DNA of 46,565 bases from a bacterium BMS3Abin11 (GCA_002897635.1 BDTD01000012.1:1-46565), one strand, 5' to 3'; shown: positions 1 to 46,565, numbered from the stretch's first letter. The notes: generated by a model not told the origin, from the letters alone. Translations and numbers: made by a program.

Positions 1-137
1 TCCTGTCCATTAGAGTATTTGGAGCGAGTTATATGTGCAGTTTCTCAACCCATTATTCATTGTTGATCCAAAACTGCACTGATACGAAAAGCAGAGCTGC
101 TGCACAGGAAAGGGGTGGCCAGGGAGCGGGAGGATTT

Positions 138-2024
138 TCATTCTTTTCTTAGAAACGATTCGAACATCAACAGTGTCCAGATTGGCGTGCTGAAATCTCT
201 GGTACCTGACTGATGCTGGTCGACAAGTCTTTTCAGGTATTTTTGTTCAAACAGGCCCGAGTCTAGCATCGTGTCCCCCAGGATGCTGTCCCTGACTTTT
301 TCCCGCAGGGGACCGCGGAACCAGCTGGCCAGCGGAACGGCAAAACCCATTTTTGGACGGTAGAGGATATTATTGGGCAGAGTGGGCTCGAGTGCCTTTT
401 TGAAGATATATTTCCCCTCTCTGCCTTTCAGCTTGAATTCTGGTGGCAGGCCGGATATCCAGTCTACAAGCTGATGGTCGAGGATGGGCACGCGCACCTC
501 AAGGGCATGGGCCATGCTGGCACGATCCACTTTGGTCAGAATATCTCCCGGCAGGTAGGTCTTCATATCGAGGTATTGAACCAGTGACAGGGGGTGATCT
601 ACAGGTGCCTGCATGGCATGCCTTCTGAATACCTCAACCGCCTGATATCCCTGTAGATTGCGCTTCAGATTTTCGCTGAAAAGCGAACTACGGATCTGAT
701 TGGACATTATCGAGACGCTATGAAGATATCCTTCGAGTGAATCTCTGGCCATGGCTTCAAAAGTTGATTTTGCCCTGAATATTTTCGGTGCCCAGTCCGC
801 CTTCGGGTAGACGCCACCGAGGAAACCAAAAAGTAGTCTTCTGACTCCCTCTGGCATCAGTGAACGCATCTTCTCTTCATAGGTGTGCCAGCGATACCGG
901 CGGTAACCGGCCAGGTTTTCGTCTCCCCCATCGCCAGACAGGACGACAGTGACCTGCTTTTTTGCCAGTTCGCACACCCGGAAAGTCGGCAGTGCGGAGC
1001 TGTCTGCATAAGGTTCATCATACAGATCGGCAAGGTGATCGATCAGGTCAAAGTCATCCGGGTCGACCTGTTCTACGCGATGTGCGGTATTAAACTGCTC
1101 CGCCACCATCGCTGCAAATTGTGACTCGTTGAATTCTGGGTCACCAAAAGAAATGGAGCAGGTATTGACCGGATCGTCAGAGACTCTGGCCATGGCAGCA
1201 ACTACCGCACTGGAATCAACGCCACCTGAGAGAAAAGCCCCCAGTGGAACCTCGGCTATCATGCGGATCCTGACGGCCTCTTCAAAACGGTCGATCAACT
1301 CACTACCTGCGGCGGCCTCGCTCATTGATGAGCCGGAGTTGAACGATACGTCCCAGTACTGTTCAGGCCGGATTTGCTCTATGCCGCGCCGGAGTGTTAA
1401 ACGAAAACCCGGGGGAAGCTTGTATACCCCCTTATAGATGGTTTTCGGTTCCGGCACATAACCAAAGGCGAAGTACTCTTCAACGGCCGTGGGGTCGATT
1501 TCTCGTGGCAGGTCCTCGTGCACCTTCAGTGATTTAAGTTCTGAACCGAATATAAAATGTCCGTCTGCCAGGTGGGCATAATAAAGGGGTTTTATACCCA
1601 GACGGTCACGTGCCAGGAACAGTTTCTCGTGGTTACGGTCCCACACTGCAAATGCAAACATACCGCGGAAACGATCGACACAGGCCTCACCCCATTCTTC
1701 CCAGGCGTGCACGATTACTTCTGTGTCGCAATGGGTACTGAACTGATGCCCGAGGCCTTTCAGTTCCTGGGTCAGTGCGGGGAAATTATAGATCTCGCCG
1801 TTATAGGTTACGACAACAGTCCTGTCCTCATTAAACAACGGTTGCTGACCACTTGAAAGGTCGATGATCGAGAGGCGGCGATGTCCAAAACCGAGGCCGG
1901 GTTCGATATGTAAGCCACCTTCATCCGGTCCACGGTGAAACTGGGTTTCATTCATTCGCGACAAAAGCTCACGAGAGATTTCACGTTTTCCAGTTAAGTC
2001 GAATATTCCTGTTATGCCGCACAT
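138..2024 (-). CDS. Asparagine synthase-like amidotransferase of an XrtA/PEP-CTERM-type EPS cluster
   Basis: The 628-residue protein begins MCGITGIFD, so Cys2 becomes the N-terminal nucleophile of a class II glutamine amidotransferase domain (about residues 1-215). An asparagine-synthetase domain follows, with the PPi-loop motif SGGVDSS near residue 268. The family uses glutamine-derived ammonia to amidate an acid in an ATP-dependent reaction. In exopolysaccharide clusters the substrate is probably a uronic acid or other sugar acid, which is inference. Length and order (last gene after two glycosyltransferases) fit the amidotransferase typical of XrtA-associated clusters rather than housekeeping asparagine synthetase. 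It is separated from the upstream glycosyltransferase gene by a 261-bp insertion-scarred gap. Its first 16 codons are duplicated at 2215-2261, so the original start may have been there. No good Shine-Dalgarno precedes either ATG. Confidence 0.88.
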   Translation of the reverse strand: MCGITGIFDLTGKREISRELLSRMNETQFHRGPDEGGLHIEPGLGFGHRRLSIIDLSSGQQPLFNEDRTVVVTYNGEIYNFPALTQELKGLGHQFSTHCDTEVIVHAWEEWGEACVDRFRGMFAFAVWDRNHEKLFLARDRLGIKPLYYAHLADGHFIFGSELKSLKVHEDLPREIDPTAVEEYFAFGYVPEPKTIYKGVYKLPPGFRLTLRRGIEQIRPEQYWDVSFNSGSSMSEAAAGSELIDRFEEAVRIRMIAEVPLGAFLSGGVDSSAVVAAMARVSDDPVNTCSISFGDPEFNESQFAAMVAEQFNTAHRVEQVDPDDFDLIDHLADLYDEPYADSSALPTFRVCELAKKQVTVVLSGDGGDENLAGYRRYRWHTYEEKMRSLMPEGVRRLLFGFLGGVYPKADWAPKIFRAKSTFEAMARDSLEGYLHSVSIMSNQIRSSLFSENLKRNLQGYQAVEVFRRHAMQAPVDHPLSLVQYLDMKTYLPGDILTKVDRASMAHALEVRVPILDHQLVDWISGLPPEFKLKGREGKYIFKKALEPTLPNNILYRPKMGFAVPLASWFRGPLREKVRDSILGDTMLDSGLFEQKYLKRLVDQHQSGTRDFSTPIWTLLMFESFLRKE

Positions 2025-2033
2025 TTTAAAAGA

Positions 2034-2080
2034 TAAGTTTTAAGTTTTAAGTTTTAAGTATTAAGTATTAAGTATTAAGT
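2034..2080. repeat. Heptamer tandem repeat
   Basis: There are 6.7 head-to-tail copies of a 7-bp unit: three TAAGTTT, then three TAAGTAT, then a partial copy. The array lies ten bases upstream of the amidotransferase start codon, so it sits in its 5' untranslated region. Copy-number change by slippage could alter leader length or expression, which is inference. Confidence 0.9.
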
Positions 2081-2102
2081 CACAGCTGTCCCATAAAGAT
2101 TC

Positions 2103-2155
2103 TGTAGGTTCGAATTTATTCGAACAAATCCTGTGCGAATGAATTCGCACCTACA
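2103..2155. repeat. Diverged palindromic repeat related to the 152-bp element
   Basis: Two 24-bp hairpin units face each other. The right one (2132-2155) matches exactly the GTGCGAATGAATTCGCAC-type arm found in the three identical 152-bp repeats. The left one (2103-2126) is a diverged form with GTTCGAATTTATTCGAAC. The outer hairpins of the full element are missing, so this is a core-only or decayed relative. Confidence 0.8.
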
Positions 2156-2214
2156 AAAACCTGCCTATAACGGCATGATTGATGTACCCAATACTTCTAT
2201 TAGTATGTCTCTAT

Positions 2215-2261
2215 ATTTCACGTTTTCCGGTTAAGTCGAATATTCCTGTTATGCCGCACAT
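2215..2261 (-). pseudogene. Duplicated 5' end of the amidotransferase gene
   Basis: This 47-bp stretch repeats 1978-2024 with a single mismatch. It encodes the same first 16 residues (MCGITGIFD through KREI) and then runs into TAG. It lies 24 bp from the stop of the upstream glycosyltransferase gene, a normal operon spacing, so it probably marks the original start region. The intervening 190 bp holds the heptamer array and a palindromic repeat. Confidence 0.9.
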
Positions 2262-2285
2262 ATTATTTTATTTTAGAAAACCGGA

Positions 2286-3440
2286 TCAATTCAGCAGTTC
2301 ATCATAGACAGTTATATATTTCTCAACGGTGCTGTCCCAGTTAAACTGCTCAGAAATTTTAATCAGGCTGGCTTTACCCATTAATGATCGCGTATTGCTG
2401 GATTCAGTTAGTTTAACAATAGATTCAGCAAGTTTCTCCGGGTCATTGCACGGTACAAGATAACCGTTGACCCCATCCTCTATAAGCTCAGGGTTGCCGC
2501 CTACGTTTGTGGCTATAATTGGCAGACCTGTCGCCATTGCTTCGAGGATGGTATTGGATATCCCCTCGCCAAGAGAAGGTAAAACAAAGACGTCCAGCAG
2601 TCTTAATATGTCTGCGATATCGTTTCTGTCGCCTGTCATCCAGACATACTCGCCTATTCCCAGCTCGTTTATCAAGGCTTCCAGCTGAGTTCTCAATGGC
2701 CCGTCACCGGTAATAAGCAATCGCATGTGTTGTTTTCCCGATGGCAGGATTTCCAGCACAATGTTGAACGCTCTGATCAGGGTGGCATGGTCCTTGACTG
2801 CCGCCAGTCGTCCGACAGTACCAATAACAACAGGTTCCTGCGGAAGAAAATCAAGTTTTGTTTTATCTGGAAGTGAACCTGTTCCAGGTTTGAAGAGTGA
2901 CTGATCCACCCCATTGTATATCTGTATGACCGCTTTTTGATTTACGCCGACCGTGTTCACGAGCCAATTCTTCAAGTCAAGACTGACAGTAATATACCTG
3001 CCTACCAGTGGGCGAATCACCTTACGCAGGAGATTGTATTTCCTGCTTTTTCCTTCCAGGTCAAAGACGTCCCGACCGTGTACTCCATGAACTGTCTTCA
3101 CCCTTTTCATTAAAAAAAAAGCCGGTATCTGGGCTTCGAGCGCCGATAGATTCCGTGTATGGACTATCGAAGGCTTCAGTTGCCTCATTATTTTCCATAA
3201 CTTCCAGTAAAGCCGGAAGCTGTGTCCTGGCGTTGCATGCAATGAGAAGATCCGGGTAGCTGGATTCCTGATCCGGTCTTCGAATGACCCAGATTCGGTC
3301 AGGCAGATAATGGCATGTCGATATTGTTTCTCTGGTATTCGATTGATGATATTGACCAGGCCATTCTCAAGACCGCCTGCACCCAGGCTGTAGATCACAT
3401 GTACGATCAACGGCGGTTGAACTGTTGATTCCGGGTTCAT
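2286..3440 (-). CDS. Glycosyltransferase family 4, XrtA/PEP-CTERM EPS cluster type
   Basis: This is a 384-residue GT-B glycosyltransferase. The N-terminal Rossmann half opens with VHVIYSLGAGGLENG, the acceptor-side glycine loop of this subfamily. The C-terminal nucleotide-sugar half has GTVGRLAAVKD, LITGDGPLR and PSLGEGISNTILEAMATGLP, the GT4 E(x7)E-type donor site. I chose the ATG at 3440 because it overlaps the preceding stop as ATGA. A GTG nine bases further upstream is possible. It should add one sugar to the lipid-linked repeat unit on the cytoplasmic face. The subfamily resembles the second glycosyltransferase of XrtA-linked clusters. Donor and acceptor cannot be read from the sequence. 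Confidence 0.88.
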   Translation of the reverse strand: MNPESTVQPPLIVHVIYSLGAGGLENGLVNIINRIPEKQYRHAIICLTESGSFEDRIRNPATRIFSLHATPGHSFRLYWKLWKIMRQLKPSIVHTRNLSALEAQIPAFFLMKRVKTVHGVHGRDVFDLEGKSRKYNLLRKVIRPLVGRYITVSLDLKNWLVNTVGVNQKAVIQIYNGVDQSLFKPGTGSLPDKTKLDFLPQEPVVIGTVGRLAAVKDHATLIRAFNIVLEILPSGKQHMRLLITGDGPLRTQLEALINELGIGEYVWMTGDRNDIADILRLLDVFVLPSLGEGISNTILEAMATGLPIIATNVGGNPELIEDGVNGYLVPCNDPEKLAESIVKLTESSNTRSLMGKASLIKISEQFNWDSTVEKYITVYDELLN

Positions 3441-4636
3441 GTTAAGCACCGGTCAAATTTTTTCAGGGTATTATCCCAACCGAAATCCTTACAGACTTTA
3501 TCCCGAGCTGCTTCACCCATGACCGACCCTTTTTTTCCTTTGAAAAGGGACGCAAGTTCCTCAACAAATTCGGCAGCATTATCGGCAATCAGGACGTCTT
3601 GTCCGTGTTCCGCATTTATCCCTTCCAGGCCCATAGTCGTCACCACTACAGGTTTTGCCATGGCCATCGCCTCAAGCACTTTATTCTGGATTCCTCTGGC
3701 AATATGCATGGGTGCCACTACTGCAGTTGCATATTTAATATAGGGTCTTACATCCGTAACATTGCCAGTAACACTAATGCCTTCCATATCAGCAAGATTT
3801 AGAACCTTATCCGACGGATGGCTGCCAACGATATGGAACCTCGCTTCGGGCCAATCCTGGTGTATCACCGGAAATACGTTCTGTGCGAACCAGATTACGG
3901 CATCTTCGTTGGGCCAGTAATCCATTGCGCCAGTAAAAACAATCTGTTGTACCCCACCATGGAATGGCGTTTCAAGCTCTAGCGCAGGATCGAATTTTTC
4001 CACATCTACGCCATTACTGTAATAATGGATTTTAGTCGCACTTTCTGGCGCAAGCTGCCTGAAGTGTTCAGCTTCATGTGATGAAACAAAGAAACTGGCA
4101 TCAAGGGCAGCGGCTACACTTTTTTCAAAGCGCAGCAAACGGGTTGCTTCCCTGCGGTAGAGCCATTTCATATACCAGGATTTTTTCTCTGCGTACTGAC
4201 GCCATTTGTCGGAATCCACATCCACGAAATCGATGATTCTGTTTTTCGAAGCAAATTTCAGATCAAGGATATATTGCGCCATGGAGGAAGAATAGATCAA
4301 CATGTGATCAATCTGTTCACTGGTTGTGATATTCGTGACCCATTGCGCCATAGCAGAGTCAAAATAATAGGGCAGTGTCAGTGGCTGTCCATAGATAAAC
4401 CCCTTCAAGCTGCGCAGCCTGGCCTGTCGTGGATCAAGTTTTTGTATACAGGTCTGTTCACACCAGTTATACAGTTTTTCAGTATATTTCCAGTCATATG
4501 GATCATCGATAAAAGTTCCGAGATAAATACGATAGCTTTCTGAGAGGTGCTTCAGCAGGTGGAAAGATCGTATCTTGTCACCCTTGTTTGGAGGGTAAGG
4601 GATCCGGTGACATAGAAAGAGAAGTGCAGGCTTCAT
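3437..4636 (-). CDS. Glycosyltransferase family 4 (stp1-like), XrtA/PEP-CTERM EPS cluster type
   Basis: The 399-residue protein starts KPALLFLCHRIPYPPNKGDKIRSFHLL, characteristic of the first glycosyltransferase in XrtA-associated polysaccharide clusters. The C-terminal half carries VFTGAMDYWPNEDAV, FHIVGSHPSDKV and ARGIQNKVLEAMAMAKPVV, the GT4 donor-binding region. It overlaps the next glycosyltransferase gene by four bases (ATGA) and follows the FemAB-like gene by nine bases. In canonical clusters the exosortase gene lies just before this gene. There is no room for it here. Confidence 0.88.
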   Translation of the reverse strand: MKPALLFLCHRIPYPPNKGDKIRSFHLLKHLSESYRIYLGTFIDDPYDWKYTEKLYNWCEQTCIQKLDPRQARLRSLKGFIYGQPLTLPYYFDSAMAQWVTNITTSEQIDHMLIYSSSMAQYILDLKFASKNRIIDFVDVDSDKWRQYAEKKSWYMKWLYRREATRLLRFEKSVAAALDASFFVSSHEAEHFRQLAPESATKIHYYSNGVDVEKFDPALELETPFHGGVQQIVFTGAMDYWPNEDAVIWFAQNVFPVIHQDWPEARFHIVGSHPSDKVLNLADMEGISVTGNVTDVRPYIKYATAVVAPMHIARGIQNKVLEAMAMAKPVVVTTMGLEGINAEHGQDVLIADNAAEFVEELASLFKGKKGSVMGEAARDKVCKDFGWDNTLKKFDRCLT

Positions 4637-4645
4637 CCGGGATCT

Positions 4646-5677
4646 TTAGCCCAGGTTTCTTGCCAGCATTGGGCCAATAAAATTGGCCATAGGCAGTGGC
4701 AGCTTTCTCCATGCCTTAATGAATATCTGGTATTTTGGATTCAGTGGATTGATTTCAGGGATTCTGTCAGATTTGACCAGATAGTATTCATAATGCAGTG
4801 GTTCAGGTGTGAAACCCCAATTCTTTTTAAAGCTGCAGGATCCTGTTCCGATTTTGCTTCGCCCATAATCGAAACTGCGGATGCCCTGTTCGCACGACCT
4901 CCTCATTAATTCCCAGTACATGAAATCATTGCCCTTGAGGAACCTCGAGACTGGAAGACTACCACCGTAATACGGTATGACTTCGTCACGAAAATAGAAA
5001 CTCATGACCCCCGCTATATCCTGTTGCTCATGCGTGACTATCAGTACCCCACAATCAGACCCGAACACTTCACGTAAGGTGCGAAAATATTTTGCTGGGA
5101 AAACGGGGGTACCGAGATTCCGTACACTTTCCGCATAGATCCGATTTATCCGTTCACATCCCTCATCAAGCTCGCTGTGCAAACCGGCCTTGATACCTTT
5201 TCTCACCATAGCCCTTTGTTTGCGAGGGATGGCCATCATGTTGGCTTCGACGTCAGGAGCAATCTCTTTTTTGAATGCGACATAGAGGTCTTTTGTTGGC
5301 CAATTCTCGCCGGATGGTTGCCTGTTTCTGAGTTCAAGACTGCCCACATTCAAGCGTTCTGCAAGATCACAGGCCGCCTGGCGCAGGGCCGATGTGGCAT
5401 TTTCATTGTTAGCGATAATACCGCCGTAAGCACAGAAAGGCGTTGAAATGAGTGTGTCACCAAACAACAGGCTTTTTATCCTTGCCAGTGGCAGCAGACC
5501 TTCGATTGCCCCATTTCGTTCAGCATACAGATAAAAGGATGAATGACCAAAAGCACGCTCGAGCACGGTTTTCCATGCTGCACGATGAAAAAAAGTAGCT
5601 TCGGGATGGCTCTCCACAAAATTATCCCACCGTTCAAAATCCACTTCGGCTAATTCACGTACTTTTAATTCCATCAT
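4646..5677 (-). CDS. FemAB-like GNAT-fold protein, XrtA/PEP-CTERM system-associated
   Basis: A 343-residue protein with two acyltransferase-like halves. It contains FFHRAAWKTVLERAFGH near the start and a C-terminal half with IAGVMSFYFRDEVIPYYGGSLPVSRFLKGNDFMYWELM and FDYGRSKIGTGSCSFKKNWGF. This matches the FemAB-related family found in exosortase-linked EPS operons. FemAB relatives transfer amino acids from aminoacyl-tRNA to peptidoglycan stems. In this subfamily the acceptor is unknown, and polysaccharide aminoacylation is a reasonable inference. The ATG at 5677 overlaps the deacetylase stop as ATGA and so is preferred to the ATG at 5713. Confidence 0.85.
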   Translation of the reverse strand: MMELKVRELAEVDFERWDNFVESHPEATFFHRAAWKTVLERAFGHSSFYLYAERNGAIEGLLPLARIKSLLFGDTLISTPFCAYGGIIANNENATSALRQAACDLAERLNVGSLELRNRQPSGENWPTKDLYVAFKKEIAPDVEANMMAIPRKQRAMVRKGIKAGLHSELDEGCERINRIYAESVRNLGTPVFPAKYFRTLREVFGSDCGVLIVTHEQQDIAGVMSFYFRDEVIPYYGGSLPVSRFLKGNDFMYWELMRRSCEQGIRSFDYGRSKIGTGSCSFKKNWGFTPEPLHYEYYLVKSDRIPEINPLNPKYQIFIKAWRKLPLPMANFIGPMLARNLG

Positions 5678-6504
5678 GACTCCGATAAAAAAACTTCGTC
5701 CATTCGGCCCCATTGAAAATCATCGCTTAACCTCTCCAGCCGTGCATACATCTGGCCGAGATTCACGTAGTGCCGGAACCGGGTCTTGAGATTCAGGCCG
5801 TCTGGTCGCGGTTGGTCCGGGTCTATCTCCCAGGGATGAAAGTAGAAAACGCTCGGTTGGTGCTCCCGCTCGTTTATCCTGCTGATAGCCCAGTAGGTGA
5901 AATCGTAGGGGAAAAGCCTGAACCAACCACCACCACCACAGTTGATATTCCAGTTGGCCAACGAGATAGTCGTGATCGGTATTTCCAGTATACGCCCACC
6001 GGAAGTCAGGAAAGCAAACCTGGGCGCATCGGGCATTCCATAGTATTGGTGATGCACAGGAACAATACTTGAACTGTATTCGTATCCAGCTTCAGCCAGT
6101 TCATCATGTGCCCAGATGTTATTTATTCCTATTGAATAGCTGGCAGCCCGGTAACCCTTTATGGCCTGGCCTGATATATCTTCTAACAGGGCGCGTGTTC
6201 GTGATATGTCGGCCCTGAAGCCCTTCGGGTCCTGTTTGGTTACGCGTACATGTTCCCAACCGTGACTTGCAAGCTCATGTCCATTGCGGACAATCCTTTC
6301 AATCATCGCAGGATGGCGTTGCGCTATCCAGCCGAGTGTGAAAAAAGTGGCCTTGATATTTTTTTTATCAAAGAGTTCAAGAATCCTCTCAATATTGCCT
6401 TCTACCCGGCATTCAATATTGTCCCAGTGATTTCTGGGTATGAGTTTTTCGAATGCAGATACCTGGAAGTAATCTTCCACATCTACTGTCATGGCATTGA
6501 TCAT
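5674..6504 (-). CDS. Polysaccharide deacetylase, XrtA/PEP-CTERM EPS cluster type
   Basis: A 276-residue NodB-fold carbohydrate esterase. TVDVEDYFQ near the N-terminus supplies the catalytic Asp-Asp region. ATFFTLGWIAQRHP and ELASHGWEHVRV provide the metal-binding His pair (SHGWEH), and FYFHPWEIDPDQPR supplies the C-terminal catalytic His and the extension typical of the cluster-specific subfamily. It should remove acetyl groups from N-acetylhexosamines of the polymer. The next gene upstream, a UDP-GlcNAc 2-epimerase, fits a HexNAc-containing polymer. It follows that gene by 11 bp and has no signal peptide. Confidence 0.92.
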   Translation of the reverse strand: MINAMTVDVEDYFQVSAFEKLIPRNHWDNIECRVEGNIERILELFDKKNIKATFFTLGWIAQRHPAMIERIVRNGHELASHGWEHVRVTKQDPKGFRADISRTRALLEDISGQAIKGYRAASYSIGINNIWAHDELAEAGYEYSSSIVPVHHQYYGMPDAPRFAFLTSGGRILEIPITTISLANWNINCGGGGWFRLFPYDFTYWAISRINEREHQPSVFYFHPWEIDPDQPRPDGLNLKTRFRHYVNLGQMYARLERLSDDFQWGRMDEVFLSES

Positions 6505-6515
6505 GGCCGATATGA

Positions 6516-7667
6516 TTAGTGATGCTTACTCGAAGACCAGTCGTTTATGATGCTCGCAATTCTTTCTGCAGCTTTACCGTCCCATAACTCAGGTATATGG
6601 CCAGCCTTACCCCCAGATGCCATAATGTCATTGAAACAGGCCATGATTTTATCTGGATCTGAACCTGTAATTGTATTGGTCCCTTCTTCTACTGTAATGG
6701 GTCTTTCTGTATTTTCCCGCAATGTGATACAGGGGATTCCCAGTGCTGTAGTCTCTTCCTGCATACCGCCTGAATCTGTCAGGACAATTTTGCTGTCCTT
6801 CATCAGGCCCAGCATCTCTCTGTAGCCCAGAGGAGGTAATATGAGGAATTGTGGCCCGGAAACAAGATCCTCCAGCCGGGCATCATCAATAGACTGTCTT
6901 GTCCGGGGATGTACAGGAAATACCAGAGGAAGGCTATCGCTAATTTCCCGCAATACAACCAGCAGGCGCCCCAGTACTCCCGGGTCATCTACATTGGAAG
7001 GCCGATGTAGAGTAACAACACCATAACCCGTCTTAAATCGGGAAGATTGATCCTTACTGCACAGAGATGAGAGCATACGACCCGATGGTATGGCATTGGC
7101 AAGGTTGTAACACAGGCTATCTATCATGACATTACCGACGAAATGGATACGCTGCCGGTCGATACCTTCGTGTACTAAATTGTCGAGAGCATTTCTTTCT
7201 GTGGTAAAGAGCATATCTGAGATCTGGTCTGTCAGAATACGGTTTATCTCCTCTGGCATTGTACGATCACCACTCCTTAGCCCTGCTTCCACATGAAATA
7301 CAGGGACCCCTTTTTTTACAGAGACCAGGGCACTGGCTATTGTAGAATTGACGTCACCCACGACAAGAACAGCATCTGGCATCAGCTCATCTATAACGGG
7401 CTCTATTCGTTTCATGACCTCCGCTGTCTGCACGGCATGACTGGCGGAACCAACGCCCAGGTCGATATCGGGTTCAGGGATATGCAGTTGCTCAAAAAAT
7501 GAGTGCTTCATTGCAGCATCATAGTGCTGGCCGGTATGCACCAGTTTACACGAGAGGGAAAGCTTCGGACTATTCAGCGCCCTCATGATCGGGGCGATTT
7601 TTATGAAATTAGGCCTTGCTCCAACAACACAGAGAATCTGAGCATCCGATCTAGTACCTGAAACCAT
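6516..7667 (-). CDS. wecB: UDP-N-acetylglucosamine 2-epimerase (non-hydrolysing)
   Basis: The protein of about 383 residues carries the WecB/MnaA signature VVGARPNFIKIAPIMRAL, then VVGDVNSTIASALV, VFHVEAGLRSGDRTMPEEINR and LTDSGGMQEETTALGIPCITLRENTERP. It interconverts UDP-GlcNAc and UDP-ManNAc, feeding ManNAc-derived sugars to the polysaccharide. The ATG at 7667 gives the usual family length. The longer reading to 7796 adds residues unlike the family and lies inside the beta-barrel gene. The chosen start overlaps the end of the barrel gene by 17 bp, which indicates tight translational coupling. In canonical clusters an ATPase gene often lies between these two. It is absent here. Confidence 0.93.
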   Translation of the reverse strand: MVSGTRSDAQILCVVGARPNFIKIAPIMRALNSPKLSLSCKLVHTGQHYDAAMKHSFFEQLHIPEPDIDLGVGSASHAVQTAEVMKRIEPVIDELMPDAVLVVGDVNSTIASALVSVKKGVPVFHVEAGLRSGDRTMPEEINRILTDQISDMLFTTERNALDNLVHEGIDRQRIHFVGNVMIDSLCYNLANAIPSGRMLSSLCSKDQSSRFKTGYGVVTLHRPSNVDDPGVLGRLLVVLREISDSLPLVFPVHPRTRQSIDDARLEDLVSGPQFLILPPLGYREMLGLMKDSKIVLTDSGGMQEETTALGIPCITLRENTERPITVEEGTNTITGSDPDKIMACFNDIMASGGKAGHIPELWDGKAAERIASIINDWSSSKHH

Positions 7668-9123
7668 ACCCAGGAATGCCTTGATAGTTGGTATTAAAGA
7701 ACAGGGCCACCCGGTTTTCTTTATAGCTGTCGCCAGGGTTATCGGATTTTCTATCTGCATAAGAATAAGAGAGTGATAAACCACTCTTACGCCCAACCGG
7801 CCGTGTTAGACTCAGTAAGAACCTCCATGTATCTGAGGTAACATTTGTATCCTTCTCTTCAGTACCATACCAGCTGAGTCTCGAACGAACAGAGTATCTC
7901 CTGGTCAGACCTCGTTGAATTCCGACCCATGCCCTTGAAAAAATAGTCTCTCGGGAAGAGTCGAGGTAATCCCGTGTATCATATTGGCCAACCAGATCCA
8001 GTACCGTTCTCTTTCCTGTTAGAGTATAGAAGGCCCTGAATCTATCCTGCACGTATACACGATTATTTGTTAAGTCAACGAAATCATTCGGCTGCACAAA
8101 AGGACCATTAGTAAACGGATTGGCAGGCTGGCCAGAAAGATTCGTGGCCGGTAAAATATTTTGATCACTGAGATTATCACTGGAATCCCTCAGCTCTGTT
8201 CTGTATTCCAGTCTAAATACACTTTTACGCGCACGATGATAAAAATTCAGATTCGTGTAAGAACCAAAAAAACGACCACCATGCCTGACAGTGAAGGTAT
8301 TTCTCGAATTCGGCGTCCACCTGGCCTCCAGATACCATCGGGAAACTCCTGTACCACCCCGGGTATTTGATCCAAAGGTATTCGACTCTGTGCCAACCGA
8401 TCCCGCTACCCCCAATTTGCGGTTAAGCTGATAGCGTAGTACCGCGTCTACGTATGACCTTGTACTGTCGGCCTGCGTATCACTGTTATATTCAGTTTTT
8501 CGAGAATATCCATCCAGCCCCCAGGATATTTTTGATGACCCGGGATTAGTAAACAAGTCTGCTCTCAAGGTTTGTTGTGTTCTAGGATCAATCGTATCGT
8601 CTGAGAAACGAAAATCGCTGTATCTGTAATCGATTCTCAAATCGGCAAATCCATTCAATCGACTCACGAAATAAGGGTTAAGGGTGTTTACATATGTCGT
8701 AGTAAAGTTTCCTGTCTGGTTGATCACAGGACTTCCGGCTGCCGCGAAAGGATTTATTCGGCCTTGACCGGCTCGTGATATGAGGTCAAAGAAGAGAGAA
8801 TTTTTCACCAGCTCGTTGGCAAGCAATGCTCTGTAACGTGGAAGGACTGGATTATCGTTACCGGTGCTGAAAATCAGTGATGCGGCCAGATCAAACCTTG
8901 CTCTACGCCCCTCTCCATGCAGGAGTATACTGGGCGTTACCATACCTATAAGGCTACTCTCTTTCCTCTTTTCAACAAGCCTGACATTGTCTGTATAAAT
9001 GCCGCCAACGCTCAGGTTTTCTGACAGCCTCCAGTTCGCAGCACGCGAGACTTCAGGTGTAAATAGCAACATCGAAGAAAGAATTAGCAACCCACCAGTT
9101 AGTGGCCATCTACTTTTATACAT
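7651..9123 (-). CDS. Outer-membrane beta-barrel protein, XrtA/PEP-CTERM EPS cluster type
   Basis: A 490-residue protein with a signal peptide (positive MYKSRWP, hydrophobic stretch, likely cleavage after VSRA). The rest is made of alternating strands rich in aromatic and Arg/Tyr residues, such as SVGGIYTDNVRL, RLEYRTELRDSSDN and GLSLSYSYADRKSD, and it ends GIPGYGFRY with an aromatic terminal residue, typical of outer-membrane barrels. It matches the hypothetical barrel family that accompanies XrtA-type EPS genes. The likely role is export or outer-membrane passage of the polymer. It lies 16 bp after the kinase gene. Confidence 0.85.
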   Translation of the reverse strand: MYKSRWPLTGGLLILSSMLLFTPEVSRAANWRLSENLSVGGIYTDNVRLVEKRKESSLIGMVTPSILLHGEGRRARFDLAASLIFSTGNDNPVLPRYRALLANELVKNSLFFDLISRAGQGRINPFAAAGSPVINQTGNFTTTYVNTLNPYFVSRLNGFADLRIDYRYSDFRFSDDTIDPRTQQTLRADLFTNPGSSKISWGLDGYSRKTEYNSDTQADSTRSYVDAVLRYQLNRKLGVAGSVGTESNTFGSNTRGGTGVSRWYLEARWTPNSRNTFTVRHGGRFFGSYTNLNFYHRARKSVFRLEYRTELRDSSDNLSDQNILPATNLSGQPANPFTNGPFVQPNDFVDLTNNRVYVQDRFRAFYTLTGKRTVLDLVGQYDTRDYLDSSRETIFSRAWVGIQRGLTRRYSVRSRLSWYGTEEKDTNVTSDTWRFLLSLTRPVGRKSGLSLSYSYADRKSDNPGDSYKENRVALFFNTNYQGIPGYGFRY

Positions 9124-9139
9124 CGGGGATGAAGGGAGC

Positions 9140-10075
9140 CTATACTGATTGTGAACTCATGGGTACGTTATGTCCGTACCCATAGCCATAGCCATAGCCA
9201 TAATACTTATGCATATGATGTTGCTTATTCTTATTGAGCAGCATACTGATTATCTTATCACCACCAATGTGCCGCAGTGCTTCATCAACAGCTTCCTGAG
9301 ATGTTTTTTCTGCTTCTACAACTACCACAATCTGCCCCATCAAGCTTGCCAGAACACTTGCCTCTGTAGTCTGTAAAAGCGGTGGTGTATCGACAATAAT
9401 GACGCGGTCAGAAAATCGATTAGATAAATCCTCGACGACACGGTGCATGCTCTCACTGGCGAGCAGTTCATTTGCATTGTCATGGACATGGCCTGCTGGA
9501 ATTATGCGCAGATTGGGAAGATTAGTGTTCAACATGACGTCACCAATACCAGTGCCCTCATTTTCCAGTATATCAATCAGACCTGGTTGGTCACCGCCTA
9601 CGCCAAGTAGTCTCCCCCCTGAAGAGTTTGATATGTCTGCATCGATAAACAATACAGTTTTATCAAGTTCCATGGCGATACTCAGCGCCAGATTGATCGA
9701 GGAAAAAGTCTTTCCCTCTCCCTGCAAGGCGCTGGTTACCATGATTACATTTATATTATCGACCTTGGCAGCACCTTTTCCGGCGATGTTCATCAGCAAA
9801 GGACGCTTGATAGTTCTGTACTCTTCTGCAATTCGGCTTCTGGGCATATCAGGTGTGATCATCCCCAATGATTTAAGGTGCTCAAATGGAATATTTACTG
9901 TCTTGCCGAGTTCTGATTGCGTCGTGGTGTGGACTTCTGCTGAGGGGTTGTATGACGGGCTATCGCCTGAGATAGAGATTTCCTCGACATCGGAGATAGC
10001 AGGAAGGTCAGGTCTGGCCAGGTTGACGGCCGATTTCTTTTCCAGTTTATTCACTGCCTTTTCGATAATGCTCAT
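9140..10075 (-). CDS. Tyrosine autokinase (BY-kinase), XrtA/PEP-CTERM EPS cluster type
   Basis: A 311-residue cytoplasmic BY-kinase. It starts MSIIEKAVNKLEKK, as the family does. The Walker A motif is ALQGEGKTFSS (about residues 116-126), Walker A' is VLFIDADIS and the later DTPPLLQ resembles Walker B. The C-terminus has a tyrosine cluster with repeated Tyr-Gly pairs, the presumed autophosphorylation tail. Such kinases control polymer length with a membrane chain-length partner, here the preceding gene. The ATG at 10075 is preferred over a TTG at 10090, which abuts the upstream stop codon, because it gives the conserved N-terminus. No separate transmembrane activator is fused, so the partner is the GNVR protein. 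Confidence 0.9.
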   Translation of the reverse strand: MSIIEKAVNKLEKKSAVNLARPDLPAISDVEEISISGDSPSYNPSAEVHTTTQSELGKTVNIPFEHLKSLGMITPDMPRSRIAEEYRTIKRPLLMNIAGKGAAKVDNINVIMVTSALQGEGKTFSSINLALSIAMELDKTVLFIDADISNSSGGRLLGVGGDQPGLIDILENEGTGIGDVMLNTNLPNLRIIPAGHVHDNANELLASESMHRVVEDLSNRFSDRVIIVDTPPLLQTTEASVLASLMGQIVVVVEAEKTSQEAVDEALRHIGGDKIISMLLNKNKQHHMHKYYGYGYGYGYGHNVPMSSQSV

Positions 10076-10090
10076 AATAGTCTCGCGCAA

Positions 10091-11632
10091 CTAAATAGAA
10101 AGGATATCCTGGCTCATATTCACCCCTACAAATGCGAGTACGAGAAACAGGGCCAGGGAGGCATACACAAGTCCTCCAATTAATGCCTTACGCTCCTGAT
10201 CAGGAGACGGGATAAAGGTGACACATCCAAGGACAGGTAACCCGGTAGCCCGTCTGAGAGTACGCCGATTATGGAAAACGGGATAAAGCAGAGAGAGCAG
10301 GAATACGATACCTATACTGGCGATGATGGCCACAAAAAATACGCCTGTATTGAGTAGCAATTTATTCGGCTCAGTCGGCTTCAATGGTACAAACGGCGGA
10401 TCTATCACCCTGAATTTAATAGTACTGGCACCTTCCTCCAAATCTTCTGATAAAAATGCCGATTCTCGCCGTTGAAGTAGCTTGGCATGCTGGGCTGAGA
10501 TTGCCCCGTAATCTCGATTCAGCTGCTTCAATCGGGCCTCAACTTCTGGAACTTCATTGACCTTCGCTTCCAGTTCCTTAGCCCTTTTATCATATTCCTC
10601 AGCGCGCACCTTAAGCTCCGCTATCGTCGCTTCTGTCTCTGCCAGCATATTCTGTTTCTGCTGATAGACAGGGTTGTTCAGCAATTCCGGAGTGTTTTTT
10701 GTAGAGCCTGATCTGTTCTTGCGTTTTTTCAGTTTCAGCTCGCTGATCATGCTTTTTATCTGGATCATTTCAGGATGGCGGTCAGTGTATTTTAATGACA
10801 ATCTATCCAGCTTCTCCTGCAGAGATTGAATACGCAGATCAAGTGGCGAATTACTTTGAATTTCATCCATACCTGTATAAAGAAGCGCTGAGTCTTCATC
10901 CTGGTCATCTTCGAGTTGTCGTTCAAGCTCAACTCGTCTGTTTTCCATTTCAGAGAGCTGTAGACGCACTTCACTGGCAGAGTTCTTTACTTCTTGCAGG
11001 CGCTCATAATATTTGCCAACGCCTCCATTCAATACAGCAGCATTTCGTTGTTTGAAGTCTACCATACGAGTTTCTGCTTCTTTTAGGCGCACCTCATAAT
11101 CAGCTATCTGTTTTTCAATAAATGTTTGTGCCTCGTTACTGTCCAGGCGTTTATTTCCAAGCGTACTTTCAGTAAACACTGATATAAGTGACTGGACCAT
11201 TAACTTTGCTGTGTCCCTGTCTTTATGTTTGAAAGATGCTGTGTAGAGGGATGAATTGCGACGATCACCCGTTAAGCTGATTTTTTCACTCAACTTTTTA
11301 AATAAATCCTCCTTATCCTGCTCATTGTTTACCTGTAGATCCAGGTCTGTCATACGCATCAGCTTTTCCAGATTCGGACGGCTGAGTAGAGTTCTGCTCA
11401 CTAAGGCTGTTCTTTGCCTTAAATCCGGTTGAACAGTCAGGCCTTTCAGTAGTGGGCGCAATATCGAATTTGTATCAACGTAAATTCTGGCGGTGGCCAG
11501 GTATTGCTCTGGTATGGTTGCTACCCAGATCCAGCCCGCTATAGATATCAGCCAGACCAGTGCCAGCATAACCCAGCGGAAGCGCCATGCTCCCCAGAAA
11601 TAGTCAGATATCTGTGCCAGTATTACTTGCAT
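10091..11632 (-). CDS. Polysaccharide chain-length determinant (Wzz/GNVR type)
   Basis: A 513-residue inner-membrane protein. TM1 lies at about residues 18-36 (RWVMLALVWLISIAGWIWV) and TM2 and a further hydrophobic segment near the C-terminus (FFVAIIASIGIVFLLSLLYP and ALFLVLAFVGVNMS). The long periplasmic part is predominantly coiled coil, followed by LNRDYGAISAQHAKLLQRRESA, the conserved membrane-proximal segment. It sets polymer chain length and docks the tyrosine kinase encoded next. Five bases separate it from the export lipoprotein gene. Length and architecture match the XrtA-cluster subfamily. Confidence 0.9.
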   Translation of the reverse strand: MQVILAQISDYFWGAWRFRWVMLALVWLISIAGWIWVATIPEQYLATARIYVDTNSILRPLLKGLTVQPDLRQRTALVSRTLLSRPNLEKLMRMTDLDLQVNNEQDKEDLFKKLSEKISLTGDRRNSSLYTASFKHKDRDTAKLMVQSLISVFTESTLGNKRLDSNEAQTFIEKQIADYEVRLKEAETRMVDFKQRNAAVLNGGVGKYYERLQEVKNSASEVRLQLSEMENRRVELERQLEDDQDEDSALLYTGMDEIQSNSPLDLRIQSLQEKLDRLSLKYTDRHPEMIQIKSMISELKLKKRKNRSGSTKNTPELLNNPVYQQKQNMLAETEATIAELKVRAEEYDKRAKELEAKVNEVPEVEARLKQLNRDYGAISAQHAKLLQRRESAFLSEDLEEGASTIKFRVIDPPFVPLKPTEPNKLLLNTGVFFVAIIASIGIVFLLSLLYPVFHNRRTLRRATGLPVLGCVTFIPSPDQERKALIGGLVYASLALFLVLAFVGVNMSQDILSI

Positions 11633-11637
11633 TTTAA

Positions 11638-12279
11638 TTAGAACCAGGACTCTGGAATGATAACTATGTCGCCTGGAAGCAGTGACAGATTTGCCGAGAT
11701 ATCTCCATCCTTTATAAGGTCATCAAGACGCACACTGAATGTTTTTTGTTTGCCATCATATGCCCGAATGAGAACAGCCTTATTGCCATTAGCGAAAGGA
11801 GTCAAACCGCCTACTGCTATCATTAAATCAAGCAGAGACATGTGTTTGTAATATGGAATTTTTAGAGGGCGCATTGCCTCGCCGATTACCCGAACCTGCT
11901 GGGGAGGGATGCCGACAAAACCATTGACTATGACGCTGACAACCGGATTTTTTACATACTCGGAATAAGCTACCTCGATATCACGCGCTAACTGTGTTGA
12001 GGTTTTTCCGCTGGCCGGAATATCCTCTACCAGACGGGTAGTGATTTTTCCGTCTGGCCTGACAGGCACACTCAACGTCAATTCAGGGTTGCCCCATACA
12101 AAAATCTCCATCGAATCGCCAGGTCCAATTATGTAATTGAAATCCTGAGGCAGATTGCGTTGATCTTCCGGTATTTGGGGATAACTGGATGTTGTTGAGC
12201 AACCAGAAATGATTACTAACGCCAGACTCAATCCAATTATTAAAAACTTTTTCGTAAACAACTTCGGAAATTCGTACAC
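11638..12279 (-). CDS. Polysaccharide export lipoprotein (Wza-like, short)
   Basis: A 213-residue outer-membrane export protein. The signal sequence ends in the lipobox IISGC, giving a lipidated Cys at about residue 27. The poly_export domain follows (YIIGPGDSMEIFVWGNPELT, DGKITTRLVEDIPASGKT, VSVIVNGF) with one SLBB-like repeat (VRVIGEAMRPLKIPYYKHMSLLDLMIAVGG). The start is a GTG preceded by a strong GGGGAGG ribosome site. It is the first gene of the minus-strand EPS operon. The protein is shorter than E. coli Wza, as usual in XrtA-linked clusters. Confidence 0.92.
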   Translation of the reverse strand: MYEFPKLFTKKFLIIGLSLALVIISGCSTTSSYPQIPEDQRNLPQDFNYIIGPGDSMEIFVWGNPELTLSVPVRPDGKITTRLVEDIPASGKTSTQLARDIEVAYSEYVKNPVVSVIVNGFVGIPPQQVRVIGEAMRPLKIPYYKHMSLLDLMIAVGGLTPFANGNKAVLIRAYDGKQKTFSVRLDDLIKDGDISANLSLLPGDIVIIPESWF

Positions 12280-12328
12280 TGATCGATCCTCCCCTATTAC
12301 TTTATTCGTTTTGTATTACAACATTGAG

Positions 12329-12356
12329 ATTCTAGCTTAAATCATATGGAATACAA
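12329..12356 (-). promoter_or_regulatory. Candidate sigma-70 promoter of the EPS operon
   Basis: Read on the minus strand, TTGTAT (12351-12356) and TAGAAT (12329-12334) are 16 bp apart and lie about 50 bp upstream of the GTG start of the export lipoprotein gene. Both hexamers are one or two bases from consensus. Assigned by eye only. Confidence 0.5.
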
Positions 12357-12436
12357 GCCAGTAGAGCAGAAAATTGTAAAAAATCAGGTGTAATCTGACA
12401 CTTAAGGGCAGGCCTGATGATCACTACTCTTCAGTG

Positions 12437-12602
12437 TATAGGGCGCCTCTATTAATTCATGAATAATCATCTTGCATCCAAAACCCACCATATCTGCGTT
12501 AAGAACCTTCGCAATTGCTAGCTATTACGTGCGTTTCTTGCCTTGATCTGGCAGCTTTTGAATCCAATCTGAATTATCCTGAATTAATAGAGGCGCCCTA
12601 TA
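12437..12602. mobile_element. MITE-like 166-bp element with 23-bp terminal inverted repeats
   Basis: The ends (12437-12459 and 12580-12602) are perfect inverted copies reading TATAGGGCGCCTCTATTAAT... inward. Similarity continues a few bases inward with mismatches. TATA at each edge could be a target duplication or part of the repeat. No coding capacity is seen. Half-copies of related termini (GGGAGCCTCTGATTAAT and GGGAACCTCTGATTAAT) occur at 17228, 35624 and 36688, so this is a family. Confidence 0.8.
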
Positions 12603-12670
12603 GATATGATATCATCCTGCCAGGTTGAATTAATGAAGATATTTGAAATACACAAATCATATAAGACGTT

Positions 12671-14056
12671 ATGAAAGGCGCACTACCACACCGTATTACA
12701 TGGGCAAAAGCAGGGCTGGTCTTACTTCTTGGTGATATTTTAGCAATATCAATACTTTACGAAACTGTTCATTATGTCCGGCTGGGGATATTCATAGATC
12801 TATTATCTATACCATTTTTTTCGGTATTAACCGCAGTTCTACTGACCCTGTATGTAACAGACGTCTATCGAATAGAAACCCCTGTTGCTCTCTCGAGGCT
12901 ACCACTATCAGCTGCATTCGCGTCTTTATTTTCAATATTAGTCAGTGCAGCAATTATATATGCTTTCGGCCCATTACAATTCGATTCAATTTTCGGTCGT
13001 GGTGTGATGCCGGTTGCATTGATACTTTTTTCTGTCTGGGCGTTTTGGTCAAGGTATGCATTATCCAGATGGTTCGAAAAAATACAGGAAGCAAGGCGGT
13101 GGTTATACCTGGGAAGTGTTGAAAAATTAGTATGCCTGATAAAAGATTTCAACCTGGATTCATCTGACAGTGTAATTTTACTGGATGATAAAGAGAACGA
13201 AGACGCACTGCCAGCTGACTATGTAAGATGTGTTCAGGGGCGTGTGAGTCAGTTAACATCAGCCGATTTACAGGGTATTACGGATGTCGTTGTTGCTACA
13301 GACCACGCCTTCACGGATATTGAAATATCGGCACTAATGAAAATCCGGGCATCCGGTGCTGGTGTATTCGACTTCACAGCATTTTACGAACAATATCAGT
13401 CTAAGGTGCCCGTGGTGCATTTAAAACATGGCTGGTTCGTGCAGGGAGGTGGATTTTATCTGTTGCAAAATAAAATTGGCCTCAAAATTAAACGCATAAT
13501 AGATATATTTCTATCAGTAGTATGCATTCTTGTACTGAGCCCAATTTTATTAATTACAGGTATAATTGTGAAACTGGATTCCAGTGGCCCTGCCATCTAT
13601 ACGCAATTGCGTGTCGGGTTAAATGGAAAGTGTTTTTATATATATAAAATCAGATCAATGATTAACGATGCTGAAACGGATGGAGTTAAGTGGGCTGAGG
13701 ATGATGACCCACGCATCACACGAGTTGGCCGATTTATCAGAAAGATCAGGATAGATGAACTCCCGCAATTGCTAAATGTGTTGAGAGGGGATATGAGTTT
13801 TATCGGCCCGCGTCCGGAACGATCTGAGTTTATTAAAAAGTTAGTAAATGAGATCCCATACTACGATTTGCGGCACCTTGTTTTGCCAGGAATAACTGGC
13901 TGGGCTCAGGTGATGTATCCATATGGCGCATCTGTAGAAGATGCACGTGAAAAGCTGGAATACGATCTATTTTATATAAAGAACTATTCCCTGTTACTGG
14001 ATTTTGCAATTCTTATGAAGACATTGCGTATCATACTCTGGCATAGAGGGCGTTAA
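12671..14056 (+). CDS. Initiating sugar transferase, polyprenyl-phosphate type (XrtA EPS cluster)
   Basis: A 461-residue polyprenyl glycosylphosphotransferase. The N-terminal half has several membrane segments (about residues 10-120) and a Rossmann-like CoA-binding-type domain. A further membrane segment (IIDIFLSVVCILVLSPILLITG) leads into the catalytic domain with YKIRSM, RKIRIDELPQLLNVLRGDMSF and IGPRPERSEF, the bacterial sugar transferase signature. It attaches the first sugar-1-phosphate to undecaprenyl phosphate. It is divergent from the rest of the cluster. Its last 26 bp overlap the convergent glycosyltransferase gene. Confidence 0.92.
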   Translation: MKGALPHRITWAKAGLVLLLGDILAISILYETVHYVRLGIFIDLLSIPFFSVLTAVLLTLYVTDVYRIETPVALSRLPLSAAFASLFSILVSAAIIYAFGPLQFDSIFGRGVMPVALILFSVWAFWSRYALSRWFEKIQEARRWLYLGSVEKLVCLIKDFNLDSSDSVILLDDKENEDALPADYVRCVQGRVSQLTSADLQGITDVVVATDHAFTDIEISALMKIRASGAGVFDFTAFYEQYQSKVPVVHLKHGWFVQGGGFYLLQNKIGLKIKRIIDIFLSVVCILVLSPILLITGIIVKLDSSGPAIYTQLRVGLNGKCFYIYKIRSMINDAETDGVKWAEDDDPRITRVGRFIRKIRIDELPQLLNVLRGDMSFIGPRPERSEFIKKLVNEIPYYDLRHLVLPGITGWAQVMYPYGASVEDAREKLEYDLFYIKNYSLLLDFAILMKTLRIILWHRGR

Positions 14057-15149
14057 CTTCGAGCGAACGATATATTGCCTCTATTTTTTTTAACATAATA
14101 TTTGTTGTAAATAATTGTTCGAATTGCTGTCTGGCCTGAGTACCCATTTCCAGCCTGAGTGCTTTGTCATTGATTAACTCCTGCATTGCCAGCTTGAGTC
14201 CCGCTATCTCTCCACGGGGAACCAGCCTGCCATTGGTGCGATCAGTAATGGCTTCATGTATTCCACCAACATCACATGCGATAACAGGCAAACCAGCCCG
14301 CATAGCCTCCAGAATACTGATAGGAAATCCTTCCCAGTCTGATACCAGTATAAAAACGTCTGAGTCGGCAAGCAGGGCATCAACGTCATCACGTGAGCCT
14401 AAAAACTCGACGATATCCGAGAGATTTAATTCTTCTGCGCGTTTCTTCATTTGTTCAAGCAGTGGACCATTTCCTACGAGTCGTAGCCTGAAATTCGCTT
14501 TGATCGTTGCAGCTGCATCAATCAACTGTGCGTAGTATTTCGGTGCAGCAAACCGTGCAACCATGATCAGAGTTATGGGCCTTGCATTATCTTTATTAAC
14601 CGTTGGGAGTGCTTGATCTGTTATGCCATTGTGTATCGTAACTATTCTTTCTGGTCTGCCTATACGGTAGCGAATGGCGAGATCTCGATCCGTATCAGAA
14701 ACTGTAATAATACAATTCGTCCAGCAGGCGAGTAGCCGTTCCGGTAACAGGCCAATCAATTTTCGTGACAGTGGTGTGCCCTCAGCAAATGACCATCCGT
14801 GTGCAGTAAATACCGTTTTTATGCCAAGTCTATGTGCTGCCAGTCTACCGAGTATGCCAGCCTTGGATGAGTGACAGTGAATAAGGTCAGGTTTGGATTC
14901 TTTCAGCACCGAAACTATTTCCTTATATGCTTTATAGTCCCTGGTCGGTGACAGGTTTCTCTGAAGGTTGGCGATCAGGTAAGTGCGTATGCCAAGATTC
15001 ATGGCCTCATCGAGCAGGAAACCTTCTTCTCCTGTTGCCAGCACCAGCTCATACTGATCCTTAAACCCCTTCAGGAGCTCAAGGACATGGGATTGAGCGC
15101 CTCCCGGTTCTGAGCGGGTGATTAAGTAAAGAATTCGTTTTTTTTGCAT
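14031..15149 (-). CDS. Glycosyltransferase family 4
   Basis: A 372-residue GT-B enzyme. N-terminal ILYLITRSEPGGAQSHVLELLKG is the acceptor-side loop. The C-terminal half has LIMVARFAAPK, LRLVGNGPLLEQM, VEFLGSRDDV and SDWEGFPISILEAMRAGLPVIACDVGG, the donor-site E(x7)E-type motif. It lies 44 bp after the MotB-like gene on the same strand, so it is probably cotranscribed with the MotA/MotB-like pair. It is convergent and overlapping with the sugar transferase gene. Its substrate is unknown, and a role in the neighbouring EPS or in a surface glycan linked to the ion-channel pair is inference. Confidence 0.88.
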   Translation of the reverse strand: MQKKRILYLITRSEPGGAQSHVLELLKGFKDQYELVLATGEEGFLLDEAMNLGIRTYLIANLQRNLSPTRDYKAYKEIVSVLKESKPDLIHCHSSKAGILGRLAAHRLGIKTVFTAHGWSFAEGTPLSRKLIGLLPERLLACWTNCIITVSDTDRDLAIRYRIGRPERIVTIHNGITDQALPTVNKDNARPITLIMVARFAAPKYYAQLIDAAATIKANFRLRLVGNGPLLEQMKKRAEELNLSDIVEFLGSRDDVDALLADSDVFILVSDWEGFPISILEAMRAGLPVIACDVGGIHEAITDRTNGRLVPRGEIAGLKLAMQELINDKALRLEMGTQARQQFEQLFTTNIMLKKIEAIYRSLEVNALYARV

Positions 15150-15193
15150 TAAATCACACGATTTTTAAAGGTGCGTACAGTATTCAATAGATA

Positions 15194-16123
15194 CTAATTC
15201 GCATGGTAGTAATCATATTTTCCCAGGATATCCTTGGAGAACTTCCAGGCGTCGTTGTAGGAAAGCCGGCTGTCTTCCGGGAAGATCAAACGAATATAGA
15301 GATTCTTACCGTATTGCTTTTTCAATTTGGCAAGTCTGCTGTGTAACTGTTTTTTGCTAACTACTGCTGAGGAAGACTGGCCCGTATCCCTGATTTTATA
15401 GATGTGGTTTTTGTCTTTTTTTGCATAGAAGACCTCAACAACATGTTTTCCTTTTGAAGTCCTGGCAGGTTTTATCAGCCTGTCATATTTTACCTGCAGG
15501 TTGCTATATTCGCCGCGTATGCTGGCAAGTTCCTGGTCGGCACTGGCGGCCTGTAAGGTGATAGCAGAAAGTTTGCTTTCGGAGAGCTTCTGTGCTTCTT
15601 TACTGCGGGCAAGTTTGGATGTTAATACCGTTTGCCGTTGAATCAGTTCATTCAGCCGGGCTTCAATACGTGCCAGAATTTGTGATTTTTCTTCAAGTTG
15701 TTTTTCAACATTTTCTTTTTCAAGTTTTACAGAGTCATGAGTTTCCTGCAGGGCAGAATAAAGGCCGCTTAAGGATTGCAACTCCTTTTGAGCAGTTGAT
15801 AGTTGGCCTTCCATCGTTTTTCGCCGGTCATTGGAAAGAATTATCAACATGCGCAGACGTGCCAGTTCTTCCTCTGCATCAGATAGCTGGTTACTTACGA
15901 TGCTTTTTTCCTGCGAGGTCGATTCTGCCAGTTCGGTGGCCCTCTGTTTTTCCAGTAAAGCAGCTTTCATATTATTGGTGACTTCTATGTTTTGCAGTAT
16001 GACGACGACCATGCCTAACAGAAAGATCATCACGATAACTGTCATGATGTCAGTAAAGCTGGGCCAGAAGCCCTCGTCTTCACTGTGACGGCGATTAAGC
16101 CGTAGATCTACAAAGCCACTCAT
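15194..16123 (-). CDS. MotB/ExbD-like membrane protein with long coiled coil
   Basis: A 309-residue protein. A short cytoplasmic N-terminus leads into one membrane helix, FWPSFTDIMTVIVMIFLLGMVVVIL, in which Asp25 sits where the ion-binding Asp of MotB/ExbD/TolR lies. Residues about 50-220 are a periplasmic heptad-rich coiled coil. The last about 85 residues form a small Lys/Arg/Tyr-rich domain (HVVEVFYAKKDKNHIYKI ... RLIFPEDSRLSYNDAWKFSKDIL). I do not recognise an OmpA-type peptidoglycan-binding domain in it. The gene overlaps the MotA-like gene by four bases. The pair should form a proton- or sodium-driven stator-like complex. Its target is unknown. Confidence 0.7.
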   Translation of the reverse strand: MSGFVDLRLNRRHSEDEGFWPSFTDIMTVIVMIFLLGMVVVILQNIEVTNNMKAALLEKQRATELAESTSQEKSIVSNQLSDAEEELARLRMLIILSNDRRKTMEGQLSTAQKELQSLSGLYSALQETHDSVKLEKENVEKQLEEKSQILARIEARLNELIQRQTVLTSKLARSKEAQKLSESKLSAITLQAASADQELASIRGEYSNLQVKYDRLIKPARTSKGKHVVEVFYAKKDKNHIYKIRDTGQSSSAVVSKKQLHSRLAKLKKQYGKNLYIRLIFPEDSRLSYNDAWKFSKDILGKYDYYHAN

Positions 16124-17022
16124 TTTAGAGGCAAACGGAAGCCATCACGCAGCAGCGTTTCCAGCCTGTCCATATGGTGGTTAATACTGCCATTACTCTC
16201 CTGAGAGATTTTTATAACATTTGCAAGCAGCATGGCAGCGCGGCTATTTTCTTCCTGTGTGCTCTTCATTTCAGTAATCAATGATTGCAACTGCTGAAGA
16301 ATATTATCCGTATTTCTCAAAACATCTGATTCAGTAACGCTGCGACTGTCCAACAGGCTTTGTGTGATCTCTTCGATCTGGCTTAGAATATTTGTCTGGA
16401 TATCCGTCAGCTTGCTATAGAAAAAATGGAAAAATATGTAGCTGAAAATGGCTGTCATGGTGGTAGATAATGCCGTGGACATACCATGTATAACCGTGGT
16501 CATACCAGAGATGCTGCCACTACCGGAAATCATTTCATTGGCGCCGACCAGTGAAATTGATAGAGAAATGATGGTGCCGAATACTCCTGCCAGAATAAGA
16601 ATGTTATTTATAAAAATGGGATAACTGGTTCTCAGGCTTTGTTGTGCAACCAGGGTTGCAGCCAGGGCATTTTGGTCTACGTTTGTGCCAGCCTTCTGCA
16701 GTTCTCTGACGCGCTGGTATCTTTGTACGATTATGCTGTGGCTGGAGATGCCTTCATCCGGTTCATCAATATCGCGAGTCAGATTTTTGCGAAATTGTTT
16801 TAAGGCAGTCTCTTCCCGTGAATAATATCCGTAGCCCTGAATAATTCGCACCAGTCCGGTAAAGAACAGAACAAGTATGAAACCATTAATGATGGGGCCG
16901 GCGAGTGTTTCCTGATCTTCAATATAAAATCCATACAGAAAATTATAATTTAGAAATACCAGAAGCAGCACCACGGCAATTCCGGTCAGTAATTGTATAA
17001 GTGCTACTTTGCACGTTTGCAT
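16120..17022 (-). CDS. MotA/TolQ/ExbB-like ion-channel protein
   Basis: A 300-residue protein with four predicted membrane helices: about residues 8-30, 42-62, 135-160 (LILAGVFGTIISLSISLVGA) and 172-200 (MTTVIHGMSTALSTTMTAIFSYIFF). The last two carry the pattern of the MotA/ExbB channel family. Between TM2 and TM3 is a cytoplasmic domain, and the last about 95 residues are a helical tail. A GGAG ribosome site precedes the ATG. It is first in an apparent three-gene operon with the MotB-like gene and a glycosyltransferase. It is neither flagellar MotA (no flagellar genes) nor TolQ (no tol genes). The precise system is unrecognised. Confidence 0.8.
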   Translation of the reverse strand: MQTCKVALIQLLTGIAVVLLLVFLNYNFLYGFYIEDQETLAGPIINGFILVLFFTGLVRIIQGYGYYSREETALKQFRKNLTRDIDEPDEGISSHSIIVQRYQRVRELQKAGTNVDQNALAATLVAQQSLRTSYPIFINNILILAGVFGTIISLSISLVGANEMISGSGSISGMTTVIHGMSTALSTTMTAIFSYIFFHFFYSKLTDIQTNILSQIEEITQSLLDSRSVTESDVLRNTDNILQQLQSLITEMKSTQEENSRAAMLLANVIKISQESNGSINHHMDRLETLLRDGFRLPLK

Positions 17023-17105
17023 GAAAAAGTTCTCCAGAAATGGATAGACCAGACAGGTCTTTTATATGAGTGCCTCAATTGAGGTGCCCTTAATAAAAAG
17101 AACCT

Positions 17106-17189
17106 GTCATTGTGAGTGAAGTTCGGCAATCTCATATAATATAATCAAGCACTTAGAGATTGCTTCGTCACTACGCTCCTCGCAACGAC
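17106..17189. repeat. Imperfect palindromic intergenic repeat
   Basis: The stretch GTCATTGTGAGTGAAG... faces ...ATTGCTTCGTCACTACG and CTCCTCGCAACGAC, and GCAATCTCATATAAT faces an inner AGAGATTGC. It resembles the common bacterial intergenic family reading GAGATTGCTTCGTCGC...TCGCAATGAC. It lies between the MotA-like gene and the 3' end of prlC. Confidence 0.6.
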
Positions 17190-17227
17190 GAATAACTGGT
17201 CTGTGCATAATTAGTAAGTAGTAAATT

Positions 17228-17250
17228 CCAGGGAGCCTCTGATTAATTAT
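17228..17250. repeat. Solo terminus of the GGGRNCCTCTGATTAAT family
   Basis: CCAGGGAGCCTCTGATTAAT matches the arm of the palindrome at 36688 with one difference and resembles the terminus of the 166-bp element at 12437. No matching inverted end is visible nearby, so it is a solo end or remnant about 30 bp beyond the prlC stop. Confidence 0.6.
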
Positions 17251-17281
17251 GCCACATCTCTTGCTTACAGGCTGGTTTACA

Positions 17282-19324
17282 TTAGGCCGCCAGACCCCGG
17301 TGTCGTAATAGTGCATCAATCTCGGGTTCACGACCGCGGAAGGCCTTGAATAATACCAGAGGATCCTGACTGCCACCCTTTTCCAATATGTTCTCAAGAA
17401 AAGAGCGGCCGGTGTCTGGATCAAATATTCCTTTTTCTTCAAACAGGCTGAAGGCATCAGCTGAAAGTACTTCTGCCCAGCTGTAGCTATAGTAGCCAGA
17501 GGCATAACCGCCAGCAAATATATGCGAGAAGCTGTTCTGGAAGCGATTGAACTCAGGCGGGATAAATACTGCTATCTCAGCGCGAACCTGATCCAGTGTC
17601 TGCTGTACATCTACAGAAACTGTTCCCTGATGGATGGTTAGATCAAACAGGGCGAATTCAAGCTGGCGCAGCAGCAACATTCCGGCCTGGAAGTTTTTTG
17701 CATCCTTCAGGTGTTTGGTCATTTTTTCAGGTAGTGGTTCACCTGTTTTAAAATGACCGGAAATCATTTTCAGTACTTCATCCTGCCAGGCCCAGTTTTC
17801 CATCATCTGACTGGGTAGTTCAACGGCATCCCAGGGCACGCCATTGATGCCGGAGACTGCCGGGTAGGCAACACGTGTCAGCAAATGATGCAGGCCATGG
17901 CCGAATTCATGGAACAGGGTGATGACTTCATCATGGCTTAACAGCGATGGCCTGCCTGCCGTCGGTGGACTGAAGTTTGTCACCAGCCAGGCAAGAGGAT
18001 TTTGCACCTCACTGGATGTTTCCTTATATGTTTCTTTACGGCTGATACCGTCACCCATCCAGGCCCCACCGCGCTTACCTTTGCGGGCGAAAAGATCAAG
18101 AAAAAACCGTCCGCGTGGCTCCCCTGCGCTGTCGCTGATCTCGTAGTAGCGTACATCTGCGTGCCATGCTGCAACCTTATTGTTTTGTTTAATGGTGAGC
18201 CCATAAAGACGGCCAACTACCCCAAACAGGCCATGCAGAACTTTATCCAGTGGAAACCAGGGGCGCACGTCTTCCTGCGAGATGTCATATAGCTGCTGGC
18301 GTAGTTTTTCACTGCAATACGGCAGATCCCATGCCTGAAGTTCTGTTATGCCATCCTGTGAGGCAAAGGTGCATAGCTCAAAAAACTCTCTTTCAGCCGG
18401 CGGTTTGGCTGCAGCAGAAAGTTGTGAGAGAAAGTTGCTAACCGTATGACCATTTTCAGCCATACGTGTCTGCAGCGCATAGTCGACATAATCATCAAAG
18501 CCCAGTAAAGCCGCTTTTTCCCGTCGTAGCTTAAGTATATCGTCAATAATTGTAGAATTATCCCAGCGGCCGGCATCCGGCCCTGCATCACTGGCACGTG
18601 TAACATAGGCTTCGTACATCTGCCGGCGTAAGGCACGATCATCGGCAAACATAATAAATGGGATATAGGAAGGCGCCTGCAGGCTGAATACCCAACCGTC
18701 AAGTTCTTTCTGAGCGGCCTGTTCCTCAGCAAGACTAACCGCTGTTTCGGGAAGACCTGAGAGTTTTTCCTCATCAAGGATGTGCAGGAACCAGTGGTCT
18801 GTTGCATCAAGCAGGTTTTGTTCAAAGCGGTTAGCTAATGTTGAGAGTTCAGACTGGATTGCCTTGAAGCTTTCTTTTTTAGTCTCAGGCAATGCAACAC
18901 CGGAGAGCCGATAGTCGCGCAGCGCGTTATCTATCAGCTTCTGCTGTGCCAGATCAAATTGTGCAAAAGCAGGACTGTCCCGTACTGCCTGATACTGCCG
19001 GTAAAGCTGTTCATTCTGTACCAGGCTGGTGGCATAGTCGGAAATGATCGGCAGGCATAGCCGATAGTTTTCCCTGAATTCTTTATCATCCAGTACAGAA
19101 TTCAGGTGAGAGACTGTATTCCACATTTTTGACAGACGTTCATCAAGTTCTTCGAGCGGCTGGATAAAGATATTCCAGTCAGGGTCCTCTATTCCTGCCA
19201 GGTTATTTATGGCTTGCTGGTTATCAGTGATGATAGATTCAAGTGCAGGACGGATATGACTGGCTTTTATGGCAGCAAACAGGGGTATATCATGTGGCGC
19301 TAATAAAGGGTTCTCGTTGGGCAA
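17282..19324 (-). CDS. prlC: Oligopeptidase A, M3 family zinc metallopeptidase
   Basis: A 680-residue cytoplasmic metallopeptidase. The catalytic zinc motif HEFGH lies within EVITLFHEFGHGLHHLLTR (about residue 465), and MMENWAWQDEVL supplies the downstream Glu ligand region. The N-terminus NPLLAPHDIPLFAAIKASHIRPA is typical of PrlC/OpdA, as is the length. It degrades short peptides, including cleaved signal peptides. It is divergent from gorA, with 135 bp between the start codons. Confidence 0.95.
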   Translation of the reverse strand: MPNENPLLAPHDIPLFAAIKASHIRPALESIITDNQQAINNLAGIEDPDWNIFIQPLEELDERLSKMWNTVSHLNSVLDDKEFRENYRLCLPIISDYATSLVQNEQLYRQYQAVRDSPAFAQFDLAQQKLIDNALRDYRLSGVALPETKKESFKAIQSELSTLANRFEQNLLDATDHWFLHILDEEKLSGLPETAVSLAEEQAAQKELDGWVFSLQAPSYIPFIMFADDRALRRQMYEAYVTRASDAGPDAGRWDNSTIIDDILKLRREKAALLGFDDYVDYALQTRMAENGHTVSNFLSQLSAAAKPPAEREFFELCTFASQDGITELQAWDLPYCSEKLRQQLYDISQEDVRPWFPLDKVLHGLFGVVGRLYGLTIKQNNKVAAWHADVRYYEISDSAGEPRGRFFLDLFARKGKRGGAWMGDGISRKETYKETSSEVQNPLAWLVTNFSPPTAGRPSLLSHDEVITLFHEFGHGLHHLLTRVAYPAVSGINGVPWDAVELPSQMMENWAWQDEVLKMISGHFKTGEPLPEKMTKHLKDAKNFQAGMLLLRQLEFALFDLTIHQGTVSVDVQQTLDQVRAEIAVFIPPEFNRFQNSFSHIFAGGYASGYYSYSWAEVLSADAFSLFEEKGIFDPDTGRSFLENILEKGGSQDPLVLFKAFRGREPEIDALLRHRGLAA

Positions 19325-19459
19325 GGCAGGGTTCCTTCAGTCATTCGGAGCATCTGGAACGATACTTACCACACCAGAAGTCCTTTGTGGTTTTATTGCA
19401 TATGTAAACCATACATAATACTGCGTATTGAAAGCAGGAAAAACCGGGAATCACACATT

Positions 19460-20818
19460 ATGAATGAAGTTTTTGATTTGATAGTCATTGGTGCCGGCAG
19501 CGGTGGTATAGCAGCCGCCAGGCGGGCGGCATCCTTTGGTGCCAGAGTTGCCATTATTGAAAGCGGGCGACTCGGTGGCACCTGTGTCAATGTCGGCTGC
19601 GTACCCAAGAAGGTAATGTGGAACGCAGCCAACCTGGCGTACGGGCTGGAGATGGCAGCAGATTACGGCTTCGATATCACACGCCACGGCTATGACTGGC
19701 CGAAGATGAAGAAAAAACGTGATGCTTATATAGCCCGCCTGAACGGCATTTACAAGCGCAATCTCGATCTGGACGATATAAAAATTTTTCAGGGCCATGG
19801 ACGGTTTGTTGATACTCACAGGGTTGAAGTTGTTGGCGATTCAGAAAGTCAGAAAATCGAAGCAAAACATATTCTGATTGCGACCGGCGGCAGACCGACC
19901 GTACCGGACATCCCGGGAGCTGAGCATGGGATTACCAGTGATGGTTTTTTTGAGCTTGAAGACCTGCCTGAACGTGTCGTTGTTGTTGGCGCAGGATATA
20001 TCGCCGTCGAGCTTGCTGGTGTATTAAATATGCTTGGCAGCAGGGTAACTATGATGTTGCGTAAAGAGGTTTTTTTACGAAGTTTTGATGCCAGTCTACG
20101 CGAATGCCTGATGGAAGAGATGTTGAATAGCGGGGTTAATATCCTTGGTAGCACACATGTCAGTTGTGTGAAAAGGTCGAACGATGGACTGCTTCATATC
20201 ATTACCAGCAATAATCAGAAAATCGAGGATAATGATTGCCTTATCTGGGCCATAGGGCGGAGTTTCAATACGGAAAATATTGGCCTGGACAAGACTGGCT
20301 TGAAGGTGACTAAAGAAGGCTTTATAGAAACTGATGAACAGCAGAATACGGTTATTAAGGGCATTTACGCGGTGGGCGATGTTGCCGGCAGGGTCGCCCT
20401 GACACCGGTGGCGATTGCTGCCGGTCGCCACCTTGCTGAGCGCCTGTTTAATAATCAGGTTAAGGCAAAACTCGATTACGATAATATTCCCAGTGTGATC
20501 TTCAGTCACCCGCCTATAGGCACCATCGGCATGACAGAAGGCGAAGCACGCGAAAGCTATGGCGAGGTTAAAGTCTACCAGTCGCGCTACACGAATATGC
20601 TTCATGCCCTGTCGGATCATAAAAAAAGATCATCGATAAAAATGATTACAGTTGGGGCCAGGGAAAAAATTGTCGGCATCCATGTGATCGGTGAAGGTGC
20701 CGATGAAATGATGCAGGGATTTGCTGTGGCGATTAAAATGGGTGCCTGTAAGTCAGATCTGGACAGTACAGTTGCTATCCACCCGACGGCCGCAGAAGAA
20801 CTGGTTTTATTGCGCTAA
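19460..20818 (+). CDS. gorA: Glutathione-disulfide reductase
   Basis: A 452-residue flavoprotein disulfide reductase. FAD site GAGSGGIAAARRAA, redox disulfide GGTCVNVGCVPKKVMW (Cys42 and Cys47), NADPH domain VVVGAGYIAVELAGVL, FAD motif GIYAVGDVAG and C-terminal catalytic AIHPTAAEELV. It reduces GSSG with NADPH in the cytoplasm. The ATG at 19460 gives the conserved N-terminus. An in-frame upstream ATG at 19385 would add 25 residues unlike the family. The NADPH loop downstream of AGYIAVE contains MMLRKEVFLRSFD, consistent with the family. Confidence 0.93.
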   Translation: MNEVFDLIVIGAGSGGIAAARRAASFGARVAIIESGRLGGTCVNVGCVPKKVMWNAANLAYGLEMAADYGFDITRHGYDWPKMKKKRDAYIARLNGIYKRNLDLDDIKIFQGHGRFVDTHRVEVVGDSESQKIEAKHILIATGGRPTVPDIPGAEHGITSDGFFELEDLPERVVVVGAGYIAVELAGVLNMLGSRVTMMLRKEVFLRSFDASLRECLMEEMLNSGVNILGSTHVSCVKRSNDGLLHIITSNNQKIEDNDCLIWAIGRSFNTENIGLDKTGLKVTKEGFIETDEQQNTVIKGIYAVGDVAGRVALTPVAIAAGRHLAERLFNNQVKAKLDYDNIPSVIFSHPPIGTIGMTEGEARESYGEVKVYQSRYTNMLHALSDHKKRSSIKMITVGAREKIVGIHVIGEGADEMMQGFAVAIKMGACKSDLDSTVAIHPTAAEELVLLR

Positions 20819-21039
20819 GCAAAGACCCATAGATATGAATCAAACACATGCCGTATTCGTTTGTGCATATTCATGTCTACAGAAACTCCTGTTTGGTGGT
20901 GTTCCGTAAACTATACATTCACTGCCTTACAGCCCAGGTAAAGAAGAGGAGGGGTGTGGCCGGTCAATATCAAATGGATTGTTGGAAAAATAGTGTCTAT
21001 ACTCGAGCGCTTTAAAATAATATTACAGAGGTTTAGTTT

Positions 21040-21582
21040 GTGAGAAAGGTATTAATGATACTGGTGGCCGGGGTGCTGCTGGGAATGTTATCGGCATGTA
21101 ACAATAGTAGCGATGGAGAAAGCAGCAGTGGTGGAGGAGGTGGAGCGGCTCCTTATCCAGTCACTTTGGGTGCTTTTAAAGATTTTTCCTGTACCAGTAA
21201 CTGGACAAACCGGGACAGTGCGCTCGGGTTGAAGGCATATTCTGGAAGTGGTACCTGTAAAGCAAGCTTTCCAGGGGTCTCGGGTAAGTACAGAATGACG
21301 GTAACGGTTCAAACGGAATTTGATGGCCGGCCCTTTTATAATGTCTCTATAAATGGGGCAGTTGTGAACTCAGGGACGTATCCCGTGTCCAGCTCTTTAG
21401 GATGTGACTGCCCTAAAGACTGGAGGACAGTATGTCCTGATATAGATGTGGATTTTGATGGAGGTGTTCAGCAGGTCAATACTGGTGACGTCATACAATT
21501 TTATGGAAAAGAACAATTTGCCTGTAGTGGTAATGGTGCCTATGCCAAGTGGCACAGGATAGCTTTTACGCCTGTAAAGTAA
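21040..21582 (+). CDS. Predicted secreted lipoprotein with a Cys-rich domain
   Basis: A 180-residue protein starting at GTG with an AGAGG ribosome site upstream. The signal sequence ends at the lipobox LSAC, giving a lipidated Cys20. A Ser/Gly-rich linker follows (about residues 21-36), then a domain of about 140 residues with six cysteines (FSCTS, GTCKA, LGCDCPKDW, TVCPD, FACSG), enough for three disulfides. I do not recognise the family. Alternating strands suggest a beta-sandwich. The protein is probably anchored to a membrane on the periplasmic or outer side. It stands alone between gorA and a glycan-type cluster. Confidence 0.8.
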   Translation: MRKVLMILVAGVLLGMLSACNNSSDGESSSGGGGGAAPYPVTLGAFKDFSCTSNWTNRDSALGLKAYSGSGTCKASFPGVSGKYRMTVTVQTEFDGRPFYNVSINGAVVNSGTYPVSSSLGCDCPKDWRTVCPDIDVDFDGGVQQVNTGDVIQFYGKEQFACSGNGAYAKWHRIAFTPVK

Positions 21583-21590
21583 AAAAGCAG

Positions 21591-21611
21591 GTGCCCCCCA
21601 TCGGGGGGTGC
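21591..21611 (-). terminator. Strong GC hairpin after the lipoprotein gene
   Basis: Six C then ATC then six G form a very stable hairpin nine bases after the stop codon. There is no T-run on the plus strand side. On the minus strand the stem is followed by a short spacer and TTTTTT, so it is a better terminator in that direction. For the lipoprotein transcript it may act mainly as a 3' stabiliser. Confidence 0.45.
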
Positions 21612-21705
21612 GACAGAAGGATGTGCCGTCGGTATTTTTTGCTCACTACTGGTCGACAGGCCTGCGCTCAGCTGTCCGCGGCTTCCTGTCAGGATCAATA
21701 AAGCT

Positions 21706-22524
21706 ATGAATGAACCGACAATGAGAGAGACAAGACTGTTTGTCGATGCCCATGTGCATTTTTATGATTGTTTCGACCCATCTACCTTTTTTAGCTCTGC
21801 TTATGCCAACCTGTCATCCCCGACAGAGGCAGCGATAGATAATGAGGCCTCTGTTAAAGTACTGCTTCTGACGGAAACCCCCAGAGAGAATGGCTTTCTT
21901 CGATTGCTGGATGCCAGTGAAAATATAGTGCAGCCAATATGCACAGGTGGCGAAAGCTGGTATAGCCATACAACAGGAGAAGTGGACTCTGTTAGCCTGA
22001 AGACTCATTCAGGGAAGGTGTTATATGTTATTGCGGGCAGGCAAATAGTCAGCCATGAGGGCCTTGAGGTACATGCGTTGGCGACGGATGCGTTTTTTGA
22101 TGAAGACAGGCCCCTGCTGGAACTGATCGAGGCAATAAATCGTAGTGGAGGAGTGGCTGCTGTACCATGGGGGACAGGCAAATGGCTGGGACGGCGTGGC
22201 AAGGTTCTGACTTCCATGAGCCCCCGGTTTGTGCAGGCAGGTGTATTGCTCAGTGATTCTGGCATCCGCCCGTGGGCCTGGCCCAGATCAGGGTTATTCA
22301 ACTCGGGGCCACGCGTCATTGCGGGGACAGATCCTCTTCCCATATCTACCGAAGCATACCGTACTGGTAGTTTCGGCTTTTCTACCGTTGCACCCTGGGA
22401 TCCGGAAAGGCCGACCCATTCGATGCGTGCCATACTCAGAAACCAGCTGCTTGAAATGACCCGCTTTGGCCGGCCGCAGGGAGTCTGGCAGTTCCTTTCT
22501 CGGCAGCTTGCAATCAGAACATAG
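21706..22524 (+). CDS. PHP/amidohydrolase-like putative metal-dependent hydrolase
   Basis: A 272-residue protein. FVDAHVHFYDCF near the N-terminus is an HxH metal-binding motif as in PHP and amidohydrolase folds. A middle segment reads VIAGRQIVSHEGLEVHALAT, like the second PHP motif. Later VIAGTDPLPI resembles the (G)(S/T)D metal-binding loop. It may be a TIM-barrel hydrolase, but the substrate is unknown. An AGGA ribosome site lies 10 bases before the ATG at 21706, and a second ATG lies five codons in. It is first in a row of four plus-strand genes with a methyltransferase, a glycosyltransferase and a GlpD-like flavoprotein. Confidence 0.6.
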   Translation: MNEPTMRETRLFVDAHVHFYDCFDPSTFFSSAYANLSSPTEAAIDNEASVKVLLLTETPRENGFLRLLDASENIVQPICTGGESWYSHTTGEVDSVSLKTHSGKVLYVIAGRQIVSHEGLEVHALATDAFFDEDRPLLELIEAINRSGGVAAVPWGTGKWLGRRGKVLTSMSPRFVQAGVLLSDSGIRPWAWPRSGLFNSGPRVIAGTDPLPISTEAYRTGSFGFSTVAPWDPERPTHSMRAILRNQLLEMTRFGRPQGVWQFLSRQLAIRT

Positions 22525-22591
22525 GCCGCTCCTGTCGTAGTACAATAATATATGGTGTAAAGATCTGTAGACTTTAAGGACATGATCAAGA

Positions 22592-23311
22592 ATGCGTGAA
22601 ACCCCTGATATAGAAACGGCATCTGATGATTACGCCAGCCGCTTTTCCGGGGCGGCTGGTGTGTATTTTCTGGATACTCAAAATTCAGCTGTAGAGCGTG
22701 CTCTTGGCAGTGATTGTAAGGGTATGGCCATTGATCTTGGCGGCGGACATGGGCAGTTGATCCCTGTACTCGAACAGACAGGCTGCGACATCATCGAGTA
22801 CGGTAGTGATGCCAGCTGCCACAAAATGCTTAGCCAGCGTCATCCTGAAGCTGAACTGCAAAAGGTGACAGGCGATATGCTTGAATTACCGTTTGCTGAC
22901 CAGTCTGTCGATCTGGTAATTTTCGTTAGACTCATCTCGCACATCGACAATTGGCCTGCACTAATTGCAGAATCCTGCCGCGTATCAAGACAGACCGTGG
23001 TATTCGATTATCCGAGTTTGTTTAGTGCAAATGCACTAACGCCACTAATGTTCGGTTTGAAAAAAGGTATTGAAAAGAACACCCGAACCTACTTGAGTTT
23101 TTCAAAACGTCAATTGAAATCTGAACTGGCAAAGCATGGATACAAAATTACTGCGCATATTTCTCAGTTTATACTGCCTATGTTTTTACACCGTGGATTG
23201 AATGGTGCAAAGTTTCTTCAGGTGTTAGAAAAGTTATTTCTGATCACAGGCATTACCTCTCTGTTTGGCTCGCCCGTCATTCTCCGCGCAGACAGAGTTA
23301 TTCAGAAGTAG
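22592..23311 (+). CDS. Class I SAM-dependent methyltransferase
   Basis: A 239-residue protein. Motif I is MAIDLGGGHGQLIPVL (about residues 48-63), followed by an acidic-loop region and GDMLELPFADQSVDLVIFVRLISHI (motifs III and IV, UbiE/COQ5-like). The C-terminal half is more hydrophobic (LFLITGITSLFG). It methylates an unknown substrate. The next gene is a glycosyltransferase starting 13 bp later, so a sugar or lipid substrate is plausible, which is inference. Confidence 0.8.
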   Translation: MRETPDIETASDDYASRFSGAAGVYFLDTQNSAVERALGSDCKGMAIDLGGGHGQLIPVLEQTGCDIIEYGSDASCHKMLSQRHPEAELQKVTGDMLELPFADQSVDLVIFVRLISHIDNWPALIAESCRVSRQTVVFDYPSLFSANALTPLMFGLKKGIEKNTRTYLSFSKRQLKSELAKHGYKITAHISQFILPMFLHRGLNGAKFLQVLEKLFLITGITSLFGSPVILRADRVIQK

Positions 23312-23324
23312 TGAAACCACAGCG

Positions 23325-24488
23325 ATGAAGATCTTACTGCTCGTACCACAGCCATTTTATCAGGAGCGTGGTACGCCCATTGCCACTCGTATGTTGGTCA
23401 GAGCACTGTGTGGAGCAGGCCATTCAGTTGACATGCTGACATATAATCCTGGTAATGATATAGCAATTGAAGGGCTGCGAATTTTTCGCACTGGATCCCT
23501 GCCTTTCGTCAAAAGTATTCCGATTGGGTTCTCTTTCGGCAAGCTGCTATACGATGTACTGTTGTTCTTTAAGACAGTCAGCATGCTCTGGAAAGGGTCG
23601 TATGATGTGTTACACGCCGGTGAGGAAAGTATATTTTTCACATTATTTATTCCCAGGGGTAAACGGGTAATCGTCTATGATATGGATTCGTCCATGCCTG
23701 ACCAGCTTCTTGAAAAGTGGTCTTTCCTGCGTGTTGTAGCCCCAGTGATGTACGGTTTTGAGCGCCTGGCGATAAGACGCTCAGATGTCGTGCTGCCCGT
23801 CTGTGATGCACTCGCAGTCCGCGTACAGGAATATGCTCCCAAACTACCGTTGTGTGTTCTGGAAGATGTCGCGATGGATCTTCAGCCAAGCGGTAAGCCG
23901 ATTGACGATATTAACAAGCTGGTGCCCGACAATGCTGTTGTGGCGATGTATGTCGGCAACCTTGAGCATTATCAGGGTATTGACCTGCTTATCCATTCGT
24001 TGGTCGAACTTGACGATTGTGATGCACTACGTGTCGTGTTTATCGGTGGTAGTGATGATGACATTGAACGATATAAAGGCATGGCGGAAACGACAGGGGT
24101 GTCGGCACTGTGTATTTTTCTTGGTTCAAGACCAGTTGCCGACCTGATGTTATACCTTGAGCAGGCGGACATCCTCATTTCGCCTCGTATCAAGGGTGTC
24201 AATACCCCAATGAAAATCTACTCTTATATGGGAGCAGGCAAGGCTATTATTGCAACAGATATCCCCTCACATACGCAGGTCCTGGATGAAAACTCCGCAG
24301 TGCTGGTAGCAGGTGAACCAGCATCCTTTGCCACTGGACTGGCTACATTGTGTATGGATGCCAGGCTGCGCGAAACATTGGGACATGCGGCTCGGGATCT
24401 TGCCGAAAGCCGGCACACCTACAGTGTCTTCGAGAATAAATTGCTGAGTGTCTACCGGCAACTGGAAGCCGACAAACATGAAACGTGA
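23325..24488 (+). CDS. Glycosyltransferase family 4
   Basis: A 387-residue GT-B enzyme. It starts MKILLLVPQPFYQERGTPIATRMLVRAL, an N-terminus common in bacterial GT4 proteins. The C-terminal half has AMYVGNLEHYQGIDLLI, VVFIGG, CIFLGSRPVADLM and ISPRIKGVNTPMKIYSYMGAGKAIIATDI, the donor-site loop. The start at 23325, 13 bp after the methyltransferase stop, gives the conserved N-terminus. The frame is open further upstream but that part is not conserved-looking. It overlaps the flavoprotein gene by 11 bp. Substrates unknown. Confidence 0.88.
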   Translation: MKILLLVPQPFYQERGTPIATRMLVRALCGAGHSVDMLTYNPGNDIAIEGLRIFRTGSLPFVKSIPIGFSFGKLLYDVLLFFKTVSMLWKGSYDVLHAGEESIFFTLFIPRGKRVIVYDMDSSMPDQLLEKWSFLRVVAPVMYGFERLAIRRSDVVLPVCDALAVRVQEYAPKLPLCVLEDVAMDLQPSGKPIDDINKLVPDNAVVAMYVGNLEHYQGIDLLIHSLVELDDCDALRVVFIGGSDDDIERYKGMAETTGVSALCIFLGSRPVADLMLYLEQADILISPRIKGVNTPMKIYSYMGAGKAIIATDIPSHTQVLDENSAVLVAGEPASFATGLATLCMDARLRETLGHAARDLAESRHTYSVFENKLLSVYRQLEADKHET

Positions 24489-26145
24489 AATTCAGCTACT
24501 TGCTGAAAATACATTTGATGTGCTGATTGTCGGCAGTGGCATATATGGTGCATTTCTCGCGCGTGAGGCCGCCATGCGCGGGTTGAGTGTAGCCTTGATT
24601 GAGCAGGGTGATTTTGGATGTGCAACATCTGCTAACAGTCAGAAGATTGTTCACGGCGGGCTCCGCTATTTGCAACACCTGAATCTGGTACGAATGCGAG
24701 AATCGATCCGTGCCCGCCGACAATTGCTTACCATTGCCCCCTATTTAGTGCGACCACAACGATTTCTGGTGCCGACCTATGGTTATGGTATGCAAGGTAA
24801 ATGGATCATGCGTGTTGCACTACTGCTGAATGACATAGTCAGCCTGGATCGTAACAGGGGTGTCGATACTGGTCAGCGGATACCCGCGGGGAGGATTATT
24901 TCGCGGCGACAATGCATGGCCATATTACCCTGCATCGATCAGGACAGGCTGACTGGCGCAGCCCAGTGGCATGATGGATTTATCGAGGATACAGAGCGGC
25001 TGATGATAGCCATTATTCATACTGCCGTGCAGCAGGGAGCCGTCGCGGCCAATTATGTTACAGCCGAAGATTATACTATGGACGGCAATCGAGTCACTGG
25101 TGTTCATGTACGCGACAGGCTGGAGGGTGAAACCTTTAATGTACGGGCTCGCATGGTTATTAATGCAGCTGGCCCCGGGGCGGCTACGCTGGATGCGGGT
25201 CTAAGCCAGCAGCCCAGTGATACGCCTCAAGCATGGGTAAAAGCATTTAATGTGTTTCTCAAACGTCCATTATTCGATGATATGGCGGTGGGACTGAGTA
25301 GTGCGACCCGGCACATTGACAGGGATGCCGTCATCAACCGGGGTAAACGGTTCTATTTTTTCGTGCCATGGAAGGGAGGAACCCTGGTAGGCACAGAGTA
25401 TGTTGCTGCTAGTCCAGACGATGATTCAACAAACCTTAGTCGTACAGAGCTGGAAGCCGTCATCGATGAGATCAATAAGCTGTGTCCATGTGCTGGCATA
25501 GCCAGGAAGGATATCGGTTTCTGCCACGTCGGTCTGTTGCCTGCAAACAGTGCAGACCCAGCTACCGATGCCGCCTCCCGCCTGCTCAAACACACCAGAG
25601 TTGTTGATCATGAAGCAACATCCAGCACACAGGGCCTGTTTACGGTAACCGGCATCAAGTATACGGTCGCTCCGCAGGTGGTTATCGATGTGATCGACAG
25701 GGTATTGGCCAGGCTGGATGTCCACGTAGCGAGACCGGATGTTGAGCCTGTTTTGTATGGTGCAGAGAAAGAAGGGGTTGAGACTGAGCATACCTACGAC
25801 TCGAGGCTGTACAATCGATATGGCTGCCACTATGGTGACGTGCTGGAAATTGCCAATAGTGTGCGTGGATTACGAGACCTCGTCGGAGTTGATCGTGATA
25901 CGATCGTTGCGGAAGTCATCTATGCGGTCCGCGAAGAGATGGCGGTCACGTTGCCTGATGTAGTCTACAGACGAACGGGCCTGGGAAGCACCGGTATTCC
26001 CGTCCGTGAAACCCTCAAACAGTGCGCGAACATCATGGCCGCTGAACTTGGCTGGAGCAAGGCACGCGTGAGCAAGGAGATCAGTAGTGTGGAAAGTGCT
26101 AGGAGCCTGTCCGAGAATAGACTGATCGACTGCGAACAACCCTGA
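24478..26145 (+). CDS. glpD: FAD-dependent glycerol-3-phosphate dehydrogenase-like oxidoreductase
   Basis: A 555-residue flavoprotein. N-terminal FDVLIVGSGIYGAFLAREAAMRG is the FAD dinucleotide fold, QKIVHGGLRYLQHLNL is the GlpD/GlpA signature and NAAGPGA and VTGIKYTVA follow. GlpD oxidises sn-glycerol 3-phosphate to dihydroxyacetone phosphate at the inner membrane, passing electrons to quinone. Within a glycan-type gene row it may act on a different polyol phosphate, so the symbol is tentative. Start at 24478 overlaps the glycosyltransferase. The last about 15 residues (from SLSENRLIDCEQP back to the SAR junction) come from an inserted inverted-repeat element, so the native C-terminus has been replaced. 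Confidence 0.75.
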   Translation: MKREIQLLAENTFDVLIVGSGIYGAFLAREAAMRGLSVALIEQGDFGCATSANSQKIVHGGLRYLQHLNLVRMRESIRARRQLLTIAPYLVRPQRFLVPTYGYGMQGKWIMRVALLLNDIVSLDRNRGVDTGQRIPAGRIISRRQCMAILPCIDQDRLTGAAQWHDGFIEDTERLMIAIIHTAVQQGAVAANYVTAEDYTMDGNRVTGVHVRDRLEGETFNVRARMVINAAGPGAATLDAGLSQQPSDTPQAWVKAFNVFLKRPLFDDMAVGLSSATRHIDRDAVINRGKRFYFFVPWKGGTLVGTEYVAASPDDDSTNLSRTELEAVIDEINKLCPCAGIARKDIGFCHVGLLPANSADPATDAASRLLKHTRVVDHEATSSTQGLFTVTGIKYTVAPQVVIDVIDRVLARLDVHVARPDVEPVLYGAEKEGVETEHTYDSRLYNRYGCHYGDVLEIANSVRGLRDLVGVDRDTIVAEVIYAVREEMAVTLPDVVYRRTGLGSTGIPVRETLKQCANIMAAELGWSKARVSKEISSVESARSLSENRLIDCEQP

Positions 26146-26265
26146 TTGGCCATATTTCCCGATCTTTTTCTCCCAATAGAATAACTATTCGGCTCAAAAG
26201 ATCGAAAAATCTGCCTCAATCAGTTTCGCTCTCGTTACGATCGCTATTCTCGGACAGGCTCCTAG
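26099..26265. mobile_element. MITE-like 167-bp element with 22-bp perfect inverted ends
   Basis: The ends (26099-26120 and 26244-26265) are exact inverted copies: CTAGGAGCCTGTCCGAGAAT... inward. CTAG at each edge is palindromic and could be a 4-bp target duplication, as made by some IS5-family transposases (inference). Similarity continues inward (GATCG ... CTGATTG) with mismatches. The left end lies inside the glpD-like reading frame and supplies its stop codon. Confidence 0.82.
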
Positions 26266-26313
26266 TGTGTACTGTCGTGGACAGGCCGGAGTGTGAATCA
26301 TTTTTCACAGTAA

Positions 26314-26366
26314 CCATCAATTTTACTGCTGAAGGGCAGCTGCAGTTAAAAGTTTAAAATTGATGG
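26314..26366. repeat. Hairpin-forming inverted repeat
   Basis: CCATCAATTTT and AAAATTGATGG are perfect 11-bp arms, with further partial complementarity inside (ACTGC against GCAGT). It could act as a transcription terminator-like or mRNA-stabilising structure. No T-run follows. Confidence 0.6.
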
Positions 26367-26375
26367 CTAAGTGTA

Positions 26376-26527
26376 TTTAATCCCTATGGGCATAATTCCC
26401 CGTGGCTTGCCACGAAAACTGTAGGTGCGAATTCATTCGCACAATGTGCATAAACATTGGCATCGCTGTGCGAATGAATTCGCACCTACATTTAATACCC
26501 CGTCAGCTTGCTGCGGGGTAGTTTATT
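26376..26527 (+). repeat. 152-bp palindromic repeat, copy A
   Basis: The copy is base-for-base identical to copies at 31724-31875 and 42642-42793. It contains a CGTGGCTTGCCACG hairpin, two facing copies of a GTGCGAATTCATTCGCAC-type hairpin that together form a 22-bp inverted repeat, and a distal ACCCCG...CGGGGT hairpin. No target duplication flanks it. No coding sequence. Confidence 0.95.
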
Positions 26528-26555
26528 GGAGTTTACAGGGCAAAATGTCTATAAT
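26526..26555 (+). promoter_or_regulatory. Candidate promoter of the subtilase gene
   Basis: A consensus TATAAT (26550-26555) lies 54 bp before the first ATG. The best -35 by spacing is TTGGAG (26526-26531, 18-bp spacer), a weak match that takes its first two bases from the end of repeat copy A. Assigned by eye. Confidence 0.4.
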
Positions 26556-26620
26556 CGGCCACCGTTTTTACGTTCGCAAAATAATACAAATCAATCAATG
26601 AAATAAACATGGTGCGTGCT

Positions 26621-28810
26621 ATGAAGTTTAAATCTGTTTTCTTACAGGCGATTTCCATTGCCTGCCTGCTAGGTTTATCTGGTCAGACACTGGCACAGCC
26701 TGACCCCGCTTCGCAGGAGTTTCTCAAGCAATATGGTCTACAAATCGTTAACGTGTTTCCAGCCTGGAGCAGCACGACAGGCAGCGGAATTGTCGTTGCT
26801 ACTCTGGATTCCGGGGTGAATACGTCTCACGTTGAGATGGTTGGGAGAATAGCTGCAGGCGGCGATGTTGGTGATGTGGATGATGGCGGCGGCCATGGGA
26901 CATCTGTCGCGGGTATTATCGCTGCGAATTTTAATGGCCAGGGCATCATCGGTGTAGCTTATGATGCATCAATCCTGCCGATACGCGTCGCAGATTCAAA
27001 CCGCTTTGCCAGTTCAAATTCTGCAGCAGCAGGATTTAATCGAGCGGCAGCGCGCAGTGATGTACGTGTAATCACATATACCGCCGGCACCATTTTTTCC
27101 GAGCCCCAGAATAGCGCGATCATAAATGCCGTAAAAGTTGGTAAGCTCGTGGTAATTAGAGCCGGAAATGATGGCCAGGCAAACCCGGATATTCCGCCCT
27201 CAGTCTATAACCAGTTTAATGGTGGCGGCATCATCGTTGGCGGAACGGGACAAAACAGCACTCTTCTTGATATGTCAAATCGTGCGGGCGGTGCAGCAGC
27301 TGTCTATATGGTGGCGCCAGGCCTTAGTATTCATGCACCGGGTAATCGTGGCAATACTAGTTATGTAACCTGGACAGGCACATCAGTTGCAACACCACAT
27401 GTGGCAGGTGCGGCAGCATTGATACTGGCACAAAACCCTGAGCTTACCAGCCAGCAGGTGGTGGAAATTCTGTTTAACAGTGCTACGGATCTTGGTGCCC
27501 CAGGTGTTGATCCCATCTATGGGCATGGCATGTTGAATGTCGGCGCGGCACTTGCGGCTCAGGGTGGTGTTGGGTCTTCCTCAGGTGGCTCAGGCGGCGG
27601 ACTGGGCGTAGGAATAGCCGCCCTTGCTGTTGGCGGGGGCCTGGCCTATTTCTGGAACGAGAATGAAAAAGCAAAAAAAGAACTGGAAAAGACGCTGGTT
27701 TTTGATAAGTACAACCGTCCGTATATCATGAATTTAAACCAGACATTAAATGTACAAAACAGTACGCCAACATTGTTCAATGTGATGAATATGTTTGATC
27801 GTCAGACACGTACTGTGGATGTCAGCATGTCTGATAATCTTTCATTGTCTCTGCATACACGAACTACTAACCCGGCAGATTATGTTTTTCTGAAAGATTC
27901 AGATCCTTTCCTTGAGAATTATGATGAGGTAAGAGACAGTGATCTTTCAATGAAAATGGCAGGAAATTTTAACAGCGGCTTTTCATTCAATCTTCAGCAC
28001 AATTATACCCCTTCAAGTGGGTTCGATATGGTCGGTAATTTATCATTAAGTGAGAACTTTATCTGGGCCAGCTCATATGGGTCGCAGTACATGGGCTTCG
28101 GTAATCGTTCTGATAATGTCAGTATGGGTTACAAAACCAGTGAAAAACTTTCGTTCCAGCTTGGGGCCAATCGTCTAAATAGTAACAGGCTAAATGGACT
28201 AAGCAGTGAGGCGGTGATGCTGCAGGGTAGTTATTCACCAACTGAAAAAATGAGTGTTTCATTACGGGTAAATAATCTTTTTGAAGATGGCAATCTGCTT
28301 GGTGGTGCGTCGAGTGGAGCATTCAGTGTCGCGAATGCTAATACCACTGCAATTGGCCTGACAGGACAGTACCGAATGTTTGATAAATTTTCTCTGTTTG
28401 GAAGCTTTACCGAGGGGTTTACCGGGGTAAAGCAGCAGCAAGGCTCATTCCTGCAGGGGTTTTCGGCCTTAAGAAGTTACTCATGGGGAACCGGGATAAT
28501 CGGTAAGAGCCTGTTCCGCTATAATGACCGCGCAGGGCTCGCTGTCTCCAGCCCTCTGCGTATCAGCAACGGTAGTGCCGATCTCCTCGTGCCGCAGTCA
28601 CTCGACAGTCAGCGCAATGTTATTAATAGTCGAACACGTGTTTCTCTTGCCCCAGAAGGCAGAGAAATCGATTTAGAAGCCTTTTACAGGATGGATCTGA
28701 ACCATCGTACCCAGATCGGCACAACGTTAACATATCGCGATACCCCGGAAACTACCAGCTATGTTGGTAAAGGACTATCCGTGTTTACGACTGTTGGCTT
28801 AAGGTTCTAG
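26621..28810 (+). CDS. S8 subtilisin-like protease with barrel-like C-terminal domain
   Basis: About 729 residues; an in-frame ATG four codons earlier is also possible. The signal peptide (MKFKSVFLQAISIACLLG) probably ends at LAQ. Counting from the earlier ATG, the catalytic triad is Asp67 (ATLDSGVN), His96 (GGHGTSVAGI) and Ser259 (TGTSVATPHVAGA), with oxyanion Asn187 (RAGNDGQ). A Gly/Ser linker and a hydrophobic stretch (GVGIAALAVGGGLAYFW, about 335-351) come next. A C-terminal region of about 360 residues follows with many alternating beta strands, ending in VFTTVGLRF with terminal Phe. This suggests a protease tethered to or secreted through the outer membrane, autotransporter-like. Confidence 0.85.
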   Translation: MKFKSVFLQAISIACLLGLSGQTLAQPDPASQEFLKQYGLQIVNVFPAWSSTTGSGIVVATLDSGVNTSHVEMVGRIAAGGDVGDVDDGGGHGTSVAGIIAANFNGQGIIGVAYDASILPIRVADSNRFASSNSAAAGFNRAAARSDVRVITYTAGTIFSEPQNSAIINAVKVGKLVVIRAGNDGQANPDIPPSVYNQFNGGGIIVGGTGQNSTLLDMSNRAGGAAAVYMVAPGLSIHAPGNRGNTSYVTWTGTSVATPHVAGAAALILAQNPELTSQQVVEILFNSATDLGAPGVDPIYGHGMLNVGAALAAQGGVGSSSGGSGGGLGVGIAALAVGGGLAYFWNENEKAKKELEKTLVFDKYNRPYIMNLNQTLNVQNSTPTLFNVMNMFDRQTRTVDVSMSDNLSLSLHTRTTNPADYVFLKDSDPFLENYDEVRDSDLSMKMAGNFNSGFSFNLQHNYTPSSGFDMVGNLSLSENFIWASSYGSQYMGFGNRSDNVSMGYKTSEKLSFQLGANRLNSNRLNGLSSEAVMLQGSYSPTEKMSVSLRVNNLFEDGNLLGGASSGAFSVANANTTAIGLTGQYRMFDKFSLFGSFTEGFTGVKQQQGSFLQGFSALRSYSWGTGIIGKSLFRYNDRAGLAVSSPLRISNGSADLLVPQSLDSQRNVINSRTRVSLAPEGREIDLEAFYRMDLNHRTQIGTTLTYRDTPETTSYVGKGLSVFTTVGLRF

Positions 28811-28899
28811 TATGGCGTAACGAATAACGTGACCCTGTCAGCGTGGTGCAGTTGAGTGCTATACCAGACGGATTTTCCTGTCACTGAGCAGAAAGCACC

Positions 28900-29637
28900 A
28901 TGAGAATACTTTCTATAGTCATACCTGCCTATAACGAAGAAGCCTCTATTGGAACTCTGTTAGAGAAGATAGCTCAGGTTGATCTGGAATCCGTCGGGGT
29001 GAATAAGGAAGTGATTGTCGTTGATGATTATTCCAGCGATCGAACCGGTGAGATAGCCAGACAACACAAGAATGTGTCCTACTATCTGCAGCCGGAAAAC
29101 CGCGGTAAAGGTTCGGCGGTCAAGCGGGGGATCTCGGTTTCTACAGGTGACTGGGTACTGGTGCAGGATGCGGATCTTGAGTATGAACCAAACGACTACA
29201 TCTCCATGATTGAGGCGGCGAGCCACGATCCCGAGCACACATCTATCTATGGTAGCCGCCTGCTAGGGCAGGCTGTATTGTTTCCGGAAGGAAAGCTCAT
29301 CAAGAGCAAACACAGGGAGCAGAAGTTCGTCAACTGGTTGGCCAACCGCTTGCTTACGATCTTTGCCTTTATACTGTTTGGAAAGTGGATCACCGATACC
29401 TTAACGGCCTATAAGCTCTATCCTGGCAAGTTGATTCGTTCCTATAACATCGTTACTAGCGGATTTGAAACAGACCATGAATTGACGGCATTCCTGATCA
29501 GAAGCAACATCAAGATCATAGAGGTGCCGATCCACTACTATCCCAGGGGTGTAGAAGAGGGAAAAAAGATAAAGACCACAGACTTTTTTATTGCCCTGAT
29601 TACCCTCCTCAGATTCAGATTCCGTAGATTGCCCTGA
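28900..29637 (+). CDS. Glycosyltransferase family 2 (dolichyl-phosphate mannosyltransferase-like)
   Basis: A 245-residue GT-A enzyme: SIVIPAYNEEASIGTLLEKI, VIVVDDYSSDRTGEIA, VLVQDADLEYEPNDY (the metal-binding DxD), then IYGSRLLGQ and FGKWITDTLTAYKLYPGKLI. It probably transfers a sugar from a nucleotide donor to polyprenyl phosphate. It starts 89 bp after the protease gene, and the following integral membrane protein, 20 bp downstream, is a likely user of such a lipid-linked sugar. Confidence 0.88.
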   Translation: MRILSIVIPAYNEEASIGTLLEKIAQVDLESVGVNKEVIVVDDYSSDRTGEIARQHKNVSYYLQPENRGKGSAVKRGISVSTGDWVLVQDADLEYEPNDYISMIEAASHDPEHTSIYGSRLLGQAVLFPEGKLIKSKHREQKFVNWLANRLLTIFAFILFGKWITDTLTAYKLYPGKLIRSYNIVTSGFETDHELTAFLIRSNIKIIEVPIHYYPRGVEEGKKIKTTDFFIALITLLRFRFRRLP

Positions 29638-29657
29638 TCTTCTGGCCCTCCGATTTA

Positions 29658-31697
29658 ATGAGTTTTTCTCCCGCAAAGCGATCTGCAATCCTTGCCTTCG
29701 GTGCGGTTTTGCTATTGGCACTGGGGCTGCGCGCGTTCTTTATCTGGATCAGCATTACCCACCTGCCTGTTACCGGAGATGAGGCCCTCACTGTTTTAAT
29801 CTCCAAGCAGGTGATCAGAGGGGAGTGGCCATTATTGATCAGTGGAACGCCCTATCTGTTTCCGATCGAGGGCTATTTGATGGCCCCCCTGGTGGAGTGG
29901 ATGCCGAGAAACGTTGTCGGTGCACGCTATCTGACTTTGTCCCTTGGGCTACTGTCCCTTGTCGGTTTCTTTTTTCTCGTTAAAAAGGTTCTGCCCAGGG
30001 ACAGCCAATGGCCTGCGTTTCTCCTGGTTCTTTTCCCATCTGCCTACCTGTTGATCATCCAGTCGGGGTATGTGCCGCCAAATTATGCGACCAGTATTCT
30101 CCTTGCCTGGGCAACTTCCTCTCTGTTGGCAGTGTCTTTCACTTCCTCTCGACCTTATCTTCTGTACCTGGTCATCGGGGTCATTGGCGGGATTGCGTTT
30201 GGCGTGCACATGCTTGCGATCTCCTACATATTTCCCGCCTTTATATTGATACTGCTGGGCAGAAATTTTATCGATGCTGCAAAGGGCGCCGGCAGTTTTT
30301 TGCTTGGGATGCTGATAGGACTCGTACCTTTTATACTTTCTATCGTGCTCTACCCTCACGCACAGGAAGCCGTCTCAAAGACCCGGCCAGTCCTTGAAGT
30401 AATCCGGCGTCTATGGGATCCCGCCCTTAGCCAGACACTGCCTGGAGCGATGGGCATCAACCCGGTTTTGTTTCCTGATTTTACTGCCCACCTGGGTCAA
30501 TTACCCATATTGAGGAATGTTTTTGCCGTCGCCTATTCGCTTCTGATTCTTGTTGTGTTTTTCCACAGACTGGTCCAGTTTGTTCGTCATGTCAAACAAG
30601 GTCGCTGGCCTTATCTCGATATCCAGGATTACTTTCTGGCCTCCAGCCTCATTGCCATTGTCCTGTTTGCCTTTAGCGAGCGTGCGACTGCCGAGTCGTA
30701 CAGGTATCTGGTGGTACCGGTAATCTTCTTTCCCTTTTTGTTTGGCTATGCATTTTCAATTTCCGGGAGAAAATTGCGCTATGCAATGGGTTCGGTTGCT
30801 GTGGGTCTGGGGCTGTTTAATTTCGTAACCTCTATAGAGGTCATACGTTCCTGGCGTACACCACAGTTTGCAGGCGAGATTGCAAAAACTCCCGAAATCA
30901 TTCCCTTAATAGAAGAACTTAAGAAAAAAGGTATTGACCGTTGTTATGCCTCATTCTGGTTGGGGTATCGTATTATCTTTCGAACGGATGAAGAGATTAT
31001 ATGCGCACCGCCCTATAACGAGCGCTTTCTTGGATGGCCGATTCCATACAAGGATAGGGTCGATAAATCACCGGATGCTCGTTATATTCTTACCCACGGC
31101 TACGATACAAGACTGCCAATTACCGCATTTGAACGACACATGAGGGAACAGAATGTTTCTTATTCGAAGTGGAATGTCGGGCCATTCTATATCTATGAGG
31201 ACTTCCATCATAAACAGGCCGATGTGGACACCAGAATTTCCAGCCAGGACTATTCACTAAACAGCAGTACCCAGGGGTCGGGGCTAGAAAACCTCAGTGA
31301 CGGCAATGAGCTTAGCTCATGGGCTAGCGGTTCTGAACAGAAGGTGGGCATGTGGTTACAGGCGGAGTTTAATGCCCTGCGTACAGTCCAGCGAGTGACC
31401 CTGGTTTACCCCTTTATCTATCCAGATATCCCCGATGAGACTGCCAGGTCAATCAGAATACTGGGCCGAAGAGGTGACTCCTGGACTGTTATTGCGGACA
31501 ATATGGCACATCATTTCGACAGAATCCGGTTCCGGGAAAGACACCCGGTCTACGGTGGCATGCATCAGACTTTCTGGTTTGAGCCTATCCAGCTTGATGC
31601 AATAAAAGTAGAGATTATTGTGCCGAGAAAGGGAAAGCTGTGGAGAATGAGTCAGTTAGAATTTGGTTCTCCGTGTGAAGGTTCGACGGGTTGTTGA
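29658..31697 (+). CDS. Integral membrane glycosyltransferase-like protein with discoidin-like C-terminal domain
   Basis: A 679-residue protein. About ten membrane helices occupy residues 10-410. The first periplasmic loop has TGDEALTVL, fitting the acidic motif of ArnT/PMT-type GT39/GT83 enzymes that use polyprenyl-linked sugars. After a soluble segment (about 410-530), the last about 145 residues (LENLSDGNELSSWASG ... QAEFNALRTVQRVTLVYP ... DAIKVEII) look like an F5/8 type C carbohydrate-binding fold. It follows the GT2 gene by 20 bp and probably uses its product at the periplasmic face, which is inference. Confidence 0.7.
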   Translation: MSFSPAKRSAILAFGAVLLLALGLRAFFIWISITHLPVTGDEALTVLISKQVIRGEWPLLISGTPYLFPIEGYLMAPLVEWMPRNVVGARYLTLSLGLLSLVGFFFLVKKVLPRDSQWPAFLLVLFPSAYLLIIQSGYVPPNYATSILLAWATSSLLAVSFTSSRPYLLYLVIGVIGGIAFGVHMLAISYIFPAFILILLGRNFIDAAKGAGSFLLGMLIGLVPFILSIVLYPHAQEAVSKTRPVLEVIRRLWDPALSQTLPGAMGINPVLFPDFTAHLGQLPILRNVFAVAYSLLILVVFFHRLVQFVRHVKQGRWPYLDIQDYFLASSLIAIVLFAFSERATAESYRYLVVPVIFFPFLFGYAFSISGRKLRYAMGSVAVGLGLFNFVTSIEVIRSWRTPQFAGEIAKTPEIIPLIEELKKKGIDRCYASFWLGYRIIFRTDEEIICAPPYNERFLGWPIPYKDRVDKSPDARYILTHGYDTRLPITAFERHMREQNVSYSKWNVGPFYIYEDFHHKQADVDTRISSQDYSLNSSTQGSGLENLSDGNELSSWASGSEQKVGMWLQAEFNALRTVQRVTLVYPFIYPDIPDETARSIRILGRRGDSWTVIADNMAHHFDRIRFRERHPVYGGMHQTFWFEPIQLDAIKVEIIVPRKGKLWRMSQLEFGSPCEGSTGC

Positions 31698-31723
31698 GTG
31701 GTTGGGGCCGCAAGAGGTTTCAT

Positions 31724-31875
31724 TTTAATCCCTATGGGCATAATTCCCCGTGGCTTGCCACGAAAACTGTAGGTGCGAATTCATTCGCACAATGTGCATA
31801 AACATTGGCATCGCTGTGCGAATGAATTCGCACCTACATTTAATACCCCGTCAGCTTGCTGCGGGGTAGTTTATT
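31724..31875 (+). repeat. 152-bp palindromic repeat, copy B
   Basis: The copy is identical to copies A and C over all 152 bases and in the same orientation. It lies between two convergent genes, 27 bp after the membrane glycosyltransferase gene. Its last two bases form part of the stop codon of the minus-strand nucleotidyltransferase gene. Confidence 0.95.
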
Positions 31876-32620
31876 AGTAATTTTCTCCACATAATTGCAG
31901 TGTTAGCTGGCGCACATCTTCAGGAGTATTGACTCCGACTGTTTCTATTTCGTCCGTTCCACTCATTGGCATCACCACTTCCCGTTTAGCAAGCCAGGGA
32001 ATAAACGGCAGAAAATTACGCTCTCCAGTAGTCCCACCGAGTTCTGGCGATGATGAAAAACTGTTTTCCAGCTGCTGAAAGGCGGAGAGTGACATTGAAA
32101 ATAGCCCCATGTCATTATTCCCTGTATCCGGCATCTCATCCCCTTCTCGACGCTGCAGGACACGAGAAATCTGACCTTTATCATCCATGTCGAAATGAAT
32201 ATAAGGCGAGGACTTCCGGATTATTGGAACAATCATGGGTGGATCGTTCTTCTCCTCAAGTCTCTTCATGCGATCCAGGGTCTTAGCTTGAATGGCGACT
32301 TGATCACACCATGTGATCCATATTCTTTCAGGCCGGATTTCCCGCACCGCTCTTCCTGCCTCAAGAATTGCATCCAGCATCCCGGTAGGTTCACCCTGAA
32401 TCACTATCCTGACGGGCAATTCTGAACTTCTGAAATATTCCTGCGCTAGCTCAAACGCATCGGTACTGACCACAACCACTGCTTCATCAACAAAGCGACA
32501 GTGTAAATCCAGTACATGATCAATTAAGGGTTTGCCGCATAAAGGATAGAAAAACTTCGGCTTATCGTAACCCAGACGTGTACCACGCCCAGCCGCTGGA
32601 ACTATCAGTACCCTTTTCAC
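31874..32620 (-). CDS. Nucleotidyltransferase (sugar-phosphate or polar-headgroup type)
   Basis: A 248-residue protein. RVLIVPAAGRGTRLGYDKPKFFYPLCGKPLIDHVLDL is the NTP-binding signature of the GT-A-fold nucleotidyltransferases. RIWITWCDQVAI supplies the second metal-binding Asp region, and TGMLDAILEAGR and GERNFLPFIPWLA follow. Such enzymes activate phosphorylated sugars or choline-type headgroups with CTP or UTP. The substrate is not evident. It overlaps the HAD gene by four bases and is last in a three-gene coupled operon. The 3' end abuts a mobile repeat. Confidence 0.82.
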   Translation of the reverse strand: MKRVLIVPAAGRGTRLGYDKPKFFYPLCGKPLIDHVLDLHCRFVDEAVVVVSTDAFELAQEYFRSSELPVRIVIQGEPTGMLDAILEAGRAVREIRPERIWITWCDQVAIQAKTLDRMKRLEEKNDPPMIVPIIRKSSPYIHFDMDDKGQISRVLQRREGDEMPDTGNNDMGLFSMSLSAFQQLENSFSSSPELGGTTGERNFLPFIPWLAKREVVMPMSGTDEIETVGVNTPEDVRQLTLQLCGENY

Positions 32621-33273
32621 TGAAGCACCCCTAGCTCGATCAGCCCGTCGTTCAAATTAGCATAAGCACCCATGAACAGGTCAGCATCTGAGCGCACGCC
32701 AGTATGAACCGTGCATACTCGTACGCCCGCCGCAATAGCGGCTTCCACACCAGATTGACTGTCTTCAAGGATCAGGGTTTTTCCCGCAGGAACTGCGGAT
32801 TTTCTCAGTACTTCATTGAACACCATGGGATCGGGTTTGCCCTGGATCACTTCATCGGCCGTTACAATAAAGTCGAAACACGCAGTAATACCCATACTTC
32901 CAAGTGCCAGAAGCGCGGATGCCCGCGATGCACCGGTCGCCACAGACATGCGCCAACCATCAGCGTGAAGTTTATTAATGATCTCCACTGCGCCCGAACA
33001 AACCTTAAAGTCGTGTTTCATCTCCCGACGCGCCATTTTCTGCTTGAACATTACCCATTCGTTGATTTCTGCCTCAGTGGGCTCTAGCGACCGAGTGATG
33101 GTTGAAACAACCTCCACCGTTCTTTTCCCAGCGATAGTGTCATATTCAGGCCCATGGATTCCAAGTTTATCCCAGAGTTTCTGATAGGCCGCCAGGTGGC
33201 AGGGGGATGAGTCGATTAACACGCCGTCCAGGTCGAATATAAGGTATTCAATATGGGGCTGAAGTGAAGTCAT
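32617..33273 (-). CDS. HAD-superfamily phosphatase or phosphomutase
   Basis: A 218-residue HAD subfamily I protein with a helical cap. Motif I FDLDGVLIDSSPCHLAAY, motif II VATGASRASAL, motif III Lys in QGKPDPMVF and motif IV LEDSQSGVEAAIAAG. It resembles beta-phosphoglucomutase or phosphoglycolate-phosphatase relatives. In the operon it sits between a CofD-like/GT2 fusion and a nucleotidyltransferase, with 4-bp overlaps at both ends. A role in preparing the phosphorylated substrate for activation is inference. Confidence 0.88.
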   Translation of the reverse strand: MTSLQPHIEYLIFDLDGVLIDSSPCHLAAYQKLWDKLGIHGPEYDTIAGKRTVEVVSTITRSLEPTEAEINEWVMFKQKMARREMKHDFKVCSGAVEIINKLHADGWRMSVATGASRASALLALGSMGITACFDFIVTADEVIQGKPDPMVFNEVLRKSAVPAGKTLILEDSQSGVEAAIAAGVRVCTVHTGVRSDADLFMGAYANLNDGLIELGVLQ

Positions 33274-35216
33274 CCGTGTTGGCCAAACAGGCGATTCTTC
33301 AGGATTACCCCTAGCGCTTTCAGTCCATCCATTACTGTAGTCCGCTTTACTTTTTTCGGAGACTGGGAAAAAAAACGTACAGGCATTTCCAGTACTTCAC
33401 CCCTTTTTTTCAGGATACCGGAGAGCAATTGCTGATTATAAATCGTCGGTTCCCGATTAAAGGGGATATCTACCAACAGGCTTTTACGGATTACGCGTAC
33501 TCCCGACAGCGAATCGGAGATGTAGCGGCCGAATAAAAACAGATAGACCAGGCTAAGTAAATGGCTGCCAAGATAACTGATTGCACCAATAATGCGCCGA
33601 TGCTGGAAACGTAGACGGTAGGAATCATGAATATCATTTACTGACAGCCTCCGACTTCCCCATACGGCATCCAGGTCACTGGATTCAAGGACGCTAATCA
33701 GCTTCATGATATCACCGCCGTGATACATCCCGGAGGATTCAAAGAGTACTACGTAGTCGTAATCAGATTCTGACAGGAATTGCCGGACATCCCCGGGTAG
33801 AACATGAATAGTCCGGAAAGGCAGGAATTCTTGCAACGATTTCGGCAAGGGCGATTCCAGTTCGCTGATGAGATCTATATTCGGTAGCCGTTCCGATGCT
33901 GTATGACGCAGCATTTGCAACACACTCTGGGTGATTTTATCGGCAGAGATCGCTTCCTGCATCAAAACCGCTAATTTCAGGCTCCGCCTCTGACGGAAGA
34001 TAGTATTGATAAACGGTGTCAGCGCTTTGTCTGCATCATGAAATCCAGAAGAGCCATCTTCGTATTCGCCAATACGAATGGCACGTGGGTCATCAATCAG
34101 GCCAAGATCACCTGGCGCAATATGAGCGGCGCCACTTCGGGCCTGGTCTGGGTAATTGATCAGCGAATGTGTCACCAGTAGTGGATCCGGGAAATCCCTA
34201 CTGTCTTTTTCGCGCAAATAGAAGCGGGCGCGATCGGCGATATCAACGGCCTGATAATTCGTAATCTCTGCATCTTCATAGATGTTGGTGATCAACAGTT
34301 TGATAGCCGTGAAGTTGGCCGCGATCGCATGACCAATTTCAGGTGTCATATAGGAAGGGTAAAGACTTGAGTGCTGCGTGCCCGGTGAATATATAATCAG
34401 ATCAGCCCTCTCCAGTGCCTCCAGAGCGGCAGAATTTGCAACCGGGGCAACGGAGCGCTGCTGCAAGCATTCCATAGCCGCGACTTTATCCATTTTTTCC
34501 AATGAGGACTTTTCTAACTCATCGAAGGGGCTGCCAATCAGGTAGATATCTTCAATATGGTTCTTCTGTGCCGAATCAACAATAGCTTCTTCGCTGGCAA
34601 GGAAATGATTATTCCTGTCCAGAGCCACCAGGAAGAGATTTTTGCCATTGGTAACATTAACAATCAATCCATCAGGCAACCCCATGAGACCACAATAATT
34701 GTCTACTGCTCGGTTAAAATCTCGCCCTTCTGCCAGATAACAACCTGTAAACACCAGGTTGCCGATGGCGCAATCAGCAAACGCAAACCCACCTGTTCTG
34801 TATATTGAGAGGAAGTGCCCCAGCCTGTCTGCAACCATTGACAGTGTTTGCGTGTTCAACTGCTGCACCACAGACCTGACATCATTTACCGTAACCGGCA
34901 ATTTATCGATACGCTGCTCCGCCAGCATTTTGACTGCGCATACGCCATCCTGATCGGACAGATCGACGGGTAAGCGCAGATCGAATAATTCTATCAGCGC
35001 GCACTCGCAGGTATTCAGTTCGTTAGCAAATCGGGAGGCATTCTTTCGGAAATCCGAGGGGCCCAGGCTATCCCCCAGAAAACGGCGTACCTCACCCGTT
35101 GATGCGCCATCGTCATAACCATTGATCAACACCGTTAGCGAAAGCCCTGGTTGCCTGACTAATCGCTTTGACAGCACTGTCGAACCACGTCCTCCAGAAA
35201 ATATGACTACTTTCAT
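33270..35216 (-). CDS. CofD/YvcK-like protein fused to a degenerate GT2-like domain
   Basis: A 648-residue fusion. Residues 1 to about 370 match the CofD/YvcK family: VVIFSGGRGSTVLSKRL, then LINGYDDGASTGEVRRFLGDSLGPSDFRKN and IYSPGTQHSSLYPS. After a linker, about residues 470-648 resemble the C-terminal half of a GT2 dolichyl-phosphate mannosyltransferase (YDYVVLFESSGMYHGGDIMKL, AVWGSRRLSVND, LFLFGRYISDSLSGVRVIRKSLL). The metal-binding DAD found in the GT2 enzyme at 28900 is replaced by FES. YvcK relatives bind UDP-sugars, and CofD transfers a phospholactyl or related group from a nucleotide. The combined function is unknown. It overlaps the HAD gene by four bases. Confidence 0.75.
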   Translation of the reverse strand: MKVVIFSGGRGSTVLSKRLVRQPGLSLTVLINGYDDGASTGEVRRFLGDSLGPSDFRKNASRFANELNTCECALIELFDLRLPVDLSDQDGVCAVKMLAEQRIDKLPVTVNDVRSVVQQLNTQTLSMVADRLGHFLSIYRTGGFAFADCAIGNLVFTGCYLAEGRDFNRAVDNYCGLMGLPDGLIVNVTNGKNLFLVALDRNNHFLASEEAIVDSAQKNHIEDIYLIGSPFDELEKSSLEKMDKVAAMECLQQRSVAPVANSAALEALERADLIIYSPGTQHSSLYPSYMTPEIGHAIAANFTAIKLLITNIYEDAEITNYQAVDIADRARFYLREKDSRDFPDPLLVTHSLINYPDQARSGAAHIAPGDLGLIDDPRAIRIGEYEDGSSGFHDADKALTPFINTIFRQRRSLKLAVLMQEAISADKITQSVLQMLRHTASERLPNIDLISELESPLPKSLQEFLPFRTIHVLPGDVRQFLSESDYDYVVLFESSGMYHGGDIMKLISVLESSDLDAVWGSRRLSVNDIHDSYRLRFQHRRIIGAISYLGSHLLSLVYLFLFGRYISDSLSGVRVIRKSLLVDIPFNREPTIYNQQLLSGILKKRGEVLEMPVRFFSQSPKKVKRTTVMDGLKALGVILKNRLFGQHG

Positions 35217-35623
35217 CAGTTTAATAGGCAGCTAGTTGTGGAGTTGGGTAAAGGAAGAATAAACGACCCCTTTTCTAAAATCCAGGGATAATGGCTGTTT
35301 ACCGGAGTGAGGATCCATGATGGAGAGGCGGCGTTTAAATGGCCGGCAAATTATTTCACAAAGCAGTCCGGTAAACCAGACAGCTGCTTCCGGAATTCTG
35401 ATCAATAATGTTTCGTGCATCGATAAAGCGGGGCAGTTCGTTCAGGTTCATTGGTCTGTTTGTCGGCTATCAATTTTCGGTATAAAGCGCCAGGTATTGT
35501 GCATAAAATATGAGATTTGATGAATATTTCATCAAATAACGAAAAATTTCGATGGAAAATTATTCATTCAGAAAATGTTCGAGCATTTTAACAGAACTCA
35601 AAACGAGAATTAGTAACAATGCT

Positions 35624-35645
35624 AATTGATCAGAGGTTCCTCAGG
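35624..35645. repeat. Solo terminus of the CCTCTGATTAAT family
   Basis: AATTGATCAGAGGTTCCTCAGG is the reverse of the CCTGAGGAACCTCTGATC-type end, matching one arm of the palindrome at 36688 with a few differences. It overlaps the -35 hexamer of the candidate epimerase promoter. Confidence 0.6.
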
Positions 35646-35655
35646 TGTCTATAAT
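35627..35655 (+). promoter_or_regulatory. Candidate sigma-70 promoter of the epimerase gene
   Basis: TTGATC (35627-35632) and consensus TATAAT (35650-35655) are 17 bp apart, the optimum spacing, and 52 bp upstream of the start codon. The -35 hexamer lies inside the repeat terminus. A GAAGGA ribosome site lies six bases before the ATG. Confidence 0.55.
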
Positions 35656-35707
35656 CCGCGTTTGACACTGGAAAGACAATCAAAGACAGGACATTGAAGG
35701 ATATAAG

Positions 35708-36706
35708 ATGAAAGTACTGGTTACTGGAGGAACAGGTTTTACTGGCAAGGCACTGGTCAGACGCCTGATTAATGAGGGACATGAAGTCGTAGCGCTTGAT
35801 TATAAGGAAGGGCTGGCAACCGATGAGCTCCGCAATATGGGGGCCGAAGTGGTTATTGGCAGTGTGGCGGATAAGGAAGTGGTTGAAAAATGCATGCAGG
35901 GGGTCGATGTGGTCCAGCATCTGGCTGCGGCATTCAGGGAACTCAATGTACCTAATAGCTATTACGACGAAATCAATGTGGGTGGTACCCGTAATGTTCT
36001 GGAAGCAGCTGAGAAACAGGGCGTGAGTAAATTCATTTACTGTAGCACCTGTGGTGTGCACGGAAATGTTGAAAACCCACCTGCAAATGAAGATGCACCC
36101 ATTAATGCAGCAGACTATTACCAGCAGACCAAGTATGCCGCCGAGCCGGTGGTACACGAGTTTGCAAACAGAGGTATGAAAACAGTTATTACAAGACCCG
36201 CCGCCATCTATGGGCCCGGCGACCCGGAACGCTTTTATATGATTTTTAAACGTGTGAACAGGGGCAGCTTTCCCATGTTTGGCAGTGGTAAAACCCTGTA
36301 TCACCCTCTTTATGTGGAAAACCTTGTGGATGCACATATGCTGGCTATGGAGCCAGGCAAGGGTGATGGCCAGACATTCCTCATTGCCGATGAAGAATAT
36401 GTTGCCATTGATGACCTGGTCAGAAGAGTGGGTAAAGCGCTGGGCGTGGATGTAAAAATTCAGTATTTCCCTATATGGCCGCTCATCATTGCAGGACACG
36501 CATTCGAAAAAGTATGCAAACCTTTCAAAATTACGCCGCCGATATTTCCACGGCGAGTCGACTGGTATCGACAGAACCGCGCCTTTGACATAAGCCGGGC
36601 CAAAAAAGAGCTGGGATATGTACCCAAAGTGGGCCTTGATGAAGGGCTGGCCAAAACGGCCGAGTGGTACCGGAGTGAAGGCTATCTCCAGGGAACCTCT
36701 GATTAA
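35708..36706 (+). CDS. NAD-dependent epimerase/dehydratase (extended SDR, 3beta-HSD-like)
   Basis: A 332-residue extended short-chain dehydrogenase. The N-terminal NAD fold is VLVTGGTGFTGKALVRRL. VVQHLAAAF follows, and the active site has FIYCSTCGVHG with YYQQTKYAAE (Tyr-x3-Lys). The C-terminal part RRVDWYRQNRAFDISRAKKELGYVPKVGLDEGLAKTAEWY is the substrate-domain end common to sugar epimerases and 3beta-hydroxysteroid-type enzymes. The substrate is not evident. It may serve glycan or hopanoid-type lipid synthesis. Its last four codons and stop come from a palindromic mobile sequence. It is convergent with phoU with no intergenic base. Confidence 0.85.
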   Translation: MKVLVTGGTGFTGKALVRRLINEGHEVVALDYKEGLATDELRNMGAEVVIGSVADKEVVEKCMQGVDVVQHLAAAFRELNVPNSYYDEINVGGTRNVLEAAEKQGVSKFIYCSTCGVHGNVENPPANEDAPINAADYYQQTKYAAEPVVHEFANRGMKTVITRPAAIYGPGDPERFYMIFKRVNRGSFPMFGSGKTLYHPLYVENLVDAHMLAMEPGKGDGQTFLIADEEYVAIDDLVRRVGKALGVDVKIQYFPIWPLIIAGHAFEKVCKPFKITPPIFPRRVDWYRQNRAFDISRAKKELGYVPKVGLDEGLAKTAEWYRSEGYLQGTSD

Positions 36707-36722
36707 TCAGAGGTTCCCCTGG
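36688..36722. terminator. Perfect palindrome at the epimerase/phoU junction
   Basis: CCAGGGAACCTCTGATT is followed at once by its reverse complement with one extra C. It spans both stop codons: the epimerase ends in GAT TAA within it, and phoU ends in CTC TGA from the other strand. It is a head-to-head pair of the CCTCTGATTAAT-type mobile terminus. It probably acts as a bidirectional hairpin terminator. Only a short TCTTTT follows on the plus strand. Confidence 0.7.
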
Positions 36723-37441
36723 TCTTTTCCCGAACTATACTGCTCCCGTATCTGCTCCAGACTGACATGTCGTACATCATGCCCTTTGACCAGGTAGATC
36801 ACGTATTCACAGATATTGGTGGAATGATCACCGATTCGTTCCAGTGAGCGCGCACACCAGTTCAGGCGCAACACGTTTTTTACTTCACGCGGGTCTTCCA
36901 TCATGTGGGTAATCAGCATACGGGTAAGTGATTCAAACTCCCGATCGATTTCCGGGTCACGTCCCGCTACCCTGATCGCTGCCTCCACATCCATACGGGT
37001 GAAGGCATCGAGTGCACCGTGCAGCATCTCGATGACATGTTCACCCAGGTGTAGTAAGTCTGAATAGTAGGATTGCGGCTCCTGGCTGTTGGCCAGTTTT
37101 AAGGCAAAACGACCAATTTTTTCCGCTTCATCACCAATCCGCTCAAGATCCGATATGGTTTTGATAACAGTCAGAATCATGCGTAAATCACTGGCAGCAG
37201 GCTGTCTGCGAGCAAGAATATCAGTACATTCCGCATCGATTTCGACCTCCATACCATTTATCCGATAGTCTGAGGTGGCGACTGTTTCCGCCAGGCTGCT
37301 ATCGCCCTTGATCAGTGACCGCAAGGCATTCTTACACTGCTTTTCAACCATGCCGCCCATGGTCATAACCTTGCTGCGCAAGTCTTCAAGTTCTTCGTTA
37401 TATTTTCTTGAAATATGCTGATCAATTTGCAGGTTTTCCAT
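36707..37441 (-). CDS. phoU: Phosphate signalling protein PhoU
   Basis: A 244-residue all-helical protein with two PhoU repeats. MGGMVEKQCKNALRSLIKGD is in the first, and the E/DxxxD metal-binding patterns of each repeat are seen in KTISDLERIGDEAEKIGRFAL and NWCARSLERIGDHSTNICEYVIYLVKG. It bridges the Pst transporter and PhoR, keeping PhoB off when phosphate is plentiful. It is last in the pst operon, 161 bp after pstB. Its final codons are supplied by the palindromic element. A TCCTC/GAGGA-type ribosome site precedes the start. Confidence 0.96.
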   Translation of the reverse strand: MENLQIDQHISRKYNEELEDLRSKVMTMGGMVEKQCKNALRSLIKGDSSLAETVATSDYRINGMEVEIDAECTDILARRQPAASDLRMILTVIKTISDLERIGDEAEKIGRFALKLANSQEPQSYYSDLLHLGEHVIEMLHGALDAFTRMDVEAAIRVAGRDPEIDREFESLTRMLITHMMEDPREVKNVLRLNWCARSLERIGDHSTNICEYVIYLVKGHDVRHVSLEQIREQYSSGKDQGNL

Positions 37442-37453
37442 TATTTTCTCCTC

Positions 37454-37599
37454 AACCCGGATGTTTCATAGGAATGCAGATTTTTCCAAAAACTGCATAG
37501 CGTTGATTGGGACATTATATATTTTCAAGTATAGGATAGTTCTTCATTATGTTTTACTGTTAAGGCACATATTTAGCGTTCTTATGAAATATCCGGGTT
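37454..37599. repeat. Long inverted repeat between pstB and phoU
   Basis: AACCCGGATGTTTCATA (37454-37470) and TATGAAATATCCGGGTT (37583-37599) are 17-bp arms with one mismatch, about 112 bp apart. An inner ATGCAG...CTGCAT hairpin lies near the left arm. It may be a MITE-like insertion or a processing structure uncoupling phoU from pstB. Confidence 0.65.
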
Positions 37600-37602
37600 A
37601 AT

Positions 37603-38547
37603 TCAGCCGAATCGTCCGGTAATATAACTTTCTGTCAGCTGGTGTTTGGGTGTGGTAAATATCTCCCGTGTATTACCGACTTCTATCAGTTTTCCTAGAT
37701 GGAAATAGGCTGTACGCTGTGATACACGTGCTGCCTGCTGCATGGAATGGGTGACGATGACGATAGTGTATTTCTCTTTTAACTCATCCATCAACTCCTC
37801 AATACTTGCGGTGGCGATTGGATCCAGTGCCGAGCAGGGTTCGTCCATCAGGATGACTTCGGGGCTAACGGCTATGGCGCGTGCGATACACAGGCGTTGT
37901 TGCTGACCGCCTGATAGACCAGTACCCGGTTTATCCAGCTGATCTTTCACTTCATCAAACAGGCTGGCACGACGCAGGCTCTTTTCGACAATGTCATCCA
38001 GCTCTGCCTTGTTTTGTGCCAGGCCGTGGATACGCGGCCCGTAAGCCACATTTTCAAAGATCGACTTTGGAAACGGGTTCGGTTTCTGGAACACTATGCC
38101 GACGCGTGCACGCAACAGTACAATATCCATTTCCGTATCATATATATCCTCACCATCAAGCGTGATATTACCCTCAAAGCGGCAGCCGGGAATGATCTCG
38201 TTCATGCGGTTGATGGTTCGTATAAAGGTAGATTTACCACAGCCTGAGGGGCCAATCATGGCGATAATCTGATTGCCGCCGATATCTAGCGATACATCAA
38301 TGATGGCCTGCTTGTCGCCATAGTAGACATTGACGTTGCGCGCAGAAATTCTGGCATTGTCGATGAAAGGCTGGCCTACCGTCTCTTGTTGTCCGGTATT
38401 GCTTGATGCGCGGATATCAAATTCACGCGGATCCGGCTGCATTTCGCCTGCAGGTTTATCGACAAATATATCTGTAGCGGAGCCCTTGTCTGTCACGCTC
38501 GTGTCAGTCACTATGGAGTCGTCCTTTATCATTATTCCAGTCTGCAT
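37603..38547 (-). CDS. pstB: Phosphate ABC transporter ATPase PstB, with N-terminal extension
   Basis: A 314-residue ABC ATPase. Walker [20 protein letters not shown]-loop [21 protein letters not shown], signature [15 protein letters not shown] and Walker [14 protein letters not shown], all PstB-typical. The first about 65 residues are an acidic, low-complexity extension not found in E. coli PstB. An alternative ATG five codons in would still leave most of it. It powers phosphate import with PstC and PstA. Confidence 0.95.
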
Positions 38548-38559
38548 TGTATCAGGACT

Positions 38560-39870
38560 CTACTTTAGTTCGAATCGCTTGCGCAGGTAAATAGCCAGTG
38601 CATTCATCAAGATCAAAAATCCCAGCAGTACCATTATGGCGGCAGAGGTCTTTTCTATAAATCCGTGTTCCGGGTTGTCGGACCACAGATAGACCTGTAT
38701 CGGCAGTACTGTTGACGGATCCGTCACACCACCAGGTACATCCACTATAAAAGCGACCATGCCGATCATTAACAAAGGTGCAGATTCACCCAGTGCCTGG
38801 GCCATGCCAATTATCGCACCAGTTAATACGCCAGGCATCGCGACTGGCAACACATGATGAAATATAGTCTGTAGTTTTGACGCACCGATGCCGAGGGCGG
38901 CCTCACGGATGGAAGGTGAAACGGCCTGAATCGCGGTGCGCGATGTAATGATAATTGTTGGTAGTGTTATCAGTGCAAGCACGATGCCGCCAACCAGCGG
39001 TGCAGAGCGCGGTAGTCCAAAGAAGTTGATGAAAACAGCCAGCCCCAGTAGGCCATAAACGATGGACGGCACGGCGGCCAGATTATTTATATTAATTTCG
39101 ATTAGATCGGTGAACCGGTTGCGCGGTGCAAATTCCTGTAAATAAATAGCGGCAAAGACGCCTATCGGGAAAGCGAGCAGAAAGGTAACCGACAGGGTAA
39201 AGAAGGATCCAAACAAGGCAGCTTTGATACCTGCCAGCTCGGGTTCACGGGAATCACCAGCAGTAAAGAACGTGGTATTGAAGCGTGTATCGGTAAGGCC
39301 CGCTTCTTTCAGCTGATTTAACCAGCCTATTTGATTGTTTTTTACGCGCCGGTCGGATTCCGGGGTGTCCATACTCACCTGCCCTTTCAAATAGCTGTTG
39401 GCTTCGGAATGTGTCCGCAGCCAGAATTTCCTGGTCTGTCCAATAGCCTCAGGGTGGTTGACGACATAATCGCGCAGTTTATATTCGGCCCCGGCACTAA
39501 TTAGCCGGTATAGCTGGTGCTTCTCTTTTCGTCCAGTGACTTCAGGAAATTTTTTGCGCAGACTGCTTTTGATCACAGCGTCATAATTCGCCTGCCGTAA
39601 TTCATCTGCTGTTGATTTAGCATCTACGCCGAGCTTCTCAGGATCCAGATTAATGGAGAGCTGGATAAAGCTTTGCGTAAAGGCCGGCGTCCCTTTGCTG
39701 ACAATATCTGCAAGCAACAGAAATAAAAAAACAAAGCCCGTTAACACTGCAAGCCGGCCATACCACTGGAAGCGTTTTTCACGCGCATAGCGCTTCCTTA
39801 ATGATGCTGCTATCACAGCGGTATTCGGATTTGTACTTCTGTCTGAATTGCTGTCCGTCTGTTTATTCAT
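38560..39870 (-). CDS. pstA: Phosphate ABC transporter permease PstA (long form)
   Basis: A 436-residue permease. TM1 (LAVLTGFVFLFLLLADIVS) is followed by a large periplasmic insert (about residues 60-195, rich in charged residues), then the conserved permease domain: LLAFPIGVFAAIYLQEF, LAAVPSIVYGLLGLAVFI and AALGIGASKLQTIFHHVLPVAMPGVLTG, the coupling EAA loop. The ATG at 39870 overlaps the pstC stop by eight bases and gives the better N-terminus. The long insert, shared with the extended PstC beside it, marks a subtype distinct from E. coli PstA. Confidence 0.93.
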   Translation of the reverse strand: MNKQTDSNSDRSTNPNTAVIAASLRKRYAREKRFQWYGRLAVLTGFVFLFLLLADIVSKGTPAFTQSFIQLSINLDPEKLGVDAKSTADELRQANYDAVIKSSLRKKFPEVTGRKEKHQLYRLISAGAEYKLRDYVVNHPEAIGQTRKFWLRTHSEANSYLKGQVSMDTPESDRRVKNNQIGWLNQLKEAGLTDTRFNTTFFTAGDSREPELAGIKAALFGSFFTLSVTFLLAFPIGVFAAIYLQEFAPRNRFTDLIEININNLAAVPSIVYGLLGLAVFINFFGLPRSAPLVGGIVLALITLPTIIITSRTAIQAVSPSIREAALGIGASKLQTIFHHVLPVAMPGVLTGAIIGMAQALGESAPLLMIGMVAFIVDVPGGVTDPSTVLPIQVYLWSDNPEHGFIEKTSAAIMVLLGFLILMNALAIYLRKRFELK

Positions 39871-41251
39871 ATTGCTCACGGTATTTTCTGACCACATAGA
39901 GGGCGATGACGTTGAGTAGTAGAGTCACGAAGAAAAGTGACAGGCCCAGGGCAAAAGCGGCCAGCGTTTTTGGACTGTCGAATTCCTGATCACCGACCAG
40001 CAGGGTAACGATTTGCACCGTCACCGTGGTCACTGCCTCCAGTGGATTGATAGTCAGGTTTGCCGATAGCCCGGCAGCCATGACAACAATCATGGTCTCG
40101 CCGATGGCGCGGGACACGGCAAGCAGCACACCGCCAACGATGCCTGGTAAGGCAGCAGGCAGTACGACCTTTCGTATCGTCTCGTTCATCGTTGCGCCCA
40201 GACCCAGCGAGGCTTCACGCATGGCATCGGGCACTGCATTGATAATGTCGTCTGATACTGACATGACGAAAGGGATGATCATAATGCCCATAACCAGGCC
40301 GGCGGCCATGGCGCTTTCGGAAGATACGTTGAGGCCTAAGGATTCACCCAAATTACGGATAAAAGGCGCCACAGTGAGTGCGGCAAAAAAACCGTAAACG
40401 ACTGTCGGCACACCGGCCAGCATTTCCAGTACCGGTTTACTTATAGAGCGAAAACGCTTGGTTGCATATTCGGACATGTAGATAGCGGACATCAGGCCGA
40501 TAGGCACGGCAATCAACATAGCAACCAGTGTAATCAGTAGCGTGCCGACAAATAAAGGCACAAAGCCAAATGAACCGGATGCCGCCACCTGGTCGGCACG
40601 GATGGCCATCTGTGGACTCCATTCCAGCCCGAACAGAAAGTCTGTAATGGGAATGATCTTAAAAAAACGTACGGCTTCAAACAACACAGACAGGACGATG
40701 CCGGCCGTCGTCAGTACCGCAACAAATGAACAGGCAAAGAGTACCCACTTGAAGATGCTCTCAACATTATTGCGGGCACGGAATGAAGGCCTGATTTTCT
40801 GTATGGCTATTCCTGCACCTAAGACAACTATAACAAAGACCAACGCAATCTTGATCATACGGCTTGAAGATAACAACGAGTTTAAATAGGAAGCTGCTCC
40901 AATCTGATCTGCATTGAGTTGTGAGCTATCTATATTGCCAGCGGCAAAACTGACGATTTGATTGTAGTAGAGTCCGAGCTGGCTTTCCTGCATACTTTGT
41001 ACGCTTTTCGGCAGGCTTGCCAGTACCATGTCGTACACTACCCTGTGTTCAAGTCCCATCCACAGGAGCAGAATGAATAAGGCCGGCAGGCCGGCCCACA
41101 GTGCCGTCATATAGCCGTAATATCGGGGCAAAGAGTGCAGCGATTTGATGCCACCATGCCCAGCTGCTACAGCCTGCGAACGCCTGTAGCCCAGCACGAA
41201 ACTGATCACTGTTAGGATGATCAGTGTGAGAAAGACTGTAGATGTCTGCAT
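39863..41251 (-). CDS. pstC: Phosphate ABC transporter permease PstC (long form)
   Basis: A 462-residue permease. Two or three extra N-terminal membrane segments (FLTLIILTVISFVLGY, LWAGLPALFILLLWM) and a periplasmic stretch precede the usual permease domain. That domain holds VPLFVGTLLITLVAMLIAVPIGLMSAIYMSEYA, EMLAGVPTVVYGFFAAL and EASLGLGATMNETIRKVVLPAALPGIVGG (EAA loop). E. coli PstC has about 320 residues, so this is the extended type. It follows pstS by 36 bp. Confidence 0.94.
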   Translation of the reverse strand: MQTSTVFLTLIILTVISFVLGYRRSQAVAAGHGGIKSLHSLPRYYGYMTALWAGLPALFILLLWMGLEHRVVYDMVLASLPKSVQSMQESQLGLYYNQIVSFAAGNIDSSQLNADQIGAASYLNSLLSSSRMIKIALVFVIVVLGAGIAIQKIRPSFRARNNVESIFKWVLFACSFVAVLTTAGIVLSVLFEAVRFFKIIPITDFLFGLEWSPQMAIRADQVAASGSFGFVPLFVGTLLITLVAMLIAVPIGLMSAIYMSEYATKRFRSISKPVLEMLAGVPTVVYGFFAALTVAPFIRNLGESLGLNVSSESAMAAGLVMGIMIIPFVMSVSDDIINAVPDAMREASLGLGATMNETIRKVVLPAALPGIVGGVLLAVSRAIGETMIVVMAAGLSANLTINPLEAVTTVTVQIVTLLVGDQEFDSPKTLAAFALGLSLFFVTLLLNVIALYVVRKYREQYE

Positions 41252-41287
41252 GCGTGTTAATTAACGACCTCGACAATCAGGGTATAA

Positions 41288-42430
41288 CTACATTTTCAGC
41301 ACCTTAAGACTTTTTATGCTTTTCCGAACTTGTAGTAATTCTTTATTGCTTAGTGGGATTAGCCCTCTTTCAGGCAGGTAACCGTCTTCACCCATGGCCT
41401 TTTTTGAGGCGAACGCCAGGGCGTATTCCAGAATGCCGGGAATTTTACCCACGTGTGCATTCTTTATATAGAAGTATAACGGACGTGATACCGGGTAGTC
41501 ACCACTGGCAATAGTATCAAAGCTTGGTTCCACACCGTCAATTGTAGAGCCCTGTATCTTGTCAGCATTCTCCTCGAGATAGCTGAAGCCGAAGATGCCT
41601 AGCGCATTCGGATTGGCCTGCAGTTTCTGTACGATCAGGTTGTCGTTCTCGCCAGCCTCAATATAAGCACCATCTTCACGTACCGCATAGGCGATAATTT
41701 TGAAGATACTCTTGCCTTTGGGAGCCTTGCCTTTTTTCTTCTTCATGCTGTCATAAACTGTTGACGCAATACCCAGTTTGGCCATCATGGCCTTGATCTC
41801 GTCAGCCTGAGAGGCCTTCATGCCACGCAATGCCTTGAGATCAGGAATCATCTTTGCACCACCACCAAGGGCCAGTTCAGCAAAGGCATCACGGGTCCCG
41901 GATGTTGGTGGTGGCCCGAGTACTTCAATTTTTATCGCTGGCAAGCTGGCGTTGACGTCTTTCCAGGTAGTATTGGGGTTGGCAATCACTTTACCACCAG
42001 AACCGGGTACCATTTTAGCAAGTGCCATGTATAAGTCTTTGCGTGTCAGATTAAAATGTGGTGCTTTTTTTGAGTTTGCAATGACGATACCGTCATAGCC
42101 GATCAGTACCTCGGTTATGCTGGTAACCCCATTCTTCTGGCACTTTTTATACTCACTTTTTTTGATACGGCGTGAGGCATTGGTAATATCCGGTGTGTTG
42201 GCCCCAACGCCTTTACAGAATAATTTAAACCCACCGCCGGAGCCGGTAGATTCAATCTTGGGCGTTTTGAAATTACTGGAACGTCCAAAACGCTCAGCAA
42301 CAACCGTGGCAAAGGGATATACTGTCGAAGACCCGACAATGTTTATGGTATCACGCCCAATCGCATGGGCGTTGGTGATGCTGCTTATAGCTGCCGCAAT
42401 GATAATACTGTGTATAATAAATTTTTTCAT
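41288..42430 (-). CDS. pstS: Periplasmic phosphate-binding protein PstS
   Basis: About 380 residues. A signal peptide (MKKFIIHSIIIAAAISSITNAHA) precedes NIVGSSTVYPFATVVAERF and ESTGSGGGFKLFCKGVG, the phosphate-binding PstS signature. TSGTRDAFAELALGG and FGFSYLEENADKI follow. The ATG at 42430 gives a proper signal peptide, and an upstream in-frame ATG at 42445 is possible. A Pho box with correctly placed -10 lies upstream. It delivers phosphate to PstCA. Confidence 0.93.
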   Translation of the reverse strand: MKKFIIHSIIIAAAISSITNAHAIGRDTINIVGSSTVYPFATVVAERFGRSSNFKTPKIESTGSGGGFKLFCKGVGANTPDITNASRRIKKSEYKKCQKNGVTSITEVLIGYDGIVIANSKKAPHFNLTRKDLYMALAKMVPGSGGKVIANPNTTWKDVNASLPAIKIEVLGPPPTSGTRDAFAELALGGGAKMIPDLKALRGMKASQADEIKAMMAKLGIASTVYDSMKKKKGKAPKGKSIFKIIAYAVREDGAYIEAGENDNLIVQKLQANPNALGIFGFSYLEENADKIQGSTIDGVEPSFDTIASGDYPVSRPLYFYIKNAHVGKIPGILEYALAFASKKAMGEDGYLPERGLIPLSNKELLQVRKSIKSLKVLKM

Positions 42431-42484
42431 GTTAGATAGTCCCATTGTTATTTATTAGAATCAGTGTCTTAGTTACTCGACGGG

Positions 42485-42518
42485 ATTTTAGAAACTAATT
42501 GTTACAGGATTATGACAA
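42485..42518 (-). promoter_or_regulatory. Pho box and -10 of the pstS promoter
   Basis: On the minus strand the sequence reads TTGTCAT AATC CTGTAAC, two 7-bp PhoB half-sites with the standard 4-bp spacer (42501-42518). Ten bases later comes TAAAAT (42485-42490) as the -10. This is the expected PhoB-activated layout, with the box in place of the -35. Confidence 0.8.
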
Positions 42519-42598
42519 TGCAAATTCTTTTAAGGCCGTTCTCGCACTGTTGTGAATAGCCAGTTGTAGGAGATTCGCTCGGCGCGATGTCCTGGACA

Positions 42599-42818
42599 AA
42601 AGACTCGGGACTAAGGACGAAAGAACAGGAAGTTGATGAGTTTTAATCCCTATGGGCATAATTCCCCGTGGCTTGCCACGAAAACTGTAGGTGCGAATTC
42701 ATTCGCACAATGTGCATAAACATTGGCATCGCTGTGCGAATGAATTCGCACCTACATTTAATACCCCGTCAGCTTGCTGCGGGGTAGTTTATTCTTTCAT
42801 CCTTAGTCCCAGGTCTTT
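42599..42818. repeat. Outer inverted repeat surrounding repeat copy C
   Basis: AAAGACTCGGGACTAAGGAC... (42599-42625) and its inverted partner (42792-42818) form 27-bp arms with about three mismatches. They enclose the 152-bp repeat plus 16 bases. Copy C therefore appears nested in an older palindromic repeat. Confidence 0.75.
42642..42793 (+). repeat. 152-bp palindromic repeat, copy C
   Basis: This is the third identical copy, in the same orientation as A and B. It lies upstream of the pstS promoter and downstream of phoR, and is nested between the arms of another inverted repeat. Confidence 0.95.
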
Positions 42819-42873
42819 CATCTCTTACTTGAAAAATCGCGCCAGGGACGACGCTATATAAGTGTTGAAAATC

Positions 42874-44190
42874 TCAGGCTTCGTCGCCGCCACATTCAAC
42901 AGCCCGTGATGTCGCAAAACAGCAGGTAAAGGATGAACCGACAGCAGGCGTACTGGAAATATCAATATACCCGCCATGACGCTGAACAATATGTTTGACG
43001 ATGGCCAGCCCCAGGCCGGTGCCGCCAGATTCTCGTGAGCGGCTGGAATCAACACGATAGAATCGTTCAGTCAGGCGGCTCAGATGCTGTTGCTCAATAC
43101 CCTCACCATCGTCATTTACCGCCAGGCATGGAGCGCCGGAACCACTGCGGAACCATTGTAGCTCTATGGCTGTTTGTGCAGGATTGTGCTGCAGGGCGTT
43201 ATACAGAAGATTATTGCAAAGGCTCATTATCTCCGGCCGCATGCCAATTAGACAAAGGCTGTCATCCGCAGTAACAGTGATTTGCCCGGTCTCGGCTCTG
43301 CCGGATTGAACGACATCCAGTGCCAGTTGCCGTAATATTTGTGCCATGCAGAGAGTCTCTCCTTCGCCAGCCTCCAGCGTAGAATTTTCCAGCCGGGAAA
43401 GCGTCAACATTTCGTTGATTATGTTCTCCATCTGTGTCGTTTGTTCAAGCAGGATGTGTATCTTGTCACGTAACTCATCTGTACTCCCATTGTCAGCAGA
43501 TATCACATCAAGATAACCCCGAATCACCGTTAGTGGAGTGCGTAGCTCATGTGAAGCATTCGAGACAAATTCACGCCGTACGCGATTGAGCTGCTCACGG
43601 ATGCTGACATCACGTACCGTCAGTAAAAGCTTATCCTGGCCATAATTGATCAGACGACAGGATAAAATGATTTCATTATCCAGCGGAGATGTGAGGCGTA
43701 GTTCCTGTTGTCGTTTCGCCGTCTGCAGGAATTTACGAAACTTGGGTTCGCGTAGCAGGTTATCAATACGCTGGCCAAGATCTCTCCGTGACTGTAGACC
43801 CAGCAGGGTTTCGGCAGCTTCATTAAACCACTGGATTTCACCTGTGGTGGTAAGAATAACGGTGGCATCTGGCAGTGCTTCCGCAGAGTCTCTGTACTGG
43901 CCAAGCAGCTGCGCAAGTTGTTTTTTACCACGTTTCCTGCTGGTTTTAAGGCGGTAGATATTGGAAATTATATTTTCCAGCACACCCCCTGCATTCGGCG
44001 TTTGTGAGCGTTTAAGGCCTTGCTGTATCCAGCGGTCGAGCCTGAGTAGCTGGTATAGCTGCCAGATGCAGTACGCTAGAAGAGCCAGGGCAATAGTCGG
44101 CCAGAACTGTGATGTCATCAAGCCGACAATAATTCCGGCAGCAAGCACCCAGAACAGGCGCCAGACTTCCTGGGATATGTTTTTGTTCAT
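42874..44190 (-). CDS. phoR: Phosphate regulon sensor histidine kinase PhoR
   Basis: A 438-residue kinase. Two N-terminal membrane helices lie at about residues 10-45 (VWRLFWVLAAGIIVGLM, TIALALLAYCIWQLYQLL). A linker follows, then a PAS domain (about 95-200, LPDATVILTTTGEIQWFNEAAETLLG), HisKA (REFVSNASHELRTPLTVIRGYLD, phospho-His) and HATPase with N-box NNLLYNALQHNP and GGTGLGLAIVKHIVQRHGG. It has no large periplasmic domain, as in E. coli PhoR, which senses phosphate via PstSCAB-PhoU. It overlaps phoB by four bases. Confidence 0.95.
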   Translation of the reverse strand: MNKNISQEVWRLFWVLAAGIIVGLMTSQFWPTIALALLAYCIWQLYQLLRLDRWIQQGLKRSQTPNAGGVLENIISNIYRLKTSRKRGKKQLAQLLGQYRDSAEALPDATVILTTTGEIQWFNEAAETLLGLQSRRDLGQRIDNLLREPKFRKFLQTAKRQQELRLTSPLDNEIILSCRLINYGQDKLLLTVRDVSIREQLNRVRREFVSNASHELRTPLTVIRGYLDVISADNGSTDELRDKIHILLEQTTQMENIINEMLTLSRLENSTLEAGEGETLCMAQILRQLALDVVQSGRAETGQITVTADDSLCLIGMRPEIMSLCNNLLYNALQHNPAQTAIELQWFRSGSGAPCLAVNDDGEGIEQQHLSRLTERFYRVDSSRSRESGGTGLGLAIVKHIVQRHGGYIDISSTPAVGSSFTCCFATSRAVECGGDEA

Positions 44191-44885
44191 TGCTCAACCG
44201 TGACGCTAAAACGGTAACCGATGCCGCGAACCGTCTGCAACATGTGATCAACAGCGAAGCGTTTAAGCAGTTTTCGTAGACGTAAAATATGCACATCTAC
44301 CGTCCTTTCTTCAATATAGATGTTTTCGCCCCAGACATAATCCAGTAGCTGACTGCGTGAATATACCCGGTTGGGGTGCTGCATGAGGAAAAAAAGCAGC
44401 CGGTACTCGGTGGGGCCGGGATTTACCGGTTCTCCAGCTATCGTTAGTTCATGCGCTACCGGGTCGAGTTTTATCTCCCCTGCCAGCAGAGGCAGCGCAG
44501 AGCCCTCGAAGGCTTCCGCACGTCGCAATAAGGCAGAGATGCGTGACAGCAATTCACGTGTAGAAAAAGGCTTCGTAATATAGTCATCGGCGCCGGAATC
44601 AAGGCCGTCAACCCGGTCATTTTCCTCGCTGCGTGCAGTCAACATGATGATAGGAACAATGCGTGTGGCCGCAGACCGGCGAAACCCGCGTACCAGTTCC
44701 AGGCCGCTGATGCCCGGCAGCATCCAGTCCACCAGCATCAGGTCTGGAATGGACTCTGCTATCGCCCGCCGGGCATCCCGGCCGTTTTCAACGCCTGTCA
44801 CCAGGAAGCCTTCGTTTTCCAGGGTAAAGGTGATCATGCCGAGTATTGCGGCTTCGTCTTCGATCACCAGGATTTTTTTCTGCAT
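44187..44885 (-). CDS. phoB: Phosphate regulon response regulator PhoB
   Basis: A 232-residue OmpR-family regulator. The receiver domain has phospho-acceptor Asp53 (LMLVDWMLPG), acidic pair ED at 9-10 and Lys in DDYITKPFSTRELLSR. The C-terminal winged helix ends RTVDVHILRLRKLLKRFAVDHMLQTVRGIGYRFS, the recognition helix and wing of PhoB. It binds Pho boxes, of which three are seen here. Its own promoter has one, indicating autoregulation. Confidence 0.96.
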   Translation of the reverse strand: MQKKILVIEDEAAILGMITFTLENEGFLVTGVENGRDARRAIAESIPDLMLVDWMLPGISGLELVRGFRRSAATRIVPIIMLTARSEENDRVDGLDSGADDYITKPFSTRELLSRISALLRRAEAFEGSALPLLAGEIKLDPVAHELTIAGEPVNPGPTEYRLLFFLMQHPNRVYSRSQLLDYVWGENIYIEERTVDVHILRLRKLLKRFAVDHMLQTVRGIGYRFSVTVEQ

Positions 44886-44916
44886 GGTGGAGGGATTTTA
44901 TAGGAATATGCCAAAA

Positions 44917-44950
44917 AATGTAGCAGCTTAATGTTACAAGCATGTTACAG
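44917..44950 (-). promoter_or_regulatory. Pho box and -10 of the phoBR promoter
   Basis: On the minus strand CTGTAAC ATGC TTGTAAC (44933-44950) is a two-half-site Pho box with 4-bp spacer. Ten bases downstream lies TACATT (44917-44922) as -10, about 30 bp from the phoB start codon. PhoB thus activates its own operon, as in enterics. Confidence 0.8.
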
Positions 44951-44988
44951 CAGCGGCTTTAATTTTATTTATTGCTCCCCTGTGCTTT

Positions 44989-45163
44989 CTGCGAGAGGCG
45001 GATTTTGTTTATTTATAAAGTCAAAGGCTTTGTCTCTCACGGGGTTCACGGGGAACACAGGGAGGTCAAAGGCATTTTTCTTTGTAAAACCTTTTTTGGG
45101 TTTTTGCTTTCCCTGCGCCTCTACGGGCCCTGCGAGAGGCGGGTTTTGTCTTTTAAAGTCAAG
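44989..45163. repeat. Imperfect direct repeat pair
   Basis: CTGCGAGAGGCGGATTTTGT followed by a TAAAGTCAA-containing stretch recurs at 45130-45163 with small differences. The intervening segment has CACGGGGTTCACGGGGAACA, a tandem near-duplicate. The origin is unclear. Confidence 0.6.
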
Positions 45164-45242
45164 GGGTGTAGGGGGCGGAGTTAAAATAATAAGTTAACTT
45201 CATTTTGCCTTGCATATTTCTCGCCCTGCTTATGCAAGTCAA

Positions 45243-45282
45243 TTTTAACCAAAACTTCATAATTCCTTCATAATTCTTTAAC
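45243..45282 (+). promoter_or_regulatory. Multi-repeat Pho box of the psiE-like operon
   Basis: Four 7-bp units at 11-bp period read TTTTAAC CAAA ACTTCAT AATT CCTTCAT AATT CTTTAAC. The second and third match the CTGTCAT-type PhoB half-site best. The orientation is right for the plus-strand gene beginning 15 bp later. A -10 cannot be placed with confidence because several candidates overlap the repeats. Confidence 0.7.
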
Positions 45283-45296
45283 AACGGACTCTTAAG

Positions 45297-45581
45297 GTGT
45301 CAAAAATTGTGATCCTCAATGTCCTCATGATCCTTGCAATTATAGAAGTCTATAAAACCACCCTTTCCTATTTTGCGGAAGGCAGGGTAAAGGTTACTTA
45401 TATTATCGACACGGCGCTGGTGGTTATTTTGACAGAGGTCATGGCTTTCTGGTTTATGGAGACAGAGTACTCAAGACTTACTATGGTGATTGCTCTGGTC
45501 TTTACATTAATTGTGGCAAGAATTATGACCATCAGATTTTCGTCTACTAAAGTAAAAGGAATGGATAAAAAAGCTTTTTAG
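45297..45581 (+). CDS. psiE: PsiE-like small membrane protein (phosphate-starvation-inducible)
   Basis: A 94-residue hydrophobic protein starting at GTG (a second in-frame GTG at 45309, spaced 11 from AAGG, is possible). Three helices: VILNVLMILAIIEVYKTTLSYF, VTYIIDTALVVILTEVMAFWFM and LTMVIALVFTLIVARIMTIRF. The pattern with Glu in helix 1 and VILTEV fits the PsiE family, although E. coli PsiE has about 136 residues and a longer N-terminus. It lies behind a Pho box and immediately before the HAD gene (14 bp), so the two are probably co-expressed under phosphate starvation. Confidence 0.65.
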   Translation: MSKIVILNVLMILAIIEVYKTTLSYFAEGRVKVTYIIDTALVVILTEVMAFWFMETEYSRLTMVIALVFTLIVARIMTIRFSSTKVKGMDKKAF

Positions 45582-45595
45582 GAGAACAAATTATT

Positions 45596-46565
45596 ATGTT
45601 GAAAGTATTGAAAAAGAAAAACTGGATGCAAGAGCTTTCTCTCTATTATGAGAGAATACGAAATTCATGTCCTGATGATAAATTAATGATCCTTTTCGAT
45701 ATTGACGGCACTATCCTTGATATGCGTTTCATGATCTTTTATGTTCTCAAGCTTTTCGATAAAACACATGGGACGGATTTTTTTAAAACATTAAAAGTTT
45801 CTGACATTGTTGTACACGAAAATCAGATAGAAAATCTTCTGGATCAATTCCAGGTTCAACAACAAATGAAAGAAAAAATTATCAAGTGGTATGTAAAGTA
45901 CCGTTGGACATCCACAGCAATATTGGAGTCTCACCGCCCGTTTGTAGGCGTTATGGATGTTATCAGGTGGTTTCAAATGCAGCCGAATACATATGTTGGA
46001 TTAAATACCGGTAGACCGGAATCCATCAGGAGAGATACTATTCGTTCTCTTAACGAGCTTGGTAAAGAATACAAGGTTATCTTCACAGATGATTTGCTTT
46101 ACATGAACCCTTATGGATGGGAGAAGAATGTAACAAATTCCAAGGCTTCCGGTGTACGCCACTTTCAAAATGGCGGTTACCATGTTTTTGCTTTTATAGA
46201 TAATGAACCGGAAAATCTGGAAGCTGTCTCAAAAAGCGATTTAAGCAAGGAAATTCTTTTACTTCACGCCAATACCATATACGAGTCTAAACGAAAAAAA
46301 CTACCTTCTAATTCTGTCCGCGGTATAAAATATGATATTACAGATTTGATTCATGAAGAGTCTTTACCTCGGCACGTAAAGTTTGTGTGGCACGGTGTGA
46401 ATGACAAGGCAAATTTAAGGCAGTTTATCGCATCAAATGTACAATGGGCTGAACTTGATATACGGCTTGGGCCATCTAAAGAGCGCTTGATACTCCGCCA
46501 TGATTCTTTTAAAGAAATGCCTATGCAAGAAGGTGAAGATTTTCTTTATTTAGAGCAGGTATTGG
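45596..46565 (+). CDS. HAD-domain protein with GDPD/FAM151-like second domain, partial at right edge
   Basis: The frame is open from the ATG at 45596 to the window end (323 codons) and so is incomplete. An AGGAG ribosome site overlaps the preceding stop. Residues about 30-220 are HAD-like: DIDGTILD (motif I), GLNTGRPES (motif II) and FAFIDNEPENLEA (motif IV). From about residue 265 the sequence HVKFVWHGVNDKANLRQFI ... WAELDIRLGP ... LILRHDSF resembles the start of a glycerophosphodiester phosphodiesterase/FAM151-type TIM barrel, with conserved His, Glu, Asp and His-Asp. It is behind a Pho-box operon. A role in phosphate scavenging from phosphoesters is inference. Confidence 0.7.
   Translation, partial: MLKVLKKKNWMQELSLYYERIRNSCPDDKLMILFDIDGTILDMRFMIFYVLKLFDKTHGTDFFKTLKVSDIVVHENQIENLLDQFQVQQQMKEKIIKWYVKYRWTSTAILESHRPFVGVMDVIRWFQMQPNTYVGLNTGRPESIRRDTIRSLNELGKEYKVIFTDDLLYMNPYGWEKNVTNSKASGVRHFQNGGYHVFAFIDNEPENLEAVSKSDLSKEILLLHANTIYESKRKKLPSNSVRGIKYDITDLIHEESLPRHVKFVWHGVNDKANLRQFIASNVQWAELDIRLGPSKERLILRHDSFKEMPMQEGEDFLYLEQVL

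Follow-up and report, generated by a model that had tools for sequence, protein, structure and literature searches.

A conserved CofD/YvcK-GT2 fusion cluster in two classes of bacteria, a possible front end of an undescribed glycosylation pathway

Introduction

CofD is the 2-phospho-L-lactate transferase of F420 synthesis, where its partner is CofC. Polyprenyl-phosphate sugars are the products of DPM/AglJ-type GT2 enzymes and serve GT-C enzymes as substrates on the opposite face of the membrane. YvcK, a further member of the CofD superfamily, is a UDP-sugar binder (PMC5482804), and GlmR/YvcK has a uridylyltransferase activity that requires a pair of aspartates (DD) and an asparagine and can form UDP-GlcNAc (PMC10128056). 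Next to a polysaccharide synthase of Mycoplasma fermentans there are genes for a CofD-family protein and a nucleotidyltransferase (PMC11658790).

We analysed a stretch of 46,565 nucleotides from the bacterium BMS3Abin11 (GCA_002897635.1 BDTD01000012.1:1-46565), referred to as the window, which contains a CofD/YvcK-GT2 fusion gene, a HAD gene and a nucleotidyltransferase gene. Like the M. fermentans locus it combines the CofD family with an NDP nucleotidyltransferase among glycan genes, and by analogy that pair is an independent hint that the two families may serve glycans; the CofD copy there is a pseudogene, however, and neither a GT2 fusion nor a HAD gene is described. The cluster is real, conserved and, within the reach of our search, undescribed: the kinds of enzyme are known, the fusion and the combination are new. 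The initial annotation had regarded a pathway of this composition as uncharacterised, and our literature search agreed, returning nothing on CofD in clusters with a glycosyltransferase and a nucleotidyltransferase. The reading that we prefer, and to which we give roughly even chances, is that the three genes form the cytoplasmic front end of a glycosylation pathway together with a partner GT2, a GT-C-like protein and a docking role for the fusion.

Results

Structure of the locus

The three genes are on the minus strand. Gene 1 (33270-35216, 648 aa, ATG start) encodes a YvcK/CofD-superfamily domain followed by a degenerate DPM-like GT2 domain, gene 2 (32617-33273, 218 aa, ATG start) a HAD-IA phosphatase or beta-phosphoglucomutase-like enzyme and gene 3 (31874-32620, 248 aa, GTG start) a stand-alone GlmU-like nucleotidyltransferase. 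The open reading frames are as first annotated, and neighbouring frames share 4 bp (ATGA and GTGA). Both overlaps are also found in L004, the sister MAG, and in L005/L033, from a less closely related gammaproteobacterium of a different family. Between the window and L004 we obtained dN/dS values of 0.15 (gene 1), 0.17 (gene 2) and 0.15 (gene 3), so these are selected protein-coding genes and not chance reading frames. The Pfam matches of the window proteins were CofD with 75 bits (cut-off 30), HAD_2 with 110 bits and NTP_transf_3 with 62 bits.

Two associated genes lie on the plus strand, convergent with the operon and 176 bp from it: an intact DPM/AglJ-like GT2 (28900-29637, PF00535 with 102 bits) and a polytopic GT-C-like membrane protein (29658-31697). 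At 31770-31836, where the GT-C and nucleotidyltransferase genes converge, there is a REP-like palindrome with two 21-bp arms (TAGGTGCGAATTCATTCGCAC). It is about 67 bp long and has four intergenic copies in the window (2105-2153, 26422-26488, 31770-31836 and 42688-42754) where 0 are expected by chance; the copy at 31770-31836 is probably incidental to the cluster. A promoter and terminator scan gave no useful excess over the shuffled expectation.

Elsewhere in the window, positions 138-14056 hold a large exopolysaccharide cluster resembling those that accompany exosortase/PEP-CTERM systems. It comprises an asparagine synthase, GT4s, a FemAB-like protein, a deacetylase with DUF3473 and a UDP-GlcNAc 2-epimerase as well as a beta-barrel porin and Wzz-like, AAA, polysaccharide export and sugar transferase proteins.

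The CofD/YvcK half, the HAD enzyme and the nucleotidyltransferase

In gene 1 the YvcK/CofD-superfamily domain extends over residues ~1-400 and the GT2-like domain over ~410-648. Residues 3-351 match Pfam CofD (PF01933) above the gathering score, a match that gene 1 thus has in common with CofD. When a profile built from twelve relatives was compared with the PDB, YvcK chains ranked first (2hzb, 2ppv, 2o2z, 2p0y, 2q7x) and no CofD chain appeared at E<=0.01. The likeness to YvcK/GlmR (UPF0052; 2hzb, 2o2z, 2ppv) is that of a superfamily: the GG-x-G loop, DDG, S-x-GN and the GPG(S/T) loop align, and D35-D36 fall on the DD pair (D40/D41 of Listeria GlmR). Within the gene 1 family the DDG and SPGTQHSS loops are conserved. 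However, gene 1 scores only 59 bits on NCBIfam TIGR01826, under the cut-off of 196 bits, it carries insertions in addition to the GT2 fusion and Ser replaces the Asn of the GPG...PN loop in every family member. A structure prediction from two sequences reached a pLDDT of 30 and the model was discarded. By bit score, the top NCBIfam hit was the GAK system CofD-like protein TIGR04357, aligned to the CofD half; we rejected a GAK system, as the score was 67 bits against a cut-off of 340 and no ATP-grasp or HprK-like partner occurs among the window genes scanned.

By these comparisons the CofD half is nearer to the UDP-sugar-binding YvcK than to CofD. By analogy it most likely acts on a nucleotide sugar, be it as sensor, as second uridylyltransferase or as sugar-phosphate transferase, because YvcK binds UDP-sugars and GlmR can form UDP-GlcNAc.

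For gene 3 the profile search of the PDB placed GlmU chains first (9dqf, 1e-28). K22, Q75, D106 and N231 are invariant, and N231 is presumably the metal-binding Asn of GlmU. The match runs along the N-terminal uridylyltransferase domain, and K22, Q75 and D106 correspond to K25, Q76 and D105 of GlmU, which coordinate UTP (PMC10128056). Gene 3 differs from GlmU in that it lacks the C-terminal acetyltransferase domain, scores 55 bits on TIGR01173 against a cut-off of 366.85 and deviates at the sugar-side positions of the alignment. A canonical full GlmU is encoded separately in the window genome, and we therefore rejected gene 3 as its replacement. Since the sugar-side positions differ and the normal GlmU is present, gene 3 is probably a dedicated enzyme with a substrate other than that of GlmU.

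Gene 2 has its nearest PDB relatives in TM_1254 and the beta-phosphoglucomutases. D14, D16, K146, E170 and D171 (the DxD motif, the Lys of motif III and the Glu-Asp of motif IV) are invariant in 7 relatives, as would be expected of an intact relative of HAD phosphatases and mutases; either activity fits.

The same genes could be read as a module like CofC/CofD, in which the nucleotidyltransferase would activate an acid or alcohol in phosphorylated form, and from this the CofD half would pass the phospho-group to a sugar or lipid hydroxyl with release of NMP, as in F420 chemistry. This is close to the idea of the initial annotation. The pairing of a nucleotidyltransferase with the CofD superfamily, the conserved DDG and SPGTQHSS loops and the CofD Pfam match all agree with it. 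We nevertheless consider it unlikely, if the best of the alternatives: the nearest relatives are YvcK and GlmU rather than CofD and CofC, gene 3 has no CofC-family match in Pfam or NCBIfam (its matches are to NTP_transf_3/IspD/GlmU) and the stand-alone GT2 is left unexplained. F420 synthesis itself we rejected, given a partner of this GlmU-like type in place of CofC. Of the earlier proposal that the genes make and attach a nucleotide-activated phospho-group or sugar, the sugar role therefore fits and the phospho-acid is less likely, because the CofD half is closer to YvcK and gene 3 is GlmU-like, not CofC-like.

Distribution and composition of the cluster

The initial annotation had suggested a search for these families in other genomes, and the three families are indeed kept as a unit in two classes of one phylum. 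Among 369 gammaproteobacterial genomes 3 have both the fusion and the nucleotidyltransferase and 366 neither (Fisher 1e-7). The full-length fusion is limited to the window genome, G003 and G116; a search with the gene 3 profile hits these three again at E<1e-105, and all other matches are GlmU-like at 1e-29 or worse. In the second class, that of genome G392, the fusion and gene 3 each occur in 10 of 48 genomes, with 9 in common; one gene only was found in 2 and neither in 37 (Fisher 6e-8). In both genomes with a single gene (G528 and G389) the contigs stop next to or within the cluster. This class is most likely Magnetococcia, because genome G377 of this class codes for a protein that over 274 residues is the same as PDB 5hvx, which we take to be NavMs of Magnetococcus marinus MC-1; we use the name below in that sense.

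Loci from four genomes of one Magnetococcia genus (L024, L025, L027, L028) contain, in this order, the fusion, a GT-C-like gene, a radical SAM gene, a methyltransferase, the HAD gene, the nucleotidyltransferase and a GT2. L023, L029 and L030 have these Magnetococcia genes in rearranged order, with no GT-C-like gene found in the three and the HAD gene missing from one (L023, in G401). In G414 the fusion and the remaining genes are on different contigs, whose ends preclude a firm claim of unlinking. G116 carries the whole gammaproteobacterial set of five genes on the same strand. The cluster with an intact GT2 is present wherever the contig is long enough, and the three-gene unit first annotated thus proved too narrow: the intact DPM-like GT2 belongs to it, as does the GT-C-like gene in every gammaproteobacterial locus and in some of those from Magnetococcia, where the radical-SAM and methyltransferase genes are further members. 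The search for a radical-SAM ortholog in the window genome, G003 and G116 was negative, and the two classes may accordingly make different products. The genome of L029 (G470) gave more than 40 matches to the B12/radical-SAM query, which is unusually many.

The distribution within genera is patchy. The system was found in 2 of the 7 genomes searched of the window's own genus, and it is present in G116 and absent from its congener G232. Among named bacterial genomes the sole relative is the sister MAG JAADJE010000084. Viral contigs gave no relative, and plasmids yielded nothing closer than distant YvcK/GAK/CofD proteins or GT2s on their own, with no fusion; the partner set was absent from the two plasmid neighbourhoods inspected. 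On the Rhizobium plasmid pR132504 (L141, 2824-7122) a YvcK-family gene has a HAD phosphatase and a pair of NUDIX hydrolases in its vicinity, a further phosphate-metabolism context for the fold.

The fused GT2 domain and its partners

The initial annotation had described gene 1 as a CofD/YvcK-GT2 fusion. The CofD match stands, and GT2 ancestry can be traced through intact relatives, although Pfam does not see a GT2 domain (PF00535) in the C-terminal half of the window protein or of the L033 protein; the window half has a weak AglJ match. In the Magnetococcia relatives the half is a recognisable GT2 domain (Pfam, 67 bits), and in the PDB comparison the C-terminal half of the profile matched the dolichol-phosphate mannose synthase 5mlz. 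The Magnetococcia copies show the motifs VPALNE, VDGGSxDGT, GRGAAxRLG and FPADGEY, that is PxD for the DxD of DPM synthase and AglJ-type enzymes. In the window and L033 proteins these motifs are lost, with for example FESSGMY where the DxD motif is expected, and RYISDxLSG is retained. The dN/dS was 0.19 for the GT2 half and 0.14 for the CofD/YvcK half. In the window lineage the domain has therefore lost its donor-binding motifs under continuing purifying selection, and the fusion itself is unlikely to be a glycosyltransferase here.

The stand-alone GT2, by contrast, carries every motif of the DPM/AglJ type. Both PF00535 and DxD are present, QDADLEY and GFETDHEL are invariant in 11 loci and the window protein is ~50% identical to the cluster GT2 of Magnetococcia. 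A tree separated fused from stand-alone GT2 domains with a support of 100/97 and put 2.8 changes per site on the branch to the gammaproteobacterial fused copies. Docking to the partner GT2 would be the likeliest reason for keeping the fused half, because it is a decayed relative of the very enzyme that accompanies the fusion.

The GT-C-like protein has at least 8 hydrophobic segments, GDE near the N-terminus and an extramembrane C-terminal domain with a weak F5/8-type C match. We assigned it to GT-C from the hydrophobic segments and acidic motifs, a family match being absent, and detected no homology between the gammaproteobacterial and the Magnetococcia proteins. In gammaproteobacteria the gene occurs in 3 of 229 genomes, solely those with the fusion, and each of these genomes has one further paralogue elsewhere, at a locus unrelated to the cluster. 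These second copies (L129 9463-11517, L130 1538-3577, L131 9349-11478) are ~49% identical to the protein at 29658-31697, and the match in the window's own genome has an in-frame TAA. Between the window and G116 the GT2 is 88% and the GT-C-like protein 82% identical, compared with 46, 37 and 42% for the operon genes, so the GT2/GT-C block and the operon differ in history, yet remain adjacent. A subtilase with a long C-terminal region (26609-28810) adjoins the GT2. It could be a substrate or partner of the system, since a 36% identical subtilase is also near the L033 cluster.

A degenerate GT2 half might also be a sensing or docking module of a regulator. Gene 1 would then be a UDP-sugar sensor like YvcK/GlmR that steers cell-envelope flux, with gene 3 topping up the UDP-sugar pool. 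There is precedent in YvcK/GlmR (PMC5482804, PMC7525490 and PMC6171935), yet gene 1 reaches only 59 of the 196 bits that the YvcK model requires, a patchy occurrence in 3 of 369 gammaproteobacteria does not resemble that of a housekeeping regulator and the genome has its own GlmU. We regard this as rather improbable. Least probable of all is a loose genomic island of mobile glycan genes linked by co-transfer rather than by one pathway, which would suit the patchy occurrence within genera and the unequal divergence of operon and neighbours and is opposed by the presence of the same families in two classes despite different gene order and additional genes, and by the purifying selection on the window genes.

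Discussion

Returning to the glycosylation pathway, we infer its reactions, sugar, lipid, acceptor and the docking role as follows. The HAD enzyme would make or trim a sugar phosphate, as phosphatase or 1,6-mutase, and the GlmU-like gene 3 product would couple it to a nucleotide, most likely UMP, to give an NDP-sugar. The stand-alone DPM-like GT2 would transfer the sugar to polyprenyl phosphate and the GT-C-like membrane protein would pass it to an acceptor in the periplasm. The CofD/YvcK half of the fusion would bind and act on the nucleotide sugar, and the degenerate GT2 half would serve the active GT2 as a docking or regulatory module. The radical-SAM enzyme and the methyltransferase of Magnetococcia would further modify the sugar or the lipid. 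This order, from sugar phosphate to NDP-sugar, polyprenyl-phosphate sugar and periplasmic acceptor, is the simplest because the HAD enzyme and the nucleotidyltransferase precede the GT2 and GT-C steps. Several points count against it: the structure prediction gave no usable model, the HAD gene is missing in L023, the window genome yielded no radical-SAM ortholog, the GT-C assignments come from hydrophobic segments and acidic motifs instead of a family match, and in the window the GT2 and GT-C-like genes are on the strand opposite to the operon and differ from it in history.

A more specific version is that the CofD/YvcK half moves sugar-1-phosphate from the nucleotide sugar made by gene 3 to a hydroxyl of the polyprenyl-linked sugar that the partner GT2 makes, and releases UMP. 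We think this doubtful, at a level between the regulatory and the island explanations. If true, it would mean a phosphodiester-linked glycan made by a fold not known for such chemistry.

YvcK/GlmR proteins are widespread and important in cell-wall homeostasis, and whether they are enzyme, sensor or both is unsettled. In the present cluster a lipid-sugar synthase domain is joined to the YvcK fold, and the enzymes that would make the ligand are encoded alongside, which makes it possible to guess both ligand and partner and to test them directly. In addition, the active site of the fused GT2 is lost in steps, with PxD in one class and no donor motif in the other, which offers a natural series from an enzyme domain to an accessory module.
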